From the NCBI RefSeq assembly GCF_000024725.1, contig NC_013960.1, positions 828,261 to 892,260 on the forward strand: 64,000 bases of DNA, in the 5' to 3' direction. The notes under the pieces were generated by a model. That model was not told the DNA's origin, searched no databases, and worked only from the letters and a program-made list of their open reading frames with translations. A program made the translations under genes and the position numbers. This document shows positions 1 to 64,000 of the stretch, piece after piece (the first letter of the stretch is position 1; each line of letters begins with the position of its first letter). The stretch is from Nitrosococcus halophilus Nc 4 (lineage in GTDB: Bacteria > Pseudomonadota > Gammaproteobacteria > Nitrosococcales > Nitrosococcaceae).

Positions 1-1
1 A

Positions 2-2950
2 GTGCCTCCTGCGGTCACCCGCTGGGTGGTGAAGCCCATTGAGATCGACGATGTTCCCATTGTCAACATTACCCTCTGGTCGGATCGCACCGCTCTTTAC
101 GGGGATCATGAGCTCAGGCGTATCGCCGAGGAACTCCAGCTTGAATTAAAACAGATTCGCGATACCAATCGGGTTCGGGTAGTGGGAGGGAGACCGCAAA
201 GAATTCGTGTGGAACTGGATCCGGAGCGTTTAGCCGCCCGGCAAACCTCAGCCTTGCAGATCCTGGATGCCCTTCAAGCAAGCAACGTCAATTACCGCAC
301 GAGGGGATTTGAGCAGCAAAACCAGCAATTCAATGTTGAAGTGGGCACCTTTCTTGGCGATGTGGAGGAACTCCAAGATCTGGTGATCCAGGTGAAGGAT
401 GGGCGGCCGGTTTATCTGCGAGATGTGGCCGAGGTATTGGAAGGTCCAGCCGAAGTGGAAAGTTATAGCTGGATTGGTTTTGGCCCGGCGGCCGAGTCCC
501 GGACAGAGAGTATGGAGTTTTTTCCGGCGGTCCATGTGGCCGTGGCCAAGCGCAAGGGGACCAATGCGGTGTGGGTGGCCGATGCGGTTGAGCAGCGGAT
601 GGAGGCCCTTTCCCAGACCCATTTGCCTGCGGGAGTCTACTATCGGATTACCCGCAACTATGGGGAAACCGCCAACGATAAAGTCAATGAACTGGTAGAA
701 GCGCTGGCGGTTGCAGTGCTGACAGTGATTGGCCTCATTGGTCTCACCCTGGGATGGCGACCGGCTTTAGTGATTGCCCTGGCTATTCCGGTTTGCTACA
801 GCCTGGCGCTATTCGTGAATCTCGTGGCGGGTTACACCATCAATCGGGTTACCCTGTTTGCCCTGATCCTGGCCTTGGGGCTGCTGGTGGATGATCCCAT
901 TACAGACGTAGAAAATATTGCCCGCTACTTTACCATGCGGGTCTTGCCGGCCCGGGAGTCCGTCCTCAGAGCGGTTCAGGAAGTTCGTCCGGCGTTGCTT
1001 CTCTCCACCTTGGCCATCATCGTCAGCTTCCTCCCTTTGGCCTTTATTACCGGCATGATGGGACCGTACATGGCGCCGATGGCTTTAAATGTTCCCTTGA
1101 CGGTGACCTTTTCCACGGTGGTGGCCTTCACCATTACCCCTTGGTTGGCCATGGTGGCGCTGAGAAAACTGGTGGAGACAGGGAAGGCCGGGGAGAAACC
1201 CTATGAGCTCGGGGAGCAACCCCTCTACCGCTTTTATCGGAGAGTGTTGACGCCAATCCTTAATCAACGCTGGCGTAGTTGGACCCTTTTGGGGTTAGTC
1301 CTGGTGTTGCTACTGGGCGCGTTAACCTTGCCTTTATTTCGGACTATTCCTCTCAAAATGTTGCCCTACGACAACAAGAATGAATTTCAGTTGGTGATCG
1401 ATATGCCAGAGGGGACGACCCTGGAGGCTACCGATGGGGTGGCCCGGCGCCTAGGCGTATATCTGTCACGGGTGGCGGAGGTTCGTGATTATGAGGTTTA
1501 TGTTGGATTGGCGTCGCCCATGGACTTCAATGGTTTAGTGCGCCACTATTACCTCCGCCAGGGGCCCCATGTGGCCGATATTCGGGTCAACTTGGCCCCT
1601 AAGGATAAGCGGGCCCACCAATCCCACGAAATTATTCTCCGTATACGCCAGGATGTTACTCGCTTGGCTCAGGAACTAGGGGCTAACGTCAAGTTGGTGG
1701 AAGTCCCCCCTGGCCCCCCCGTATTGGCCACGATTACGGCGGAAGTCTATGCTCCAGAGGGCGCCGCCTACGAGGAGCAAATTGCCGTAGCCCGGCGTCT
1801 AGAAGAACGCTTACGCCAAGAACCCAAGGTGGTGGATGTGGATATTAGCGCCCAAGAGGAACAAATCCAGTGGGTATTTGAGACCGACAAGCAAAAAGCC
1901 GCTTTATCGAGTATTTCTACGGCAGATATCGGCAAAACGGTGCAAATGGCCCTCGATGGTTTGCCAGCCACGGTGCTTCATCGGCCCAAAGAGGTTGATC
2001 CGCTTTGGGTAGAATTGCGCCTTCCCCGGGCCCAACGGTCGGCCATCAACGATCTGGAAAAGCTATATATTGTGGGTCAGCAGGGAGAATTGGTCCAGTT
2101 GGGTTCATTGGGGTCTTTCCGCCAGGAACGGGAAGATCAAACCATTTACCATAAAAATCTCGAACGGGTGGTCTATGTCTATGCTGAGGTGGCGGGGGTT
2201 CCGCCGGCGGATGCCATTATCGATATGCAACTTGACCGCCAAACTGGGGAGGAGAAGGAAGAGACGGCAACGCCTCGGCCATTGAGTGAGAGAACTTGGT
2301 TCTCGCCAGGAGGAGGGGAGCCCTGGTCAGTGCCAGCCGGTTATCCCATTGAGTGGGCTGGGGAAGGGGAGTGGAATATCACCCTTGATGTTTTTCGGGA
2401 TCTAGGGCTGGCTTTTGCCGCGGCCCTGGTGGGTATTTTTATCATTTTGATGTTCCAAACGGGCTCCCGCATTCTGCCGCTCATTATTATGCTCGCCATT
2501 CCTTTGACGCTCATCGGCATTATGCCAGGGTTCTGGTTGCTCAATATCATGGCGGGCCAGGCTATTGGGGGCTATCCCAATCCCATCTATTTCACCGCCA
2601 CGGCGATGATCGGCATGATCGCGTTGGCCGGAATCGTGGTGCGGAATTCAGTGGTCCTCATCGACTTTATTCGCTATGCCCAAGAGGAAGGGCACGAGCT
2701 GTTGGAGGCGATTATTCGCAGCACGGCCATCCGCACCCGGCCTATTCTTTTGACGGCCGCGACGACTCTTTTGGGTAACTGGGTGATTACCCTGGACCCT
2801 ATTTTCTCCGGCCTTGCTTGGGCCATCATCTTCGGGATTGTGACTTCGACCTTATTCACATTGCTGGTGATCCCTATCGTGTATTCCTTAGTTTTTGGGA
2901 CCGTTGCCGAGGGTCGATTGGTGGCAAAAAGCTCCTCTTCAGGGGGGTAG
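2..2950 (+). CDS. RND efflux pump inner-membrane protein, 5' end cut
   Basis: An inner-membrane proton-driven exporter of the AcrB/HAE1 superfamily that would take substrates from the periplasm or membrane and pass them to an outer-membrane channel. The reading frame is open to the window edge, and by comparison with AcrB roughly 110 N-terminal residues are missing, so the GTG at position 2 is probably internal. The first half has porter-domain sequence, then membrane segments from about residue 230. The proton-relay pair Asp297-Asp298 lies in LLVDDPITDVENI. In the TM10-like segment GIVVRNSVVLIDF an Arg sits where AcrB has its essential Lys. A second porter region and TM7-12 complete the protein. 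The gene is followed 9 bases later by an outer-membrane factor and then an adaptor, so the order is pump-OMF-adaptor rather than the usual adaptor-pump-OMF. The substrate cannot be told. Confidence 0.93.
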   Translation: MPPAVTRWVVKPIEIDDVPIVNITLWSDRTALYGDHELRRIAEELQLELKQIRDTNRVRVVGGRPQRIRVELDPERLAARQTSALQILDALQASNVNYRTRGFEQQNQQFNVEVGTFLGDVEELQDLVIQVKDGRPVYLRDVAEVLEGPAEVESYSWIGFGPAAESRTESMEFFPAVHVAVAKRKGTNAVWVADAVEQRMEALSQTHLPAGVYYRITRNYGETANDKVNELVEALAVAVLTVIGLIGLTLGWRPALVIALAIPVCYSLALFVNLVAGYTINRVTLFALILALGLLVDDPITDVENIARYFTMRVLPARESVLRAVQEVRPALLLSTLAIIVSFLPLAFITGMMGPYMAPMALNVPLTVTFSTVVAFTITPWLAMVALRKLVETGKAGEKPYELGEQPLYRFYRRVLTPILNQRWRSWTLLGLVLVLLLGALTLPLFRTIPLKMLPYDNKNEFQLVIDMPEGTTLEATDGVARRLGVYLSRVAEVRDYEVYVGLASPMDFNGLVRHYYLRQGPHVADIRVNLAPKDKRAHQSHEIILRIRQDVTRLAQELGANVKLVEVPPGPPVLATITAEVYAPEGAAYEEQIAVARRLEERLRQEPKVVDVDISAQEEQIQWVFETDKQKAALSSISTADIGKTVQMALDGLPATVLHRPKEVDPLWVELRLPRAQRSAINDLEKLYIVGQQGELVQLGSLGSFRQEREDQTIYHKNLERVVYVYAEVAGVPPADAIIDMQLDRQTGEEKEETATPRPLSERTWFSPGGGEPWSVPAGYPIEWAGEGEWNITLDVFRDLGLAFAAALVGIFIILMFQTGSRILPLIIMLAIPLTLIGIMPGFWLLNIMAGQAIGGYPNPIYFTATAMIGMIALAGIVVRNSVVLIDFIRYAQEEGHELLEAIIRSTAIRTRPILLTAATTLLGNWVITLDPIFSGLAWAIIFGIVTSTLFTLLVIPIVYSLVFGTVAEGRLVAKSSSSGG

Positions 2951-2959
2951 GTACATTCC

Positions 2960-4474
2960 ATGTCTCCGCGCCTTTTATTACTTCTGGGTCTCTTGGGTTT
3001 TGGGGCGGTAGGGTGTGCTAAAAATGCCGGTTGCCCTTCAGCGTCTGCCCTCTGTGCCGAGGGACTCAAGCCGCCACCGAAAAGAGGGGTGAAATCCCCG
3101 GGGACTGCTGAGATATCCCAAGAGCGCTCTTTCACTGGGTTACCGAGTCCTGAGCGGGTAGGGGAAACTGGGAAGATAGAGAGCAATTTCCCTCTGCGGG
3201 ATGAAAAAGGGGTATTGGTGTTGAACGAGCTGATTCAACAAGCGTTGCAATCCAATCCTGATGTGGCTTCGGCACTGGAGCGCATTCATATTGCCGATGC
3301 GGCTTTGGCAGGGGCCCGGGCTGAATTTTTTCCTCGTTTGAGTGTTTCCGAGAGCTATGGAATTTCGGATAATCCCGTGCAGACATTCATGTTCCAACTT
3401 AATCAGGCCCAATTGAACTTCGATCAGGATTTTAATGATCCCTCCCTCACCGATAATTTTCACACCCAAGTGCTGGCCCAATACAATCTTTATTCTGGAG
3501 GACGACAGATGGCGGCCAAGCGGGCCGCCGCCGCAGAGCGGGAGGCCGCGGTCTCCGGTTTGGAGGGCGTGCAAAACCAACTTGTTTTTCGGGTGACTGA
3601 AGGTTATTACCGCCTATTACAGGCCCATGAGCTCCTCCAAATAGGACGGGAAGCCATTGAGCAGGTGGAGCACCATCTTGCCATAGTCCAGACCCGGTTG
3701 CGGGCAGGGACTGCGGTAAAGTCTGATGTCCTGTCTGTTGAAGTTCGCTTAGCCGAGGTACAAGAAGCCTTGATTGCTGCCCGCAACCGTTTTGAACTGG
3801 CCTGGATGGTGCTGGATAATGTGGTGGGTGCTCCAGTGCCTAGGCAGGAATTGCCCCAAACCGTACCGCCAGCCCCTGGGTCCGAGCGGGTTAGCGAACT
3901 GGAAACCCTCATTGAGGAAGCTCTCCGCAGCCGCCCGGAAATTGGCCGGTTGGCCCGCAAGAGAGAAGCCGCCTCGGCTCACATCCGTGCCGCCCGCGCC
4001 GCCCACTATCCTACCCTGGATTTAACGGCCCACTATGATGCCTTTACGGGGGATCTGGCCAGCGGCGACACCAATTTTTTTGTAGGTCTGGTGGCCCAGC
4101 TTACCTTGTTTGATGGGGGGCGTACCCGGAGCCAAATTCAACAGGCCCAGGCCCGCCTGCATAAGCTTAATGCCCAGCAGCGAGGGCTGTTGTCCGATAT
4201 TGAATTGGATGTTCGCCGCGCTTATTTGCAACTCCAGGAGGCACGGGAGCGACTGCGGGTAGCCACAGGAGCCGTCAAGCAGGGACGGGAGAGCCTGCGG
4301 GAAATTGAGATTCGCTATAGGGCCCAAATGGCCACCCTGACTGAGCTGATTGATGCGCAAGTCGCCCTTTCCAGAGCGCGCGCGCGCTTTGCCAATGCCC
4401 AAGCGGGGATAGAGATTGCACGGTCGAATTTGGAGCGCGCTGCCGGTCGATTAAGCGATGCCTTTACCGCTTAG
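2960..4474 (+). CDS. TolC-family outer-membrane efflux protein
   Basis: The outer-membrane channel of the tripartite RND system. The 504-residue protein has an N-terminal hydrophobic signal ending in GAVGC, an acceptable lipobox, so it is probably a lipoprotein. A low-complexity stretch of about 80 residues follows. Two tandem OEP repeats (about residues 90-290 and 315-500) show long Ala/Gln/Arg-rich helices alternating with strands such as FPRLSVSESYG and YPTLDLTAHYD, as in TolC and OprM. It starts 9 bases after the pump gene and is followed 42 bases later by the adaptor gene, so the three are likely co-transcribed. It is distinct from the NodT-type protein at 24883-26367 that heads the C39 exporter operon. 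Confidence 0.92.
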   Translation: MSPRLLLLLGLLGFGAVGCAKNAGCPSASALCAEGLKPPPKRGVKSPGTAEISQERSFTGLPSPERVGETGKIESNFPLRDEKGVLVLNELIQQALQSNPDVASALERIHIADAALAGARAEFFPRLSVSESYGISDNPVQTFMFQLNQAQLNFDQDFNDPSLTDNFHTQVLAQYNLYSGGRQMAAKRAAAAEREAAVSGLEGVQNQLVFRVTEGYYRLLQAHELLQIGREAIEQVEHHLAIVQTRLRAGTAVKSDVLSVEVRLAEVQEALIAARNRFELAWMVLDNVVGAPVPRQELPQTVPPAPGSERVSELETLIEEALRSRPEIGRLARKREAASAHIRAARAAHYPTLDLTAHYDAFTGDLASGDTNFFVGLVAQLTLFDGGRTRSQIQQAQARLHKLNAQQRGLLSDIELDVRRAYLQLQEARERLRVATGAVKQGRESLREIEIRYRAQMATLTELIDAQVALSRARARFANAQAGIEIARSNLERAAGRLSDAFTA

Positions 4475-4516
4475 GCGGGTGATCATGGTCCATAGTCCAT
4501 TGAAGCAGGTGGCTGA

Positions 4517-5602
4517 GTGGTGAAGCCCAAAAGATATCCCCCCAGAGGGGTGAAAAAAATCTTCTCGTTGGTCATGGGATTGGCCCTTTTAGTGGTGGTC
4601 ATCGCTTGGCTAGCCGGAGCGTTTGAAGAAAAAATTGAGCCGACGTTGCATCCTCCGAGTTGGCAAAAATTGGCGGATCAAAAAACCGCCTTGGTGCGTG
4701 AAATCCGCCGCCAAGAGGTAGAGCAAGCGGTGGGGACGTTGAAAGCTGCAACTCGAACCCAAATCTCGGCTAAGGTGTTGGCGACGATTGAAGACATTGC
4801 GGTGAGGGCAGGAGATCAGGTCCAAAAGGGAGATCTGCTGATACGCTTGGATAGCAAAGATTTACAGGCCCGTGCCCTGCAGGCGGAGGAGGTGTTGGAA
4901 GCGGCCAAGGCCAATTGGAAAAAGGCAGCGGCGGATTTCGAGCGGGTGCAGGAACTTTACCGTGGCGAGGCCATCACCAAGTCGCAATTTGATGATTTCC
5001 AAACCCAAGTGGCAGTGGCCCGCGCTGAGTATCTGCGGGCAAAACAGGCCCTTGTTGAAGCTAAGGTGGTGCTTTCCTATGCTGCCATTACTGCTCCCCG
5101 CTCGGGACAGATTGTGGATCGGTTAGCCCAGCCTGGGGATATTGCGCAGCCTGGTAAACCGCTTTTGGTGCTCTATGATGAGGCTTCTCTGCGGTTGGAG
5201 GCCCCGGTAGCCGAGTCCCTGGCGGTCCATCTGGAGAGGGGAAAGAGACTTTCGGTTTCTATTGACGCATTGAATCTGACCTTCAAGGGGAAGGTTGATG
5301 AAATTGTACCCCAGGCCCATGCCCCGAGCCGTTCGTTTCTTGTCAAAATGACTTTGCCCCGGACAGAAAAACTATATGAGGGGATGTTTGGCCGGTTGTT
5401 AATTCCCGTCAAGGAACGGGTCCATCTGTGTGTGCCCGCTGGGGCGGTGCAGCAGATTGGTCAATTGGAATTCGTAGAAGTGGTACATCCCGATGGCAGA
5501 TTAGAGCGGCGGTTTGTTAAAACCGGTCGTCCTTGCTCTGCTGAAAGTGTCGAGCTTTTAAGCGGTGCTCAGGCGGGGGAAAAAGTGATGATTTTTTCGT
5601 AA
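4517..5602 (+). CDS. RND periplasmic adaptor (membrane fusion protein)
   Basis: Links the RND pump to the outer-membrane factor in the periplasm. The protein is 361 residues long, usual for the family. An N-terminal membrane anchor (about residues 13-35) precedes a biotinyl-lipoyl-like half (VGTLKAATRTQISAKVLA), a coiled-coil hairpin (about 115-180), the second lipoyl half (APRSGQIVDRLAQPGD) and beta-barrel/membrane-proximal domains. Two GTG codons stand in tandem at 4517 and 4520 and either could start translation. It is the last gene of the efflux set. The peptide gene at 5702 follows after 99 bases. Confidence 0.9.
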   Translation: MVKPKRYPPRGVKKIFSLVMGLALLVVVIAWLAGAFEEKIEPTLHPPSWQKLADQKTALVREIRRQEVEQAVGTLKAATRTQISAKVLATIEDIAVRAGDQVQKGDLLIRLDSKDLQARALQAEEVLEAAKANWKKAAADFERVQELYRGEAITKSQFDDFQTQVAVARAEYLRAKQALVEAKVVLSYAAITAPRSGQIVDRLAQPGDIAQPGKPLLVLYDEASLRLEAPVAESLAVHLERGKRLSVSIDALNLTFKGKVDEIVPQAHAPSRSFLVKMTLPRTEKLYEGMFGRLLIPVKERVHLCVPAGAVQQIGQLEFVEVVHPDGRLERRFVKTGRPCSAESVELLSGAQAGEKVMIFS

Positions 5603-5618
5603 CGGAATTTAATGTGCT
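5603..5618 (+). promoter_or_regulatory. weak candidate sigma-54 promoter ahead of the GG-leader peptide
   Basis: GG at 5604-5605 and GC at 5616-5617 are exactly 10 bases apart, the sigma-54 -24/-12 spacing. The flanks (CGGAAT...GTGCTA) match the consensus poorly compared with the three better sites in this cluster. It lies about 85 bases before the peptide start. A chance match is quite possible, since GG-N10-GC is expected about once every 256 bases per strand. Confidence 0.25.
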
Positions 5619-5701
5619 AAATTTATGAACAGAGCGTGGGATATATAATCTGAATAGCCTGCGGAGTTTTAAAGTTCAAAGCGACAATGAGGAATATCAT
5701 T

Positions 5702-5902
5702 ATGGCTCATATCGTCATTAAGGATCTCCCGGAAAGTGTAGAGCTTGATCAGAAGGCAATGACTGCGGTAGTAGGCGGTGGTACCCGATTTCGATTCAAT
5801 CCCCAGCAGAGCCAGCCTAGCAGCATTTCGGAACGTCTTGGTTTTAACTTAACCAACTCATTGGCGGCCAGAAGGGCCTTCGCTTCTGGGCGGAAAGCCT
5901 GA
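5702..5902 (+). CDS. double-glycine leader peptide, candidate C39 exporter substrate
   Basis: A 66-residue peptide of unrecognised family. The ATG at 5702 is chosen over the one at 5687 because GAGGA lies 8 bases upstream of it. Residues 1-26 look like a double-glycine leader: hydrophobic residues at -4 (Val), -7 (Met) and -12 (Leu) before Gly25-Gly26, with a third Gly at 27. This is the pattern cleaved by C39 peptidases of bacteriocin-type ABC exporters, and an exporter with an intact C39 domain is encoded at 16979-20029. The remaining 40 residues are basic and rich in Arg, Ser, Gln and Asn, contain no Cys, and have a possible amphipathic stretch (about 47-66). No RiPP modification enzyme is visible nearby. 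A microcin-like or signalling/biofilm peptide is possible; the function is unknown. Confidence 0.75.
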   Translation: MAHIVIKDLPESVELDQKAMTAVVGGGTRFRFNPQQSQPSSISERLGFNLTNSLAARRAFASGRKA

Positions 5903-5951
5903 TTCTCGAAGGTTGCTTCCCTACTTCGGGGATACAGCATTTGTTGTTGTT

Positions 5952-7484
5952 TTAGCGGTGGGGACCGTTGTGCTGAACGGGTCGAATGATGGTGGCCTCC
6001 TCGTCATCGTCATCCTGGGGAGGGGCGTTGTCGGAAGATGGTGCCGTTGGCTGAGGGGAGGTCCTGTCATCTAAGTCAATGAGTTCGGTGCGATCATCCG
6101 AGTGGTCTGACTGGATGAGCATGGTATCCGCCATATCGGTACGATGGGGCAGGATAAACCTGAATTCGTATTTGGCGAATCGAATTCGATCCCCATCGTG
6201 CAACGCCCTTTCTCCCGTGATCTTTTCATCGTTGACAAAGGTGCCGTTGATACTGCCCCGGTCGCTTATCCAGTAAGCGTTATCCCGGTATTGAATAAGG
6301 GCGTGGTCCCGACTGATCACATCATCCTGAATGCAAATGGTGGCTGTATCTTTGGAGTTTTCTCCAGGTGCTCTGCTAATCCAAGCAAGTTTGCCGGTAA
6401 TATCGTAGTGGGAGGGGCGGGTCAGACCTTCGAGCTGCGCAGGGGGAATGTATTTCCTGGAGTCGTTGCCCGCTGGGGCGAAAGGAGCGGTAGTTTGCCG
6501 GGAGCGTTTGAGCAAAGCTGTTACGATGAAAATGGCGACCAGCATCAGACCAGCGATGGCGGCTATCCATTTCCACTCCGCCTTTAACCGGGTCACATAG
6601 GGCTGCAACCACGGAAAATCCCCCAGGGACGGAGAGGTACCCTCTTCAGCGTCTTGCTGGGGGGGAGAGGGAAGCTGGTTTTCAGCACCCAACGGCGCTT
6701 GGGGGCTTTCTGTAGATTCAGGGACAGGGGGCTCTACCTTTTTTAGTTTTGGAATATCAATGGCAGGCGCTGCTGGGGCTGTACTGGTAGGGGTGATGAC
6801 CTTTCTAATTCGGTTGAATGCGGATTGAAGGTCAACGGCTTGAGGGGCCCGATAATAGGTTCCCCCCGTGGTATGGGCTAAGATCTGGAGGAGATGGAAA
6901 TCAGCCGCCTCAGTAAATGCGATTCCAAATACCTTAATGCCTGCCTCTGCGGCTTCATGGGCTAAATATTCCTGCATCCATCTTGAGAAATCACGGTCCC
7001 GTTTTTCATCACCGGTCTCGATGGGACCATTGGTCAGCAAGATAATGGCTTTTTCAGCCTCAGGACGGCCAAAATTTTTAAGCTCGTAGAGTGCCCGTTC
7101 CATTCCGGCGGCACTATTTCTAAAGCGGCCGGTATAGGTGAGTTTATCCAGATTAGTGACCAGGGCATCCCGTGTTTTCTGGGAAACAGGGACTAAGGGC
7201 ATCGCGACAGAAGTTCCCCCATCAAAAAGGATGATGGCGATTTGAGAATCGCCTCTTAGCCCATTGATGAAATTAAGGACGAATTTTTGGGTAAGAAATT
7301 CAGGGTCATTTTCCTGCATGCTTTGGGAATTTTCCAGGAGCAGGATAATATCTGTTTTTTCGATTGCGGCCGAGGCAGGGGGGCTGCTAGCCCAAAGCAA
7401 AAAAGTAAGAATAAATACTGAGGTATTCACTAATCTGGCCATTTTTCCGTTACCTTGCATTATACTAGCTAGGCATTTTGCCAT
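5952..7484 (-). CDS. exported VWA domain - TM - cytoplasmic FHA protein
   Basis: A 510-residue (or 496-residue) membrane protein of unknown function. It starts at 7484, with GGGGAA 7 bases upstream, or at the ATG at 7442. A signal sequence (about residues 17-40) is followed by a von Willebrand A domain (about 44-230), a Pro/Glu-rich linker, a TM segment (about 305-330) and a C-terminal FHA domain with SRDH and SINGTFVN motifs (about 355-450). The tail is acidic and Thr/Asp-rich. The VWA metal site is altered: ENSQS at 51-55 replaces DxSxS, and LLTNG replaces LLTDG. The expected topology is VWA in the periplasm and the phosphothreonine-binding FHA in the cytoplasm. P. aeruginosa PpkA joins kinase and VWA in one chain; here they are separate, with the kinase 1 kb away. 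It converges on the peptide gene. Confidence 0.85.
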   Translation of the reverse strand: MAKCLASIMQGNGKMARLVNTSVFILTFLLWASSPPASAAIEKTDIILLLENSQSMQENDPEFLTQKFVLNFINGLRGDSQIAIILFDGGTSVAMPLVPVSQKTRDALVTNLDKLTYTGRFRNSAAGMERALYELKNFGRPEAEKAIILLTNGPIETGDEKRDRDFSRWMQEYLAHEAAEAGIKVFGIAFTEAADFHLLQILAHTTGGTYYRAPQAVDLQSAFNRIRKVITPTSTAPAAPAIDIPKLKKVEPPVPESTESPQAPLGAENQLPSPPQQDAEEGTSPSLGDFPWLQPYVTRLKAEWKWIAAIAGLMLVAIFIVTALLKRSRQTTAPFAPAGNDSRKYIPPAQLEGLTRPSHYDITGKLAWISRAPGENSKDTATICIQDDVISRDHALIQYRDNAYWISDRGSINGTFVNDEKITGERALHDGDRIRFAKYEFRFILPHRTDMADTMLIQSDHSDDRTELIDLDDRTSPQPTAPSSDNAPPQDDDDEEATIIRPVQHNGPHR

Positions 7485-7579
7485 CTCTCATTTCCCCTTT
7501 ATTATCCAGGGTAAGGGACTAGACAATGTATTCAAGCATAGCCCCAGCAAAATGAGAGAGGGGGCGGAGGTATACTTTG

Positions 7580-8476
7580 ATGATCACCGGCAAGATGAGT
7601 CCTCTGGCCTTAGGAGAGAATTATCAGCCTATGCCGGTCAAGTTCTTTCCCCTCATGGGGCTATTCTTATTCCTTATGGGCTGCGTTGTTTCGCCCCCCC
7701 AGAGTCTCGATGCCAAGGCTCGCGAGTGGGGGATGACTCGCAAGGTAATACCAGGGGCTGAGTTTCGGCATGTTATCTACACCCGCCATTTGGGGCAACC
7801 ACGGAAAACCCTCCATGTTTATCTGGACGGTGATGGTTCACCTTGGATTAAGCGAAGATGGATCTCCAGGGATCCCACTCCGCGAAACCCCTTAGCACTT
7901 CGACTGATGGCCCAAGATACCGTTCCAAGCGTCTATTTGGGGCGGCCCTGCTACCATGGTTTGGCTAGGGATCCCCCTTGCACTCCCCAGCTTTGGACCT
8001 ATGGCCGATATTCCCCTCAGGTGGTGGAGAGTATGGCGGTAGCGCTTGCCCATGTATTAGCGACAGGTAATTTTAGTGAGCTGGTTTTAATCGGTTATAG
8101 TGGGGGCGGTGCGTTAGCCATGTTGCTTGCTGAGCGCTTTTCGCAAACGGCAGCAGTCGTGACCATTGCTGGTAATCTTAACCCAGCGGCTTGGGCACAG
8201 CATCATGGGTATACTCCTCTTTGGGATTCCATTAACCCAAGCCAACAACCGCCCCTTAATCCTGCCATTTTTCAACTTCATTTATTGGGTGAGCGGGACC
8301 AGAATATTTTGCCCCCTATGGTGCGCTCTGCTGTGTCTCGACAGAAGCATGCTAAGCTACATTTATTAGCAGATTTCGATCATATTTGTTGTTGGAAGGC
8401 AATTTGGCCGTCTGTGCTCGCTGCCCTTCGCTCAAGGGATTACCGAATGGTGTTTGAGACGATGTCAAGCCATTAA
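7580..8476 (+). CDS. alpha/beta-hydrolase lipoprotein
   Basis: A probable envelope-located serine hydrolase, substrate unknown. Start ATG 7580 has GGAGG 9 bases upstream; a TTG just before it is less likely. The signal peptide ends in FLMGC, a lipobox. The alpha/beta-hydrolase fold shows in the nucleophile elbow GYSGGG (Ser catalytic), an acid candidate in GERDQ and the His in FDHICC near the C-terminus. It is divergent from the VWA-FHA gene and sits 30 bases before the kinase gene, so it may be co-transcribed with the kinase. Confidence 0.8.
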   Translation: MITGKMSPLALGENYQPMPVKFFPLMGLFLFLMGCVVSPPQSLDAKAREWGMTRKVIPGAEFRHVIYTRHLGQPRKTLHVYLDGDGSPWIKRRWISRDPTPRNPLALRLMAQDTVPSVYLGRPCYHGLARDPPCTPQLWTYGRYSPQVVESMAVALAHVLATGNFSELVLIGYSGGGALAMLLAERFSQTAAVVTIAGNLNPAAWAQHHGYTPLWDSINPSQQPPLNPAIFQLHLLGERDQNILPPMVRSAVSRQKHAKLHLLADFDHICCWKAIWPSVLAALRSRDYRMVFETMSSH

Positions 8477-8506
8477 GTCAAATTTGCGCCATGAAGATGG
8501 CGGAGT

Positions 8507-9796
8507 ATGGAATCTTATTCGATGAGCATCTCCGAGGAGCAAGCGAAAGAAGTCTCTTCCCTGAAAATTCCTGGTTATAGGATCCAGAGGATGATTGGTC
8601 AGGGGGGGATGGCGAAGGTTTATCTTGCTATCCAGGAGTCCCTGGAGCGAAAGATTGCCCTTAAGATCATGACGCCTCCCCTTGATATCGACCATTCATT
8701 GTGTGAGCGGTTCTTAAAGGAGGGGAAGATTGTCGCCCAATTAAGCCATCCGAGTATCATCACCGTGTATGACGTCGGTTGTTTTGGTAACCATTACTAT
8801 ATGGCTATGGAGTATCTTGGCGGAGCCAATCTTAAGCAACGTATCCAGCAGCAAGCCCCTGTGGTCTGCCCTTTGAAGATTATCCGCCAAGTTGCCAGTG
8901 CCTTGGGTTATGCCCATGCTCATGGATTTGTTCACCGGGATGTCAAGCCGGCCAATATCCTCTTTAAGGAAGATGGCACTGCAGTTCTGACTGATTTCGG
9001 TATCGCTAAACCACTGACCGCCCACACTCAGCTGACTGCGGTGGGTTTCTGTGTTGGAACACCCGAATACATGAGCCCGGAGCAAGCGACGGGCAAAAAG
9101 CTGGATGGACGTTCCGATCTTTACAGCCTAGGAGTGGTGTTCTACGAGATGCTGACGGGCCAGAAACCTTTTATAGGAGATGATGCGATTGCTACGATTT
9201 TGATGCATGCGCAAAGCCCTATCCCCAGTTTACCTTCCCAGTTTGCCATCTATCAGCCCCTTGTAGAGCATTTGTTGGCTAAAGATCCCCATGACCGATT
9301 TGAGGATGCGGAGGCATTAATCGCCTTCATTGATCATTTGTCTGGCCCTTCCGAGAAGGAACTACCTCAAAAAACCGGGACTTCACGCTGGTCCCCCACC
9401 CAAGTAATGCCGGGAGGGACTCGGGTATTGGTTGAGCCTAGTTCGGAGAAGAAATCGTCAACTTACAGGGCTAGGCGCTGGGCGATGGGGATCGGGTTGT
9501 TGGCTTTAGTCTTTTTGGGGATTTACCTTTTTCTTTCTCCCTCCCTGATAGGGCCTCAATCCAACGAACCTCTAAAGCAGGTGGAAGTATTTCCTAAAAA
9601 ATCTCAAGATCAGGAAAGAGTCGAGCACCTGCTTAATGTTGCTGAAGTCCACGCGGCAGTGGGGCGATTAACGGAACCTCCGGGCAGCAATGCCTACGAA
9701 GCTTACAAAATGGTGCTAGAAATTGATCCAGATAATGAACAGGCCCAAAAGGGGCTCCGGAAAATTGAAAATCTGAAGTCACAAAAACATGAATAG
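8507..9796 (+). CDS. membrane Ser/Thr protein kinase (Hanks type)
   Basis: A cytoplasmic Ser/Thr kinase anchored by one TM segment. The kinase domain spans about residues 24-280: glycine loop GQGGMAKV (31-38), Lys53 in ALKIM, catalytic HRDVK (143-147), DFG (163-165) and GTPEYMSPEQ activation-segment end. A TM helix lies at about 324-345. The short external tail (about 80 residues) has a TPR-like helix with 'YEAYKMVLEIDPDNEQAQKG'. The start could be 8507 or the ATG at 8522 (MSISEEQ); neither has an ideal ribosome site. With the PP2C at 14919 and the FHA proteins around it, it forms a complete write-erase-read set for Thr phosphorylation. Kinase targets are not shown by the sequence. Confidence 0.93.
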   Translation: MESYSMSISEEQAKEVSSLKIPGYRIQRMIGQGGMAKVYLAIQESLERKIALKIMTPPLDIDHSLCERFLKEGKIVAQLSHPSIITVYDVGCFGNHYYMAMEYLGGANLKQRIQQQAPVVCPLKIIRQVASALGYAHAHGFVHRDVKPANILFKEDGTAVLTDFGIAKPLTAHTQLTAVGFCVGTPEYMSPEQATGKKLDGRSDLYSLGVVFYEMLTGQKPFIGDDAIATILMHAQSPIPSLPSQFAIYQPLVEHLLAKDPHDRFEDAEALIAFIDHLSGPSEKELPQKTGTSRWSPTQVMPGGTRVLVEPSSEKKSSTYRARRWAMGIGLLALVFLGIYLFLSPSLIGPQSNEPLKQVEVFPKKSQDQERVEHLLNVAEVHAAVGRLTEPPGSNAYEAYKMVLEIDPDNEQAQKGLRKIENLKSQKHE

Positions 9797-10142
9797 ACTG
9801 AGCGGTTGTTCTATTATTTTCTCTAGGGAAAGAGGGAACTAATCTGTGGATAGGATCTCCCTTAAATTTAAGAGGCCTAGTTTTTGGGTATCATCTAATC
9901 GCCTAGTGTTTGTCATTATCCAACCATTTCCCGAATAGAAGTTCATTTATTTTGCAGTCAACTACGGGGGAGTTGTTTAATATCTTTATCCTTCAATCGG
10001 TTGGGAATGGCTAGCAATTATTGGCCCAGAAAATGCATGCCTCTTTTGAGTGAACGTACTGGATTTAAAGTCAGGCTGATTGCCCGGATAAAAGGGTGAT
10101 TGATCTTTTAAACCTCTATCCATTAAAAGCGGGGTTCCCGCT
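9797..10142 (+). other. gene-free leader with sigma-54-like promoter
   Basis: No supported gene in 346 bases. It holds a sigma-54-like site at 10021-10038 and a 12-base perfect palindrome CTTAAATTTAAG near 9865-9877 that could be an operator. A possible 30-codon frame from an ATG near 10008 overlaps the promoter and has no support. Confidence 0.6.
10021..10038 (+). promoter_or_regulatory. sigma-54 promoter candidate for the caspase-like gene
   Basis: TTGG-N9-TGCAT with GG at 10023-10024 and GC at 10035-10036 separated by 10 bases, matching the -24/-12 consensus. It lies 105 bases upstream of the GTG start at 10143. The same TTGG-N9-TGCAT pattern occurs at 14711 and, inverted, at 26579. Two sigma-54 activators are encoded within 18 kb. 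Confidence 0.6.
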
Positions 10143-12812
10143 GTGCTAAGCGTATTTCATTGCAGAAAAATTTCGTTATTGGTGGCGATGGCGCCGAGAC
10201 TTATTGCCTTTTCTTCAAAGGGATTACGCCCGCCGGTTTTAACGTTGATCGTGGCCTTAGGGGTGTTCCTGGGAGGATGTGCCGCAGGCTCGGCATCGGT
10301 ACAGGAGACAAAGGCTAACGCTGGTAACGCCGAGGAATTGTTGGTCGTTGACTGTTTGCTTCCCGGACAGGTCAGAAAACTCGGACGGCAGTTTACTTAT
10401 CTGACGGCCCGTCGGCCGATCAAAACCACCATCATAGATTGTGAAATCAGGGGTGGGGAGTATGTGGCCTATGACCGGGCAAATTATGCCACGGCCTTGA
10501 AAATCTGGCTTCCCAAGGCCCAAGAGGGTGATCCCGCGGCCCAAACTTATGTTGGTGAGATTTATGAAAAAGGGTTGGGCGTAAAGGCGGACTATGAGTT
10601 GGCTTTCCGCTGGTACCAAAAGGCTGCTGCCCAAGGTTACTCCCGAGCCCAGATCAATCTGGGTTATCTCTATGAGGCGGGTCTTGGGGTCCCGCGGGAC
10701 CTTACCACTGCCATGAATTGGTATCGGAGAGCCTCCGGGCTGACGGGGGGGGAGTTAGAGTTCGTTTCATCAATTGAAGCAGCGCAGCGTCAGGCAGTGA
10801 AAGAGGAAGCCGTAAGGCTGAAGGAAAATGTTGCCGAGTTGCAGGACCGGCTGCGCGAAGCCAGGGAAATCCTGGAGCGTCGTCAAGCGGAGTTGCAAAG
10901 AGCCGAGCAAGAACGAGAGCTCTTATTAAAGCAGCTTGAGGAAGAGATCTTATTGAAGCAAAAGCAGCTTGAAGAGCAAGGCCGTCTGCTTCCAACTCCC
11001 TCAGCGGAAAAAGCAAAGGACACACTAGATAAGGAAACCCGTGCCAAATTACAGGCTCAGTTACAGGAAGCACGACAAGAGCAACAGCGTTTAATTGAGC
11101 AGTTAGCGCAGCAGCAACTGGAGACAGCTGATTTGCGCCAGGTCTTGGAACAGACCCAGGAAAAGCTTGGGAAACGACGAGCTGAATTCCAAGCAGCGCA
11201 AACTCAACGTGAGCGGATGAAGGCGGAACTTGAACGCCTCGAGGCGGCAGCCGCTGGGAAAGATAAGGCGGCAGAGGTGGAGCGCCTCAAGGCAAAATTA
11301 AATCAGCTTCAAAGCGTGGTTAACACTCAAAAAGACAATATCACTTCATTGGAATCAACCTTCCAAGAGCAGCGTTCGAAGTTAGCAGAAAAATGGCGCC
11401 AGGAACAGCATAACACCCAGCAGCTACAACTTGCCCTGAATGAACGCAACGAAGAAATCAGGATATTGCAGAGTCAACTGGGTGATTTAGTGGCAGGCCA
11501 AGAAGATGCTTACGCAGAAATCAAGGCCCTGGAAGAAGAGTTATCCCGTCGGGATGCTAGAATTGAGCAGCAAAAGCGTGAGCTTGAGCAGCAGCAGCAA
11601 AAAATTGAGCAACTGATGGCGGAGGCGACGGTTCCGGAAGCCTCAGCAATGGCTGCCGTCGTAGAGACATCAGCGGTAGGGCCTTCTATCGAGATCATTG
11701 AACCCCCCTTGTCGGCTACCCGCGGCAATTTAAGTGCCCTCTTGCGTACTGCCGTATCGGAGATAGAACTTGTTGGCAAGGTGACGCCAAGAGATGATCT
11801 TTTATCTTTTCGCATTAATGACCAGGCCCAGGAGTTGCGGAAAAACGGATTATTCAAGCTGCATTTGCCCATACAACGACCAGAAACACCGGTAAGCATT
11901 GTCGCCATCGATAGTGGCGGAAACCGTACCGCTTTGGATTTCTCCATTGTTCCGGCAACCATTAAAGCCCAAAGGGCGGAGAGGGAAAAGTCCTCTGGGT
12001 TGGGATCGAAAGAGCTAAAAGCTATTGATTTTGGCAACTACTATGCCCTGATCATTGGTAATAACCACTACCAGCATCTTCCCGATCTGAAGGCGGCCCG
12101 TGAGGATGCTCAGGTTGTGGCCGATATACTGCAGTCAAAGTATGGTTTCAAAACAAAGGTGTTACTGGACGCAGATCGCTACGCCATTCTTTCCGCCCTG
12201 AACGAATTGCGGGAGAAACTGACGGAACAGGATAACTTCCTTCTCTACTATGCCGGGCATGGTCATTTGGAGAGTGCCAATTTACGAGGTTATTGGCTTC
12301 CCGTTGATTCTGAGTCGGATAGTAGCGCCAACTGGATCTCTAATGTCGCTATTACCGATATTCTCAATGTGATGGCTGCGAAGCATATATTGGTGGTTGC
12401 GGACTCCTGCTATTCAGGAGCGCTAACTCGCTCATCCCTTGCCCGCTTACAGACTGGAATGTCAGGAGAAACTAAAATAAAGTGGTTTAAAGTGATGGCC
12501 AAGACTAAAGCGCGCATTGCCTTGACATCAGGCGGCCTTAAACCGGTTCTGGATGCAGGCGCGGGGGATCACTCTATTTTTGCAAAGGCTTTTTTGGAAG
12601 TGCTCCAGGAGAATGACGATATCCTTGAAGGTTTTCGCTTATACAATGAGATACAAAAGCGTGTCGCCCGGGCGGCGGATGCCTTGGGGGTGGAGCAGGA
12701 TCCCCAGTATGTACCGATAAAATATGCCGGACACGAGGCGGGAGAATTTTTCTTCTTTCCGGCGCGGTTAGCTGCTGAGAACAAGCCTCGGTTGTTTGCC
12801 TATGCCCAATAG
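10143..12812 (+). CDS. lipoprotein with Sel1 repeats, coiled coil and caspase-like (C14) domain
   Basis: An 889-residue envelope protein. The signal peptide ends in the lipobox FLGGC (Cys46). Two or three Sel1-like repeats occupy about residues 110-200. A long Glu/Gln/Lys-rich coiled coil follows (about 220-500). A beta-rich segment (about 515-620) precedes a C14 caspase/metacaspase-like domain (about 630-880) with catalytic His706 in YYAGHG and Cys756 in DSCYSG. The start is GTG at 10143; an ATG at 10188 also leaves an intact signal. Caspase-like proteases usually cleave after Arg/Lys or Asp, but the specificity cannot be read here. A sigma-54-like promoter upstream suggests co-regulation with the exporter. 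A role in processing or quality control of exported material is speculation. Confidence 0.88.
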   Translation: MLSVFHCRKISLLVAMAPRLIAFSSKGLRPPVLTLIVALGVFLGGCAAGSASVQETKANAGNAEELLVVDCLLPGQVRKLGRQFTYLTARRPIKTTIIDCEIRGGEYVAYDRANYATALKIWLPKAQEGDPAAQTYVGEIYEKGLGVKADYELAFRWYQKAAAQGYSRAQINLGYLYEAGLGVPRDLTTAMNWYRRASGLTGGELEFVSSIEAAQRQAVKEEAVRLKENVAELQDRLREAREILERRQAELQRAEQERELLLKQLEEEILLKQKQLEEQGRLLPTPSAEKAKDTLDKETRAKLQAQLQEARQEQQRLIEQLAQQQLETADLRQVLEQTQEKLGKRRAEFQAAQTQRERMKAELERLEAAAAGKDKAAEVERLKAKLNQLQSVVNTQKDNITSLESTFQEQRSKLAEKWRQEQHNTQQLQLALNERNEEIRILQSQLGDLVAGQEDAYAEIKALEEELSRRDARIEQQKRELEQQQQKIEQLMAEATVPEASAMAAVVETSAVGPSIEIIEPPLSATRGNLSALLRTAVSEIELVGKVTPRDDLLSFRINDQAQELRKNGLFKLHLPIQRPETPVSIVAIDSGGNRTALDFSIVPATIKAQRAEREKSSGLGSKELKAIDFGNYYALIIGNNHYQHLPDLKAAREDAQVVADILQSKYGFKTKVLLDADRYAILSALNELREKLTEQDNFLLYYAGHGHLESANLRGYWLPVDSESDSSANWISNVAITDILNVMAAKHILVVADSCYSGALTRSSLARLQTGMSGETKIKWFKVMAKTKARIALTSGGLKPVLDAGAGDHSIFAKAFLEVLQENDDILEGFRLYNEIQKRVARAADALGVEQDPQYVPIKYAGHEAGEFFFFPARLAAENKPRLFAYAQ

Positions 12813-12841
12813 GGAATAGGCGTAAGCAAGAGTAAAAATCT

Positions 12842-12889
12842 GGGTTTCTCCTGCCACTTCATATTCCAGAAGCGGCAGGAGAAAATCCC
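12842..12889 (-). terminator. Rho-independent terminator between convergent genes
   Basis: A strong inverted repeat: TTTCTCCTGCC-x-CTTC pairs with GAAG-x-GGCAGGAGAAA across an 8-base loop, extended by GGG/CCC. Read on the minus strand it is followed by CAGATTTTT, so it terminates the barrel gene 14342-12921 best. It may also stop transcription of the caspase-like gene. Confidence 0.75.
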
Positions 12890-12920
12890 GAAAATGGCCG
12901 TTGGAATACAGAATAAGGCC

Positions 12921-14342
12921 TTACAGCTCCATGCGGGCGCCGATCATGAACATGTGGCTAGAGACGTCCTCCCGATCTAGCAAGACATCATAATTGAAAA
13001 AGGCTGAAACTCCTTTGGCAAAGGTGCCTGATACACCTACTCCAAAGGTATAAAAGTTTCTATCGGGGCCTTCAGTGACGATGTTAAACCGTTCCCGGGT
13101 AGGATCTTGTACAAAAGTGGTGGAGATATTTCGGCTGTCGTCTTCAAACTCATGGAACCATTCGCCCCGGATAAAGGGTTGCACCACCCCATGTTGGGTG
13201 CTGATAGCATAGGCAATTTGGGTGCCTACCACAGTGGTGACCGATTCAATATCTTGGTCTGAGTAGCGTACGCCCCAACCGAGAGGATCCTGTTCGTTGA
13301 ATGAATTGACTTCAAGATTGATATATTCACCGCGCACATAAGGGCTGATAGTTAAGGCATTGAGGGAAAAATCGTAGCCTGCACTAATAGCGGCACTGAA
13401 TTGATCACCGTCTGGGGAGGAGGTGGACTGGGTATTGACGACATCGCCTGGAACAGCGTAGCTGATGTTACGTATGGAGTCATAATTGATCTCGCCGTAA
13501 GTGGCGACCCAATCCAAATGAAAGCTATTGGTGGCATAGAAGGTTCCGTAAATGGAGCCACTATAGGAATCGCTGTCTAACTCTCCCCCTTCCCGATCGA
13601 AGTCGGTATCGGTGTTGAGGTAATTAAAGGCCAGGCCTAAAATAAAGTTATCAGTGAAGCGATAATCCACCCCGGCGACAACGCCTGAGCTCTCGAAATC
13701 AAAGCCGAGTTGATTGAAGGTGGAGTCCACATCACCAAAGCCGCCTAGGCCATTGATAAAAATTCCAAGGCGACTCCACATGTCCGAGCCGTCTGCGCTT
13801 GCTGCGCCACCCGTCCCATGGCCGGGGGACCAGGAAACAGCCGTAGGTTGTCCTTCCATGTTATAGGTTAGGAGCCCAGGAGCGCCGGTGCGCAAAGCAA
13901 ACAGGCGGTTGAACTGCATATTCCGCACCGCTTTGGTTGATTCGGTGCCTTGGCTGATAATTTGTTCCGGAGATACCCGTTGTAGGGCATTACGGACTTG
14001 ATCGGGGGCCTCTTGGGAGCCCCCCACCAAAGCATTACAGCGCTCCTGGAACTCTTGGCCAGCAACCCCTTGGGGACAGACAATACGGATGACCCTGTCC
14101 ATATTAGACTGGGTTGGATTGAGTCCGGGGGCGAGTGGTTCTGGTATTTGGAGTTGGGCCTGGGCTGGATTGCACAGTCCTGCGAGGGCTACCAAGGTGC
14201 CTAATTGGGGTAAAAGCCAAGATGGTGAGCATTTTTGCAATTTCCCCCCAGATAGGGAGTCCTTAGAAGTAGAGGTATGAAAAAAAACGTTGGTTAACAT
14301 AGTTCTTTTTGCTGTTGCTAGAGGTGGGTCAAATTTAACCAT
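12921..14342 (-). CDS. outer-membrane autotransporter-type beta-barrel protein
   Basis: A 473-residue outer-membrane protein. The ATG at 14342 has AAGGGGGG 5 bases upstream. An unusually long N-region (about 40 residues) precedes the signal core LVALAGLCNPAQA. A short alpha-helical/linker region (about 70-180) with two Cys is followed by an autotransporter-type barrel (about 195-473) of alternating amphipathic strands such as DYRFTDNFILGLAFNY and NFYTFGVGVSGTF. There is no recognisable large passenger, so it is a stand-alone barrel and is unlikely to be a classical type V secreted protein. It sits between the caspase-like and PP2C genes; whether it belongs to the export system is not shown. 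Confidence 0.8.
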   Translation of the reverse strand: MVKFDPPLATAKRTMLTNVFFHTSTSKDSLSGGKLQKCSPSWLLPQLGTLVALAGLCNPAQAQLQIPEPLAPGLNPTQSNMDRVIRIVCPQGVAGQEFQERCNALVGGSQEAPDQVRNALQRVSPEQIISQGTESTKAVRNMQFNRLFALRTGAPGLLTYNMEGQPTAVSWSPGHGTGGAASADGSDMWSRLGIFINGLGGFGDVDSTFNQLGFDFESSGVVAGVDYRFTDNFILGLAFNYLNTDTDFDREGGELDSDSYSGSIYGTFYATNSFHLDWVATYGEINYDSIRNISYAVPGDVVNTQSTSSPDGDQFSAAISAGYDFSLNALTISPYVRGEYINLEVNSFNEQDPLGWGVRYSDQDIESVTTVVGTQIAYAISTQHGVVQPFIRGEWFHEFEDDSRNISTTFVQDPTRERFNIVTEGPDRNFYTFGVGVSGTFAKGVSAFFNYDVLLDREDVSSHMFMIGARMEL

Positions 14343-14918
14343 TGTTCCCCCCTTATTGTTATCGTTGATGGCTGGAATTGCTATTGATCAACAGCCACCC
14401 CCTCTAGGTGAAGTCAGCACCTACCTATAGAATAGCTGGTATTTTGGAACGAGCCAGTGGTATAAAAAGTCTCTTACCTTTCCTCTTTATCATAGGTGAG
14501 AAAAGGCATTTTAAGAATACTACCGGCTCCTTTTTGATGCCATGAGATTTATTTTTATCCTTTAGAAAAACCAAAATACTCAGCATTCGCCATCATAGAG
14601 CGTTTCTCCCATGGCGACAATTAGCAATGGGGTTTTTAAGATCCTGTCTTTTTATTGAGATTTTGTGAATCACAGAGTTCAAAGCGCTATTAGAATGAGT
14701 TTTGATTTTTTTGGCATTAATTATGCATAAAAACAGGGGTGTCCCATCAGTCGCTATAGACAGGTGAATAGGCATTGAAGCCTCTTTTGCTTCCAGCAAG
14801 ATCAGACCTTTTAGCTCCTAATGGGATTTAGATTCATTCGTTTGATTTTTAATCATCTATTATTTAATTTTAAATTCAATAAACATTTCAGTACCTTCTC
14901 AGATAGGTGAAGTTTTCT
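14343..14918 (+). other. long intergenic control region
   Basis: A 576-base AT-rich divergent region between the barrel gene and the PP2C gene. It contains the sigma-54-like site at 14711-14728, an inverted repeat TAGGTG-N7-CACCTA near 14405-14425, and an inverted repeat CGCCAT-N17-ATGGCG near 14587-14617 upstream of that promoter. The minus-strand 68-codon frame here has no ribosome site or recognisable product and is not called. Confidence 0.5.
14711..14728 (+). promoter_or_regulatory. sigma-54 promoter candidate for the PP2C gene
   Basis: TTGG-N9-TGCAT with GG at 14713-14714 and GC at 14725-14726, ten bases apart. The -24 element TTGGCAT and -12 element ATGCAT agree well with the consensus TGGCAC-N5-TTGC. 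It lies about 190 bases upstream of the start codon and has the same form as the sites at 10021 and 26579. Confidence 0.6.
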
Positions 14919-15698
14919 ATGAGCAATAAAGGCGCACTCCATTGGCGCTCAGCTGCCCGAACCCACAAGGGTAAAATCCGCAAAATTAATGAGGATTCAT
15001 TTTTGGAGCAAAGCGACTATGGTATTTGGGCCGTTGCAGACGGGATGGGGGGGCATGCCGTTGGCGATGTCGCCAGTCAGATGGTAGTGAGTACCTTGGC
15101 TGAGATGCCGTACCAGTCCAATTTAGAAGCACTCGAGGCAGAAGTTCGACGTCGTTTACAAGAGGTTAATCACCGTTTACGAGAAGAAGCCGCTGCTCGC
15201 CAGGAACGAGTCATCGGTAGCACAGTCGTTGTATTGCTTGGCTACGGCCAGCGCTGTATCTATCTGTGGGCGGGAGATAGCCGGGTTTATCTTTTTCGCA
15301 ATGGAGGGTTGAGGCAACTATCCCATGATCATAGCCATGTGGAAGCACTTATTAGCCATGGCTTGCTTGACCGGAGGGAAGCCCAAAATCATCCCTCGGC
15401 AGGGGCGATTACCCGGGCGGTTGGTGCGGTTGATACCCTGGAGTTGGACAGGGGGGCCTTAGAAGTCAAAAGTGGTGATGTTTTTCTGCTATGTAGTGAT
15501 GGTCTCCATAATGAGGTGAGCGATGAAGATATTGGGGGAATATTGAGAGAGGAAAATTACCAGAAAAGTTCTGAAATGTTAGTGGATCTCGCCCTTAAGC
15601 GAGGGGGAAGAGATAATGTGACTGTGGTGGTGGTACTTGCCGAAGATCAAATGGATGGAACTAGAACCCTCTTGAATCCATTAATAGCAAACCCATAA
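14919..15698 (+). CDS. PP2C-family Ser/Thr protein phosphatase
   Basis: A metal-dependent phosphatase expected to remove phosphate from Ser/Thr of proteins modified by the kinase at 8507. It is 259 residues long from the ATG at 14919, which has GGTGA 8 bases upstream; a GTG at 14907 is less likely. PPM motifs are complete: RKINEDSF, VADGMGGH (metal Asp), LCSDGLHNEV (metal Asp) and GGRDNVTVVVV (metal Asp). No membrane segment is present, so it is cytoplasmic. It resembles PppA/Stp-type phosphatases in size. The gene converges on the sigma-54 activator gene with 21 bases between stops. Confidence 0.92.
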   Translation: MSNKGALHWRSAARTHKGKIRKINEDSFLEQSDYGIWAVADGMGGHAVGDVASQMVVSTLAEMPYQSNLEALEAEVRRRLQEVNHRLREEAAARQERVIGSTVVVLLGYGQRCIYLWAGDSRVYLFRNGGLRQLSHDHSHVEALISHGLLDRREAQNHPSAGAITRAVGAVDTLELDRGALEVKSGDVFLLCSDGLHNEVSDEDIGGILREENYQKSSEMLVDLALKRGGRDNVTVVVVLAEDQMDGTRTLLNPLIANP

Positions 15699-15719
15699 AG
15701 AACAGAGGGTTGAAAATTC

Positions 15720-16982
15720 TTACGCTTGGTTTTTGGAACGGAAATCTTTGGCACTTAACCCATGTTTTTTTAGAAGGGTCTGTAAATGGGAGCGATTCAT
15801 TCCAATTCGTTTGGCAAGCTCTGTCACCTTACCGTTCATCTCCTGAAGACTCCTTTCAAGGAAAAGTTTTTCAGCTTCATCGCTGGCTGCCTTTTTGACC
15901 TCGCTTAGAGAGCTTCCTGTCCCTAGCTTGTCAATAGCCACCGGTTGGGAGGATGCGCTTTGGGGGCGAATATAATCGGGTAAATGCTCATAATCGGCGG
16001 TTTCACCGGCTAGGCAAGAGAGGCGGAAGATGATATTGCGCAGTTCTCGAACATTGCCAGGGTAGCTGTAGTTTGATAAAAATGTTTTGAGTCGCGACGC
16101 CATCTTGATAGGCTGGCGGTTAAGTTTCTCCGCAGCCTCATCAATAAAATACTCAAAGAGTAATGCAATCTCATCTTGACGTTCTCGCAAAGGGGGCAGG
16201 GTAACATGGATGACACTGAGTCGATAAAATAAATCCTCACGGAATTTTCCCTGCTGACTCATCTCCCGTAGATTTCGGTTGGTGGCTGCTACGATTCGAG
16301 CGTCTACCTGGATGATTTCGTCAGAACCGACCCGTTGGACCTCATTGGATTGTAGTACCCGAAGCAGTTTGACCTGACCATGAAGGGGTAGCTCACCTAT
16401 CTCATCTAGAAAGATAGTTCCCCCGTCGGCACTCTCGAATTTTCCTTTACGGTCAGAGGTTGCCCCCGTAAAAGCGCCTTTTTTATGACCAAACAGTTCA
16501 GATTCGAGCAACTCTTGTGGGATTGCGCCGCAGTTGACAGAAATATAGGGTTTATCTGCCCTGCTTCCATTGGCATGGATAACTTTCGCCAACAACTCCT
16601 TCCCGGTACCACTCTCTCCCTCAATGAGTACGGGGAGATCCGTCGGCGCTGCTTTTTCAGCAATTTCCAGTGTTTCCAAGAGCTTTGGACTTTCACCAAA
16701 TACACCTTCAAAGACAAAGCTGCGATCTATTAAGGCTTGCCGCCGTTCTTTAGTCGGTAGGTTTACCCGCGCTTCAGCAGTGGCCGAGGCAGTCACGAAA
16801 CGTTCTTTATGTGACAGTCGCATGACTTCATCGCGCAAAGTATTACATTGGCTGAGGAGTTTTTGTATCTCGGGACGCTCTAACTTAGTCGCCCATCGCA
16901 GCGTGGAACGCAGAATTTCGATCTTCTCGATGAGACCACCATAGGAAATAGCCGAACTACCCTTGAGATTGTATAGCTTCAT
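15720..16982 (-). CDS. sigma-54-dependent transcriptional activator, no classical sensor domain
   Basis: An AAA+ enhancer-binding protein that remodels sigma-54 RNA polymerase. The 420 residues comprise about 90 N-terminal residues without receiver, GAF or FHA signatures but with helical character, a central AAA+ domain with Walker A GESGTGKE (122-129), the sigma-54 contact loop GAFTGA (169-174) and Walker B TIFLDE, and a C-terminal Fis-type helix-turn-helix (VTELAKRIGMNRSHLQTLLKK). Its start codon overlaps the stop of the C39 exporter gene (ATGA), so it is translationally coupled as the last gene of the export operon. This suggests feedback control of the operon or of the 10021/14711/26579 promoters. 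Confidence 0.93.
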   Translation of the reverse strand: MKLYNLKGSSAISYGGLIEKIEILRSTLRWATKLERPEIQKLLSQCNTLRDEVMRLSHKERFVTASATAEARVNLPTKERRQALIDRSFVFEGVFGESPKLLETLEIAEKAAPTDLPVLIEGESGTGKELLAKVIHANGSRADKPYISVNCGAIPQELLESELFGHKKGAFTGATSDRKGKFESADGGTIFLDEIGELPLHGQVKLLRVLQSNEVQRVGSDEIIQVDARIVAATNRNLREMSQQGKFREDLFYRLSVIHVTLPPLRERQDEIALLFEYFIDEAAEKLNRQPIKMASRLKTFLSNYSYPGNVRELRNIIFRLSCLAGETADYEHLPDYIRPQSASSQPVAIDKLGTGSSLSEVKKAASDEAEKLFLERSLQEMNGKVTELAKRIGMNRSHLQTLLKKHGLSAKDFRSKNQA

Positions 16983-19900
16983 GCTCCGCCTGACATTTGT
17001 TTCTGAACGAGTTCGTAATACATCCCTTTCCTGTTCACCAGTTCCTGATGTTGTCCTTGTTCGACAATAGCACCATTATAGAGGACCAAGATCTTATCGG
17101 CACGCATGATGGTGCTAAGCCGGTGAGCAATCACCACTGCCGTCCTCCCCCTAAGGATCTCTTGCATACTTTTTAAAATATTACTTTCGGATTGGGTATC
17201 TAACGCCGAGGTTGCCTCGTCAAAAATGAGCAAACGAGGATCATGGTAGAGGGCTCTGGCAATGCAGATACGCTGAATTTGCCCCCCAGAGAGGCCTACC
17301 CCCCGTTCCCCCACGATCTGTTCATATCCCAAGGGCATTTTGCTGATAAACCCATGGGCATCGGCCATTTTGGCCACTTCTTCGATCAGCCGGCGATCCG
17401 GGTTTTCGTCACCCGCTGAAATATTCTCGGCAATGGTGCCAGAAAACAGCAGATTGTTCTGCATCACATAACCGATTTGGGCTCGATAAGTCTCTTTATC
17501 GACTACCGCCATATCATAGTCGTCGACAAAAATATGGCCCTCTGTGGGGCTATAGAAGCCAACTAAAATCTTGGCAAGCGTTGTCTTCCCTGAGCCGCTA
17601 TGGCCGACAATGGCGATGAGTTCCCCCGCCTTGATTTCAAAGTTGAGGTTTTCAAGCACATAGGGTGTTTCATTACCCCCATAACGGAAATAAACATTTT
17701 CAAACCGGATATTGCCTTCTAAATCTGGAAGCACCACCCGTGAAGGTAAGTCTTGGGGCTTTTGTTCGGGCTCCATATCCAGGATGTCCCCCAGTCGTTC
17801 CATCGCCACACCGGCCTCATGAAGCCGATCCCAGAGCCCCACAAGCCCAAGCAATGGGGACATGACACTGCCCATCAAGGCATTGAAGGCAATCAATTGA
17901 CCGATGGTCAGTTCTTGGGCCAGGACAAGACTGGCGCCTACCCATAAAATAACTACTGTTGTGGCAGCATTTAAAAGTTGGCTGGCAAGGCCTACTAGAA
18001 TTTGAAACTGTTGGGCCCGATACTGGACCTCAAGGGAATGCGCATATTTCTTTTCCCATTTTAGGCGCATCGGCCGCTCAATTCCCATACCCTTGATGGT
18101 TTCTGCTCCCCCAATCGTTTCCATGAGAATTGCTTCCGACTCGGTAGAGGTAGCAAAGGCTTCACGGGCGTATCTTTTTAGTTTTGGCGTTACCGAAACG
18201 GTTAAAATCAATAATGGGATGACAAATCCAATAAGGATTAAGGTCATCTTGACATTATAGAAAAAGAGGACAGTGAAATAGATAAAAACCATCAATAGAT
18301 TAAGAACAGTGGTGATGGTCGATTCGGTTAAAAATGCCCGTATAGTTTGGTTCTCTTGGAAGCGTGCAAAGATATCACCGGTTTTACGTTTAAAGAAAAA
18401 AGAGATGGGCAGAGAAAGGGTATGCTTAAAAAATTCTGACATCATCGCAAAGTCCATTTTGCGTATCATAAAATTAGATAAAAAAGCACGCAGCATTGAT
18501 GTCAGCTGCATAAAAATATTGGTGATGACTAAACCTACAATGAGTAAATGGAGGAGATCAATGTTTTGATGTACCACTACCCGATCTAAAATATTTTGAA
18601 TAATAATGGGGGGAGCGACACCAAGGATTTGGATAATGAAGGTGGCCAAAAAAATATGGGCCAGCATTTTCTTATGGGGTTTGAGGTATCTAATGAAGCG
18701 AACCCAGGGTGAGCGAGTAGCTGCAGCCTGCACCAAGTCTGTGCCTGGCGTAAATAGTAGGCAGGTGCCACTCCAACCCTTTTCAAATTCCTCTACTGTG
18801 AATTTTCGGAAACCTACGGCAGGATCAGCAACCCAAACATGCTCATCGGAAATACCGTAGACAACGAAATAGTGATAACCTTCCCAATGGGCAATAAATG
18901 GCAGCTCAAAACCCAAGAGAGACTGGTAAGTACATTGCACTCCGCGAGTAGTAAAGCCAAGTGCTTCACCGACTCGAGCTATACTATCTAAAGTGGCGCC
19001 TTCAGTGGTGACGTTCGCCATCTCACGTAGTTTCCCCATTGTGATAGGGATGCCATAGTGTTTACAAATCATTGATAGGCAAGCTGCCCCGCAGTCCATC
19101 TCTTCGGCTTGTTCAACCAAGGGAAAACGCCGGATAATTTTTTCGCCCCGTCCTGGTTTTGAATGTAAATCAAGCATTAAAGGGCGCTTCCGGCGCTCGG
19201 CGAGTTTTCTTTGGCGGTGTAATTCCCGTTCGGTAAATTGAATCCGCTCCTCAAGTATTTCTCGGAGTTTGGGATTGCGCTCCAACATAAAGTGGGCAGC
19301 TTGTTCTGGGATGACTAATAAAGTCGTATCAGTATCAGCAACTACGGAAACGGGTTGTTCTTGTCGCAACAGGCAAGCTTTCTCGCCAAAAATATCTCCT
19401 TGGCGTAAGGTGGCAAGATGATACTCGGTACCATGTTCTTCCCGAAGGATACTTACTTCACCTTGGCGTACAACGTATAGTCGTCGATCTTTGCGGGAGT
19501 CTTGTTCGAGAATAATTTGCCCAGGCTCTACCCGTTTGATACCAACGCTGCGTACTAAATTCTCAATCTCGCTCTGATTAACCTTCTTCCGCAGGTCAAA
19601 AAGTTGGGAGATAAACCCTCCTGCGGAACGTATCGCCACATAACTGGCTATAAATTTTTGCGTATCCTTGCTCTTTTCTAAGAGGGGTAAGAATGCTTCA
19701 CGGGGTATAAATAAAATCTCTGTCTTTGCAGAGGCGCGCACCGAGGACTCATGCCGATATTCCCGAATAATCGCAATCTCGCCGAAAACATCCCCTTGTT
19801 TTCTCAGCCCCATGCTAATTTCCTTTCCTAACTGTTCGGTAAAAATGCGGACCATCCCGGACTTGACAATATAGAGACCACTGCTGGTGTCACCGACCTT

Positions 19901-20029
19901 GCAGACAGTATCGCCAAGATCAAAGAATTTTGTTTCGGCTTGCGCCGCTAATTCTTCTAGCTCCGAGCGGCTAAAGACAGAGAGAATTTCGACAGAAGAA
20001 AGGAACTCAACGAGGGCTTCGTTACTCAC
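16979..20029 (-). CDS. C39-peptidase ABC exporter with two cNMP-binding domains
   Basis: A 1016-residue fused inner-membrane exporter of the PCAT/HlyB type. Two cyclic-nucleotide-binding folds (about 15-130 and 150-265; GDVFGEIAII and GDIFGEKACL) precede a C39 peptidase (about 300-428) with Gln307, catalytic Cys313 in DCGAAC, His386 and Asp402 all present, so the peptidase should be active, unlike the degenerate domain of HlyB. Six TM helices (about 455-740) and a nucleotide-binding domain follow with Walker A GHSGSGKTT, signature LSGGQ and Walker B LLIFDEATS. The family cleaves double-glycine leaders while exporting the peptide. The cNMP domains lack an obvious proof of ligand binding. Similar cNMP-C39-ABC architectures are known in cyanobacterial exporters. 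The downstream activator gene overlaps its stop. Confidence 0.94.
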   Translation of the reverse strand: MSNEALVEFLSSVEILSVFSRSELEELAAQAETKFFDLGDTVCKVGDTSSGLYIVKSGMVRIFTEQLGKEISMGLRKQGDVFGEIAIIREYRHESSVRASAKTEILFIPREAFLPLLEKSKDTQKFIASYVAIRSAGGFISQLFDLRKKVNQSEIENLVRSVGIKRVEPGQIILEQDSRKDRRLYVVRQGEVSILREEHGTEYHLATLRQGDIFGEKACLLRQEQPVSVVADTDTTLLVIPEQAAHFMLERNPKLREILEERIQFTERELHRQRKLAERRKRPLMLDLHSKPGRGEKIIRRFPLVEQAEEMDCGAACLSMICKHYGIPITMGKLREMANVTTEGATLDSIARVGEALGFTTRGVQCTYQSLLGFELPFIAHWEGYHYFVVYGISDEHVWVADPAVGFRKFTVEEFEKGWSGTCLLFTPGTDLVQAAATRSPWVRFIRYLKPHKKMLAHIFLATFIIQILGVAPPIIIQNILDRVVVHQNIDLLHLLIVGLVITNIFMQLTSMLRAFLSNFMIRKMDFAMMSEFFKHTLSLPISFFFKRKTGDIFARFQENQTIRAFLTESTITTVLNLLMVFIYFTVLFFYNVKMTLILIGFVIPLLILTVSVTPKLKRYAREAFATSTESEAILMETIGGAETIKGMGIERPMRLKWEKKYAHSLEVQYRAQQFQILVGLASQLLNAATTVVILWVGASLVLAQELTIGQLIAFNALMGSVMSPLLGLVGLWDRLHEAGVAMERLGDILDMEPEQKPQDLPSRVVLPDLEGNIRFENVYFRYGGNETPYVLENLNFEIKAGELIAIVGHSGSGKTTLAKILVGFYSPTEGHIFVDDYDMAVVDKETYRAQIGYVMQNNLLFSGTIAENISAGDENPDRRLIEEVAKMADAHGFISKMPLGYEQIVGERGVGLSGGQIQRICIARALYHDPRLLIFDEATSALDTQSESNILKSMQEILRGRTAVVIAHRLSTIMRADKILVLYNGAIVEQGQHQELVNRKGMYYELVQKQMSGGA

Positions 20030-20057
20030 AAAAGGACTCCTTCTAGCCGTAGGCAGA

Positions 20058-20810
20058 TTATAATGCTTCTATTCGGTGTTCTTGAGCCTGAGTAGACAAC
20101 CAATCATCCACGACTAAACGACGTACCTCGGACTTCGTTTCTTCATCAAGTTTAGCTTCGTGTTTGGCGGTCACCTGAAAAATTTCAAAAAAAGAGCCAT
20201 CGCTGGATGCAAAGGGGCCAAGAGGTTCGCCAACAGGAGCGTTGAAAACTTTACTTTCAATATCCGTTTGCAATGAACCTCGCAGCACTTTGCCAACCAT
20301 GCCATGGTGGTCCCTGGTATCTGCGATAGAGTGCTCTTTTGCTAATTCTGGGAAAAGTTCCGGCTCCTCTTCGAGAAGGGAAAAAATCTCTTTTGCTTTA
20401 CCCTCAGAGTCAAGGACAATATGACCCAGTTCAATACTTTCAAATTTTGGCGAGTGCATCCGGAAGTATTCTTCTATGGCATCGTCACTACAGACTTTAG
20501 CCATGATCTTTTCTTGATAGAGGATCTCAATAATGAAGTTTTCAAAGTCATCTAAAGAAACGCCAATAGCATCAAGAAATTGGTTCATGTCTTTAGCCCG
20601 GTGCAGACCGTAGACACGCCGGAATTGATCGGCCCGCTCTTGGATCTCATCAGTCGTTAAGGAAACTCCTTGCCGTTTAGCGGCGTGGACCTTGAGCTTA
20701 TCTCTAACCATTTCCTCAATAAGCTCTTCAAATCGTCCAGTGAGTTTGAGTGTTTTTAGAAAAGCATCCGCAGTGATGACTTCGTCATCAATTCTTACGA
20801 TATCTTTCAT
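20058..20810 (-). CDS. parvulin-like (PpiC/SurA-type) protein without signal peptide
   Basis: A 250-residue putative peptidyl-prolyl isomerase or chaperone. The N-terminal about 110 residues are helical, like the SurA/trigger-type chaperone arm (QERADQFRRVYGLHRAKDMNQFL). The parvulin domain lies at about 125-215 (IELGHIVLDSEGKAKEIF ... GPFASSDGSFFEIFQV), but the usual GGDLG motif reads GMVGKV, so catalysis is uncertain. There is no signal peptide or TM, so it should act in the cytoplasm, where it could hold the cargo peptide unfolded for the exporter. It lies between the HlyD and ABC genes in the same operon, 28 bases ahead of the ABC gene. Confidence 0.85.
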   Translation of the reverse strand: MKDIVRIDDEVITADAFLKTLKLTGRFEELIEEMVRDKLKVHAAKRQGVSLTTDEIQERADQFRRVYGLHRAKDMNQFLDAIGVSLDDFENFIIEILYQEKIMAKVCSDDAIEEYFRMHSPKFESIELGHIVLDSEGKAKEIFSLLEEEPELFPELAKEHSIADTRDHHGMVGKVLRGSLQTDIESKVFNAPVGEPLGPFASSDGSFFEIFQVTAKHEAKLDEETKSEVRRLVVDDWLSTQAQEHRIEAL

Positions 20811-20891
20811 GGTGTGCCTCCATTTCTCTTGGAAACCCGGGGACTCAGTGTTATCAATACCCCAAATTAAAAAGTTCTTAAGTACTGTCTA

Positions 20892-22268
20892 TTAGCCCGC
20901 CACCTTCCGGAAAGGATCTAATGCTAAATCAATCAAACGTCGCTCCCGGACCACGATCTCTGCGGTGGCGGTCATTCCATACCGTAGGGGATAGTCAACA
21001 TCCTCGATAGAGAAATAAGTCTTCTCTAACCCTATGTGGCCTGTATACACGAGATTTTTATCTTGGGAGGAGGGTTTTGCTGCTGGCGAAATATACTCTA
21101 GTGTTCCATCAATCGCACCATAGCGTTGATAGGGGAAAGCGCTGAATTTGGCTTTCACAGGTAGTCCTTCTTCAAGAAACCCCCGATCTTGTTCTGGAAT
21201 CTCAATTTTCAGGATGGCTCTCGACTCTTCAGGGGCAATGGCGCCTAGGGGGGTATTGGCTTGGACTTTGTCTCCGATTTGTGTGTAGGTGACTTCAGTG
21301 ATGACACCGGAAACCGGCGCCAGAATACGTAGAAAATTATCTTCGTCAATGTTTTCAAATTTAATCCGCGAGGCTGCTTCTGCAGCCAAGCGAGCGCCGC
21401 GAAGCTTTATGAGTAGTCGGTTTTCCTCTCGCTTGATATCATCTAGTAGGGCCTCATATTCGATTCGAAGTTTAATGAGTTCTTGATCGCTTCCTTCTAA
21501 TTCCGATTTGGCTTGTGAATACTCATTGCTCAACTCATAATCTAGTTTTCCAAACTGCGCTTTAGCGACCCGATAATTGGTTGCAGCGGAAAGATAATCA
21601 CTTTTCTTTTCTTCGACCTGATTTTTTGAAACGCCTCCCCCCCCGGGATTATTGAATAGTCGCTTATATTTTTCCCATTCCCGTTTGGCGATTTCCAGTT
21701 GCCTTGCTGCTTTATCAAGTGTTCCTCGCGCTTCTTCTAGTCTTGCTTTTTGGGCCTCAGCCAATTTCCTTAGGCCTTCCGATACCCGTTTTTGATGGCG
21801 TTCTTCAGCAATAGCAATTTGTTTCTTAAGGGCTTCGGCTTGACGCATGCGTAGATTTTTTCGTTCGGGCCATGCCTTGTATTCCCGCTCTATTTCTGCA
21901 AGTTTGAGTTCCGCATCCAGGGCGTTTGTCGCGGCCTCAATGGCTCCCCGTGCGTTAAGGCGGGCGAGGACATCGCCTTTGAGTACGGGTTGTCCCTCAG
22001 CCATATAAATATCAACGATTTCACCACCAATAGGAGCATAAAATCGGCGTGCTTCAGAGTCGGGACTTAGGGAACCATGGGTAGTGACGATCACATCTGC
22101 TCGCCCCACAAAAGACCAGATGATACCGGCAAGCAGCAGTGCGACCAAAACACCGATGGTGGCTCCCATGAGACGCGAAGGCTCAGAGGTCAGTATGGCA
22201 ATACCCTCGGTACTATGTTCTCCTAGAGCCTCAGGAAAGCTTTTATAGCTGCGTTCTTTTGAACTCAT
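20892..22268 (-). CDS. HlyD-family type I secretion adaptor
   Basis: The periplasmic adaptor of the C39 exporter. The ATG at 22268 is preferred because AGAGGCG lies just upstream; the longer frame begins with TTG. The protein (about 458 residues) has one TM near its N-terminus (MGATIGVLVALLLAGIIW), a lipoyl half (APIGGEIVDIYMAEGQPVLKGD), an exceptionally long coiled-coil hairpin (about 100-310), the second lipoyl half (APVSGVITEVTYTQIGD) and a C-terminal beta domain ending in FRKVAG. It should connect the ABC exporter to the NodT/TolC-type channel encoded at the head of the operon. Confidence 0.93.
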   Translation of the reverse strand: MSSKERSYKSFPEALGEHSTEGIAILTSEPSRLMGATIGVLVALLLAGIIWSFVGRADVIVTTHGSLSPDSEARRFYAPIGGEIVDIYMAEGQPVLKGDVLARLNARGAIEAATNALDAELKLAEIEREYKAWPERKNLRMRQAEALKKQIAIAEERHQKRVSEGLRKLAEAQKARLEEARGTLDKAARQLEIAKREWEKYKRLFNNPGGGGVSKNQVEEKKSDYLSAATNYRVAKAQFGKLDYELSNEYSQAKSELEGSDQELIKLRIEYEALLDDIKREENRLLIKLRGARLAAEAASRIKFENIDEDNFLRILAPVSGVITEVTYTQIGDKVQANTPLGAIAPEESRAILKIEIPEQDRGFLEEGLPVKAKFSAFPYQRYGAIDGTLEYISPAAKPSSQDKNLVYTGHIGLEKTYFSIEDVDYPLRYGMTATAEIVVRERRLIDLALDPFRKVAG

Positions 22269-22342
22269 AGTCGCCTCTGATGGTAGCTTTATGTTCTCAA
22301 TGAAGGGTTGCAACGGTAATGATAGCTTTGTGGCGCATTATC

Positions 22343-24841
22343 CTATTTATTACTATAAGAAGGTTCCACAATAAGCTTGAGTTTGGCCTCTAGCAAGGCA
22401 TGGTCTAATACCATGCTTAATTCCCTTAATGATTGCCGTTGTAATCTAATTTCTCGGATAATTTTCTGGTAGAGGGCTTTGTCCTCAGCAGGGAAATCAA
22501 GCTGTATTAGGTTATAAGTATGCATGACTTCGGCTAAATGGTTATGAGCCTGGGTTAACAGGCGAGACCGGATTCTGAAAGCATCCGAGATAGTAGTTTC
22601 GAGTCGATGAATGCCCTGAATTCTCCCTTCCTCCAGGTAAGTTGACCACTGCTTTTGGGCTTTGGCTATTGTTTGTTGCGCTTTAGCCAGAGCTTTCTCC
22701 TTATGGTATTGAAAGTCATCGGCAAGAAGACGTGAAAAATAGACGTCTTCCTCAGGATCCAGAGAATTATAGAAGGTAAATAAACGCTCTCTATAATTAT
22801 CGCTCTCCTGTGCCTCTTTTAAGGCAAGAAAATTACGAAGGATTTGTGTATTCCGTTGTAGCTTTTGGGCGGCTAATTCTGCCCATTCCCCTTGATTTAA
22901 GTTTTTTAGCAATGATAATGACTGCCGTATTTGCCCTGATTGCCAAGCTTCAGACGCCTGTTGAAACTGTTCATTGATTTTGGGAGGTGGCATGACGGCA
23001 GCTTGCAACTTAGCTAACTTTTCTTTGAATGGGGGGGTAGTGAGGGCTAGCATTGTCATCTTTTTGGAAAGCCGGATCGGGTTGGTGTTGCCGATGTCCG
23101 CTTGGATCATGAGGTACTTTTCTAGATCAGATTGCAGGTTTTCAATACCGGCGATGTGAGGATATTTATCAGAAAACTCCCTCAAGATGGATTTAAGCTC
23201 TTTTGCCTTATTAGAATCAAGCTTTTCTTTTATGGTGGCCTTTAGTTTCTCGAGTGCGGTAAGATAAGTTGCTTTCTCGTTTTGTAGGGTTCGTAGAGAG
23301 CTAAAGGTTTGGTTGTATAGGGATTCAAATTCAGGAACTAGAGTGAGAATATGGGTCATTAAACGACGGTTGCTTGTCCGCTCGGCATCCCACCGCTCAA
23401 TTAAGGCATTGATTGAGTCTTCATGTTTATAAATGATAATCGGTGTATCGAGGCCGCCACGTTTATAAATAAATTCTTCCATATCGACGATCCAGTCTAA
23501 TAGCTTCAGCATAGATAGGAGATCGCTATTAAATTGGTTTTGATACTGAGCCTGCTTTAATATTTCATTGGCATTTGCAAAGGTATGCTTGTCAAGTTGC
23601 GCTATCCAGTCAGGCATTATGGACTTTAGCAGGCTTTCTGTTGCCAGATTTTTGATTTCCTTATTCTCTGGATGTTTTTCTAAGTATTCGTTGGCTAGAG
23701 AGACCGCTTTTCCATAGTGGCCCTGCTCGACCAGTTCTTCAATCTTTTGTTGCTGGTCACTGGTCAGGTAAGTGCCCAATGCCAGAATAAGCACCCCAGT
23801 GCCGGTTGCTAAAATGATGCGAAATCGCTTTTGTTTTTTGGGGTCTCTTTCTGAAAACTCATTATGTATTTCTGAAAGAAAGATTTTTGCCTTCCTAAAC
23901 CATCGTGGAGTAGCGCTTTTTGACGGCTGGGATTGGGCAGAAGGTTGGGGAGACTGGGCACTAGCAGAACTGTTCTCTTCACCCTTTTCAGGTTGATTGC
24001 TAGCTTTTTCCTCGTCAATGCAAAAAATATCTAAAAAAGAAGTTGCGGAGGCTACAAAGGTTGTTTTTGCTGATTCTGGATGGACCTGATCGATCTTGTT
24101 TGTAGAATATGAGATTGGATCGGATGTTTTGAGATCCTGATCCTCAGCGCCTTCCAGGGCCACAGTGTAAACAAAATGATTTCCACCAAAAGCGATTGTA
24201 TCGCCATTTTTAAGGCGTTTGGCATGTTCATCTAGGCGGTTGCCTGAGACAAAGGTTCCGTTAGTGCTTCCTAGGTCTTCAACGTAGAGATCACCCTCTT
24301 TTAAAAAGAAATGGGCGTGACGCCGAGAGAGGAAATTCACTTCTTGTGGATATTGATCCTTGTATCGCAGAAAAGCCTCATTGGTTTTGCCAACCAAAAA
24401 TGGCAACTGGGAAACCACAATGGGATCAAGGCTAATATCTGTCCGTTGTGGCACAAGAGTGAGGCGAATCGAAGGGGTTGTGGATTCGGGTGCAGCATGG
24501 GGAGAGTCATATTGGACTATATCCGCCTGATAAGTCAGTATTCCTGCAAAACATACTTGGTCACCAGCATGAAGTTCTATGGGCGTGTTGCAAATAGGGT
24601 TACCATTGATAGTGGTCCCATTTTGAGATCCAAGATCAGCAAGATAAACCCTATTATTTTCTTTAAAAATTCGCGCATGGCGTCGGGAAAGCGCGGTAAC
24701 CAAATCCCGTGGGTAGGATGAAAAAGGCGCCTCATTACGGCCAATAGGAAACAAGGATTCTTCCACAAGAATTTTGCCTAGCTCGGGATGAGACAAAGGC
24801 TTGAGTGCAATATTTAATTTTTTTTCGGCGACAGCATACAT
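22343..24841 (-). CDS. double-FHA, single-TM protein with large periplasmic helical domain
   Basis: An 832-residue inner-membrane protein, product not recognised beyond its domains. Two FHA domains stand at the N-terminus: FHA1 about 8-108 (GRN at 34-36, SRRH at 52-55, NG at 74-75) and FHA2 about 125-228 (SRRH at 172-175, NG at 194-195; the GR arginine is a Lys here). A Ser/Gln/Pro linker follows, then one TM at about 341-359, then about 470 residues of predicted helices with TPR-like pairs (EELVEQGHYGKAVSLANEYLEKHPENKEI). FHA domains bind phosphothreonine, so the cytoplasmic half may read the kinase signal and the outer half may touch the adaptor. It lies between the outer-membrane channel gene and the HlyD gene, so it is likely part of the secretion apparatus. 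Confidence 0.87.
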   Translation of the reverse strand: MYAVAEKKLNIALKPLSHPELGKILVEESLFPIGRNEAPFSSYPRDLVTALSRRHARIFKENNRVYLADLGSQNGTTINGNPICNTPIELHAGDQVCFAGILTYQADIVQYDSPHAAPESTTPSIRLTLVPQRTDISLDPIVVSQLPFLVGKTNEAFLRYKDQYPQEVNFLSRRHAHFFLKEGDLYVEDLGSTNGTFVSGNRLDEHAKRLKNGDTIAFGGNHFVYTVALEGAEDQDLKTSDPISYSTNKIDQVHPESAKTTFVASATSFLDIFCIDEEKASNQPEKGEENSSASAQSPQPSAQSQPSKSATPRWFRKAKIFLSEIHNEFSERDPKKQKRFRIILATGTGVLILALGTYLTSDQQQKIEELVEQGHYGKAVSLANEYLEKHPENKEIKNLATESLLKSIMPDWIAQLDKHTFANANEILKQAQYQNQFNSDLLSMLKLLDWIVDMEEFIYKRGGLDTPIIIYKHEDSINALIERWDAERTSNRRLMTHILTLVPEFESLYNQTFSSLRTLQNEKATYLTALEKLKATIKEKLDSNKAKELKSILREFSDKYPHIAGIENLQSDLEKYLMIQADIGNTNPIRLSKKMTMLALTTPPFKEKLAKLQAAVMPPPKINEQFQQASEAWQSGQIRQSLSLLKNLNQGEWAELAAQKLQRNTQILRNFLALKEAQESDNYRERLFTFYNSLDPEEDVYFSRLLADDFQYHKEKALAKAQQTIAKAQKQWSTYLEEGRIQGIHRLETTISDAFRIRSRLLTQAHNHLAEVMHTYNLIQLDFPAEDKALYQKIIREIRLQRQSLRELSMVLDHALLEAKLKLIVEPSYSNK

Positions 24842-24882
24842 AGGTCATTGACTATAAAAATGATTGTAATGAGGACTTCACC

Positions 24883-26367
24883 TTATTGGAGGGATTGCTG
24901 AATATCCGTCTCTGGCCAACCACCTCCCAGTGCTTTATATAGTGTGACAGTACTGGAGAGAATTTGTTGATAATTGCTGAGCATGGCCAGTTCTGCCGCC
25001 AGCAAGGAGCGTTGGATCTCAAAGACCTGCAGTTGAGAGATTAAGCCTTCCTCTAATTGGGCCTGAATCTGATCCGAGACAATTCTCAGATCAATGATTT
25101 GTTGCTCCAGTTCTTTTTTCTGCTCTTTCCGGCTTGCCAAATTGGTGAGTGCATTTTCAACCTCTTCAAAGGCCTGGAATACGGTGCGACGATATTCCTC
25201 TGCAGCCACTTTGGCTTCAGCCTCGCTCACTTTGATTCGCGCATTAATATTGGGGTCAAAAATGGGGAAATTGATGGATGGCATGATTCCAAAAGTCCAC
25301 ATTTTCATTAAATCAGTCAACTCAAAGCTAGCGGTGCCCCCTCTGGCCGTCAGTGTGATGGAAGGAAGCTTAGCTAGCTTTGCCTGACCAGAGAGTTCAT
25401 GTGCCTGAAGAATGCGGTATTCTGCAGCGATGACATCGGGCCGCCGCGATAAGAGGTCTGCCGGTAAACCCGAGGGTACGCCAATGATGTCCACGCTGTC
25501 CTGCAGATAACTACGGGGCACTTGCAGTTCACCGGCGGGAATCCCAAGCAATGTGGCTAGAGCATTTTCAGTGACGGTACGTAAGCGATTGAGTTCCAAT
25601 AAACCCGTTTTCAGTCGGCTAATTTCTGCTTTCTGTTGCAATATCTGGGTTTCGGGAATGAGCCCTTCTTGGTGCATGGACTCATAGATAGCTAAGATTT
25701 CCTCATTCTGGTTCAAGTAGGCTTGCTGTCGCTGGATTTGTTCATCGAATTGGCGAATTTGGAAATAGGAGGTGGCGACATTGGAGACTAACGTTAAATA
25801 TCCTGCTCGCCAATCCGCCTCAGTGGCTTTATAAGCAGCCGTTTGTGCCTTAACCCCCTTTTTAAATTTGCCCCAGATATCCAGTTCCCAGTTCAGCGCG
25901 CTGGCGGCGTTGTACTGGGTGGTTGAAGATTGCCCGGTAACCTTCTGGGTGTTTATTCCAAACCCTAAATTGACGGTGGGTAGTGCTCCCGCTCTTGCTT
26001 GCTCGATGGCCACTTCTGCAACCTCGCTGCGGGCAGCTAATATTTTAAGATCAATACCTTGGGCAATCGCTTTTTCAATCAGGCTGTTAAGGTAGGGGTC
26101 ACCGAAAGCGGTCCACCAATCCAAGCGGATTGTTTCTGCTGTAGAGCTTCCCCGCGACCATTCCTTTTTAACGGGAAGTTCCGGACGTTGGTAGGCTGGG
26201 CCGCCCAAATTGGCGCAAGAGGGCAAAATAACTAAACCCATGCCGGCAATCAGCCATAGCAATATAGAATTAAGCACACCATTTCGGTGCTCTGAATAAC
26301 CGCGGGGGAAGAAGCGATAAATCACTGGTTTTTGGGTTGGGGCCCGCATTTCTTTACACTCCCGCAT
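24883..26367 (-). CDS. NodT/TolC-type outer-membrane factor lipoprotein
   Basis: The outer-membrane channel and first gene of the export operon. The start at 26367 is preferred (AGGGGGA 7 bases upstream) over the longer frame from 26448; an ATG at 26349 is also possible. The signal core LLWLIAGMGLVIL ends in PSC, a lipobox. Two OEP repeats follow with NodT-family features such as RLDWWTAFGDPYLNSLI, ALPTVNLGFG and GVPSGLPADLLSRRPDVIAAEYRI. Length about 494 residues, usual for the family. NodT-type factors more often pair with RND pumps, but its operon here is a type I exporter. Confidence 0.93.
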   Translation of the reverse strand: MRECKEMRAPTQKPVIYRFFPRGYSEHRNGVLNSILLWLIAGMGLVILPSCANLGGPAYQRPELPVKKEWSRGSSTAETIRLDWWTAFGDPYLNSLIEKAIAQGIDLKILAARSEVAEVAIEQARAGALPTVNLGFGINTQKVTGQSSTTQYNAASALNWELDIWGKFKKGVKAQTAAYKATEADWRAGYLTLVSNVATSYFQIRQFDEQIQRQQAYLNQNEEILAIYESMHQEGLIPETQILQQKAEISRLKTGLLELNRLRTVTENALATLLGIPAGELQVPRSYLQDSVDIIGVPSGLPADLLSRRPDVIAAEYRILQAHELSGQAKLAKLPSITLTARGGTASFELTDLMKMWTFGIMPSINFPIFDPNINARIKVSEAEAKVAAEEYRRTVFQAFEEVENALTNLASRKEQKKELEQQIIDLRIVSDQIQAQLEEGLISQLQVFEIQRSLLAAELAMLSNYQQILSSTVTLYKALGGGWPETDIQQSLQ

Positions 26368-26578
26368 AGGGACATCCCCCTGTCTAGGGGGGGTATCCTT
26401 GCGACTAAGGCAGCCATATCGCCACCGTAAGTTAAAAGTATAATACATCAGCTAATCAAGGAATTAACTTAAACAAAAAGTAAAATTTTTAGCTAGCCGT
26501 ACTGCTTATGGTAGTTGACCGCTTGCTTTGTTTGAGACTCATAACATCATTGGGCCTGTAACTTGCTCTTAAGTACAT

Positions 26579-26596
26579 ATGCAGAATTCATTCCAA
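26579..26596 (-). promoter_or_regulatory. sigma-54 promoter candidate for the export operon
   Basis: On the minus strand the site reads TTGG-N9-TGCAT with GG and GC ten bases apart (GC at 26582-26581). It lies about 214 bases ahead of the outer-membrane factor start, and has palindromes upstream that could be activator sites. It shares its fixed bases with the sites at 10021 and 14711. Confidence 0.6.
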
Positions 26597-26704
26597 TAGA
26601 ATTTAAGTCGGGAAAAGAGAAGGAGATAGGGGGTGAAGAAGGGGGCCGGGGCGATATTTCCCTTTCCCCTATAAGGCCCCATGCTGCTCTAGGAGCAATA
26701 TGAA

Positions 26705-26741
26705 CCGGTTCAAAGTGAACCGGCCGGGTCAATCTGACCCG
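26705..26741. promoter_or_regulatory. two tandem related palindromes, possible activator sites or terminator
   Basis: Palindrome A (26705-26723) has arms CCGGTTCA and TGAACCGG around AAG. Palindrome B (26725-26741) has arms CGGGTCA and TGACCCG around ATC. Their centres are 19 bases apart and they share CGG-K-TCA-N3-TGA-M-CCG. They lie about 110-145 bases upstream of the sigma-54-like promoter, fitting enhancer-type sites. B is followed by CTTTTT on the plus strand, so a terminator is an alternative, although no plus-strand gene would need it; for the minus-strand activator gene the hairpins follow its stop by 24 bases. Confidence 0.5.
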
Positions 26742-26764
26742 CTTTTTATAGCTTTTCCCGGCTG

Positions 26765-28102
26765 TTAGGGCCTTCTCTGGGAGGGGATTGCATACTCTTT
26801 TAGGCGGCGCTTCAAAGTGGAAAGTGAGATGCCTAATTCCCGAGCGGTGGCGGCCTTATTGTGCCGGTTTCGCGCCAGGGCTTCTTGGATCATCTGCCGC
26901 TCTAAGGCTTTGAGCCGAGAGCCAGGGGGCGACGGGGAAAGGCTAGACTGGGAGGGAGATTCTTCGGCGGTTGAAAGGGGGAGAAAGTGGAGGTCCTGGG
27001 GGTGAATAGATTTTCCTTTTGCCAAAGCAGCAGCACGTTCCAGCACATTGCGAAGCTCTCGGATATTTCCAGGCCAGGAATAAGCTTGCAGTGTCTTTAG
27101 GGCGGCGGGCGTGAGGTGACAGTCGAGGGCCCGTTGTTTGAGAAAGTGTTGCACCAGCAGCGGGATGTCTTCAGGGATATCCCGTAGGGGAGGGACGTCG
27201 ATTGTGATGACAGAAAGGCGATAAAAGAGGTCAGCGCGGAAAGTGCCTGCTTGGACCATGGCGGCAAGATCGCGGTGAGTGGCTGCAATGACGCGCACAT
27301 CGATTCGAATGGGTTGGTCTGAGCCAAGGGGGGTCACCTCGCGATTTTCCAGGGCTCTCAAGAGCCTAGGTTGCAGCTCAAGGGGAAGCTCACCGATTTC
27401 GTCGATGAATAAAGTTCCCTGATTCGCCTTGCGAAAGGCCCCTTCTCGGCTGCTGGCGGCACCGGTAAAGGCCCCTTTGAGATGCCCAAACAGGTCGCTG
27501 CGGATAAGCTCTCTATCGGTCACAGAGGCATCAAAGATAACGAAGGGACCATTGCGGTGAGAAAGTTGGTGGAGGGTGCGGGCGACCAGTTCCTTTCCCG
27601 AACCGGATTCACCTTGGATCAGTAGAGTCGTGGGGGTAGGGGCGACCGCCCGCAAGAAGCCATAGAGTTCACGCATCGGTTGGCTTCCCCCCACTAAGGA
27701 GCCCAGTTGATTATCCTGGGCTACCGCTATTTCATGCTCTTCTGTGAGGTGGCGCAATAGGATTTGCGTCCTGCCCAGCATGCCGGTGACCTCCATGCCA
27801 AGAATAGCTTCAGTGACCCGCAGAGACTCGATAAAAGAGCCATTGGTTGAGCCAAGATCACGGAAGAGATACCCCTCTGGTGTTGAACGGATCTCGGCGT
27901 GGTGGCGGGAGACTGAGCGGTCGTGCAAGATGAGGTCATTATCGGGGGCGGTGCCGATCCTTATCGTAGGCAAGGACAGGGTGACTTCTAATCCTGCGTC
28001 AGCTCCTGAAAGCACTTTTAAGGCAAGGGCTTCAAATTTGAGCCGTCGGCCTCTACCCGATCCCAGGGGGACTGCTATGGTGGTGGTCTTTTCCGCAGAC
28101 AT
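26765..28102 (-). CDS. sigma-54-dependent activator with N-terminal FHA domain
   Basis: A 445-residue enhancer-binding protein that should respond to a phosphothreonine signal. The FHA domain lies at about 27-118 with RIG at 48-50, SRHH at 65-68 and STNG at 85-88. The AAA+ domain has Walker A GESGSGKE (164-171), GAFTGA (210-215) and Walker B LFIDE. A Fis-type helix-turn-helix (NKAATARELGISLSTLKRRLKEY) ends the protein. FHA-type activators are known from myxobacteria and from some type VI secretion clusters. It lies upstream of, and on the same strand as, the export operon, so it is the best candidate activator of the 26579 promoter. Confidence 0.94.
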   Translation of the reverse strand: MSAEKTTTIAVPLGSGRGRRLKFEALALKVLSGADAGLEVTLSLPTIRIGTAPDNDLILHDRSVSRHHAEIRSTPEGYLFRDLGSTNGSFIESLRVTEAILGMEVTGMLGRTQILLRHLTEEHEIAVAQDNQLGSLVGGSQPMRELYGFLRAVAPTPTTLLIQGESGSGKELVARTLHQLSHRNGPFVIFDASVTDRELIRSDLFGHLKGAFTGAASSREGAFRKANQGTLFIDEIGELPLELQPRLLRALENREVTPLGSDQPIRIDVRVIAATHRDLAAMVQAGTFRADLFYRLSVITIDVPPLRDIPEDIPLLVQHFLKQRALDCHLTPAALKTLQAYSWPGNIRELRNVLERAAALAKGKSIHPQDLHFLPLSTAEESPSQSSLSPSPPGSRLKALERQMIQEALARNRHNKAATARELGISLSTLKRRLKEYAIPSQRRP

Positions 28103-28179
28103 CTTCGCCTTGCTTGTGGTGCGGGCACCTTGGCAAAATCCTTGGCCATCGACATTTATCTGGGTGTCCCGGCCAGGGT

Positions 28180-28950
28180 TTATGGGCCAGTGATTTGGAG
28201 CATGGTTTGGTTTGCCCCCGTATTTCCTGTCATTTTATCGTAGGAATAGACCACCACCTCATAAACGCCCGGCTCTTCAATCACTGTTTTTCCTTGGAAA
28301 AGGTTGACAGAACCGGTAAAGGGGAGCGCGATTTCTCGCAATTTCTCGCCGTTTTGCATCAAGATGGCTTTGACTTCAAATTTCTCTGGTGGCCATAGGC
28401 CATCGCGCATAATGGGACAGCCACACATCATGGTGATCTTCCCATAAATATCGGTTTGGCCACCGGCTGATACCCGAGTCCAGGCATCGACAATGAAACC
28501 GGGTAAATCAATAACTATACCATCGCCAATAATATCCTTGCCGGGAATCACCCAAGAGGTCACCGTGGCCTCTTGCTGGGATTGGCGGGCACCAGTGGGA
28601 CCCCATACTCGAAAACGTAGCAGGCGGGGCCGCTCGAGGTCCACCGTGGCCAGATAGCCAGCCGTGGTTTCGGTGGTGATTCGTTGACCCCGCTCAGGAG
28701 GGGTTCTCATTAATAAATCGGTGTCGCCGGTGTCCCCTCGAATCTGACCTTGAGCCAGGATTGCACCGGTCTCTACGTCTTCTACCACAGCGCGCATGCC
28801 GCCGACACTGCTGCCAATAAATTTAGCGTCAACAGCGCGCGCACGAATCATGATATGGGTTTCCTCCCCAAAGGCAGGGCTTCCTCCTCCAATTGCCAAG
28901 AATCCTGCTATTGTAAGCCAAAACCAAGGTTTCAATGAGATTGCTTTCAT
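28180..28950 (-). CDS. secreted/periplasmic protein of unknown function
   Basis: 256 residues, family not recognised. A clear signal peptide (about 1-28, cleaved near PAFG-EE) is followed by beta-rich sequence that may form two sandwich domains: residues about 30-130 (AVVEDVETGAILAQGQIRGDTGDTDLL) and about 140-250 (IYGKITMMCGCPIMRDGLWPPEKFEVKAI). The motif MCGCPI has two close Cys that could form a disulphide or bind metal. The end resembles an Ig-like fold (EEPGVYEVVVYSYDKMTG). It is 77 bases upstream of the FHA-activator gene and 9 bases after the small gene 28960-29256, so the three may be co-transcribed. Confidence 0.75.
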   Translation of the reverse strand: MKAISLKPWFWLTIAGFLAIGGGSPAFGEETHIMIRARAVDAKFIGSSVGGMRAVVEDVETGAILAQGQIRGDTGDTDLLMRTPPERGQRITTETTAGYLATVDLERPRLLRFRVWGPTGARQSQQEATVTSWVIPGKDIIGDGIVIDLPGFIVDAWTRVSAGGQTDIYGKITMMCGCPIMRDGLWPPEKFEVKAILMQNGEKLREIALPFTGSVNLFQGKTVIEEPGVYEVVVYSYDKMTGNTGANQTMLQITGP

Positions 28951-28959
28951 GGTGATTCC

Positions 28960-29256
28960 TTAGCTCTGTTGTTGCAGCAATGCTTGGGTGATTTCTTCCC
29001 ATTCTGCCTTCAAAGGCAATTGGGAGACGGTTTTGCCAGCGCGGGAATACCAATAGGCGGCATTTGAAAGGTCCCCTTCCTTTCGGTGCAGGTAGGCGTG
29101 GACCCAAGCCCCTGCCGCATCCCCCGCTGATTGGGCAAGATGATGGGCTTGATCCCAATCCCCCTTAGCCTCATACCATAAGGCCTGAAGCGGTAAGGGG
29201 ATATCCTGAGGTGGATTATTGGCGGCTAGTCGATTTTTGAATTCTTGCAAGTTCAT
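28960..29256 (-). CDS. small conserved-looking helical protein, function unknown
   Basis: About 98 residues from the ATG at 29256; the longer frame starts with TTG. The sequence has two TPR/Sel1-like helix pairs (LPLQALWYEAKGDWDQAHHLAQ and GAWVHAYLHRKEGDLSNAAYWYSRAGK) with conserved-type Trp and His. No signal peptide, so it is cytoplasmic. It looks like a small family seen in various proteobacteria, but I assign no function. It lies directly upstream of the periplasmic unknown gene. Confidence 0.7.
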   Translation of the reverse strand: MNLQEFKNRLAANNPPQDIPLPLQALWYEAKGDWDQAHHLAQSAGDAAGAWVHAYLHRKEGDLSNAAYWYSRAGKTVSQLPLKAEWEEITQALLQQQS

Positions 29257-29479
29257 CGTCTTCGCATCTTCGGGTTGCAAATCGAATATTTTATCAATGA
29301 CCGGAGAGCTAAACCTCCGCTAGGATGAGCAGGACATGCCCTTCTTTAGGGCTGAGTTCCCCCGGATGCCAATGGGCGCTGGAGGGGACTCATTGGATAG
29401 GTGATCTTTAAATAGCATAATAGCTTGTCATGACTAGAGTATAGTCTCCATCTTTCTACCCTAATAACTTTAAATAGAT

Positions 29480-30457
29480 ATGCTTGCTTATATTGTTCGT
29501 CGTATCTTGTATGCTATCCCGATTCTAGTAGGGGTCAATATTTTGACCTTTATTTTGTTTTTTGGAATCAACAGCCCGGATGACATGGCCCGGGTGCATC
29601 TGGGAACTAAGCGGGTCACTCAGGAAGCCATAGAGGCTTGGAAGCGGGAGCGAGGTTATGATAAGCCCTTATTCTGGAATAGGGATGCGGAGGGGAAGGA
29701 AAAGTTTACCGAGACTGTTTTTTTTACTAAATCTGTTTCTTTATTTGCCTTCCGCTTTGGCCGTGCCGATGATGGTCGCGATATCGGACAGGATCTCCGT
29801 ACCCGTATGTGGCCCAGTTTAGCCATTGCGGTGCCCGTGTTTATGGTGGGCTTATTGGTTAATATTACCTTTGCCCTATTTATTGTATTTTTCCGCGGGA
29901 CCTATCTTGACCTAGGGGGGGTCGTATTTTGTGTGGTTTTAATGTCTATCTCCACCCTATTTTATGTGATCACTGGCCAATACCTGGTAGGCAAGCTGAT
30001 GCATTTGGTACCTATTTCCGGCTATGTGAGTGGATTAGGGGCTTTCAAATTCATCATTTTACCCGTCATTATTGGGGTTGTTTCCGGTATTGGCGCCGGT
30101 ACCCGGTGGTATCGGACTTTGTTTCTGGAAGAGGTGGGCAAGGACTATGTTCGCACTGCCCGGGCAAAGGGCTTATCCGAGTTCAAGGTGCTCTTTAAGC
30201 ATATACTAAAAAATGCTTTGATCCCTATTTTGACTGGGGCAGTGGTGATTTTGCCTACCTTATTTCTAGGCAGCCTTATTTTGGAGTCTTTTTTTGGCAT
30301 CCCAGGCCTTGGCAGTTATACCATTGATGCCATCAACGCCCAGGATTTTGCCATTGTGCGGGCCATGGTATTTCTGGGTTCAGTACTTTATATCTTGGGG
30401 CTGATCTTGACGGATATTTCTTATACTTTGGTGGACCCCCGGGTGCGCCTTAGCTAA
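29480..30457 (+). CDS. peptide-type ABC importer permease (DppB/YejB-like)
   Basis: An inner-membrane permease of a peptide/nickel-type ABC importer. The 325 residues start with the family N-terminus LAYIVRRILYAIPILVGV, have about six TM segments, and show the coupling loop YVRTARAKGLSEFKVLFKH that docks on the ATPase. The C-terminus ends with VDPRVRLS, typical of DppB. The second permease gene starts directly after its stop. No substrate-binding protein gene lies next to it in the window. Confidence 0.93.
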   Translation: MLAYIVRRILYAIPILVGVNILTFILFFGINSPDDMARVHLGTKRVTQEAIEAWKRERGYDKPLFWNRDAEGKEKFTETVFFTKSVSLFAFRFGRADDGRDIGQDLRTRMWPSLAIAVPVFMVGLLVNITFALFIVFFRGTYLDLGGVVFCVVLMSISTLFYVITGQYLVGKLMHLVPISGYVSGLGAFKFIILPVIIGVVSGIGAGTRWYRTLFLEEVGKDYVRTARAKGLSEFKVLFKHILKNALIPILTGAVVILPTLFLGSLILESFFGIPGLGSYTIDAINAQDFAIVRAMVFLGSVLYILGLILTDISYTLVDPRVRLS

Positions 30458-31867
30458 ATGATGCCTTTTCAGCCTGTTTTTCTTTGGACCGATATTCTTA
30501 TTTACCTATTGTTGGTGGTGCTAGCCGTGGGGATAGGGATGATCCGCCGGCGTGAGCATCTACGCGCACCTTGGCGCCGCATTCTGCATAGCCGTCGGGG
30601 CCAAATCGCCCTGGTGATTCTCCTTGCCTATGCGGTGATCGGTCTCTTGGATTCAGTCCACTTACGCCAGGCTTTGGAGCACCCCTCCTCCCCGACAACC
30701 CGGGTCCAATACTCTCCCGAGGTGCTCAGTCTCCTGGATATCTGGGCTTCTCATTTGCGGAAACAGACAGAGACCACTTACTCGGCCCCTTTTGCCACTC
30801 ACCTTTACGTCAAGGAGCAGGTGGAATTGCCGGATGGGGAGCAATTGCGCACCTATCCCCGGTTACAATACGGGGGCGCCCATTTAGCGGATCCGTCGGC
30901 GCGTTGGCACGATGTGGGGCAAACGGCGTTGTGGGCGGGGGGCAGTGGTATTGTTTGCTGGTTGCTTTTCACTCTTCTAGGATTGGCTTGGTTGGCGAAA
31001 GGGCAAAGCGTCAGTTATCCCGTTTATCTGGGGCAGGTCTTGGGGGGCCGCCCGGAAGCTCCTTGGCGGGTTGCCTTTATCACGGCGGGGATTGTCGTGG
31101 TGCTTGCTTTTATGGCGGCGGCTTTGAGCCAGGATTATCATATTTTAGGGACCAACAAAGTTGGCCAAGACGTTTTTTATCAGAGCTTAAAGAGTATTCG
31201 TACGGGGCTTGTCATCGGCACCCTCACTACCCTGGTGATGCTGCCTTTTGCGTTGGTGCTGGGCATCGCCGCAGGCTATTTTCGGGGCTGGGTGGATGAT
31301 GCGATTCAATATCTTTATACCACTCTCAATTCTATTCCAGGGGTACTGCTCATCGCCGCGGCGATTCTGATGTTGCAAGTTTATATGGGTAACCACCCGG
31401 AGCAGTTTGAGACCGTGATTGAGCGAGCCGACCTGCGCCTCTTATTTCTCTGCCTCATTCTTGGGGTGACCAGTTGGACGGGATTGTGTCGGATCCTGCG
31501 GGGAGAGACTCTCAAGCTTCGGGAAGTTGATTATGTTCAGGCGGCCCAAGCCTTTGGGGTAAGCCGGATCAAGATTTTATCCCGTCATATTTTGCCCAAC
31601 GTGATGCATATTGTTTTGATATCGGTAGTGTTGGATTTTAGTGGTTTGGTGCTGGCCGAGGCGGTATTGTCCTATGTAGGGGTAGGGGTTGATCCTGCGA
31701 CCATGAGCTGGGGCAATATGATCAACAGCGCCCGCCTGGAAATGGCCCGTGAACCGATGGTGTGGTGGTCCCTGACCGCAGCTTTCCTGTTTATGTTTAT
31801 TCTAGTGCTTGCCGCCAATCTATTTTCTGATGTGGTACGGGAGGCTTTAGACCCGCGAGCGAGGTAA
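30458..31867 (+). CDS. peptide-type ABC importer permease with periplasmic insertion (DppC/YejE-like)
   Basis: The second permease subunit, 469 residues, longer than the usual about 300-340. The extra length is a hydrophilic region between the first TM and the main TM domain (about residues 65-155, including SPTTRVQYSPEVLSLL). A further TM pair lies near 160-240. The coupling loop YVQAAQAFGVSRIKILSRHIL and the C-terminal DVVREALDPRAR are canonical. The start codon follows the upstream stop without a gap, so translation is coupled. The ion-channel gene begins 2 bases after its stop. Confidence 0.92.
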   Translation: MMPFQPVFLWTDILIYLLLVVLAVGIGMIRRREHLRAPWRRILHSRRGQIALVILLAYAVIGLLDSVHLRQALEHPSSPTTRVQYSPEVLSLLDIWASHLRKQTETTYSAPFATHLYVKEQVELPDGEQLRTYPRLQYGGAHLADPSARWHDVGQTALWAGGSGIVCWLLFTLLGLAWLAKGQSVSYPVYLGQVLGGRPEAPWRVAFITAGIVVVLAFMAAALSQDYHILGTNKVGQDVFYQSLKSIRTGLVIGTLTTLVMLPFALVLGIAAGYFRGWVDDAIQYLYTTLNSIPGVLLIAAAILMLQVYMGNHPEQFETVIERADLRLLFLCLILGVTSWTGLCRILRGETLKLREVDYVQAAQAFGVSRIKILSRHILPNVMHIVLISVVLDFSGLVLAEAVLSYVGVGVDPATMSWGNMINSARLEMAREPMVWWSLTAAFLFMFILVLAANLFSDVVREALDPRAR

Positions 31868-31869
31868 TC

Positions 31870-32739
31870 ATGTCAGTAGAACAAACGCATCCTCCAGCCC
31901 TAAGACAATATTGCCGAAACCTGGTGGAAACCAAGGCTTTTGAGCGGTTTATTATCGCCGTTATTGTGATCAACGGGGTGATTTTGGGGTTGGCAACGGT
32001 TCCAAGTTTAGAAGCTGAGTATGGCCCTTATTGGGAAATAGGCAATCAGATAGTGATTGCCATTTTTGTCATTGAAGCTGCTCTCAAAATTTACGCCGTT
32101 GCTCCCCATTACAATCGTTATTTCGGTAATGGTTGGAATTTATTTGATTTTTTTGTGGTTGTTTTTTCCCTGATACCGGCTACCGGGCCGTTTGCTCCTA
32201 TCGCTCGCTTGGCCCGCTTATTCCGGCTGATGCGATTGATTTCTGCGGTTCCGGAAATGCGTCTTGTGGTCAGCACCCTGGTACGCTCTATCCCTAGCAT
32301 TGGTCATGTGTTATTGCTGTTGGCAATCCTGTTTTATATCTATGCGGTTATTGGTTATCACTTGTTCCATGAACATGATCCGGCCCATTGGAATTCCCTT
32401 GGCCTTTCTTTGTTGACTTTGTTTCGAGTGGTCACCTTAGAGGATTGGACGGATGTCATGTACACCGCCATGGAAGAATATCCCTTGGCTTGGATTTATT
32501 TCGTCAGCTTTGTGGTGGTGGGCACCTTCGTGGTGGTTAATCTGTTTATTGCGGTGGTCTTGAACAATTTGGAGGCGGCAAAGCGGGAGCATTTGGAGGA
32601 GTTAAGGCATCCCCCTAAGGCCGAGGAATTGCTTGCCGAACTACGGGAGACCCAGGCCACCTTAGGGCGATTGCAGGAGCGGCTAGAAACGGTAACGCGG
32701 GCTCCCCTGGAGGAGGTAAAGGAGCGTCCCGTTGATTGA
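31870..32739 (+). CDS. voltage-gated cation channel (bacterial Nav/Cav type)
   Basis: A one-domain six-TM channel subunit that should assemble as a tetramer. The 289 residues show S1-S3, an S4 voltage sensor with Arg at every third position (ARLARLFRLMRL), an S4-S5 linker, a pore helix with selectivity filter TLEDWTD (189-195), S6 (FVVVGTFVVVNLFIAVVLNNLEA) and a C-terminal coiled coil. NaChBac and NavAb have TLESW; the filter here resembles the engineered calcium-selective CavAb (TLDDWSD), so calcium permeation is possible. The gene sits inside the ABC importer operon: 2 bases after the permease, and its stop overlaps the ATPase start. Confidence 0.92.
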   Translation: MSVEQTHPPALRQYCRNLVETKAFERFIIAVIVINGVILGLATVPSLEAEYGPYWEIGNQIVIAIFVIEAALKIYAVAPHYNRYFGNGWNLFDFFVVVFSLIPATGPFAPIARLARLFRLMRLISAVPEMRLVVSTLVRSIPSIGHVLLLLAILFYIYAVIGYHLFHEHDPAHWNSLGLSLLTLFRVVTLEDWTDVMYTAMEEYPLAWIYFVSFVVVGTFVVVNLFIAVVLNNLEAAKREHLEELRHPPKAEELLAELRETQATLGRLQERLETVTRAPLEEVKERPVD

Positions 32740-34747
32740 GCCCTTGTTGCGGGTCGAAGGGCTCAAAACCTGGTTTGAAACCCCGGCAGGGACGGTACGG
32801 GCCGTCGATGGGGTAGATTTTGACATTCGCCAGGGCGAGACTTTTGTTTTGCTGGGGGAGTCGGGGTGTGGTAAATCCATGACGGCGCTTTCTGTGATGC
32901 GCCTGATACCTGCCCCCCCAGGCCATATGACTGCACGCAGGGTCGTCCTTGATGAGGAGGATCTGCTGGGGTTGCCGGAAGTGGCCATGCGCAAGCTGCG
33001 AGGCCGGAAGATGGCGATGATTTTTCAAGAACCCCAGACTTCCCTTAATCCTGTGTTTACCGTGGGGGATCAAATTGGCGAAAGTTTACGGGTCCATCTC
33101 GGCCTGCGGGGTCGTTCTCTACGTCGCCGAATCCTAGATCTTTTGGAGGCAGTGGGGATTCCTGATCCCGGGCAGCGCGTAAATGATTATCCCCACCAGT
33201 TCTCGGGAGGGATGAAGCAGCGGGTGATGATTGCCATGGCGCTCGCTGGTGAACCAGAGCTGCTGATTGCCGATGAGCCTACCACCGCTTTGGATGTGAC
33301 CATCCAAGCTCAGATCCTAGCATTGTTGAAGCGGCTGCAGGAGGAGCGAGGCCTCTCCATTCTCCTAATCACCCATGATTTGGGCGTGGTGTCCCAGGTG
33401 GCCGATCGGATTGGGGTGATGTACGCGGGCCATTTGGTGGAACAGGCGAGCCGGGAGCGTTTTTTCACCGATCCCCTTCACCCTTACTCCCGCAAGCTGT
33501 TTGAGGCCCTTCCTCACCGCGGTAAACGGGATCAGCGTTTGAGTGTTATCCGCGGCAGTGTCCCCTCCTTGGCCCAACCCTTTAAGGCTTGCCGTTTTGC
33601 TGACCGTTGTGATTTTGCTTGGGATGCTTGCCAGGGACAGGCCCCTAAATGGCTTTTGGCTGAATCGGGTCACTATGTTCGGTGTCACCTTTATGACCCG
33701 GAGATCGCGCCAACCCGGCCTCATACCGGCCAAGACAATGGTTATCGCTCACCTTTGTCAACAGTGCAGCCCACCGGGCAGGCCTTGCTCCAGGTTGAAG
33801 ACCTTAAAGTTTATTTCCCCATTCGAAAGGGGATTTTGCAACGGATTAAGGGCTATATCAAAGCGGTCGACGGGGTTTCCCTGGGAATTCGGCGGGCTGA
33901 GACTTTGGCTTTAGTGGGCGAGTCAGGCTGTGGCAAGACCACTGCTGGTAAGGGGATTCTGCAGTTGTTACCGGTGACGGCCGGTCGGGTGCAGTTTAGT
34001 GGTGAAGAATTGACTCGGCTGAAAGGCCGCGCCCTGCGCCGACGGCGGGCTGATTTTCAGATTATCTTCCAGGATCCCTTTGCCTCTATGAATCCACGTA
34101 TGACCATTGGTGATATTGTGGAAGAGGGTATGATTGTGCAGCGGGTGGAGGGCAGTGCTGAAGTTCGGCGACAACGGGTGGCTGAATTGTTGCGGCGGGT
34201 GGGGTTGCCCCCTGAGATTCGGGATCGCTATCCCCACGAGTTTTCCGGGGGACAGCGGCAGCGGATCTGTATTGCCCGGGCCTTGGCCGTCAAACCTAAA
34301 TTCATTGTCTGTGATGAGCCCACTAGCGCCTTGGATGTTTCGGTTCAAGCGCAAATCCTCAATTTGTTGCGTGAAGTGCAGCACGAGTTTGGTTTGTCCT
34401 ATTTATTCATTACCCACAATTTGGCGGTGGTTGAATATTTGGCCCATCGGGTCGCGGTGATGTATTTGGGCCGTATCGTGGAGGAAGGCACGGTAACAGA
34501 AGTGCTTCAGCAGCCCCGGCACCCCTATACCCAAATGCTTCTTGAGGCGGTGCCAATGGTAGAAGGGGAGCAAAAATCCAAGAAGGTAACCCACTCCGGG
34601 GGTGATCCCCCTTCACCAGCCAACCCACCGAAGGGTTGCCATTTTTATTACCGCTGCTCCCACGCCATGGCAATTTGCCGGGAGCAGTATCCTAATGCTG
34701 TTCAAATTTCCGCTACCCATGAAGTTTACTGTTTCTTACATCGCTAA
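32732..34747 (+). CDS. fused double ATPase of peptide ABC importer (DppDF/YejF-like)
   Basis: Energises the importer formed with the two permeases. The 671 residues contain two complete ATPase domains: Walker [10 protein letters not shown] with signature SGGMKQR in the first (about 5-260) and GESGCGKTT with SGGQRQR in the second (about 350-600). Each is followed by the Cys-rich oligopeptide-transporter tail ([28 protein letters not shown]). Translation starts at TTG 32732, 7 bases after GGAG, and overlaps the channel gene stop, so it is coupled to the channel. Confidence 0.93.
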
Positions 34748-34814
34748 AGGATCTTTTTCTCTATAATTATTAATCACTAAAGGTTGCTTTAGATTCCAGG
34801 GAGCTGTGGTGTGT

Positions 34815-35525
34815 ATGAAACGCCTCTTGCTGGTTCTGTTCCTGTGCGCTTGCAGCCCGGTTGCAGAGTATGATTACGCTGAGGAGCGGGCCGCCATGGT
34901 GCAGGCTATCGAAGAACAGGTCCGCCTCACCAGTCAATGGATAGATCAGCCCAGCTTGAATCCGCGGGTCATGAAAGCGATGAGGACAGTGCCCCGTCAT
35001 CAGTTTGTGCCGGAAGAATATCGTCGACTTGCTTATCGGAATCACCCTTTGCCTATTGGCGATAAGCAAACGATTTCCCAGCCCTATATTGTGGCGCTTA
35101 TGACCCATTTGGCGGAGCCTGATCCGGAAGCTGTGGTGTTGGAAGTGGGGACGGGATCAGGTTATCAGGGGGCGGTATTAGCCCACTTAGCCAAGCAAGT
35201 CTATACTATTGAGATTATTCCAGAGTTAGGCAGACAAGCGGCGGAACGTTTGCGTCGGCTAGGCTTTGATAACATCGAAGTACGGATTGGCGACGGCTAC
35301 TATGGGTGGGAAGAGCATGCCCCTTTTGATGCCATTGTCGTCACTGCCGCCCCCGAACAAATTCCTCCCAAACTAATTGAGCAGCTTAAGCCTGGCGGTG
35401 TCTTGGTGATTCCAGTGGGTCGTGATTTCCAGCAGCTCATGCAGGTAAGAAAAGGATTGGAGGGGGAAATAGAAACTCGACGGCTTATCCCCGTTAAGTT
35501 TGTTCCCTTGACCGGCGAACATTGA
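34815..35525 (+). CDS. pcm: protein-L-isoaspartate O-methyltransferase, exported lipoprotein form
   Basis: Methylates isoaspartyl residues in damaged proteins using SAM. The ATG at 34815 is chosen; the frame from GTG 34806 adds three residues. The SAM-binding motif VLEVGTGSGYQGAVLA and the PCMT motifs RHQFVPEEYRRLAYRNHPLPIG and GDGYYGW are clear. Unlike cytoplasmic Pcm, the N-terminus is a short signal ending in the lipobox LCAC, so the enzyme is probably anchored in the envelope. SAM is not expected in the periplasm, which makes this form puzzling, though signal-bearing Pcm proteins do exist in proteobacteria. Confidence 0.9.
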   Translation: MKRLLLVLFLCACSPVAEYDYAEERAAMVQAIEEQVRLTSQWIDQPSLNPRVMKAMRTVPRHQFVPEEYRRLAYRNHPLPIGDKQTISQPYIVALMTHLAEPDPEAVVLEVGTGSGYQGAVLAHLAKQVYTIEIIPELGRQAAERLRRLGFDNIEVRIGDGYYGWEEHAPFDAIVVTAAPEQIPPKLIEQLKPGGVLVIPVGRDFQQLMQVRKGLEGEIETRRLIPVKFVPLTGEH

Positions 35526-35862
35526 GCTGACAAAACTGGATAGGGCAATATTTGCCCCGCCGGGGAGTGGCCTTGGGTCTGATATAATCCTAAAAACGGC
35601 ATTTGACTGCTTAGAAGCACTGGAGAGGGCGCTGTGAATCCCAATTTTTTGGCCGCTGATCTGTTTCACCATTAAAGTGGCGTTGCTACGCACCTGGTGG
35701 CACGATTGGCGGGCCAGCTAGCAGTGCTGATTCTCCTATTGGAGGCGGCCCAGGGTGTTGGTCGCGCCTTGCTATCCCGCGCACTTGGCTCCTTCCAACT
35801 GCCGTTGCTAGGATAATGATTTCTGCTATTTCCTATCTTTTTTTAAACTATCCATAATCGTT
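35526..35862 (+). other. gene-poor stretch with possible gene remnant
   Basis: 337 bases with no intact gene. A small palindrome GGGCAA-TAT-TTGCCC lies near 35546-35561. The rest is mostly taken by the interrupted frame 35634-35816. Confidence 0.5.
35634..35816 (+). pseudogene. small membrane-protein-like frame interrupted by a stop
   Basis: From GTG 35634, preceded by GGAGAGGG, the frame encodes 13 residues, meets TAA at 35673-35675, and then stays open for 46 codons to TAA at 35814. The second part is hydrophobic and of coding-like composition (LAGQLAVLILLLEAAQGVG). It may be a decayed small membrane protein gene, but its family is not recognised and chance cannot be excluded. Confidence 0.3.
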
Positions 35863-37161
35863 ATGCTCCATTTCAAGCAGGACTCTTGTTCACCCCATAA
35901 AGCCCAAAAAATGGCATTTCTCGAACAAGGGTCAGATCGTTGTGTGATGTGCGGCTTGTGCCTGCCTCATTGTCCTACTTACCGTCTAACGGGGGATGAA
36001 AGTGAGTCTCCCCGGGGTCGGATTGCCCTTATGGGGGCATTGGCAAAAGATCAACTCATTCCTACCCCGCGCTTGCTCGGTCATTTGGATCGATGTCTGA
36101 CTTGCCGCGCCTGCGAGGCGGTTTGCCCCTCTCTTGTTCCTTATGGCCGCTTAATTGACACCGCCCGTGCCCAGGTTCGGGGGGAGCGTTCCCGCTGGCA
36201 GCGCTTAAAGAAACATTTTCTCCACCAATGGATAATACCCCGTCCAATGATACTCCGGGGCCTTGGAAGAGTAGTAAGGCTGGCCCAACTCACCGGAGTC
36301 GTTGGGTTAGCTCGCCGGAGTGGATTATTGGGAGCTTTAGGGGGGGGGCCATTGGAGTCTCTTATGCCTAGATTGCCTCCCCAGCGAAGCTGGCGGTCCT
36401 TTTACCCTGCGGAGAACGAAGAGCGAGGTCGGGTCGCTTTATTTACCGGTTGTGTTGCCAATGTGGTGGAACAACCTTTGTTGAGGGCAACAGTGCAATT
36501 ACTCAATCGGCTGGGTTACGGAGTTCATATTCCTAAAGGACAGGTTTGTTGCGGCGCTTTGGCGAAACACGATGGTGAACCGGAACAGGCCTGGGCGCTA
36601 GCATTGCAAAATGTTAGGTCCTTCGAGGACGCGGAAGTAGAGGCGGTGCTTTGCACTGCAAGTGGCTGCACCGCAAGCCTGGTAGATTATCCCCAGTGGG
36701 CGCAAGAGGAGGGAGCTGAGATCGCTGCTACCCGCACTTTTGCCCGTAAGATTCGAGAGGTTAATGAATTTTTACTGGACACGGCTTGGCCGAGGGAAGC
36801 GACCTTGAAGCCTTTAGAAAAACGGGTTGCTGTGCAGGAACCTTGCAGTTTACGCTATGTCCTGCGTCAACACGAGGCGGTATATGCTTTACTACGCCGA
36901 ATCCCAAAGGCGGATATCTTGCCACTCCCCTACAACGAGCAATGTTGCGGCGCGGCTGGAAGTTATATGCTTACCCAGCCAACATTGGCCCAATCTCTGC
37001 GTGCCAGGAAGGTAGAGGCTTTAGGAAAAGTTCAGCCTGATATTTTGGTAACCTCCAATATAGGGTGTTCTCTGCACTTGGCGGCTGGGATAAGAGAGGC
37101 AGGCCTCCCTATCGAGGTATTACATCCTGTGCAATTGTTGGCCCGGCAGCTTAATCTTTAA
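35863..37161 (+). CDS. glcF: glycolate oxidase iron-sulphur subunit
   Basis: The Fe-S subunit of glycolate dehydrogenase, which passes electrons from glycolate (for example from photorespiratory 2-phosphoglycolate in autotrophs) towards quinone. The 432 residues contain two 4Fe-4S motifs, CVMCGLCLPHCP and CLTCRACEAVCP, and two Cys-rich CCG domains (CCGALAKH and CCGAAGSY). An alternative start is the Met at residue 17. The FAD subunits glcD and glcE are not adjacent, so they must lie elsewhere or this is a lone paralogue. Confidence 0.92.
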   Translation: MLHFKQDSCSPHKAQKMAFLEQGSDRCVMCGLCLPHCPTYRLTGDESESPRGRIALMGALAKDQLIPTPRLLGHLDRCLTCRACEAVCPSLVPYGRLIDTARAQVRGERSRWQRLKKHFLHQWIIPRPMILRGLGRVVRLAQLTGVVGLARRSGLLGALGGGPLESLMPRLPPQRSWRSFYPAENEERGRVALFTGCVANVVEQPLLRATVQLLNRLGYGVHIPKGQVCCGALAKHDGEPEQAWALALQNVRSFEDAEVEAVLCTASGCTASLVDYPQWAQEEGAEIAATRTFARKIREVNEFLLDTAWPREATLKPLEKRVAVQEPCSLRYVLRQHEAVYALLRRIPKADILPLPYNEQCCGAAGSYMLTQPTLAQSLRARKVEALGKVQPDILVTSNIGCSLHLAAGIREAGLPIEVLHPVQLLARQLNL

Positions 37162-37287
37162 TAATAATATATACTTAGTCTTTTTTTTATTTCTGCATAA
37201 GGGGAGAGGTAAAGGTCTTTTTGTTGCATCGAGATAGGAGCAGGTTATCCTTAGATTAATTGCTCGATAATAGTAACGGAGTAGGAA

Positions 37288-37935
37288 ATGGAAGGGAGAA
37301 GGTTGTCGCGGCTTGACTATGCCATCATCAATTTTGATAGTGCTTTACGCACGGTTTTCGGGGAACCCCAAGTGACCGAGCGGGCTAATCCTGCCGCTGG
37401 CATTGTGGAAGAGGGGTCAATGAGCGAGGAAGAACGGAGGCTTTCGGGATGTCTGATGCGGGTCAATCATGCCGGTGAGGTAGCCGCCCAGGCTTTATAC
37501 CAAGGACAAGCGTTGACTGCACGCCTTACGGAGGTTCGCCAGGCGATGGAAGGAGCAGCCCGCGAGGAGAATGATCACCTTGCTTGGTGCAAGCAGCGAG
37601 TACATGAGCTGGGTACTCACACCAGCTATTTAAACCCTTTTTGGTATACCGGTTCCCTTGCTATTGGTTCCTTGGCGGGGATAGCGGGAGACAAATGGAG
37701 CTTAGGTTTTGTCGCTGAGACGGAACGTCAAGTAGTCAAGCATCTAGAGCGGCATTTAGATCGTATTCCTGATCAGGATGCCCCGAGCCGAACTATCTTG
37801 GAGCAAATGCAAAAGGATGAAGCTCGACATGCCACAGTGGCCTTGGAATCCGGTGGTGTAGAGCTACCTACGCCCGTCAAGGCTTTAATGGGAATAGTGT
37901 CGAAAGTAATGACCCGAACCGCTTATTGGGTATAG
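37288..37935 (+). CDS. coq7: demethoxyubiquinone hydroxylase
   Basis: Carries out the last hydroxylation in ubiquinone synthesis with a di-iron centre. The 215-residue protein has the Coq7 carboxylate-bridged ligands: Glu and EENDH in the first helices, AETERQVVKH, and KDEARHA near the C-terminus. The N-terminus LDYAIINFDSALRTVFG is typical of the bacterial family. It stands alone between glcF and the LysM gene; an imperfect hairpin (CTTTCTC/GAGAAAG, 37937-37960) follows the stop. Confidence 0.94.
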   Translation: MEGRRLSRLDYAIINFDSALRTVFGEPQVTERANPAAGIVEEGSMSEEERRLSGCLMRVNHAGEVAAQALYQGQALTARLTEVRQAMEGAAREENDHLAWCKQRVHELGTHTSYLNPFWYTGSLAIGSLAGIAGDKWSLGFVAETERQVVKHLERHLDRIPDQDAPSRTILEQMQKDEARHATVALESGGVELPTPVKALMGIVSKVMTRTAYWV

Positions 37936-38004
37936 CCTTTCTCACGAATGCAAGAGAAAGTGAGTCAGATGTTCAAGTCGTTAATATTTATATAGGAGCA
38001 AGCC

Positions 38005-38895
38005 ATGGCCGGTATTAAACGTAGCGATTCTAACTACGTCCGGTCCGCCTACAGGCGGTCTGGTTCTGGACGACCTGATTATGGACGGTCCAAAAATCGA
38101 GGGCAGATTTGGTCCATTATCATTGTACTTTTATTAATCGTGGTGCTGGCAGGGGGTGCAGTGTGGATGTACCTCAACCGTTCAGGTGAAGAAGGAGCAG
38201 TGGTCAGCGAGGAAGCCGAAACCGTTAGCCCGGAAGTGGCTGAGCCAGGTCCTACCGAGCCAGCTCTCGAGGCGGAACCTCCCCCACCAAGGGCGGAAGA
38301 AGAAGTTGCCTCCGCGGCCCCTAGCGAGGAAGAAGACGAATTTGCTTCGATTTTGGAGGAGTTAGGAGGTATCGAAGAACCCACTGAAGAAGAGGCTCCC
38401 AGCCGAGAAATGGCGGAGCCAAAAACTCCGGCTACTGAAGCTGAGACAGCAATGAGGGCTCCTGAAGAAACTCCGATCTCTCCCCAGGATGAACCCCAGT
38501 TTTCTGATGAGGAATTAGCCGTACTTGAAAAGGAAGCAGAACAGGCGGTTGAAGAGAAAGCGGATCAGCTGACTGAAGAACTCAGTGAAGCTGAGCAGCT
38601 ATTAGAGGAAGCTCAAGAGACGAAGGAATCCTTTAAGGAGATTCAAAAAGCGCAAGAGGAAGAACTTGCTGCGATTACTCCATCGAAGGAAAAAGCTCCG
38701 CCCAAGCCTGCAGCTCAGGAAGGATTTCCCAAAACGGTCACTGTTCAATCGGGCGATTCTCTCTCCCTTATTGCAAAGCGTGTTTATGGTGATGTGGATA
38801 AGTGGCGTTTAATCTACGAAGCTAATCAGGATCGTCTGGAAAATCCCAACCAACTGCTGGTGGGGATGGAGTTGACCGTTCCTGCCCCAAAATAA
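38005..38895 (+). CDS. membrane-anchored LysM-domain protein
   Basis: A probable peptidoglycan-binding protein of the inner membrane. AGGAG lies 6 bases before the ATG. A short basic Arg/Tyr/Gly N-terminus is followed by a TM (about 35-53), about 185 residues of acidic Glu/Pro/Ala-rich linker with a coiled-coil part (about 170-215), and one C-terminal LysM (about 246-295, TVQSGDSLSLIAKRVYGD...NPNQLLVGMELTVP). The long acidic linker recalls FimV/TspA-type proteins, but the length is much shorter. Confidence 0.85.
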   Translation: MAGIKRSDSNYVRSAYRRSGSGRPDYGRSKNRGQIWSIIIVLLLIVVLAGGAVWMYLNRSGEEGAVVSEEAETVSPEVAEPGPTEPALEAEPPPPRAEEEVASAAPSEEEDEFASILEELGGIEEPTEEEAPSREMAEPKTPATEAETAMRAPEETPISPQDEPQFSDEELAVLEKEAEQAVEEKADQLTEELSEAEQLLEEAQETKESFKEIQKAQEEELAAITPSKEKAPPKPAAQEGFPKTVTVQSGDSLSLIAKRVYGDVDKWRLIYEANQDRLENPNQLLVGMELTVPAPK

Positions 38896-38909
38896 GTGAA
38901 TAATTGTCA

Positions 38910-38945
38910 AAAAAAGGGCGAATCGTTTGCGATTCGCCCTTTTTT
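38910..38945. terminator. bidirectional Rho-independent terminator
   Basis: AAAAAAGGGCGAATCG and CGATTCGCCCTTTTTT form a perfect stem around TTTG. It lies between the convergent LysM gene and ccmI and has A- and T-tracts suited to both directions. Confidence 0.9.
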
Positions 38946-38989
38946 CATAGCTTCAGCTTCTATAGGAGAAGGGCGTTCCCCCTCTTCTT

Positions 38990-40249
38990 TTAAGGCACGC
39001 GCTGGTTAATCGTCACTGATACGGGGTCGGAAGGGGCTGCTGGAATAATACCTTTGGCAAATCCTTCGAAATCGCCACTTTGGGGCATTGGATTACCTGA
39101 CCAAGAAATTCGAGCCCCGACTTTAAACTCGTTAAAGTTGGACATCTTCATGCTAGGCATCATTGCCATGGAATCATCTAGCACTACCGTTAGAGGCAAG
39201 TCTTTAACTTGATGACGAGCGGCAGCCAAGGGCATCGGTGGACCTTGGGCGGCACGGGCAAAAACGAATACGGTAGAGGTCTCAGAGACTTCACCCTCTA
39301 GGGTTGGATCAAGCGCTACTTTTACCTCAATGCGGGGGGCTTGATTACTCCCTTCATCAGTGCTGGCACGAGGCGTTGCCTGGCTGCGGGCTTCTGTGGT
39401 TCCACTGGCTGCCATTTCTGGCGACAGTTGTGCTAGGTGGGCGCGTACCATGCGTTCTTCCTCACTGCCTGGCGGGAGTTGAGAAGCAAGCCGTTCCAGA
39501 TAGGTTTTGGCCTCCTCGTTTTGACTGGTTTGAAGTGCATTTACCGCGGCTAGCCATAATGCTTTGGGATGTTGAGGGGCAAGTTCAAGGGCGCGATGTA
39601 CCAACTTCAAAGGGGCTCCTTGGAGGCGCCGACCTTGGCTTGCAGCAAGCGATTCCGCGTAATCCAAGATGACATCGGGATTTTCATCGTCCAGAGCATA
39701 GGCACGACCTAATGCTTCTGCTGCTTTTGCAAACTCATTAGTCGCAAGGTAGGTCCGGCCTAGCAATTGCCAGCCTCGGATATCCTCAGGGTTTTCTGCA
39801 AGGCGTGCTTTGAGCCCTTCCATGGCATGGCGCATGTTGTCCATTTCTTGCTGAGATTCCTTTTCCATGGCCAAGAACTGGGCGACTTCATCACTCGCCC
39901 CAAGTTGCTGGTAAGTTACAAAGGCCAGTGAGGGGGTGAGTACCACCAAAATAAGGGCTGTGGCCCAGTGCCGTTTTGTTTTAAGTTCAACAGAGGAGCC
40001 CGTGGCAAGATCGGCAGCCATCGCTTCTTCTAGCTCGCGCCGGGCCTGGGAGAATTGTTCCTCAGTGAGGGTGCCGCTGCGCAATTCGGCGCGCAGTTCC
40101 CGCAACCGTTCCCGATAGACCGCAATTTCTGCGGTAGTTTCGTCAAGTGTCTGTTGATCACGGCGACGCAATAAGGGAGGGAGTAAAAAGCTAAGGGCAA
40201 AGAGTACCATTACCCCTGCAGCTATCCAAAATGTCGACAAGGAGGTCAT
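38990..40249 (-). CDS. ccmI: cytochrome c biogenesis protein CcmI
   Basis: Chaperones apocytochrome c to the CcmF/H ligation complex. The 419 residues begin with two TM segments (about 5-25 and 92-112) with the intervening Leu/Glu-rich helix (YRERLRELRAELRSGTLTEEQF), followed by a TPR domain (about 150-270) and a C-terminal beta domain typical of long CcmI/CycH (SVTINQRVP end). It is the last gene of the ccm operon; its start is one base after the ccmH stop. Confidence 0.92.
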   Translation of the reverse strand: MTSLSTFWIAAGVMVLFALSFLLPPLLRRRDQQTLDETTAEIAVYRERLRELRAELRSGTLTEEQFSQARRELEEAMAADLATGSSVELKTKRHWATALILVVLTPSLAFVTYQQLGASDEVAQFLAMEKESQQEMDNMRHAMEGLKARLAENPEDIRGWQLLGRTYLATNEFAKAAEALGRAYALDDENPDVILDYAESLAASQGRRLQGAPLKLVHRALELAPQHPKALWLAAVNALQTSQNEEAKTYLERLASQLPPGSEEERMVRAHLAQLSPEMAASGTTEARSQATPRASTDEGSNQAPRIEVKVALDPTLEGEVSETSTVFVFARAAQGPPMPLAAARHQVKDLPLTVVLDDSMAMMPSMKMSNFNEFKVGARISWSGNPMPQSGDFEGFAKGIIPAAPSDPVSVTINQRVP

Positions 40250-40250
40250 T

Positions 40251-40706
40251 TTAGTCCTCTTCCTCCAGTAATTTAGCCATACGGCGGTGTTCTGCTTCAG
40301 AAAGGGTAGGAGTCAAGCTTTGGTTACGTCTTCGCATTGAGACAATGAACACGCCGAATCCCAGTACCAAGAGTAATGCCGGCCCAAACCAAAGTAGATA
40401 AGTAGTGGGTCGTATGGGCGGGCGGTAAAGAACGAAATCTCCGTAACGCTGCACCAAAAAATCAACGATTTCTTCATTGGTGGCGCCCTCTTGCATCTTT
40501 TGATGAATCTCACGCCGCAAATCGCCGGCAAGGTCGGCATGGGAGTCGGCAAGGGACTGATTTTGACAGACCAAGCACCGCAATTCTTCAGCCAGTTGTT
40601 GAAATCTAGCTGCTTGGGTTGGGTCGTCAAACTCAAAGATAGCGGGATCGGCAGCGAAGGCCTGGGTTCCCATTAAGGTAATGACCAGAAGCAACCTCCG
40701 TATCAT
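40251..40706 (-). CDS. ccmH: cytochrome c biogenesis protein CcmH (CcmL)
   Basis: Membrane-anchored thioredoxin-like reductant of apocytochrome c. It has a signal peptide, the conserved redox motif LRCLVCQNQSLADS, and a C-terminal TM (about 103-125). At 151 residues it is the short form, with the TPR part in the separate ccmI. The gene lies directly between ccmG and ccmI. Confidence 0.94.
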   Translation of the reverse strand: MIRRLLLVITLMGTQAFAADPAIFEFDDPTQAARFQQLAEELRCLVCQNQSLADSHADLAGDLRREIHQKMQEGATNEEIVDFLVQRYGDFVLYRPPIRPTTYLLWFGPALLLVLGFGVFIVSMRRRNQSLTPTLSEAEHRRMAKLLEEED

Positions 40707-40707
40707 T

Positions 40708-41241
40708 TCAACCTCCTTGAGTCTCGAATGACTGAATTAAAGGGATTAGCTCCTCTTCAACGACCTTCCAGGTTAAGGGTCCAATTTGCTTATAACGGAT
40801 AACACCTTGGGGATCGAGGAGAAAGGACTCGGGAACCCCGTAAACGCCCCACTCGATACCCACCTGGCCGTCGGCATCCACCGCAATGGTCGTATAAGGA
40901 TCGCCTAGGTTGGCTAGCCACTGGAGTGCTGCTTCCCGTTTGTCTTTGTAGTTGAGGCCAATGATGGGCAATTGGGTTTCTCGTGCTAGACGGAGCAGAA
41001 CCTCATGCTCTGCGCGGCAGGCGACGCACCAACTGGCCCACACATTGATCAGGGCCGGCTTGCCTAGCAGATCACTGCGGTAGATTTCTTGGTCAGGCGT
41101 TTTAAGCCGAGGTACCCCGAGTTCTGGAGCCGGTTTGTCAATGAACGGCGACGGGACCTGTCGAGGATCCCGTTGCAGTCCATCGGCAAAAAATAGCACT
41201 AAGCCTATAAAAACGATTAAGGGAATGGTATAGCGCAACAT
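40708..41241 (-). CDS. ccmG: thiol-disulphide interchange protein DsbE/CcmG
   Basis: Periplasmic thioredoxin-fold protein of the cytochrome c maturation pathway that keeps CcmH or apocytochrome reduced. N-terminal TM anchor (about 5-22), active site WASWCVACRAEH, and the CcmG signature GVYGVPESFLLDPQG. The 177-residue length is usual. Its start overlaps the last base of ccmF. Confidence 0.94.
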   Translation of the reverse strand: MLRYTIPLIVFIGLVLFFADGLQRDPRQVPSPFIDKPAPELGVPRLKTPDQEIYRSDLLGKPALINVWASWCVACRAEHEVLLRLARETQLPIIGLNYKDKREAALQWLANLGDPYTTIAVDADGQVGIEWGVYGVPESFLLDPQGVIRYKQIGPLTWKVVEEELIPLIQSFETQGG

Positions 41242-43226
41242 TAGACTTCAGCTGTAGCCGCAGGTTGAGAAGTTTTGAGCTGCTTAAAACGCATTTTCTG
41301 CATGCTCACCCGATAACGCCGATCGCTGACTGCAACGGCACCACCTAGGGCCATTAACAATCCTCCTAGCCAGATCCAGCGCACAAAAGGCTTAAATTGA
41401 ATGCGCAGACTCCAAGTATTGTTCCCCAGTGAGTCTCCCAGGGCGACAAACAAGTCTCGGAACAAGCCTGCATCAATGCCGGCTTCTGTCATGGGGGAGG
41501 TTTGGACCCGGTAGATACGTTTCTGGGTTTGGAGCGTAGTGATCAATTCTCCACCCTTGAGAACGGATACGGTTCCTTCGAGGGCCCGGTAGTTGGGGCC
41601 ATTTACCTCACGAATGTCATCTAAACGGAATTCATAGGCGCCTAATTCTGCGGCTTCGCCAATGGCAACGCCCACATCCCGATCCTGCCCATACATCGTT
41701 GTTAAGGTGACCCCTACAATGGAGACGGCAAAACCCAGATGGGCCAGGGACATTCCCATAAAGCTTCGCGATAGGGAACTTACCCCTGCAACTCCACCCC
41801 GGTTTCTAAGCCGATTCCAGAGCCCAAGAAGAGTGCTCAGGGCGATCCAGATAGCGACCGTAAGTCCAGCAGCTACGCTAAGAATTTCTCCTTTATCAAC
41901 GGCATAAGGCACCAGGATCCCAATGGTTAGGCTGATGGCAAAGATAAAACCTAGTCTTTTGATGAGTTCACCCAGGCTTTGTTGCCTCCAGCGTGCTATG
42001 GGGCCTGCGCCTAACAGAAAGGCCAGGATGACCATTAAAGGCACAAACACGGTGTCAAAATAGGGCGGGCCCACTGAGATTTTACCTAGCCCCAAGCCCT
42101 CGAGAACCAGCGGATAGAGGGTGCCCAGCAACACACTGCCGGCCGCCACGATGAGTACTACATTGTTGGCCAAAAGAAAGCCTTCCCGGGAAAGGAGATG
42201 AAAACGGCCGGTGTCTTTTACCAACGGTGCCCGCATGGCATAGAGCAGCAGGGATCCGCCGACGGCGATTCCCAGCAAGATCAGGATGAAGACTCCGCGG
42301 GTGGGATCGGTGGCAAAGGCGTGTACGGAAGTGAGCACCCCGGAACGGACCAGGAAAGTTCCTAGCAGACTGAGGGAAAAGGCAAAGATAGCGAGTAATA
42401 CCGTCCAGCGTTTGAAGGCATCGCGTTTTTCAGTCACCGCAAGGGAGTGAATGAGAGCGGTGCCAACTAGCCATGGCATAAAAGAGGCATTTTCTACCGG
42501 ATCCCAAAACCACCAGCCGCCCCAGCCAAGCTCGTAGTAGGCCCACCAGCTCCCTAAGGTAATGCCGATGGATAAAAATAACCAGGCGACCACTGTCCAG
42601 GGTCTGGACCACCGAGCCCAGGCTGCATCTAGGCGCTTGCCAATAAGCGCTGCGATGGCAAAGCTAAAGGCTACGGAAAAGCCGACGTAACCCATATAGA
42701 GCATGGGAGGATGGATGACCAGACCCGGGTCTTGCAGCAACGGATTGAGATCTTGCCCGTCTAGGGGGGCGGGAAAGTGGCGTAAAAACGGATTGGAGGT
42801 CAGGATCATGAACAGCAAAAAGCCGACATTAATCATGCCCATTACCGCCAACACGCGCGCGATATAAGCCAGGGGGATGCTACGGCTAAACAGGGCGACG
42901 GCAACCATCCACAAGCCGAGAATGAGACTCCACAGCAGTAACGAGCCTTCGTGGGAACCCCAGATGGCGGCAAAGCGATAAGCCATCGGTAACGCGGAAT
43001 TGGAATTGTTGACCACGTAGGCTACGGAGAAATCATTATTGATAAAGCTGATGGCAAGACAGGTGAAAGCAACAGTTAAAAAGAAACACTGACCGTAGGC
43101 CGCAGTTCGCGCCATGTTCATCCAGCCGATGACTCCACGCTGTGCTCCAACAAGCGGCAATATCGATTGGGCGAGGGCTAGGGTGAGTGCAAGAATTAGT
43201 GCAAGATGGCCAAGTTCTGGAATCAT
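41241..43226 (-). CDS. ccmF: haem lyase CcmF
   Basis: The large membrane subunit that ligates haem to apocytochrome c. The 661-residue protein has about 15 TM helices, the WWD motif (WGGWWFWDPVENASFMPWL) and the His positions of the family. It overlaps ccmE at its start (43223-43226) and ccmG at its end, so it is translationally coupled. Confidence 0.96.
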   Translation of the reverse strand: MIPELGHLALILALTLALAQSILPLVGAQRGVIGWMNMARTAAYGQCFFLTVAFTCLAISFINNDFSVAYVVNNSNSALPMAYRFAAIWGSHEGSLLLWSLILGLWMVAVALFSRSIPLAYIARVLAVMGMINVGFLLFMILTSNPFLRHFPAPLDGQDLNPLLQDPGLVIHPPMLYMGYVGFSVAFSFAIAALIGKRLDAAWARWSRPWTVVAWLFLSIGITLGSWWAYYELGWGGWWFWDPVENASFMPWLVGTALIHSLAVTEKRDAFKRWTVLLAIFAFSLSLLGTFLVRSGVLTSVHAFATDPTRGVFILILLGIAVGGSLLLYAMRAPLVKDTGRFHLLSREGFLLANNVVLIVAAGSVLLGTLYPLVLEGLGLGKISVGPPYFDTVFVPLMVILAFLLGAGPIARWRQQSLGELIKRLGFIFAISLTIGILVPYAVDKGEILSVAAGLTVAIWIALSTLLGLWNRLRNRGGVAGVSSLSRSFMGMSLAHLGFAVSIVGVTLTTMYGQDRDVGVAIGEAAELGAYEFRLDDIREVNGPNYRALEGTVSVLKGGELITTLQTQKRIYRVQTSPMTEAGIDAGLFRDLFVALGDSLGNNTWSLRIQFKPFVRWIWLGGLLMALGGAVAVSDRRYRVSMQKMRFKQLKTSQPAATAEV

Positions 43227-43666
43227 AGTTTGTCCTCGGTGCTGGCTTTGGTTTTGGCTAGTGCATCGGCAACCTCCGGGGGCATGTATTCTTCATCATG
43301 TTTAGCCAAAACTTCACTGGCTTCAAATACATTATTGGGTCCGAGTTTACCCATGGCAACGATCCCCTGTCCTTCGCGAAACAGATCAGGGAGGATGCCG
43401 CTATAGACCACGGTCACCGTCTCCGCCATATCGGTAAGCGCAAACTGCATATCTAGGCTGCCATTTTCCCGTTTCACGCTACCATCAACCACCACCCCTC
43501 CGACTCGGATGTTAGTGTCCGGGGGAACTTCTCCAGCCATGATCTGGGTTGGGTTGTAAAAGAAGAGAATATTTTTTTGAAAGGCTTTTAGTCCCAGTCC
43601 GGTGGCAATGGATACTCCTACAACCACCAGCATTACCATCGCAAACCGTCTTTGGCGCACAGTCAT
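43223..43666 (-). CDS. ccmE: haem chaperone CcmE
   Basis: Binds haem covalently and shuttles it to CcmF. 147 residues: N-terminal TM (about 9-27), OB-fold beta barrel and the haem-binding His with nearby Tyr in LAKHDEEYMPPEV. Its ATG overlaps the ccmD stop (ATGA). Confidence 0.95.
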   Translation of the reverse strand: MTVRQRRFAMVMLVVVGVSIATGLGLKAFQKNILFFYNPTQIMAGEVPPDTNIRVGGVVVDGSVKRENGSLDMQFALTDMAETVTVVYSGILPDLFREGQGIVAMGKLGPNNVFEASEVLAKHDEEYMPPEVADALAKTKASTEDKL

Positions 43667-43821
43667 GACTTATCCTCCTGCTGTATCTGACGGGTTATTC
43701 GGCGTTGCCGGATTCGGGCTTGGACAATGTTGCCCACCAATACGATGGCAGCAATCCCGTAGGCCGTCCACACGTAAAGGGCATATCCGCCCATATGGAA
43801 AAATTCCTGCAATATATTCAT
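43663..43821 (-). CDS. ccmD: haem exporter protein CcmD
   Basis: A 52-residue one-TM protein that stabilises the CcmABC complex and helps release holo-CcmE. Sequence features: short N-terminus, the GGYALYVWTAYGIA motif typical of CcmD, then a hydrophobic helix and a basic, charged C-terminus (RIRQRRITRQIQQ). The stop overlaps the ccmE start. No strong ribosome site precedes it. Confidence 0.9.
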   Translation of the reverse strand: MNILQEFFHMGGYALYVWTAYGIAAIVLVGNIVQARIRQRRITRQIQQEDKS

Positions 43822-44045
43822 AACTCGGGAGCAAATTTCGAGGTAGTGATTGAAAATATAACTATCGTAATTAAAGGCCGGTTAGCGGTTTCTCCGGCTA
43901 TGGCAATGCCCTAGCAGCTAGGGCATTTAAACCTTTCCAGCGATATCATTGAGAAAGCCTGCCCGTGAAATGGACCCCAGAAGGGTGTGGTAGTTCATTG
44001 TTCATCGTTATTCGCAAAACTTAAATAATCGAGAAAATAAAGAAG
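43822..44045 (-). other. unusual 224-base gap inside the ccm operon
   Basis: Most ccm genes here touch or overlap, but ccmC and ccmD are 224 bases apart. No coding frame is supported. The gap has a near-perfect palindrome at 43906-43926, with arms ATGCCCTAGC and GCTAGGGCAT around one base. It could be a hairpin that attenuates or protects the transcript, or mark a second promoter. Confidence 0.55.
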
Positions 44046-44798
44046 CTACGAAGAATTGAGCACTTGTTTGACCCAGTTGTTATTGCGTTCCCGCTCAAGG
44101 AGCTCCGAACGAGTCCGATGCAGGAGCAAAGCTCCATAGTAAGTCATGAATGCTGTCGCCATGATGAGCAAGGGGACCAACATACTCCAGTGAATGGAAG
44201 GGGCGTCGAATTTAGTGACCGTCGGCCCTTGATGCAGGGTATTCCACCATTCTACCGAGTAATGGATAATGGGCAAATCCACTACCCCGACCAGGGCGAG
44301 GATAGCAGTCGCCCGGGCGGCCTGCCGGGGATCCTCGATGGCTGACTGCAGCGCCATGTAACCTAAATAGAGGAATAACAGGACTAACTCCGAGGTCAGA
44401 CGCGCATCCCATACCCACCAGGTTCCCCACATGGGCTTGCCCCATAGGGATCCTGTAATTAGCGCCAACAAAGTAAAGGAAGCGCCCAATGGAGCGCTTG
44501 CACTACCAATGGCTTCCGCAACTTTGACCCGCCAGATTAAGGCGATGGCGCCTGCTGAGGCCATCACCATGTAAATAAACAGAGACATCCAGGCGCTAGG
44601 AACGTGGATGAATATAATTCGGTAGCTATCACCCTGTTGGTAATCCACGGGGGCTATTACCAGCCCCCAGTAGAGGCCGACAATCATTAAGAGCACAGTT
44701 ATGCTTGCCAGCCATGGAATCAGGCGGCTAGACCAAATGTAAAAGTGCTTTGGTGATGCTAAATGCTGGTATCGATGATGGAACGGTAGGTAGTGCAT
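44046..44798 (-). CDS. ccmC: haem exporter permease CcmC
   Basis: Presents haem to CcmE. 250 residues, six TM helices, and the WWD/tryptophan-rich motif GTWWVWDARLTSELVLLFLYLGY with flanking His residues (IHVPSAW, IHYSVEWWNTLHQ). It follows ccmB by 9 bases in the minus-strand operon. Confidence 0.95.
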   Translation of the reverse strand: MHYLPFHHRYQHLASPKHFYIWSSRLIPWLASITVLLMIVGLYWGLVIAPVDYQQGDSYRIIFIHVPSAWMSLFIYMVMASAGAIALIWRVKVAEAIGSASAPLGASFTLLALITGSLWGKPMWGTWWVWDARLTSELVLLFLYLGYMALQSAIEDPRQAARATAILALVGVVDLPIIHYSVEWWNTLHQGPTVTKFDAPSIHWSMLVPLLIMATAFMTYYGALLLHRTRSELLERERNNNWVKQVLNSS

Positions 44799-44807
44799 CG
44801 GTTTTGC

Positions 44808-45512
44808 TCAACTCATTCGGATACATAAAGCGGCCGAGGTGGCTATGGGTGCCAAGGTTGCGGCCAGTATTAATAGGGCGCTAAGAAGATAAAGCTGACC
44901 ATCGGCAGGTAAGCCCCGAGCTGCTGTTTCTACAGCGCCAGCACTGAAGATCAGTATAGGGACATACAATGGGAGCAGTAGCAAGGCAAGCAATAGTCCA
45001 CCCCGTCTTAATCCTACGGTCAGGGCAACACCCACTGCCCCCACTAAACTCAGGGCAGGTGTGCCTACCAAGAGCGTCATTAATAAGACCACTAGAGGCC
45101 AGCCAGAGATCCCAAATATTAACCCTAAAAGGGGAGCTAACAAAATTAGCGGCAGGCCTGTAGCTAGCCAATGAGCGAAGGTCTTTGCAAGCACCAAGAG
45201 GGGCAAGGGGTGGGGGCTCAGAATCAGTTGCTCTAGGCTGCCGTCATCGAAATCCGATCGGAACATTGCTTCTAGAGAAAGCAAAGTGGCAAGCAAAGCT
45301 GCGATCCAGATGATACCCGGTGCAATTTGCCGCAGAATATCAGTTTCCGGCCCGATGCCGAGGGGAAAAATACTGGCCACCATCAGAAAAAATAGGAGTG
45401 GGTTGGCCGCGTCGCTGCGGTGTCTGAGTACCAAGAGAAGATCCCGCTTGGCAAGCCACCAGCAAGCTTGAGAGAGGGTAGAGCCGTTCATTGGTAAGGC
45501 TAAGCTAGTCAT
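44808..45512 (-). CDS. ccmB: haem exporter permease CcmB
   Basis: The membrane partner of CcmA. 234 residues with six TM helices, N-terminal ACWWLAKRDLLLVLRHRSDAANPLLFF and PLGIGPE typical of CcmB. It starts 8 bases after ccmA ends. Confidence 0.95.
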   Translation of the reverse strand: MTSLALPMNGSTLSQACWWLAKRDLLLVLRHRSDAANPLLFFLMVASIFPLGIGPETDILRQIAPGIIWIAALLATLLSLEAMFRSDFDDGSLEQLILSPHPLPLLVLAKTFAHWLATGLPLILLAPLLGLIFGISGWPLVVLLMTLLVGTPALSLVGAVGVALTVGLRRGGLLLALLLLPLYVPILIFSAGAVETAARGLPADGQLYLLSALLILAATLAPIATSAALCIRMS

Positions 45513-45520
45513 AGGGAAGT

Positions 45521-46171
45521 CTAGGCAGAGATGTCTAAGGTTCGAGCGTGGGCGATATTGATGGCATGATGGCTGGTAAAAACCGCCATCCCTCCTGCCG
45601 CAGCATGCTCTTCCAGTAAAGTAGCGATGGTCCGGATGGCCCTCTTATCCAAAGCTGTAAAGGGTTCATCCAAGAGCCATAATCGTGCCCGGTTCACTAA
45701 TAGCCGGGCGAGTGCCAAGCGACGACGTTGCCCTGCCGAGAGGAAGCGACCAGGGAGTTCCCGAATTCTGGATAAACCTACTCGTTCTAGGGCCTGCTCT
45801 GGGTCCATGCCTCCCCCATTGAGTGCCCCCGCGATTATAAGATTCTCATAGGCAGTCAAATCTCCCTTGATGGCATCGGTATGGCCGACATAGGCGAGCT
45901 CGCTGTGATACAGCGGTTTTATTTTATCGATGGGTTGACCACGCCACAGTAGCGCCCCTTTCTCGGGTATCAACAACCCACACAGTAGACGTAGTAAGCT
46001 GGTCTTACCTGAGCCGTTGTGACCGGAGACCTCAAGTACGTCCCCCGCTTTCACGGTGAAGCTCATATTTTCAAAGAGTAATCGCTCACCACGACGGCAA
46101 GTCAGTTCTTCCACCTGGAGTTGTGGTTGTTCTTGGTCCGGCACCGTCTGTTTACCGTTGCTTTTGCCCAT
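45521..46171 (-). CDS. ccmA: haem exporter ATPase CcmA
   Basis: The ATPase of the CcmABCD complex, used to release haem-loaded CcmE. The start at 46171 is preferred (GGAAAG about 8 bases upstream); the open frame runs back to 46297 with unlikely sequence. 216 residues with Walker A GHNGSGKTS, signature LSAGQRRRLALARLL and Walker B LWLLDEPF. It is the first gene of the ccm operon. Confidence 0.95.
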   Translation of the reverse strand: MGKSNGKQTVPDQEQPQLQVEELTCRRGERLLFENMSFTVKAGDVLEVSGHNGSGKTSLLRLLCGLLIPEKGALLWRGQPIDKIKPLYHSELAYVGHTDAIKGDLTAYENLIIAGALNGGGMDPEQALERVGLSRIRELPGRFLSAGQRRRLALARLLVNRARLWLLDEPFTALDKRAIRTIATLLEEHAAAGGMAVFTSHHAINIAHARTLDISA

Positions 46172-46537
46172 GGTCAGGCTTTCCTTTCCCCCTGTGTGCT
46201 CAAATCGACAAAATATAATAGCATGATTGGAGATTTTACCATTTTTACCACCACTATCCGTGAGATTTATGAAGGGGCAAAGCCTAGGGGCTACCAAAAC
46301 CCTGAAATATGCTACACTAGCTGGGTTATACCCGAAATTAGACTAACAGTTCAAATGTAGTTCCACACTCCCCCTATTGGCTTAGTGTTTTAGTTAGTCA
46401 GCCTGTCGTCGTGGTGGGCGTAAATACCACAAACCATCATGCCCTAGCAATTCGTCAGAGGCGGGTAACCGGTGTTTAAATATCATGTCCTGTCTTGAAG
46501 GGGCCCAGTCACCTTTTGAGTAAGAAACAGTGGCTTT
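46172..46537. other. divergent promoter region between ccmA and DUF2868 gene
   Basis: 366 bases without a supported gene. The half next to ccmA is AT-rich and should hold the ccm promoter (possible minus-strand -10 TATTAT near 46215-46222). The half next to 46538 has a possible -10-like TACACT near 46314. No riboswitch or operator is recognised. Confidence 0.4.
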
Positions 46538-48079
46538 ATGGAGCATGCATCACATCGTTCGATTCTCGCCGACTTAGTGGACCTCAACGTGCAAATGGAT
46601 TTGGATGCAGCCATGGATCCTGGAGAGCTGCGCCATCGTGACCGTCATATTGGGCGGGAACTGAGGCACCTTGCAAACAATCCCCGGAGTCAACTTCGTT
46701 ATTGGTTATGGCGGGTCACGGAAGGTAAAGGGGCACTTCCTGGCGATAATGCCGCCAAAACCCTTCGTTTAATTACGCTGACATTGTTTTTTCTAGGCGT
46801 GGTTGTCGGTTGGGTAACTGCCCTCGGGGTATTCGCTTATGATGGCACACAACCGGTCAATGTGGTCAGCGTATTGGCCGTATTTGTGGGACTGCAACTC
46901 TTGCTTTTGTTGATGTCCGCCATCCTTGCGTTACCCCGGAATTTGCTCCGGTTTATTCCCGGAGCACGACTATTGCAGGATTTCTTTGGCGTGTTGAGTC
47001 CAGGGCGACTCGCCCCGGTCATTGCGCGCTTTCTATCATCAGACTCTCGCTTAGCCCTCGAGGCTGCCTTAGGCCGCCAAAAGGCGCGCCACATCACTTA
47101 CGGTCAGGTGAGAAAATGGTTGATTTTGCAACTCTCCCAGGTGTTCGCTGTGGCTTTTAATTTGGGCGCATTAATCAGTTGCCTTTATTTAGTCACCATT
47201 TCTGATCTGGCCTTTGGGTGGAGTACTACCCTGGAGTTCCCGACTGAAAGGTTCCATTGGCTCATGGAGCAACTGGCTTGGCCTTGGCGTGATTGGCTAG
47301 GGGGCGCGGTGCCTTCTGTTGAACTGATTGAGGTCACCCGGTTTTATCGGCTAAATGGGGGAATGTTGCCCAATGGAGTGAAGTTGGCGACTAAGGATGT
47401 GGTGGCGCTCGGCCAGTGGTGGGAATTTCTGTTCATGTGCATCATCTTTTATGGGTTGTTGCCAAGGCTTTTTACATTAGTTTTCGCCCGTTGGCGTTTT
47501 AACGCCGCGCTCAATAATGCTTTTGTCCATGCACCAGGGGCGACCCAGGTACTTGATCGGATGAATCATGCGGTGGTGGAAACGGCGGCGGTAGAGCCTG
47601 AAGCCAGGGTAGCACCGGCTCCTGAAGCAATTCGGCCCTTTCATGGTAAGAATTTTGCCGGAGCTAAGGGGCATCTGGTCAATTGGGCCGGGATTAATAT
47701 GGATGAAAGCCGCCTGGAAGATGCACTGCGGTTGGCTATGGGGATAAACATCAATCATGTGCTTCATGCGGGGGGTAAAAATCCCATCGAGCAGGACCAG
47801 CGTGTCATCGAGGAATTGCGTAGGGCGGGAGATGACGTCGCCCTTATCATCACCGTGAAGTCATGGGAACCTCCGCTCTTGGATTTCTTGGATTTTTTAG
47901 AAGCGCTGCGGACTGCTTTGGGACCGCAGCGGTTGATTACGGTGATCCCGTTGGCGCTCAACTATGAACGGGATCTTGTTGCTGTCGATTCTAATGACTT
48001 GGATATTTGGCGGAAAAAACTGCAGGGTTTGGGGGACCCCCAGCTTGATTTTCGGCCATTGAATTTTGAGGCAAACTAA
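46538..48079 (+). CDS. DUF2868 membrane protein
   Basis: A 513-residue inner-membrane protein of the DUF2868 family, function unknown. Four main TM segments appear (about 77-103, 108-132, 200-225, 290-312), and a soluble C-terminal part (about 350-510) has an alternating beta-alpha pattern (DVALIITVKSWEPPLLDFLDFL). It overlaps the DUF3482 GTPase gene by one base (TAATG), and the two families commonly sit together, so they probably act as one membrane-GTPase unit. Confidence 0.88.
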   Translation: MEHASHRSILADLVDLNVQMDLDAAMDPGELRHRDRHIGRELRHLANNPRSQLRYWLWRVTEGKGALPGDNAAKTLRLITLTLFFLGVVVGWVTALGVFAYDGTQPVNVVSVLAVFVGLQLLLLLMSAILALPRNLLRFIPGARLLQDFFGVLSPGRLAPVIARFLSSDSRLALEAALGRQKARHITYGQVRKWLILQLSQVFAVAFNLGALISCLYLVTISDLAFGWSTTLEFPTERFHWLMEQLAWPWRDWLGGAVPSVELIEVTRFYRLNGGMLPNGVKLATKDVVALGQWWEFLFMCIIFYGLLPRLFTLVFARWRFNAALNNAFVHAPGATQVLDRMNHAVVETAAVEPEARVAPAPEAIRPFHGKNFAGAKGHLVNWAGINMDESRLEDALRLAMGININHVLHAGGKNPIEQDQRVIEELRRAGDDVALIITVKSWEPPLLDFLDFLEALRTALGPQRLITVIPLALNYERDLVAVDSNDLDIWRKKLQGLGDPQLDFRPLNFEAN

Positions 48080-49482
48080 TGTCTGCTCCTGTCTTTGCGG
48101 TGGTGGGTCATCCTAACAAGGGCAAATCGAGTATTGTCGCCACGCTTGCCCAAGATGAATCGGTCCAAATTTCATCGATACCGGGTACTACCGCCAAATG
48201 CCGCTATTTCCCCATGAAGGTGGATGGCGAGGTTCAATATATCTTGATAGATACGCCCGGATTTCAGCGGGCGCGACAGGTGTTGGCGTGGATGAAGGCA
48301 CGGGCGGCAACGGCGGCAGAGCGGGCTGCCGTGGTCCGCCAGTTTGTGAAAACTCACCGCAATACAGGTAAATTCGTGGATGAATGCGAGCTGCTTGACC
48401 CTCTTATGAAGGGGGCCGGTATTTTGTATGTCATCGATGGCTCTCGCCCCTATGGTGAGGAGTATGAAGCTGAGATGGAAATTCTGCGGTGGACCGGGCA
48501 GCCTAGCATTGCGCTTATCAATATGATCGGCCACGACAATTATATTGAAGAATGGCGTGCGGCACTAGGCCAGTATTTTAGGATTGTCCGGGTATTTAAC
48601 GCCGTTACGGCAGAGTTTCACAAGCGGCTTGAATTACTCAAGGCCTTTGGTCAGTTGCGAGAGGAATGGCAGGCTCCCCTGAGCCGGGCGGTGAAAATTC
48701 TAGAAGAAGATCGCCGCACCCGGCGTCAGCGCAGTGCTTTGCGCGTCGCGGAGATGTTGGCGGATATGATTACGCTTAATGTGACCAAGCGAGTCTCTTC
48801 TGAGGAGGATCCCCGTTCCTACGAGCTATCATTGACTCAGAAGTATAAAGCAAGGTTGCGTAGTCTTGAGCAAAAGGGTCGCCGCGCCATTGAAGATATT
48901 TATGACTACCATGAGTTGAAAAGCCAAGAAAGAGAAATTGAAGTCCTCGATGAAGATCTCTTTTCTCTAGATAGTTGGAATATCTGGGGGCTAAAACGGC
49001 GTCAATTGCTGGCAACGGGAGCGGCAAGTGGGGCGCTGGTCGGATCGGGCGTGGATCTTGCCGTGGGCGGGACTTCTTTCTTGTTGGGAGCTGCCGTTGG
49101 CTCTATGGTGGGGGGAGCTTCCGCTTGGTTTTCTTATAATCGAATTTCGGATGTCAAAATGTTAGGGTTGCCATTGGGGGGAACGGAACTGCGAGTTGGA
49201 CCAGCACGCAATATTAATTTCCCCTATGTGGTGCTGGGGCGGGCGCTCTATCATCATGCCGCAGTGACACGCCGGACTCACGCCCAACGGGATATTCTCA
49301 GCCTTGATAATGCCACTGAAACTGCGAGTGCCCGCTCTATCCCAGAGCATCAGCGGAAAAGGTTAGAAAAGGTATTTACCCGACTTCGAAACACTGATGA
49401 CGGCAGCTTCGATCCGGCCTTGGTAGACCACCTTGCCGGGATCCTTGAGGGGGTCATGGAAGAGACGGATCGAATCGTCTAG
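48079..49482 (+). CDS. DUF3482 GTPase
   Basis: A P-loop GTPase (467 residues) fused to the DUF3482 region. G1 is GHPNKGKSS, G2 region IPGTTAKC, and G3 DTPG. The G4 motif is unusual: the NKxD position reads NMIG, so base specificity is unclear. The C-terminal half has a Gly/Ala-rich membrane-like hairpin (ATGAASGALVGSGVDLAVGG, about 310-355). Coupled to the DUF2868 gene. Cellular role unknown. Confidence 0.88.
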   Translation: MSAPVFAVVGHPNKGKSSIVATLAQDESVQISSIPGTTAKCRYFPMKVDGEVQYILIDTPGFQRARQVLAWMKARAATAAERAAVVRQFVKTHRNTGKFVDECELLDPLMKGAGILYVIDGSRPYGEEYEAEMEILRWTGQPSIALINMIGHDNYIEEWRAALGQYFRIVRVFNAVTAEFHKRLELLKAFGQLREEWQAPLSRAVKILEEDRRTRRQRSALRVAEMLADMITLNVTKRVSSEEDPRSYELSLTQKYKARLRSLEQKGRRAIEDIYDYHELKSQEREIEVLDEDLFSLDSWNIWGLKRRQLLATGAASGALVGSGVDLAVGGTSFLLGAAVGSMVGGASAWFSYNRISDVKMLGLPLGGTELRVGPARNINFPYVVLGRALYHHAAVTRRTHAQRDILSLDNATETASARSIPEHQRKRLEKVFTRLRNTDDGSFDPALVDHLAGILEGVMEETDRIV

Positions 49483-49551
49483 GCTTTTTTTCTTGAGGGG
49501 CCGTAACTTCCTATTCTTTTTTAACGCTGATTTTTAAAATCATTTCCAAAG

Positions 49552-50364
49552 TTATTCAATATCAGGCATGTTCTTGCCATAGAAAATCTCTAGCATTTCG
49601 GTTTTGACCCGGTTAGCAATTTGCTGCTGCTCCTTCGCCGGGAGGTCTGAAGCATTTCCCCCGAACAGGTAATCATCAAGGTCAAAATTTTTAAGCATCA
49701 TCTTGGTATGAAAGATGTTTTCCTGATAGATATTCACATCGATCATATGGTACCGTTCCTTGGTGTCTTCAGCGATGAAATTTTGAATGGAGTTTATGGC
49801 ATGATCGATAAAGTGCTTGCCTCCATCCACGCTGCGGGTAAACCCCCGGACTCGATAATCCATCGTCACAATATCCGACTCTAAGCTATGGATAAGATAG
49901 TTGAGGGCCCGCAATGGCGAGACCCGGCCACAGGTAGAAACATCGATATCAGCACGAAATGTACTGATCCCATTTTCCGGGTGGCTTTCCGGGTAAGTGT
50001 GGACAGTCAGATGACTTTTGTCTAAGTGGCAGACGAGGCTTTCCGGCAGCGGACCTGGTTCTTCTGTGCTGGTAAATTGTTCCCTCTCCTCAGTGTCATC
50101 CTCTGCAATCAACATGGTGACGCTGGCTCCCTGGGGCTCATAATCTTGCCGGGCGACGTTGAGGATATTGGCACCGATAATTTCAGCCACCTCGGTGAGG
50201 ATATGGGTTAATCGTTCAGCGTTGTACTCTTCGTCGATATACTCAATGTATTCCCGACGTTGTTCGGGGGTTTGCGCATAGCAAATGTCATAAATATTAA
50301 AACTCAGTGTCTTGGTTAAGTTATTAAAACCATGTAGCTTAATCTTGTTAAAGAGAGGTGCCAT
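49552..50364 (-). CDS. speD: S-adenosylmethionine decarboxylase proenzyme
   Basis: Makes decarboxylated SAM, the aminopropyl donor for spermidine. The protein (270 residues) aligns along its whole length with E. coli SpeD. The self-cleavage site is Lys-Ser at 116-117 in [14 protein letters not shown], where Ser117 becomes the pyruvoyl cofactor. Conserved [23 protein letters not shown] and DYRVRGFTR are present. No spermidine synthase gene is adjacent. Its neighbourhood with crp recalls the speD-vfr arrangement of pseudomonads. Confidence 0.96.
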
Positions 50365-50417
50365 TGCTTGTTTCCCTTTCCTCCTCGCTGACTAATGACA
50401 ACCCTGTGAAATATTGC

Positions 50418-50433
50418 CCGCCCTACTGGGCGG
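50418..50433 (-). terminator. GC-rich hairpin between VOC gene and speD
   Basis: CCGCCC and GGGCGG pair around TACT, 13 bases after the VOC gene stop in the minus direction, followed by an AT-rich but not T-only stretch. A weak terminator or attenuator is likely. Confidence 0.45.
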
Positions 50434-50445
50434 CGCATTATCTCA

Positions 50446-50844
50446 CTATTTTGCGACAAGAGAAGAGTGGTAGATGAGTTGCAGCGTTGTGCCTGCCGGA
50501 TCGGTGCAGTAAAAGCTACGGGTGCCGTCGCGGTGAGTGCGTGGCGCTGCCTTTATGGGCACATGGTGAGCCTTGAGATACTCATACCAGGCGTCTACGG
50601 CCTCAGGGGTATGAATGATAAAGCCAATATGATCCAATCTCTGGGGCCCTATGGGGGATTGATCCGGAGGTGTTCGGTGGAGTGCCAGGTTATCATGGCC
50701 TGAGGTAAGATATACGTTGTCTGCGTCTGGGCGCCATTCGACTTGCATCCCAAGGAGGCCCACATAGAAATTTTTACAGGCCTCAAGATCGCTCACGAAT
50801 AAGGCGACATGGCGCAGGCCGGCCGTTGCTGGAGGCTTATCCAA
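50446..50844 (-). CDS. VOC-fold (glyoxalase/bleomycin-resistance-like) protein
   Basis: A 132-residue metal-dependent lyase/dioxygenase-fold protein. Two beta-alpha-beta-beta-beta modules are visible: GLRHVALFVSDLEACKNFYVGLLGMQ and LDHIGFIIHTPEAVDAWYEYL. Candidate metal ligands are His near the N-terminus, His in RLDHIGF and Glu/Gln near TTLQLIYH. The substrate is unknown. It is upstream of speD on the same strand. Confidence 0.85.
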   Translation of the reverse strand: MDKPPATAGLRHVALFVSDLEACKNFYVGLLGMQVEWRPDADNVYLTSGHDNLALHRTPPDQSPIGPQRLDHIGFIIHTPEAVDAWYEYLKAHHVPIKAAPRTHRDGTRSFYCTDPAGTTLQLIYHSSLVAK

Positions 50845-50958
50845 TGATCACTGCCCTCTCAATTAATCCAAAATACAAATTTTAGTTCTACCATTACCGT
50901 AAGTTCCAATACAAGCCCATTGCTCCTACTCGATGCAGACTAGGCTTTCTCTCCTAAG

Positions 50959-51378
50959 TTAGTTGAGGTCAATGATCTCGTAACTATGATGAATAGCAGC
51001 CGATTTTCCTAACATGATAGAGGCGGAGCAGTACTTTTCGCTAGAAAGTTCAACGGCTCGTTTAACATGATGCGCTTTGAGGCCGTGGCCGGAGACTTTA
51101 AAGTGGACATGAATATGGGTAAATATTTTAGGTATGGTTTCTGCTCGCTCAGCCGAAATCTCTACTACGCAGTCGGTAATCGGTTGTCGGCTTTTCTGTA
51201 GAATTTGTACGACATCAAAGGCAGTGCAGCCGCCCATTCCTAGTAGGAGCATTTCCATAGGTCGAATCCCTAGGTTGTGCCCACCACTCTCTGGAGGACC
51301 CTCCATCACTACGGTATGGCCGCTTCCTGATTGGCCGGCGAAGCTGCTGTTCTCGATCCATTTAATACGTGCCTTCAT
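50959..51378 (-). CDS. OsmC-family protein (YhfA-like)
   Basis: A 139-residue OsmC/Ohr-fold protein. The start at 51378 (MKARIKW) matches the family; the frame extends upstream with unrelated sequence. Two conserved redox Cys are present, in GMGGCTAFDVV and EKYCSAS, as in peroxiredoxin-like OsmC proteins. It is divergent from crp, the same pairing as yhfA-crp in E. coli. Confidence 0.9.
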   Translation of the reverse strand: MKARIKWIENSSFAGQSGSGHTVVMEGPPESGGHNLGIRPMEMLLLGMGGCTAFDVVQILQKSRQPITDCVVEISAERAETIPKIFTHIHVHFKVSGHGLKAHHVKRAVELSSEKYCSASIMLGKSAAIHHSYEIIDLN

Positions 51379-51496
51379 AGGCGATAGCCCCCGTGTCATT
51401 AAAGATGTTCCTATCGCTGCCAATATTACTATAGGTTGAATTGACTTAGGATGAGGACCCCAGGCTATGACCGAACCTCTGTTAGGAAGGACGACA

Positions 51497-52147
51497 ATGC
51501 TACGGAATTTGCGCCCAGAGGGGGAGCCTTCCATTGAGCATTTCCTTGAGTACTGCCATATTAAGAATTTTCCTGCCAAAGCACCCATCATCCATCCTGG
51601 AGATCCGGCAGACACTCTTTATTACATTCGCAAAGGCTCAGCAACGGTCTATATGGAAGATGAGGAGGGAAATCAACTCATCTTGGCCTACCTCAACAAG
51701 GGGGATTTCATCGGCGAGATGGGATTGTTTGCCGAACTCCAAAATCGGAGCGTGTTAGTCCGGGCTCGAACCCCCTGCCAATTGGCGGAAATCACCTATG
51801 AGCGATTACGGCTTTTAGTTCAAGGTCCGCTCGCAGAGCATTATCATCGGATCCTCCTTGCTCTTGGGCGTCAGCTCACTCGGCGCCTTCTAGAAACCAA
51901 CCGTAAAGTCGGTCATCTCGCCTTTATGGATGTGGCCGGCAGGATTGCGCGGACATTGCTCGATTTGTGCCAGCAGCCTGATGCCATGACTCATCCCGAT
52001 GGCATGCAAATTCGCATTACCCGGCAGGAGATAAGTCGGATTGTAGGTTGCTCTCGGGAGATGGCAGGAAGGGTACTTAAAGAGCTACAGCAACAGGGTT
52101 TGATTTGGGTTAAAGGCAAGACGATTGTAGTCTATGGCACTCGCTAA
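51497..52147 (+). CDS. crp: cAMP receptor protein (CRP/Vfr)
   Basis: A global cAMP-dependent regulator. The start at 51497 gives a 216-residue protein that aligns end to end with E. coli Crp and has GGAAGGA upstream; a start at 51467 adds ten residues. The cAMP pocket [10 protein letters not shown]...RSVLVRART is kept, and the DNA-binding helix [22 protein letters not shown] differs little from E. coli. The C-terminus [10 protein letters not shown] is identical to that of the E. coli protein. No cyclase gene is in the window. Confidence 0.95.
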
Positions 52148-52204
52148 ACCAAATATAATACCTGATTTTCCAAAAAATTAATAGCCAGTATTTTCAATAG
52201 ATAT

Positions 52205-53974
52205 TTAAAATGGCCATATTTTGGGGGCAATAAAAACAGTCATACCCCATACCAAGAGGTTAAGTGGAAGTCCGATTCGGAGATAATCCGCGAAATGATA
52301 GCCGCCAGGGCCATAGACCATTAAGTTCGTTTGATAACCTATGGGGGTGGCGAAGCTGGCCGATGCGGCGACCATAATGGAAATGGCAAAGGGTATGAAA
52401 TTAACCCCGAGGTTATCGGCGGCCGCCAAGGCGATAGGGAACATGAGGACGGCGGCGGCATTATTGGTGATGACTTCGGTCATCAGGGCAGTGAGCAAGT
52501 GCACGACAGCCAGGGCTATCCAGGGGTCATCGCCCACGAATCTCAGTACCATATGGGCGATATTGGTAGCGGCGCCGGTATGTTGCAGCGCCTGGCCAAG
52601 GGCTAGGGAGGCCGCGATGACGATAAGGACCTGCCAGTCCACGCTGCGTCGCGCGGTTGCAGTTTGAATGCATCGAGTCATGACCATAAGCCCGGCAGCG
52701 ACAAGGGCGGCTTCTAACAGGCTGAGCCATTGTAAAGTCACGGAACTCACCATGGCCACTAAGATGGTAAGGGCTATCCAAGCCCGGTCATGGCGAGGAG
52801 GATTGGAATCGGCCACTTCGCTGACCAGAAAAAAATCCCGTGAGTTGCGCTGTTGTTCTAAAAAGGAAGGACGAGCTTCTAAAAGGAGGGTATCCCCGGA
52901 TTGGAGGATAATATCGCCAATTTTACCGCCCACTCTTTCTCCGTTACGCGCCACCGCAATGACGACTGCGTTATAGACGCTGCGGAATTGCCCCCCCCGG
53001 ATCGTACTCCCCACGAGCGGGCAGGTATTAGAGACGACGGCTTCAATCAGGCAGCGCTCGGAGCGGGGTGAGTCCAACTTAAATACCTGGTTAGTGGCGG
53101 GCATTAGCCCGCGAATCTTCTGCAGGTCCTTGACGGTATCGACAACTCCCACAAAGACCAGCCGATCGTTGGCCTGGAGTCTCTCGTTGGGCCGCACTGC
53201 GGGGATAACTTGCTCCTGGCGGTTGATCTCGACTAGATACATGCCTGGCAGGTTGCGTAGGCCTGCATTTTCAATGGTGCGTCCTACCAGGGGGCTACTG
53301 GATTGAACCAGCATCTCCATCGTATATTCCCGAGGATCGTCCCAGCGACTGAAGACGGGCTTCCGATCCGGCAGTAACCAACGCCCGAATAGGAGCATAT
53401 AAGTAATCCCTAATACTGCGATGGGCAGTCCCACCCAAGCGATTTCAAACAGGCCTAGGTCGGTATATTTAGCTTGCGTGACTAGGAGGCCATTAACGAC
53501 AAGATTGGTACTGGTGCCGATGAGGGTGCAGGTTCCTCCTAAAATAGCCCCATAGCTTAGGGGAATCATGAGCTTTGAAGTGGATAGACGGTGCCGACGG
53601 GCAAAATCGGTGATGACCGGGATAAGCATAGCCACCACGGGGGTATTATTCATGAAAGCGCTCACGGCGATGATGGGGGCCATAATCCGGGCTTGGAGCC
53701 AGACTAGCGAGCGGCCATTGCCCAGCAGGTGGTGGGCCAACCAGTCGATGCCACCGGTTTCGCGCAGGCCGGCAGCGACAATAAATAATACCCCGACTGT
53801 CGCCATTGCCGGGTTAGATAGACCCGCTAAGGCCTCTGCAGGGGTAAGCACGCCAGCAAGTAGCAGTAAGGTGACTCCGCCGACCACGATGACATCGGGG
53901 GGTTTCCGGGTGAACATTAATAATCCCAGGATGAGGATGATAACACCCAGGGTCAGCCATGCTTCAAAGCTCAT
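52205..53974 (-). CDS. SLC13/DASS-family anion transporter with two TrkA-C domains
   Basis: A 589-residue membrane carrier, probably sodium-coupled, for sulphate or dicarboxylates. TM segments flank two soluble TrkA-C (RCK-C) domains at about 205-290 and 295-375. Family signatures are GTSTNLVVNG in the first half and TPIGYQTNLMVYGPGGY in the second. TrkA-C-bearing members are often annotated as sulphur-anion transporters, but the substrate is not fixed by sequence. Confidence 0.9.
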   Translation of the reverse strand: MSFEAWLTLGVIILILGLLMFTRKPPDVIVVGGVTLLLLAGVLTPAEALAGLSNPAMATVGVLFIVAAGLRETGGIDWLAHHLLGNGRSLVWLQARIMAPIIAVSAFMNNTPVVAMLIPVITDFARRHRLSTSKLMIPLSYGAILGGTCTLIGTSTNLVVNGLLVTQAKYTDLGLFEIAWVGLPIAVLGITYMLLFGRWLLPDRKPVFSRWDDPREYTMEMLVQSSSPLVGRTIENAGLRNLPGMYLVEINRQEQVIPAVRPNERLQANDRLVFVGVVDTVKDLQKIRGLMPATNQVFKLDSPRSERCLIEAVVSNTCPLVGSTIRGGQFRSVYNAVVIAVARNGERVGGKIGDIILQSGDTLLLEARPSFLEQQRNSRDFFLVSEVADSNPPRHDRAWIALTILVAMVSSVTLQWLSLLEAALVAAGLMVMTRCIQTATARRSVDWQVLIVIAASLALGQALQHTGAATNIAHMVLRFVGDDPWIALAVVHLLTALMTEVITNNAAAVLMFPIALAAADNLGVNFIPFAISIMVAASASFATPIGYQTNLMVYGPGGYHFADYLRIGLPLNLLVWGMTVFIAPKIWPF

Positions 53975-54083
53975 TTTTTTTAGCTGCCTGATAGTTGGAA
54001 GTATTCTGGCCGTTTAGGGGTCTATTGTCCCTAATTTTGTTTATAATTCAAAAAAATAGTGGGGAGGTATTTTCCTGAACTCC

Positions 54084-54272
54084 TTACTCATCTTCCCGCA
54101 GGGTTTCCAGGTGTAATAATTTTCCATTCTCGTCAACTCTAAGATGGAAGAGGATGGGATGGCAGCAAAGCGCGCAATCCTCGTAGTAAGTCTGATTCCC
54201 AGCTGAGCAGTCCGCTAGGGTTTCAAATTGTGTTCCACAGTAAGGACAAATGACGGTTACCGGCTCGGTCAT
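54084..54272 (-). CDS. CPXCG zinc-ribbon-like small protein
   Basis: A 62-residue protein starting at 54272. It has ICPYCGTQFE and a second Cys cluster DCALCCHPI, which together could bind zinc. The family (CPXCG motif) is widespread in gammaproteobacteria and of unknown function. Confidence 0.85.
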   Translation of the reverse strand: MTEPVTVICPYCGTQFETLADCSAGNQTYYEDCALCCHPILFHLRVDENGKLLHLETLREDE

Positions 54273-54412
54273 AGTGATGTGGGTGCACCTATCTGACTCT
54301 AGATTCAAAGAAAAAGCTCAGGAATTGCAATAAATGACAATTTGGCACGTCTATAGAAAAGTTCGTTGATGAGCTTTCATCTTTAAAATGTTTCAAGGGG
54401 ATTATTGATAAT

Positions 54413-54601
54413 ATGGCTATCTTGGCATCCTTTGCCCATTTTAGTATAGAGGCTCTAAATCGCGTTGGTGAATTCTTGCCCCAGCTTGGATTGCGCCTGC
54501 TTCTAGCTTATGAGTTTTGGGAGGCGGGTATCACGAAATATCGAGGCGAGAATTGGTTTGCAGATGTTCAGGACCGGTTTCTCTTTCCTTGGTCCCGGTA
54601 A
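54413..54601 (+). pseudogene. DoxX-family remnant
   Basis: Sixty-two residues match the start of DoxX-family membrane proteins (LGLRLLLAYEFWEAGITKYRGENWFADVQD), which normally run to 130-200 residues with four TMs. After DRF the frame ends with LFPWSR and a stop, and only 41 bases remain before the next gene, so the C-terminal two thirds are deleted rather than shifted out of frame. Confidence 0.65.
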
Positions 54602-54642
54602 AGCCAGTTTGGATTATCTGATTTTATATTGATGGTTAAACA

Positions 54643-55326
54643 ATGCGGATATCCATTATTATTCCTACCCTCAACGAGGCGGCTGAGATTCGCGGGGCCC
54701 TCCAACGATTACAGCCACTGCGGGCAAGGGGACATGAGGTTATCGTCGTTGATGGTGGGAGTTCCGATCGGACCCTCTCTCTAGCCCAACCCCTGGCCGA
54801 TTGCCTTTTGGTTGCCCGGCGGGGCCGTGGTATCCAGATGAATGCTGGAGCTAAGGTGGCTGGAGGTGAAATATTACTTTTTCTCCACGCCGATACCCGT
54901 TTGCCGAAGGAAGCCGAGAATGCAATTACGGCTGGACTTTCAAGGAGTCAACATAAGTGGGGGCGTTTTAATGTGCGTCTCTCGGGCCGATCAACTTGGT
55001 TCCGTGTCATCGAATGGAGCATGAATTGGCGTTCTCGATTAACTGGAATCGCCACCGGTGATCAGGCCTTATTTGTTGAGAGGGAAGTTTTTGTAGCGGC
55101 TGAAGGATTTCCTGAAATACCATTGATGGAAGATATTGTGTTGAGCCGGCGCTTGAAGCGGTTTAGTTGGCCCTTGTGTTTGAGTTCTACGGTGAAGGTG
55201 TCTAGCCGTTATTGGGAAGGGCGAGGCATTCTCCGCACGATATTGCTGATGTGGTTTTTGCGACTGGCCTATTTTTTGGGTGTGAGTCCGGAACGTTTAG
55301 TGCAGCTCTACTACCGGAGTGGGTAA
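54643..55326 (+). CDS. family 2 glycosyltransferase (TIGR04283-like)
   Basis: A 227-residue GT-A glycosyltransferase. It opens with ISIIIPTLNEAAEIRGAL, has the nucleotide-binding IVVDGGSSDRT and a DxD-like LHADTRLP, and GDQALFVEREVF near the acceptor region. The TIGR04283 type usually neighbours the TIGR04282 protein encoded next, and both are linked in some genomes with radical-SAM and arsenosugar genes, which are not seen here. Confidence 0.87.
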   Translation: MRISIIIPTLNEAAEIRGALQRLQPLRARGHEVIVVDGGSSDRTLSLAQPLADCLLVARRGRGIQMNAGAKVAGGEILLFLHADTRLPKEAENAITAGLSRSQHKWGRFNVRLSGRSTWFRVIEWSMNWRSRLTGIATGDQALFVEREVFVAAEGFPEIPLMEDIVLSRRLKRFSWPLCLSSTVKVSSRYWEGRGILRTILLMWFLRLAYFLGVSPERLVQLYYRSG

Positions 55327-55390
55327 AAGAGTATGGTCGGAGGATAGAGGTTAGGGCGTTGTTTCCGAAACTAGGTATTCATCACAATTT

Positions 55391-56032
55391 ATGGAATTCC
55401 CGGACGCACGGTTATTGATTTTCGCCAAAGCCCCTGTTCCAGGCCGGGCTAAGACCCGATTGATTCCAGCCCTGGGAGTTTATCGTGCTGCGGCGTTGCA
55501 ACGCCAGCTTGGTGAATACACCCTAACACGGGCTACCGAGGCTAGGCTTTGTCCCGTGGAGCTGTGGTGTGCCCCGGATACCCGCCATCCTTTCTTTGCC
55601 CACTGCCGCCGTAAATTTGGGATATCCTTACAAGCTCAGCAGGGCGCGGATCTTGGAAGGCGGATGCAGGGGGCTTTGGCAGCCACTTTACGGCAGGCTA
55701 AGAGCGCGGTGCTTATCGGCACCGATTGTCCTGGGTTAACGGCCGAAGACTTGTATGACGCATTAGTTGCCCTGACAACAGGGGCGGATGTGGTTTTAGG
55801 ACCTGCTGAAGATGGAGGGTATGTCCTCATCGGCGTACGCCGCTGTAGCCGCCGGTTGTTCTCCGGGATATCTTGGGGTAGCCCTCACGTGCTAGGACAG
55901 ACCCGGGCCCGCTTGCAGATGCTTAATTGGCGAGGGAAGGAATTAGCCCCCCGCTGGGACGTGGACCGTCCTTGTGACCTAAGAAGGATGGAGCAGGATT
56001 ATCCGGGCGTCTTGACCGGATTTCCATGGTGA
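55391..56032 (+). CDS. TIGR04282-like nucleotidyl/glycosyltransferase
   Basis: A 213-residue transferase of the family named arsenosugar glycosyltransferase or rSAM-associated transferase 1. Features: LLIFAKAPVPGRAKTRLIPALG (nucleotide loop), AVLIGTDCPGL, and DVVLGPAEDGGYVLIG. It starts 64 bases after its partner gene. The true substrate is not known. Confidence 0.87.
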   Translation: MEFPDARLLIFAKAPVPGRAKTRLIPALGVYRAAALQRQLGEYTLTRATEARLCPVELWCAPDTRHPFFAHCRRKFGISLQAQQGADLGRRMQGALAATLRQAKSAVLIGTDCPGLTAEDLYDALVALTTGADVVLGPAEDGGYVLIGVRRCSRRLFSGISWGSPHVLGQTRARLQMLNWRGKELAPRWDVDRPCDLRRMEQDYPGVLTGFPW

Positions 56033-56395
56033 TATGGCCCTAATTGATTCGCCTTTTTTCTATTCCCAGGTTAGGATACTCTAGTTCGTGTCCCTATGCC
56101 TATGCGCATAGTTATAGAGTGCTCTAGCAGGATAAGACGAGAGCAAAGGGGAACCCATACCCCAAAACTTTTGCCGAAGTATTTAGAGACGAAACATTGG
56201 TGTTGCCTCACCTCTTGATAAAATCGTGGCCTGGTTGTGGCAATATGTGTGGCCGCTGTTTCCCCTTTGTTAGGGGAGATCCTTTCTTTGCCTGATTCCA
56301 ACTTAGGGCATTATATTCTATTGGGTTTATTCATTGAGACGAAAGGATATCGTTTCTCCAAACATAAAATGACGAGTGATTTGAGGGAGAACATT
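56033..56395 (+). other. gene-free stretch before the lipocalin-like gene
   Basis: 363 bases. The open frame from 56237 runs through here but lacks coding character ahead of the signal peptide at 56396. A perfect 12-base palindrome CTATGCGCATAG lies at 56100-56111 and a hairpin TCCCCT/AGGGGA near 56258-56275. A GG-N10-GC match at 56228-56241 is not close to the sigma-54 consensus. Confidence 0.4.
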
Positions 56396-56788
56396 ATGAG
56401 TTCCAGAAGTATTCTTGGTCTTGCTTTTCTTTTTCTTAGCTATGCTTTCCTAGGTGCTACGGTTTATGCTCAGTCTGCTGTTAAAGAGCCTTCGGATATT
56501 GTAGGGACCTGGGAAATGGAGAAGACGGCGCAGAGGCAAGATGGGAGCAATAGCAACAAAGAATTTGCCACGTGGGATTTTCATTCCGATGGGAAAGTGG
56601 AGATTTCTGGCTACAACAAGTTTCTTAAACAAAAGACCACCTTCAATAAAACTTACAAAATTATTGAAGAATCCGTGATTAAGGTCAAGGATGATTTAGG
56701 CACGACTAAGTATAAAGTCGTCGAAAAAAGCAATGGTAGAATGATTCTGAAGGGGCCTTACGGATACCATTTCTTCAAGAGAAAATAA
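56396..56788 (+). CDS. small secreted lipocalin-like protein
   Basis: 130 residues. The ATG at 56396 is chosen because GAGGGAGA lies 6 bases upstream and it begins a clear signal peptide (ILGLAFLFLSYAFLGATVYA). The mature part has the pattern of small lipocalin-like or DUF4488-like proteins: IVGTWEMEK, then strands WDFHSDGKVEISG and KVVEKSNGRMILKG. No Cys. Function unknown. Confidence 0.75.
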   Translation: MSSRSILGLAFLFLSYAFLGATVYAQSAVKEPSDIVGTWEMEKTAQRQDGSNSNKEFATWDFHSDGKVEISGYNKFLKQKTTFNKTYKIIEESVIKVKDDLGTTKYKVVEKSNGRMILKGPYGYHFFKRK

Positions 56789-56799
56789 GGGCAACAAGA

Positions 56800-57135
56800 A
56801 TGAATTTTTTTATTACAGAGGCTTGGGCTCAAAATGGCCCGTCACCAGAGGCCACTGGATCATTCTGGGTGCCTTTGCTCATATTCAGCACCATTTTTCT
56901 CGTTTATTATTTACTTGCGATACGGCCACGGTTAAAGCGCCATAAAGAGCGCCTCCGTATGCTCGCTTCGGTAAGCAAGGGTGATGAAATTGTAACCAAT
57001 GGAGGATTATGGGGACGAATTCTCAAAGTGGGCGATAATTTTCTACTCTTGGAATTGACGGAAGGAATAGAAGTTAAAGTTGAAAAGGGCGCGGTATCTA
57101 GGGTGTTGCCCAAAGGGACGGGAAAAAGCTTGTAA
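56800..57135 (+). CDS. yajC: Sec translocon accessory protein YajC
   Basis: A one-TM protein of the SecDF-YajC complex. 111 residues: short periplasmic N-terminus with AWAQ, TM (about 23-43), RPRLKRHKERLRMLASVSKGDEIVTNGG, and the C-terminal IKVEKGAVSRVLP-type strands. It is usually followed by secD and secF; here it is alone and followed by a hairpin, so it is either moved from its operon or a second copy. Confidence 0.9.
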   Translation: MNFFITEAWAQNGPSPEATGSFWVPLLIFSTIFLVYYLLAIRPRLKRHKERLRMLASVSKGDEIVTNGGLWGRILKVGDNFLLLELTEGIEVKVEKGAVSRVLPKGTGKSL

Positions 57136-57151
57136 CGAATGACAAGAAAAA

Positions 57152-57174
57152 GGCCCGTCAGGGAATGACGGGCC
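57152..57174 (+). terminator. hairpin terminator after yajC
   Basis: GGCCCGTCA and TGACGGGCC form a perfect 9-base stem around GGGAA, preceded by AAGAAAAA and followed by CGCTTAA. The T-tail is weak on the plus strand, but the A-run before it would favour minus-strand termination as well. Confidence 0.6.
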
Positions 57175-57267
57175 CGCTTAACCCATGTGTTCTTAATTTT
57201 TTGAGTCGAGTTCTGGCTATCGCCCGAACTGCCTCACCCAATGACAAATCCATTCTCCGGCCGTCAA

Positions 57268-57834
57268 ATGAGTATTAAATCCGATCAATGGATTCGTTAC
57301 ATGGCGCGAGAGCACGGTATGATAGAGCCTTTCGAGCCGCGTCAAATCCGGGAATCCAATAACGTACGCATTATCTCTTATGGCACCTCAAGCTATGGTT
57401 ATGATATCCGGTGCTCTAATGAGTTTAAGATTTTCACCAACATCAATTCCGCTATTGTTGACCCTAAGAATTTTGATGCCAACAGTTTTGTAGATATGCG
57501 GTCCGATGTTTGTATTATTCCTCCAAATTCTTTTGCTTTAGCGCGAACCGTTGAATATTTCCGGATTCCCCGTAGCGTGCTCACCATTTGTTTGGGAAAA
57601 TCCACTTATGCCCGCTGTGGGATCATTGTCAATGTGACTCCCTTGGAACCCGAGTGGGAGGGGCATGTGACGTTGGAGTTTTCAAACACGACTCCTCTGC
57701 CGGCTAAAATCTATGCCAATGAGGGTGTCGCCCAGGTGATATTTTTGGAGTCAGATGAGCCTTGTGAGACCTCGTATCGGGATCGGAGTGGCAAGTATCA
57801 GGGCCAAACCGGCGTTACGCTTCCAAAGGCTTAA
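57268..57834 (+). CDS. dcd: dCTP deaminase
   Basis: Deaminates dCTP to dUTP for thymidylate synthesis. The start at 57268 (MSIKSDQWI) matches the 188-residue family norm; the frame from 57241 adds nine residues. Motifs: [17 protein letters not shown] (Ser and Arg of the active site) and [16 protein letters not shown] with the catalytic Glu. It converges on purN with overlapping stops. Confidence 0.95.
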
Positions 57835-58454
57835 TCTTTAATCCAATGAACCCGTTCTTCTTCGAGGCGTATTTTGCCTTCGGCAAAGGCCCGGATCGCT
57901 TCAGGATAAATACGGTGTTCCTCCTCTAATACCCGCGCCGCTAGAGTGTCGGGGGTATCACCAGGGTATATCGGCACCCGGGCTTGCAGGATAATCGGCC
58001 CCCCATCGACTTTATTGGTGACAAAGTGCACGCTAGCGCCGTGTTCTCTTTTTCCTGCCTGAAGTGCTCGTCGGTGAGTATCTAGGCCCGGGAAATTTGG
58101 CAACAGGGAAGGGTGAATGTTCATCAAGCGCCCTTGGTAATGGCGGACAAATTCAGCGGTCAAGATGCGCATGAAACCCGCAAGTACCACGAGTTCAGGA
58201 GCGTAACGGTCAATCACTTTCATCAAAGCCAGGTCAAAAGCCTCTCGGTTAGGGTACTGGCGATGGTCAAGGACTCGGGTTTCGATCCCCGCGCGTTGGG
58301 CCCGTTCGAGCCCCTGCGCTTGGGGGCGATTACTGATCACGGCCCGAATTTCAACCGGTAATTGCCCGCTTCGAGATTGCTCGAGAATGGCTTGAAGGTT
58401 ACTACCCCGGCCAGAGATGAGTATCACCAGGGGTAAGCGTTGGCTATTCGTCAC
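57831..58454 (-). CDS. purN: phosphoribosylglycinamide formyltransferase
   Basis: Third step of purine synthesis using 10-formyl-THF. 207 residues with [12 protein letters not shown], the catalytic [21 protein letters not shown] (Asn, His) and [13 protein letters not shown] (Asp). It overlaps purM by 4 bases. Confidence 0.96.
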
Positions 58455-59527
58455 GATTGGCTTCCTGAGCTAAGGATGACTCCTGCTCCTTCGTTTCTCT
58501 TCGGCACGACTTGACCTATCAGCCAGGCAGTTTCGCCAAAATTGCTTAAAAGTTCCAAGGTCCGTTCGGTATCCCTTTTGTTTACACAGACCACCATGCC
58601 AATTCCACAATTAAAAGTAAGATAGAGTTCCTTTTCAGGGAGATTCCCCTCCCGTTGCAGCCAGTCAAAAATAGGTGGGCGTGGCCAGTGGCTAGTTTCA
58701 ATCTCAGCACTCAGCCCTGGAGGTAGCACCCGCGGTAAATTCTCCGGTAGTCCCCCGCCGGTGATGTGGGCGAGGGCATGGACCTCAATCCTTTCCAGTA
58801 GTTGTAGCAGCGGTTTGACATAGATACGGGTGGGCGTTAGCAGGGCATCGCCTAGTGTCTGATCTCCCAAGGGGCTGTCCAGGGAGGAGGGACTGCGTTC
58901 AAGAATTTTACGAATCAGGGAATAACCGTTGGCGTGAGGTCCAGAGGAGGCGATTCCGATAAGGCTGTCGCCAGCTTGTACCCGGCTCCCATCAATAAGG
59001 CGTTCCTTTTCCACCACGCCGACACTAAAGCCGGCGAGATCATAGTCACCAGGTTGGTAAATCCCTGGCATTTCTGCCGTTTCTCCGCCAACCAAGGCTG
59101 CCCCAGCCAGTTCGCAGCCGTGGGCAATGCCCTCAATGATTTCGGCAGCCACCTCAACCTCTAATCGGCCTGTGGCATAGTAATCCAAAAAAAAGAGCGG
59201 CTCGGCGCCTTGAACGACGATATCATTGACACACATGGCCACGAGATCAATCCCAATGCTCTGGTGACGGTTCAATTGAATGGCCAGTTTGAGTTTTGTG
59301 CCTACGCCATCGGTACCCGCCACCAGTATGGGATGTCGGTAGCGGTCAATTGGGAGTTCAAACAGGCTGCCAAACCCCCCTAGGCCGCTTAATACGCCAG
59401 GACGAGCTGTGCGAGCTGCCGCAGGTTTAATCCGCTGCACGAGGCGATTGCCTGCCTCGATATCAACACCGGCAGCGCGGTAACTTAAAGGGGAGTGGTT
59501 AGAAGGAGGCCGTTTTTGTTTGCTCAT
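58451..59527 (-). CDS. purM: phosphoribosylformylglycinamidine cyclo-ligase
   Basis: Makes AIR from FGAM in purine synthesis. The 358 residues include [32 protein letters not shown], the Gly-rich [12 protein letters not shown] and [14 protein letters not shown]. First gene of purMN. It is divergent from the DUF2066 gene with a 153-base gap, an arrangement typical of gammaproteobacteria. Confidence 0.96.
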
Positions 59528-59680
59528 AGGGTGATCTGTTTTTACCCCACATATTGTGCTAGACGGAAGAAGATAGTTTCTGTTTAATTCAATCTGCTAT
59601 TAGAGTAACAAATTGGGCGGTGTTCTGGTTCTTTCTTTAGGTTAGCGCTGTTGGGACCCTATGCATGATAGACTAGAGTT

Positions 59681-60739
59681 ATGAAGCATGTTGCCTTAGC
59701 AATAATAGTAATATGGGGGGTGATGTTGTTGCCGGTTCAAGCTGCCGGCGCAGGGGGGCTTTATGAAGCCCAGGTGACGGTCAGTAGCCAATCTCCGGAA
59801 GAGCAATCAGCGGCGGTGAAAGAGGCCTTTCAGAAGGTTTTGTTAAAGGTGATGGGTCATCGCCACGCCTTGGCCGAGGCCCCTCTCACCTCTCTGCTTG
59901 AAGAAGCCCACAAGTTGGTACAACAATTTCGTTACGATACTCCTGAAGGGGAAAATGGGGCAACTACCTTTTGGGTTCGTTTCGATTCCCGGGGTGTGAA
60001 GCAATTATTGCGGCAAAGAGGGTTGCCCATGTGGGGCCGGGCTCGCCCTACGCTGCTGTTATGGGTTGCGGTTGAGGATGGCAGCCAGCGTTATTTATTG
60101 GATGCAAGCATCGCTTCGCCCATTGCCGAGATCCTACAATCTCAGGCAGAACGCCGGGGAATGACCGTGCTTTTTCCCCTCTGGGACTTAGAAGATCAAT
60201 CGCAACTGTCTTTTACCGATGTTTGGGGTAACTTTCCTGAACCCATCTTGGCGGCATCAAACCGTTATCCCACCTCGGTACAGCTCGTGGGGCGTTTGTT
60301 GCGCCAGGGAGGGGAGGATTGGCAGGCTCGTTGGACTCTTTACGGCGCTGAGCAAGGACGAAGTTGGCGTGTTGAAGGCGAGCTTGAGCAGGCATTACGC
60401 GCCGGTATTGATGAGGCAGTCGATGTGATTGCCGCTAGAATAGCGCCTGTCACTGGAAATAATTCCCAATCCTCAGTACAAATCAGGGTGACCGAGGTGA
60501 TCTCGTTTATGGATTATGCCCGCCTCTTTTCTTATCTCAGCGGCCTTAGCCAAGTGACTGCCATACAACCGGTACAACTATCCCGGACGGAAGCCAAGTT
60601 TAGACTCAAGTTGCAAGGGGGAGCCGAGGCTTTGGCTGCCTCTATCCAGTTTGGAAGGAGCTTGGCACAGGTAGCGGAAGGTGGGGCTACCGAACCGGGT
60701 GGGACGAATAGGGAACTCAATTACCGACTACTGCCGTGA
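59681..60739 (+). CDS. DUF2066 periplasmic protein
   Basis: A 352-residue protein with a signal peptide (about 1-22) and the DUF2066 domain (YEAQVTVSSQSPEEQSAAVKEAFQKVLLKVMG). Function unknown. The order DUF2066, phosphatidyltransferase, hda is conserved in many gammaproteobacteria next to purM. The second gene follows 9 bases after its stop. Confidence 0.88.
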   Translation: MKHVALAIIVIWGVMLLPVQAAGAGGLYEAQVTVSSQSPEEQSAAVKEAFQKVLLKVMGHRHALAEAPLTSLLEEAHKLVQQFRYDTPEGENGATTFWVRFDSRGVKQLLRQRGLPMWGRARPTLLLWVAVEDGSQRYLLDASIASPIAEILQSQAERRGMTVLFPLWDLEDQSQLSFTDVWGNFPEPILAASNRYPTSVQLVGRLLRQGGEDWQARWTLYGAEQGRSWRVEGELEQALRAGIDEAVDVIAARIAPVTGNNSQSSVQIRVTEVISFMDYARLFSYLSGLSQVTAIQPVQLSRTEAKFRLKLQGGAEALAASIQFGRSLAQVAEGGATEPGGTNRELNYRLLP

Positions 60740-60748
60740 CGCGACACA

Positions 60749-61354
60749 ATGCAGGTGAGAAATATTCCCAACCTTCTTACTGTAATACGCATCTTGTTGG
60801 TGGCACCGCTCATCTATGTGTTGCTCCAAGAAGACTATTTTTTTGCTTTGTGGATTATCCTGATGGCGGGTGCCTCCGACGGTGTAGATGGATTTCTTGC
60901 TAAGCATTACCACTGGCAGAGTCGCCTGGGCTCTATCCTTGATCCGTTGGCTGATAAGCTGCTACTTATTTCGAGTTTTATTGTGTTGGCTTGGCTAGGG
61001 CATCTCCCCTATTGGTTGGTGCTGTTAGCCCTCGGCAGGGATCTGGTCATTGTCCTCGGTGGTCTTGCTTATCATTTTTGGGTGGGCCCTTTTGAAATGG
61101 AGCCAGTGCCGCTCAGTAAGCTTAACACGTTATGCCAAATCTTATTGGTTGTCGCCGTCATGATTAGCCAGTTGCCAGGGTTGGATATTCCGCAATTGAC
61201 GGGTTGGTTTATCTATCTGGTGGCACTCACCACCCTTTTAAGCGGTATGCAATATATTTGGCATTGGGGGGGGCAAGCCTGGCGGGTGAGTAGAACCCAA
61301 AAGGCAGGCCCTGAATCCTGCCGGCAACGACCGGAAACCACCAATCACGGGTGA
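60749..61354 (+). CDS. CDP-alcohol phosphatidyltransferase (PgsA-like)
   Basis: A 201-residue membrane enzyme that transfers a phosphatidyl group from CDP-diacylglycerol to an alcohol, perhaps glycerol phosphate. The catalytic motif DGVDGFLAK...GSILDPLADK holds all four Asp residues; the usual AR reads AK. About five TM helices. Similar genes next to hda are often annotated pgsA-like, but it need not be the main PgsA. Confidence 0.85.
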   Translation: MQVRNIPNLLTVIRILLVAPLIYVLLQEDYFFALWIILMAGASDGVDGFLAKHYHWQSRLGSILDPLADKLLLISSFIVLAWLGHLPYWLVLLALGRDLVIVLGGLAYHFWVGPFEMEPVPLSKLNTLCQILLVVAVMISQLPGLDIPQLTGWFIYLVALTTLLSGMQYIWHWGGQAWRVSRTQKAGPESCRQRPETTNHG

Positions 61355-61366
61355 AGGATTTCGCTC

Positions 61367-62074
61367 TTGGTTACTCAGCAACTTCCTCTGCCTATCGGTG
61401 AGTACGGCGCTCCCAGTTTCGAAAATTACTATCTCGCTGATAGCAACCGCGAGCTGGTTGCGGCAGTAGAGCGTTGTGGGCAAGGGGAGGGGGAGCGTTT
61501 CCTCTACCTCTGGGGTCCTTCTGGGGTAGGGAAAACCCACTTACTCCTGGCAGCTTGCCAGGCAGCCGCCCAAAGAGGCGAGCGGGTGGCCTATGTGCCC
61601 TTAAAACGGGCCGCTATCATGGCCCCCGAAATCCTACGTGGGCTGGAGGCGGCTGCTCTGGTCGCCATCGATGATATTGATCGGATTGCCGGCTGTCGCT
61701 ACTGGGAGGAATCCTTGCTTCATCTCTATAACCTTTCGCGGGAAGGCCCCAGCCAACTCCTGCTGGCTTCTTCCAAGAAACCCGGTGCGCTCCCTTTGCT
61801 GCTGCCTGATCTCCGTTCCCGCCTAGGGTGGGGGCTTGTGTATCAGCTCCAGCCATTGGATGATCACCAAAAGCATGCTGCCTTAAAACTTCAGGCCGCC
61901 AAAAGAGGTATGGAGTTGCCGGATGAGGTGGCGGCCTTCTTATTGCGTCATAGTGACCGGGATATGCATTCCCTAAGCGATTTGCTGGCCCAATTGGAGC
62001 GTGCCTCCATGGCGGCTCAGCGGCGGCTGACCATCCCGTTTGCACGGCAAGTGTTAGGCATACAACTTCGTTAA
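61367..62074 (+). CDS. hda: DnaA regulatory inactivator Hda
   Basis: Promotes ATP hydrolysis on DnaA with the clamp, preventing over-initiation. The 235-residue protein begins with TTG at 61367 (AAGGA 8 bases upstream). The clamp-binding motif QLPLP lies at residues 5-9, Walker A GPSGVGKTH, and Walker B LVAIDDI. Overlapping gene context with the phosphatidyltransferase supports the call. Confidence 0.93.
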   Translation: MVTQQLPLPIGEYGAPSFENYYLADSNRELVAAVERCGQGEGERFLYLWGPSGVGKTHLLLAACQAAAQRGERVAYVPLKRAAIMAPEILRGLEAAALVAIDDIDRIAGCRYWEESLLHLYNLSREGPSQLLLASSKKPGALPLLLPDLRSRLGWGLVYQLQPLDDHQKHAALKLQAAKRGMELPDEVAAFLLRHSDRDMHSLSDLLAQLERASMAAQRRLTIPFARQVLGIQLR

Positions 62075-62092
62075 TTACCACAGGCCTTCATT

Positions 62093-63139
62093 TTGTTGCT
62101 TCGAACTGCACCTTTACATCTGACTTTGGTCGTTCCAGGCCTTATTCCAGCGCTGGAAGCGGAAGCTGCGGAGGGATTTCGGCTGCCATTCCTGGAGCGT
62201 ATCGTGGGGCAGGCAAGCTTAGAGGCGGTGGCTCCATCCCTATATGAAGCTTTGCTCTTCCACTTGTTCGGTATCCCCCAATCCGGGCCGATGGATTTCC
62301 CTTTAGCGCCGCTGATGTATTCCTGGGATAAGGGAAATGTTCCCCTTGAACGGGGGTGGTGGGTACGGGCTGATCCTGTGTGTTTACAGCCTGATCGGGA
62401 TCGCTTGGTGTTGTTTGGACCCCGCTACCTGGAGCTCAATCAGGCCGAGTCCCAGTCTCTGGCCAGGACCGTGGCCCCCTTATTTACGGAGTATGGTTGG
62501 CAGTTCGAGGCACTACAGCCGGATCGCTGGTATCTTCGATTGCCCCAACCAGAAAAGGTCACTTTTACTGCCTTGGCTGCAATTGAGGGGAAACATATTG
62601 AGCCCGGTCTTCCCGGGGGCCCTGAGGCCTCCCGTTGGCGGGCCCTGCTCAACGAAATCCAGATGCTCCTCCATGATTGTCCCCTCAACCGTGAGCGAGA
62701 AGAACAAGGTCTCTCGCCGGTCAATAGTTTATGGTTCTGGGGGGCCGGGGAAGCCCCCTCCTGCCCGGCTGAACCCTTATGGCAACAGGTGAGTTGGGGC
62801 AAGGAGCCGCTGCTTCAAGCCTTGGCTGCCCATTGCAAGATTCCGGGCAAACCTGTACCGGAAGGGGCCAACGCTTGGCTAGCACAGAACTCGGCGCCGG
62901 GTAACTATTTGGTGGGGTTGGATTCCCTGCTGCAAGGGACGGACCCTTTTCATTACCGTGAGATTTTGCTGGCGTTGGAGGAAGACTGGTTTAGGGGGTT
63001 ATATGCCGCATTGCGGGATAGAAGGTTAGCTAGCTTAGCCTTCTATCCGCTAAATGGGCATGGCTATCATTTAACTGGGTTGCAGAGTTGGCAGTTGTGG
63101 CGGCGTCCACGCCCCCTTATAAAAAACCCTGGAGCTTGA
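62093..63139 (+). CDS. COG4255-like protein, function unknown
   Basis: 348 residues, start probably TTG at 62093 (a second TTG follows). It matches, by memory of family features such as VNSLWFWGAGEAP, a conserved group found upstream of recJ that is sometimes labelled phosphoglycerate-mutase-like. The metal-binding residues of cofactor-independent mutase are not visible, so that label is doubtful. No TM or signal peptide. It precedes recJ by 51 bases. Confidence 0.75.
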   Translation: MLLRTAPLHLTLVVPGLIPALEAEAAEGFRLPFLERIVGQASLEAVAPSLYEALLFHLFGIPQSGPMDFPLAPLMYSWDKGNVPLERGWWVRADPVCLQPDRDRLVLFGPRYLELNQAESQSLARTVAPLFTEYGWQFEALQPDRWYLRLPQPEKVTFTALAAIEGKHIEPGLPGGPEASRWRALLNEIQMLLHDCPLNREREEQGLSPVNSLWFWGAGEAPSCPAEPLWQQVSWGKEPLLQALAAHCKIPGKPVPEGANAWLAQNSAPGNYLVGLDSLLQGTDPFHYREILLALEEDWFRGLYAALRDRRLASLAFYPLNGHGYHLTGLQSWQLWRRPRPLIKNPGA

Positions 63140-63158
63140 GCCTGTGAGGATAAAGTTC

Positions 63159-63191
63159 ATGACAATAACTAGAAAATCGAGCCGTTGTTAA
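63159..63191 (+). CDS. possible 10-residue leader peptide coupled to recJ
   Basis: ATG 63159 with GAGGA 8 bases upstream encodes MTITRKSSRC. Its TAA (63189-63191) overlaps the recJ ATG as TAATG. RecJ itself has no ribosome site, so its translation may depend on this short frame. It contains two Arg and a Cys but no clear attenuator run. Confidence 0.4.
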   Translation: MTITRKSSRC

Positions 63192-64000
63192 TGGTGGGCA
63201 AGGTTCTCAAGCGGCGCCCCATTGACAACCCTGCATTGCCGGCGACGATCCATCCGGTATTGCGCCGAGTGTATCGGGCGCGGGGGATTAAGGCTCCGGG
63301 TGAGCTTGACTATGCCTTAGAACAGCTGCCCTCTCCTTGGTTGTTAAGTAATATTAAAACCGCAGTGGCCTTGTTGGCGGAGGCCCTGGAGCAGGGCTGG
63401 CGGATACTGGTGGTTGCCGATTTTGATGCTGATGGTGCCACCAGTTGTGCCCTGGCGGTGCGGGCGCTCCGCCTGATGGGGGCAGGGGAAGTGGATTATC
63501 TAGTGCCGAACCGGTTTATCCATGGCTACGGGTTGACCCCCGCCATCGTGGCGGAAGCCATGGCTCGGGGGCGGCCCGATCTAATCATTACCGTGGACAA
63601 TGGGATCTCCAGCATTGATGGTGTGCAAACGGCGCAAGAGGCCAATATCCGCGTGCTGGTTACGGATCATCACTTGCCAGGGTCGGTGCTGCCGGCTGCG
63701 GATGCCATCGTCAATCCTAATCTACCCGATGATCCCTTCCCGAGTGGTTGCCTGGCAGGAGTGGGGGTCATCTTTTATGTCATGTTGGCTTTACGGGCTT
63801 ACTTAAGGGAACAAGGGTGGTTTGCCCGATCAGGTCAGGGGGAACCCACCCTCGCGCCTTTGTTGGATTTGGTGACCTTGGGGACGGTGGCTGATGTGGT
63901 ACCGTTGGATCAGGTTAACCGAACCCTTGTCGCCCAAGGACTGGCTCGGATTCGTCGGCACCGTTGTTGTGTTGGCATTCAGGCCCTTGCCGCTTGCGCG
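63191..64000 (+). CDS. recJ: single-strand-specific 5'-3' exonuclease RecJ, 3' end cut
   Basis: The first 270 codons of recJ, open to the window edge. RecJ degrades single strands in mismatch and recombination repair. DHH-family motifs are present: VVADFDADGATS (metal Asp), LVPNRFIHGYGL, TVDNGISS, TDHHLPG (DHH) and GTVADVVPLD. The start aligns with the E. coli protein N-terminus (VLKRRP). The missing part should hold the DHHA1 and OB domains. Confidence 0.94.
   Translation, partial: MVGKVLKRRPIDNPALPATIHPVLRRVYRARGIKAPGELDYALEQLPSPWLLSNIKTAVALLAEALEQGWRILVVADFDADGATSCALAVRALRLMGAGEVDYLVPNRFIHGYGLTPAIVAEAMARGRPDLIITVDNGISSIDGVQTAQEANIRVLVTDHHLPGSVLPAADAIVNPNLPDDPFPSGCLAGVGVIFYVMLALRAYLREQGWFARSGQGEPTLAPLLDLVTLGTVADVVPLDQVNRTLVAQGLARIRRHRCCVGIQALAACA

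Follow-up and report, generated by a model that had tools for sequence, protein, structure and literature searches.

Introduction

Class II microcins with CvaB-type export combine a double-glycine leader with a C39 peptidase exporter, HlyD and TolC. Surveys of double-glycine peptides in Gram-negative bacteria exist, and they may list some of the genes described here. A second kind of system is the EbfG/PteB system of Synechococcus elongatus, in which several small double-glycine leader proteins (EbfG1-4) go with a C39 peptidase transporter. These peptides are reported to be needed for biofilm; EbfG1-3 are reported to form amyloid fibrils, and EbfG4 to occur both at the cell surface and within the matrix (PMC4997328, PMC9981879). 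A third relevant protein is HetC of Nostoc PCC 7120. Its report states that there is no membrane fusion gene near hetC, calls the HetC substrate unknown, and describes binding of ppGpp to the cyclic-nucleotide-binding (cNMP) domain (PMC10986499).

This analysis concerns a small open reading frame of Nitrosococcus halophilus Nc 4. It lies in a stretch of 64,000 nucleotides, which is called the window below. The original prediction was that the encoded peptide is an orphan double-glycine precursor and the likely cargo of a C39 exporter encoded nearby. Leader conservation, gene neighborhood and co-occurrence, all of them computational evidence, make it very likely that the peptide is a cargo of this exporter, cleaved after Gly26 and then exported. 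It would not be the sole cargo, as one exporter goes with 16 leader genes. One C39-ABC exporter would thus serve a dispersed family of precursors, of which the peptide in the window would be the single-copy, arginine-rich member. In the open-access titles and abstracts searched, no description of the gene cluster or the leader family was found.

The precursor and its leader family

The precursor gene occupies positions 5702..5902 on the plus strand and encodes 66 amino acids. Its ATG is at 5702-5704 and its stop codon at 5900-5902, and a ribosome-binding-like GAGGA is found upstream at 5689..5693 (plus strand). An alternative in-frame ATG at 5687 would give 71 amino acids. The start at 5702 is preferred because the ATG at 5687 overlaps the GAGGA stretch and because the leaders of relatives begin at the 5702 position. 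The leader consists of residues 1-26 (5702..5779, plus strand) and ends in Gly25-Gly26. V23, M20 and L15 are at -4, -7 and -12 as originally described, and the precursor contains no cysteine. Three consecutive glycines are present at the predicted cleavage region. The leader spacing in relatives points to a cut after Gly26, making GTRFRF the likelier mature start. The predicted mature peptide (5780..5899, plus strand) has 40 residues, from GTRFRF to GRKA. Its calculated pI is 12, its charge about +5.8, its average mass 4425.9 Da and its monoisotopic mass 4423.31 Da.

The peptide has no match above cut-off in Pfam, NCBIfam or PHROGs. TIGR04497 (GRASP_targ_2) scores 13.3 bits (E 0.062), short of its curated cut-off of 32 bits. 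When 17 family members were scanned in NCBIfam, the top match was TIGR04149 (E 0.0048), seen in 3 members. The AlphaFold model of the precursor is weak, with a mean pLDDT of 61 and values of 52-58 in the last 36 residues; it places helices at 10-25, 43-46 and 52-61. For an Asn/Gln-rich relative the confidence is even lower (mean pLDDT 51).

The peptide is not an orphan, since 15 further genes in the genome have the same leader. The genome searched consists of two contigs with a total of 4,145,260 bases, and the larger contig has 4,079,427. With the peptide itself as query, 11 further leader-like places are found (E up to 10). A leader profile gives 16 strong matches including the window gene, and two more at E above 1. 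The consensus is MxxIxIxDLxxxxxLDxxAMxxVxGG, and M1, D8, L9, L15, D16, G25 and G26 are invariant in the 22 aligned leaders. The same leader precedes differing cores among the 16 genes, so the conservation of leader but not core that was to be looked for in homologues is present. The profile also has 16 matches in the congener G003 and none in the congeners G001 and G002. Among 59 near genomes, only three have leader matches: N. halophilus itself (16), G003 (16) and G017, where the match is weak and has an internal stop. Neighbors of the 16 leader genes, inspected by eye over their first 90 residues, include no recognized modification enzymes.

The peptide is also recognized by a leader model made without its own class. 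Trained on 133 leaders from other species, with the class of the window peptide excluded, the model scores this peptide at 41.3 bits, the highest of 32 Nitrosococcus peptides. Those 133 leaders were themselves found with a model trained on Nitrosococcus, the one used below for the related loci; a reversed-sequence control and the co-occurrence counts guard against this circularity.

Three classes of cargo can be read from the peptides: Asn/Gln-rich, those with APWVYGWIxPY near the core start, and short Arg-rich peptides such as that in the window. The Arg-rich class, assigned by rule, is single-copy in all 14 genomes that have it under this rule, of which 12 are named genomes and two are Nitrosococcus. 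The list had 15 rows, one of which was misfiled (a truncated Asn/Gln-rich gene of the N. halophilus genome at 2060166) and was removed; 6 of the 112 rows of the 12 genomes were dropped for a leader E above 1e-3. In the stretches read, G231, Caballeronia SBC2 and Burkholderia stagnalis also have one Arg-rich peptide each. Nitrococcus has a second short basic peptide (L252), a borderline case that the rule files with other cargo. Between genera the Arg-rich core is poorly conserved apart from its charge, and the claim of common descent is therefore confined to the leader.

Some cargo loci seem to have been rearranged. In the region C2:2059999-2069102 (L014) of the N. halophilus genome, a truncated cargo gene is found close to transposase-like genes and to a promoter of the cargo type that lacks a cargo gene. 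At C2:1038570-1038800 (L012) the cargo core is a run of PGPTFP-like units, which are fewer in the G003 copy.

The exporter and its gene cluster

The exporter gene (16979..20029, minus strand) is an intact frame of 1016 amino acids, 11.1 kb from the end of the peptide gene, which bears out the claim of an intact C39 exporter in the same region. Pfam domains and alignments give it a HetC-like make-up, with cNMP-binding, C39, ABC membrane and ABC ATPase domains; the cNMP-binding domain is matched in two stretches. The C39 domain covers residues 302-429 (18743..19126, minus strand). An alignment of five sequences, including that of the window, shows Q307, C313, H386 and D402 to be invariant, and we take them to be the C39 catalytic residues. 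No NCBIfam model reaches its cut-off among the matches listed for the exporter (25 of 208). The top-scoring structure chains are ABCB-type pumps, matched by the ABC part alone.

Several genes accompany the exporter in the window and in related loci. Upstream of it on the minus strand are genes for a PpiC-type peptidyl-prolyl isomerase-like protein (20058..20810), an HlyD-type membrane fusion protein (20892..22313), a double-FHA protein (22343..24841) and a TolC-type outer-membrane channel (24883..26448). Downstream on the same strand is a sigma-54-dependent activator (15720..16982), whose start overlaps the end of the exporter gene, and next a PP2C phosphatase on the plus strand (14907..15698). 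All were assigned by Pfam domain matches. Across the 80 related loci described below, the activator and the PpiC-like protein occur in 79 each, HlyD, FHA and TolC in 69 each, and PP2C in 68. The order of these companions by median position is that of the window, where they span 26448 down to 14907.

Other neighbors in the window are rarely found at related loci, for which the flanks examined extended at most 10 kb. They include a Ser/Thr protein kinase (8507..9796, plus strand; 3 of 80 loci), a vWA plus FHA protein adjoining the peptide gene (5952..7484, minus strand; 0 of 80), a Sel1 repeat plus caspase-type protein (10143..12812, plus strand; 1 of 80), these three assigned with Pfam, and an autotransporter beta-domain protein inside the cluster (12921-14342, minus strand; 1 of 80). 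The vWA-FHA neighbor is the same in G003, where it is split in two frames, and is found near the like peptide of G231. The Sel1/caspase-type protein also adjoins the exporter operon of G202. Relatives of the autotransporter are present in the exporter locus L114 and beside a G202 cargo gene, on a contig differing from that of its exporter.

The gene content is consistent with an unmodified peptide, as originally proposed. A Pfam scan of 15 cluster and neighbor proteins recognized no RiPP-modifying enzyme. The block does contain the Ser/Thr kinase, an alpha/beta-hydrolase-like protein and the PpiC-like isomerase. The RND/TolC/MFP genes at 2-5602 were considered as partners of the peptide and rejected, since they match in only 0-2 of the 80 loci and since G003, although it retains both the peptide and the block on the opposite side of it, has a different gene upstream.

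Only one C39-ABC exporter was found in N. halophilus. A second C39 match in its genome is a small stand-alone protein at C2:147239 (L015, C2:147134-149594). By eye, it adjoins three small proteins that share an LTxxQMDxVTAG-like stretch after a signal-like start, and it looks like part of a separate small secreted-protein system.

Co-occurrence of leader and exporter

The leader genes are found where the exporter is found. Among four genomes of the genus, only N. halophilus and G003 have the full-length exporter. Matches in G001, G002, G004, G005 and G017 cover the ABC part only, at 28-32%. The wider class was sampled with 370 genomes, using the N-terminal 440 residues of the exporter as query and 61% or better as a close match. 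A close exporter is present in 4 of the 370 genomes, all four of which have leader genes, compared to 1 of the 366 others (Fisher p 4.8e-7 with the N. halophilus genome left out). Six further genomes of the class have a 28-31% exporter match and no leader gene. The exception is G239, which has leader-like peptides (C122:873-1338, L102) and no close exporter. Two of the exporter genomes, G392 and G202, have just two leader genes each, none of them Arg-rich, and two other genomes of the family of G231 have no leader gene.

The association extends to Betaproteobacteria and Gammaproteobacteria beyond this sample. In a collection of 84,980 species, a scan identified 277 relatives of the exporter; the best 80 loci were retained, with flanks of at most 10 kb. 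Their sources include Noviherbaspirillum, Paraburkholderia, Caballeronia, Aromatoleum, Thauera and Nitrococcus. With the Nitrosococcus leader model, 73 of these loci have leader peptides within about 10 kb of the exporter, 184 in total, compared to none in the reversed-sequence control. Four of the seven loci without a leader peptide are short (9.5-15.1 kb), and the genomes of the other three (L110, L119 and L137) hold 8, 14 and 7 leader genes elsewhere. When 12 exporter genomes were searched whole, each had 6-14 leader genes.

The G003 locus has interrupted frames. At C1:31945-50743 (L071, L072) the exporter frame has four stops, and the HlyD, FHA and vWA-FHA frames are also interrupted; 16 cargo leaders are kept. 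This may reflect an assembly or sequencing error, or decay.

Based on these patterns, we infer that the C39 domain recognizes the common leader and cuts after Gly26. The 40-residue product starting with GTRFRF would then be pumped out by the exporter together with HlyD and TolC, as in type I secretion.

Control of the cargo genes

Most cargo genes have a sigma-54 site upstream, and the Arg-rich genes have none at the distance counted. A -24/-12 site was called at a score of 10 or more of 12, and 3 of the 184 upstream stretches were dropped as shorter than 200 nt. Among the remaining 181 genes in the 80 loci, 129 have such a site upstream, compared to 5.25 expected from shuffles; among the 32 Nitrosococcus cargo genes, 20 do (0.75 expected). 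Among cargo genes that are first in a row and not Arg-rich, 68 of 75 have a site in the counted distance of 50-130 nt (about 60-125 nt upstream), while none of the 48 genes behind another cargo gene does. None of the 14 Arg-rich genes has a site at this distance. Counting only genes first in a row, and with the misfiled row at 2060166 added to the others, the numbers are 0 of 6 Arg-rich and 69 of 76 others (Fisher 4.9e-6). The Arg-rich gene of G434 has a score-10 site at 151 nt, outside the counted distance. The Nitrococcus L252 peptide has a score-11 site at 123 nt, and it is an exception if counted as Arg-rich. Upstream of the window gene a sigma-70 promoter scan found none; a TATAAT is present at 5644 but is not kept in G003, and it is not counted as a promoter here.

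A stricter sigma-54 pattern gives 10 sites in the whole N. halophilus genome and none in the backward control. Seven of the ten are 99-105 nt before cargo genes. Another is upstream of the PP2C gene (14711..14727, plus strand), suggesting that the phosphatase is under the same control as the cargo. A further site retains a promoter region of the cargo type, but the 1 kb that follows contains no cargo gene. The remaining site, at 643563, is unassigned. By eye, several Asn/Gln-rich cargo genes, for example that at C2 813070, have an inverted repeat CCGAAA...TTTCGG located after the sigma-54 site and before the start codon.

Expression of the cargo genes is probably driven by the activator, as indicated by gene linkage and promoter type: the activator gene is in the exporter operon, and the cargo promoters are of the sigma-54 type. 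The sister cargo, mostly Asn/Gln-rich, would be switched on in this way, while the Arg-rich gene, where it stands alone, would be expressed without a sigma-54 promoter.

This difference in control raises the possibility that the Arg-rich peptide is a secreted signal. It would be made without sigma-54, exported and sensed, and a kinase/phosphatase/FHA/sigma-54 circuit would then turn on the Asn/Gln-rich cargo. The single copy per genome, the lack of a sigma-54 site at 50-130 nt in all 14 genes when other cargo has one, and the presence of kinase, PP2C, FHA and activator genes in the same block are consistent with this idea. However, the gene sits behind another cargo gene in 8 of the 14 genomes (it is first in a row in the other 6) and may be co-transcribed there, and no receptor has been identified. 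A signal of this kind is therefore possible but doubtful.

Role of the exported peptide

The properties of the core weaken the case for an antibacterial peptide. A class II microcin-like or bacteriocin-like product, unmodified and killing competitors through its cationic core after export, would be in keeping with the double-glycine leader, the C39 exporter, the pI of 12 and the large differences in the core between genera. However, dN/dS against the G003 copy is 0.18 (leader 0.19, core 0.18); the core as well as the leader is under purifying selection, a result based on only 24 differences in 198 nt. The amphipathic moment of the core is low, at most 0.34 over 18-residue stretches, and this weak amphipathic character further weakens the antimicrobial reading. 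The peptide is also single-copy in 14 genomes, and no immunity-like small gene was recognized by eye beside the peptide gene, such genes being hard to recognize. An antibacterial function thus appears unlikely. It is very improbable that the leader merely resembles a C39 signal and that the protein remains intracellular, for instance to regulate the exporter: export of the peptide is itself deduced, but the leader is common to 15 other genes with differing cores, and it co-occurs with the exporter.

The most likely role, held less firmly than export, is one outside the cell together with the Asn/Gln-rich peptides. By analogy with EbfG, the Arg-rich peptide would be a cationic minor component, or a signal, of a peptide system at the surface or in the matrix. 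More broadly, the locus may represent a conserved proteobacterial secretion system unnamed in the literature searched. In it, a HetC-like exporter would go with HlyD, TolC, PpiC-like, FHA and PP2C proteins, its own sigma-54 activator would turn on scattered Asn/Gln-rich secreted peptides, and one Arg-rich peptide per genome, in this genome that of the window, would be made outside sigma-54 control and act as a signal or nucleating partner of an extracellular assembly. This picture is put forward tentatively, as a reasonable possibility.

Comparison with known systems

The class II microcins have the double-glycine leader and the C39 exporter with HlyD and TolC in common with this system. Here no immunity gene was recognized by eye, many paralogues are co-served by one exporter, and most of the cargo has sigma-54 control. 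Among structures of peptidase-containing transporters, exporter residues 300-1008 align with 4ry2, listed as an ABC-type bacteriocin transporter and presumably PCAT1, and residues 307-1009 align with ComA (8hf4). Neither alignment covers the roughly 300 N-terminal residues that contain the cNMP domains.

HetC has an N-terminal part of this kind as well. The likeness is one of domain make-up, an N-terminal cyclic-nucleotide-binding domain followed by a C39 peptidase and an ABC exporter (PMC10986499). Compared to HetC, the system described here has HlyD, TolC and a cargo family, and its cNMP model matches in two stretches. The substrate of HetC is an open question in that source (PMC10986499), while the exporter of like make-up described here is accompanied by a defined leader, a cargo set that can be counted and a promoter signature. 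The cargo is thus open to computational listing and to tests in ordinary soil bacteria, for instance Paraburkholderia.

The EbfG/PteB system resembles this one in having multiple double-glycine peptides and a C39 transporter, a likeness in the kinds of components. It differs in that the leader described here has a DL..LD..AM pattern of its own, that the cargo genes are dispersed and most of them follow sigma-54 sites, and that FHA, PpiC-like and sigma-54 activator genes are part of the exporter operon, which has PP2C as a neighbor. Should the cargo build a matrix in the way EbfG does, Beta- and Gammaproteobacteria would have a widespread surface system based on peptides. The analogy to EbfG and PteB drawn in the original prediction is a fair one for the process, but the domain make-up of the exporter resembles HetC. 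Overall, the nearest published process is EbfG/PteB, while the nearest exporter make-up is that of HetC.
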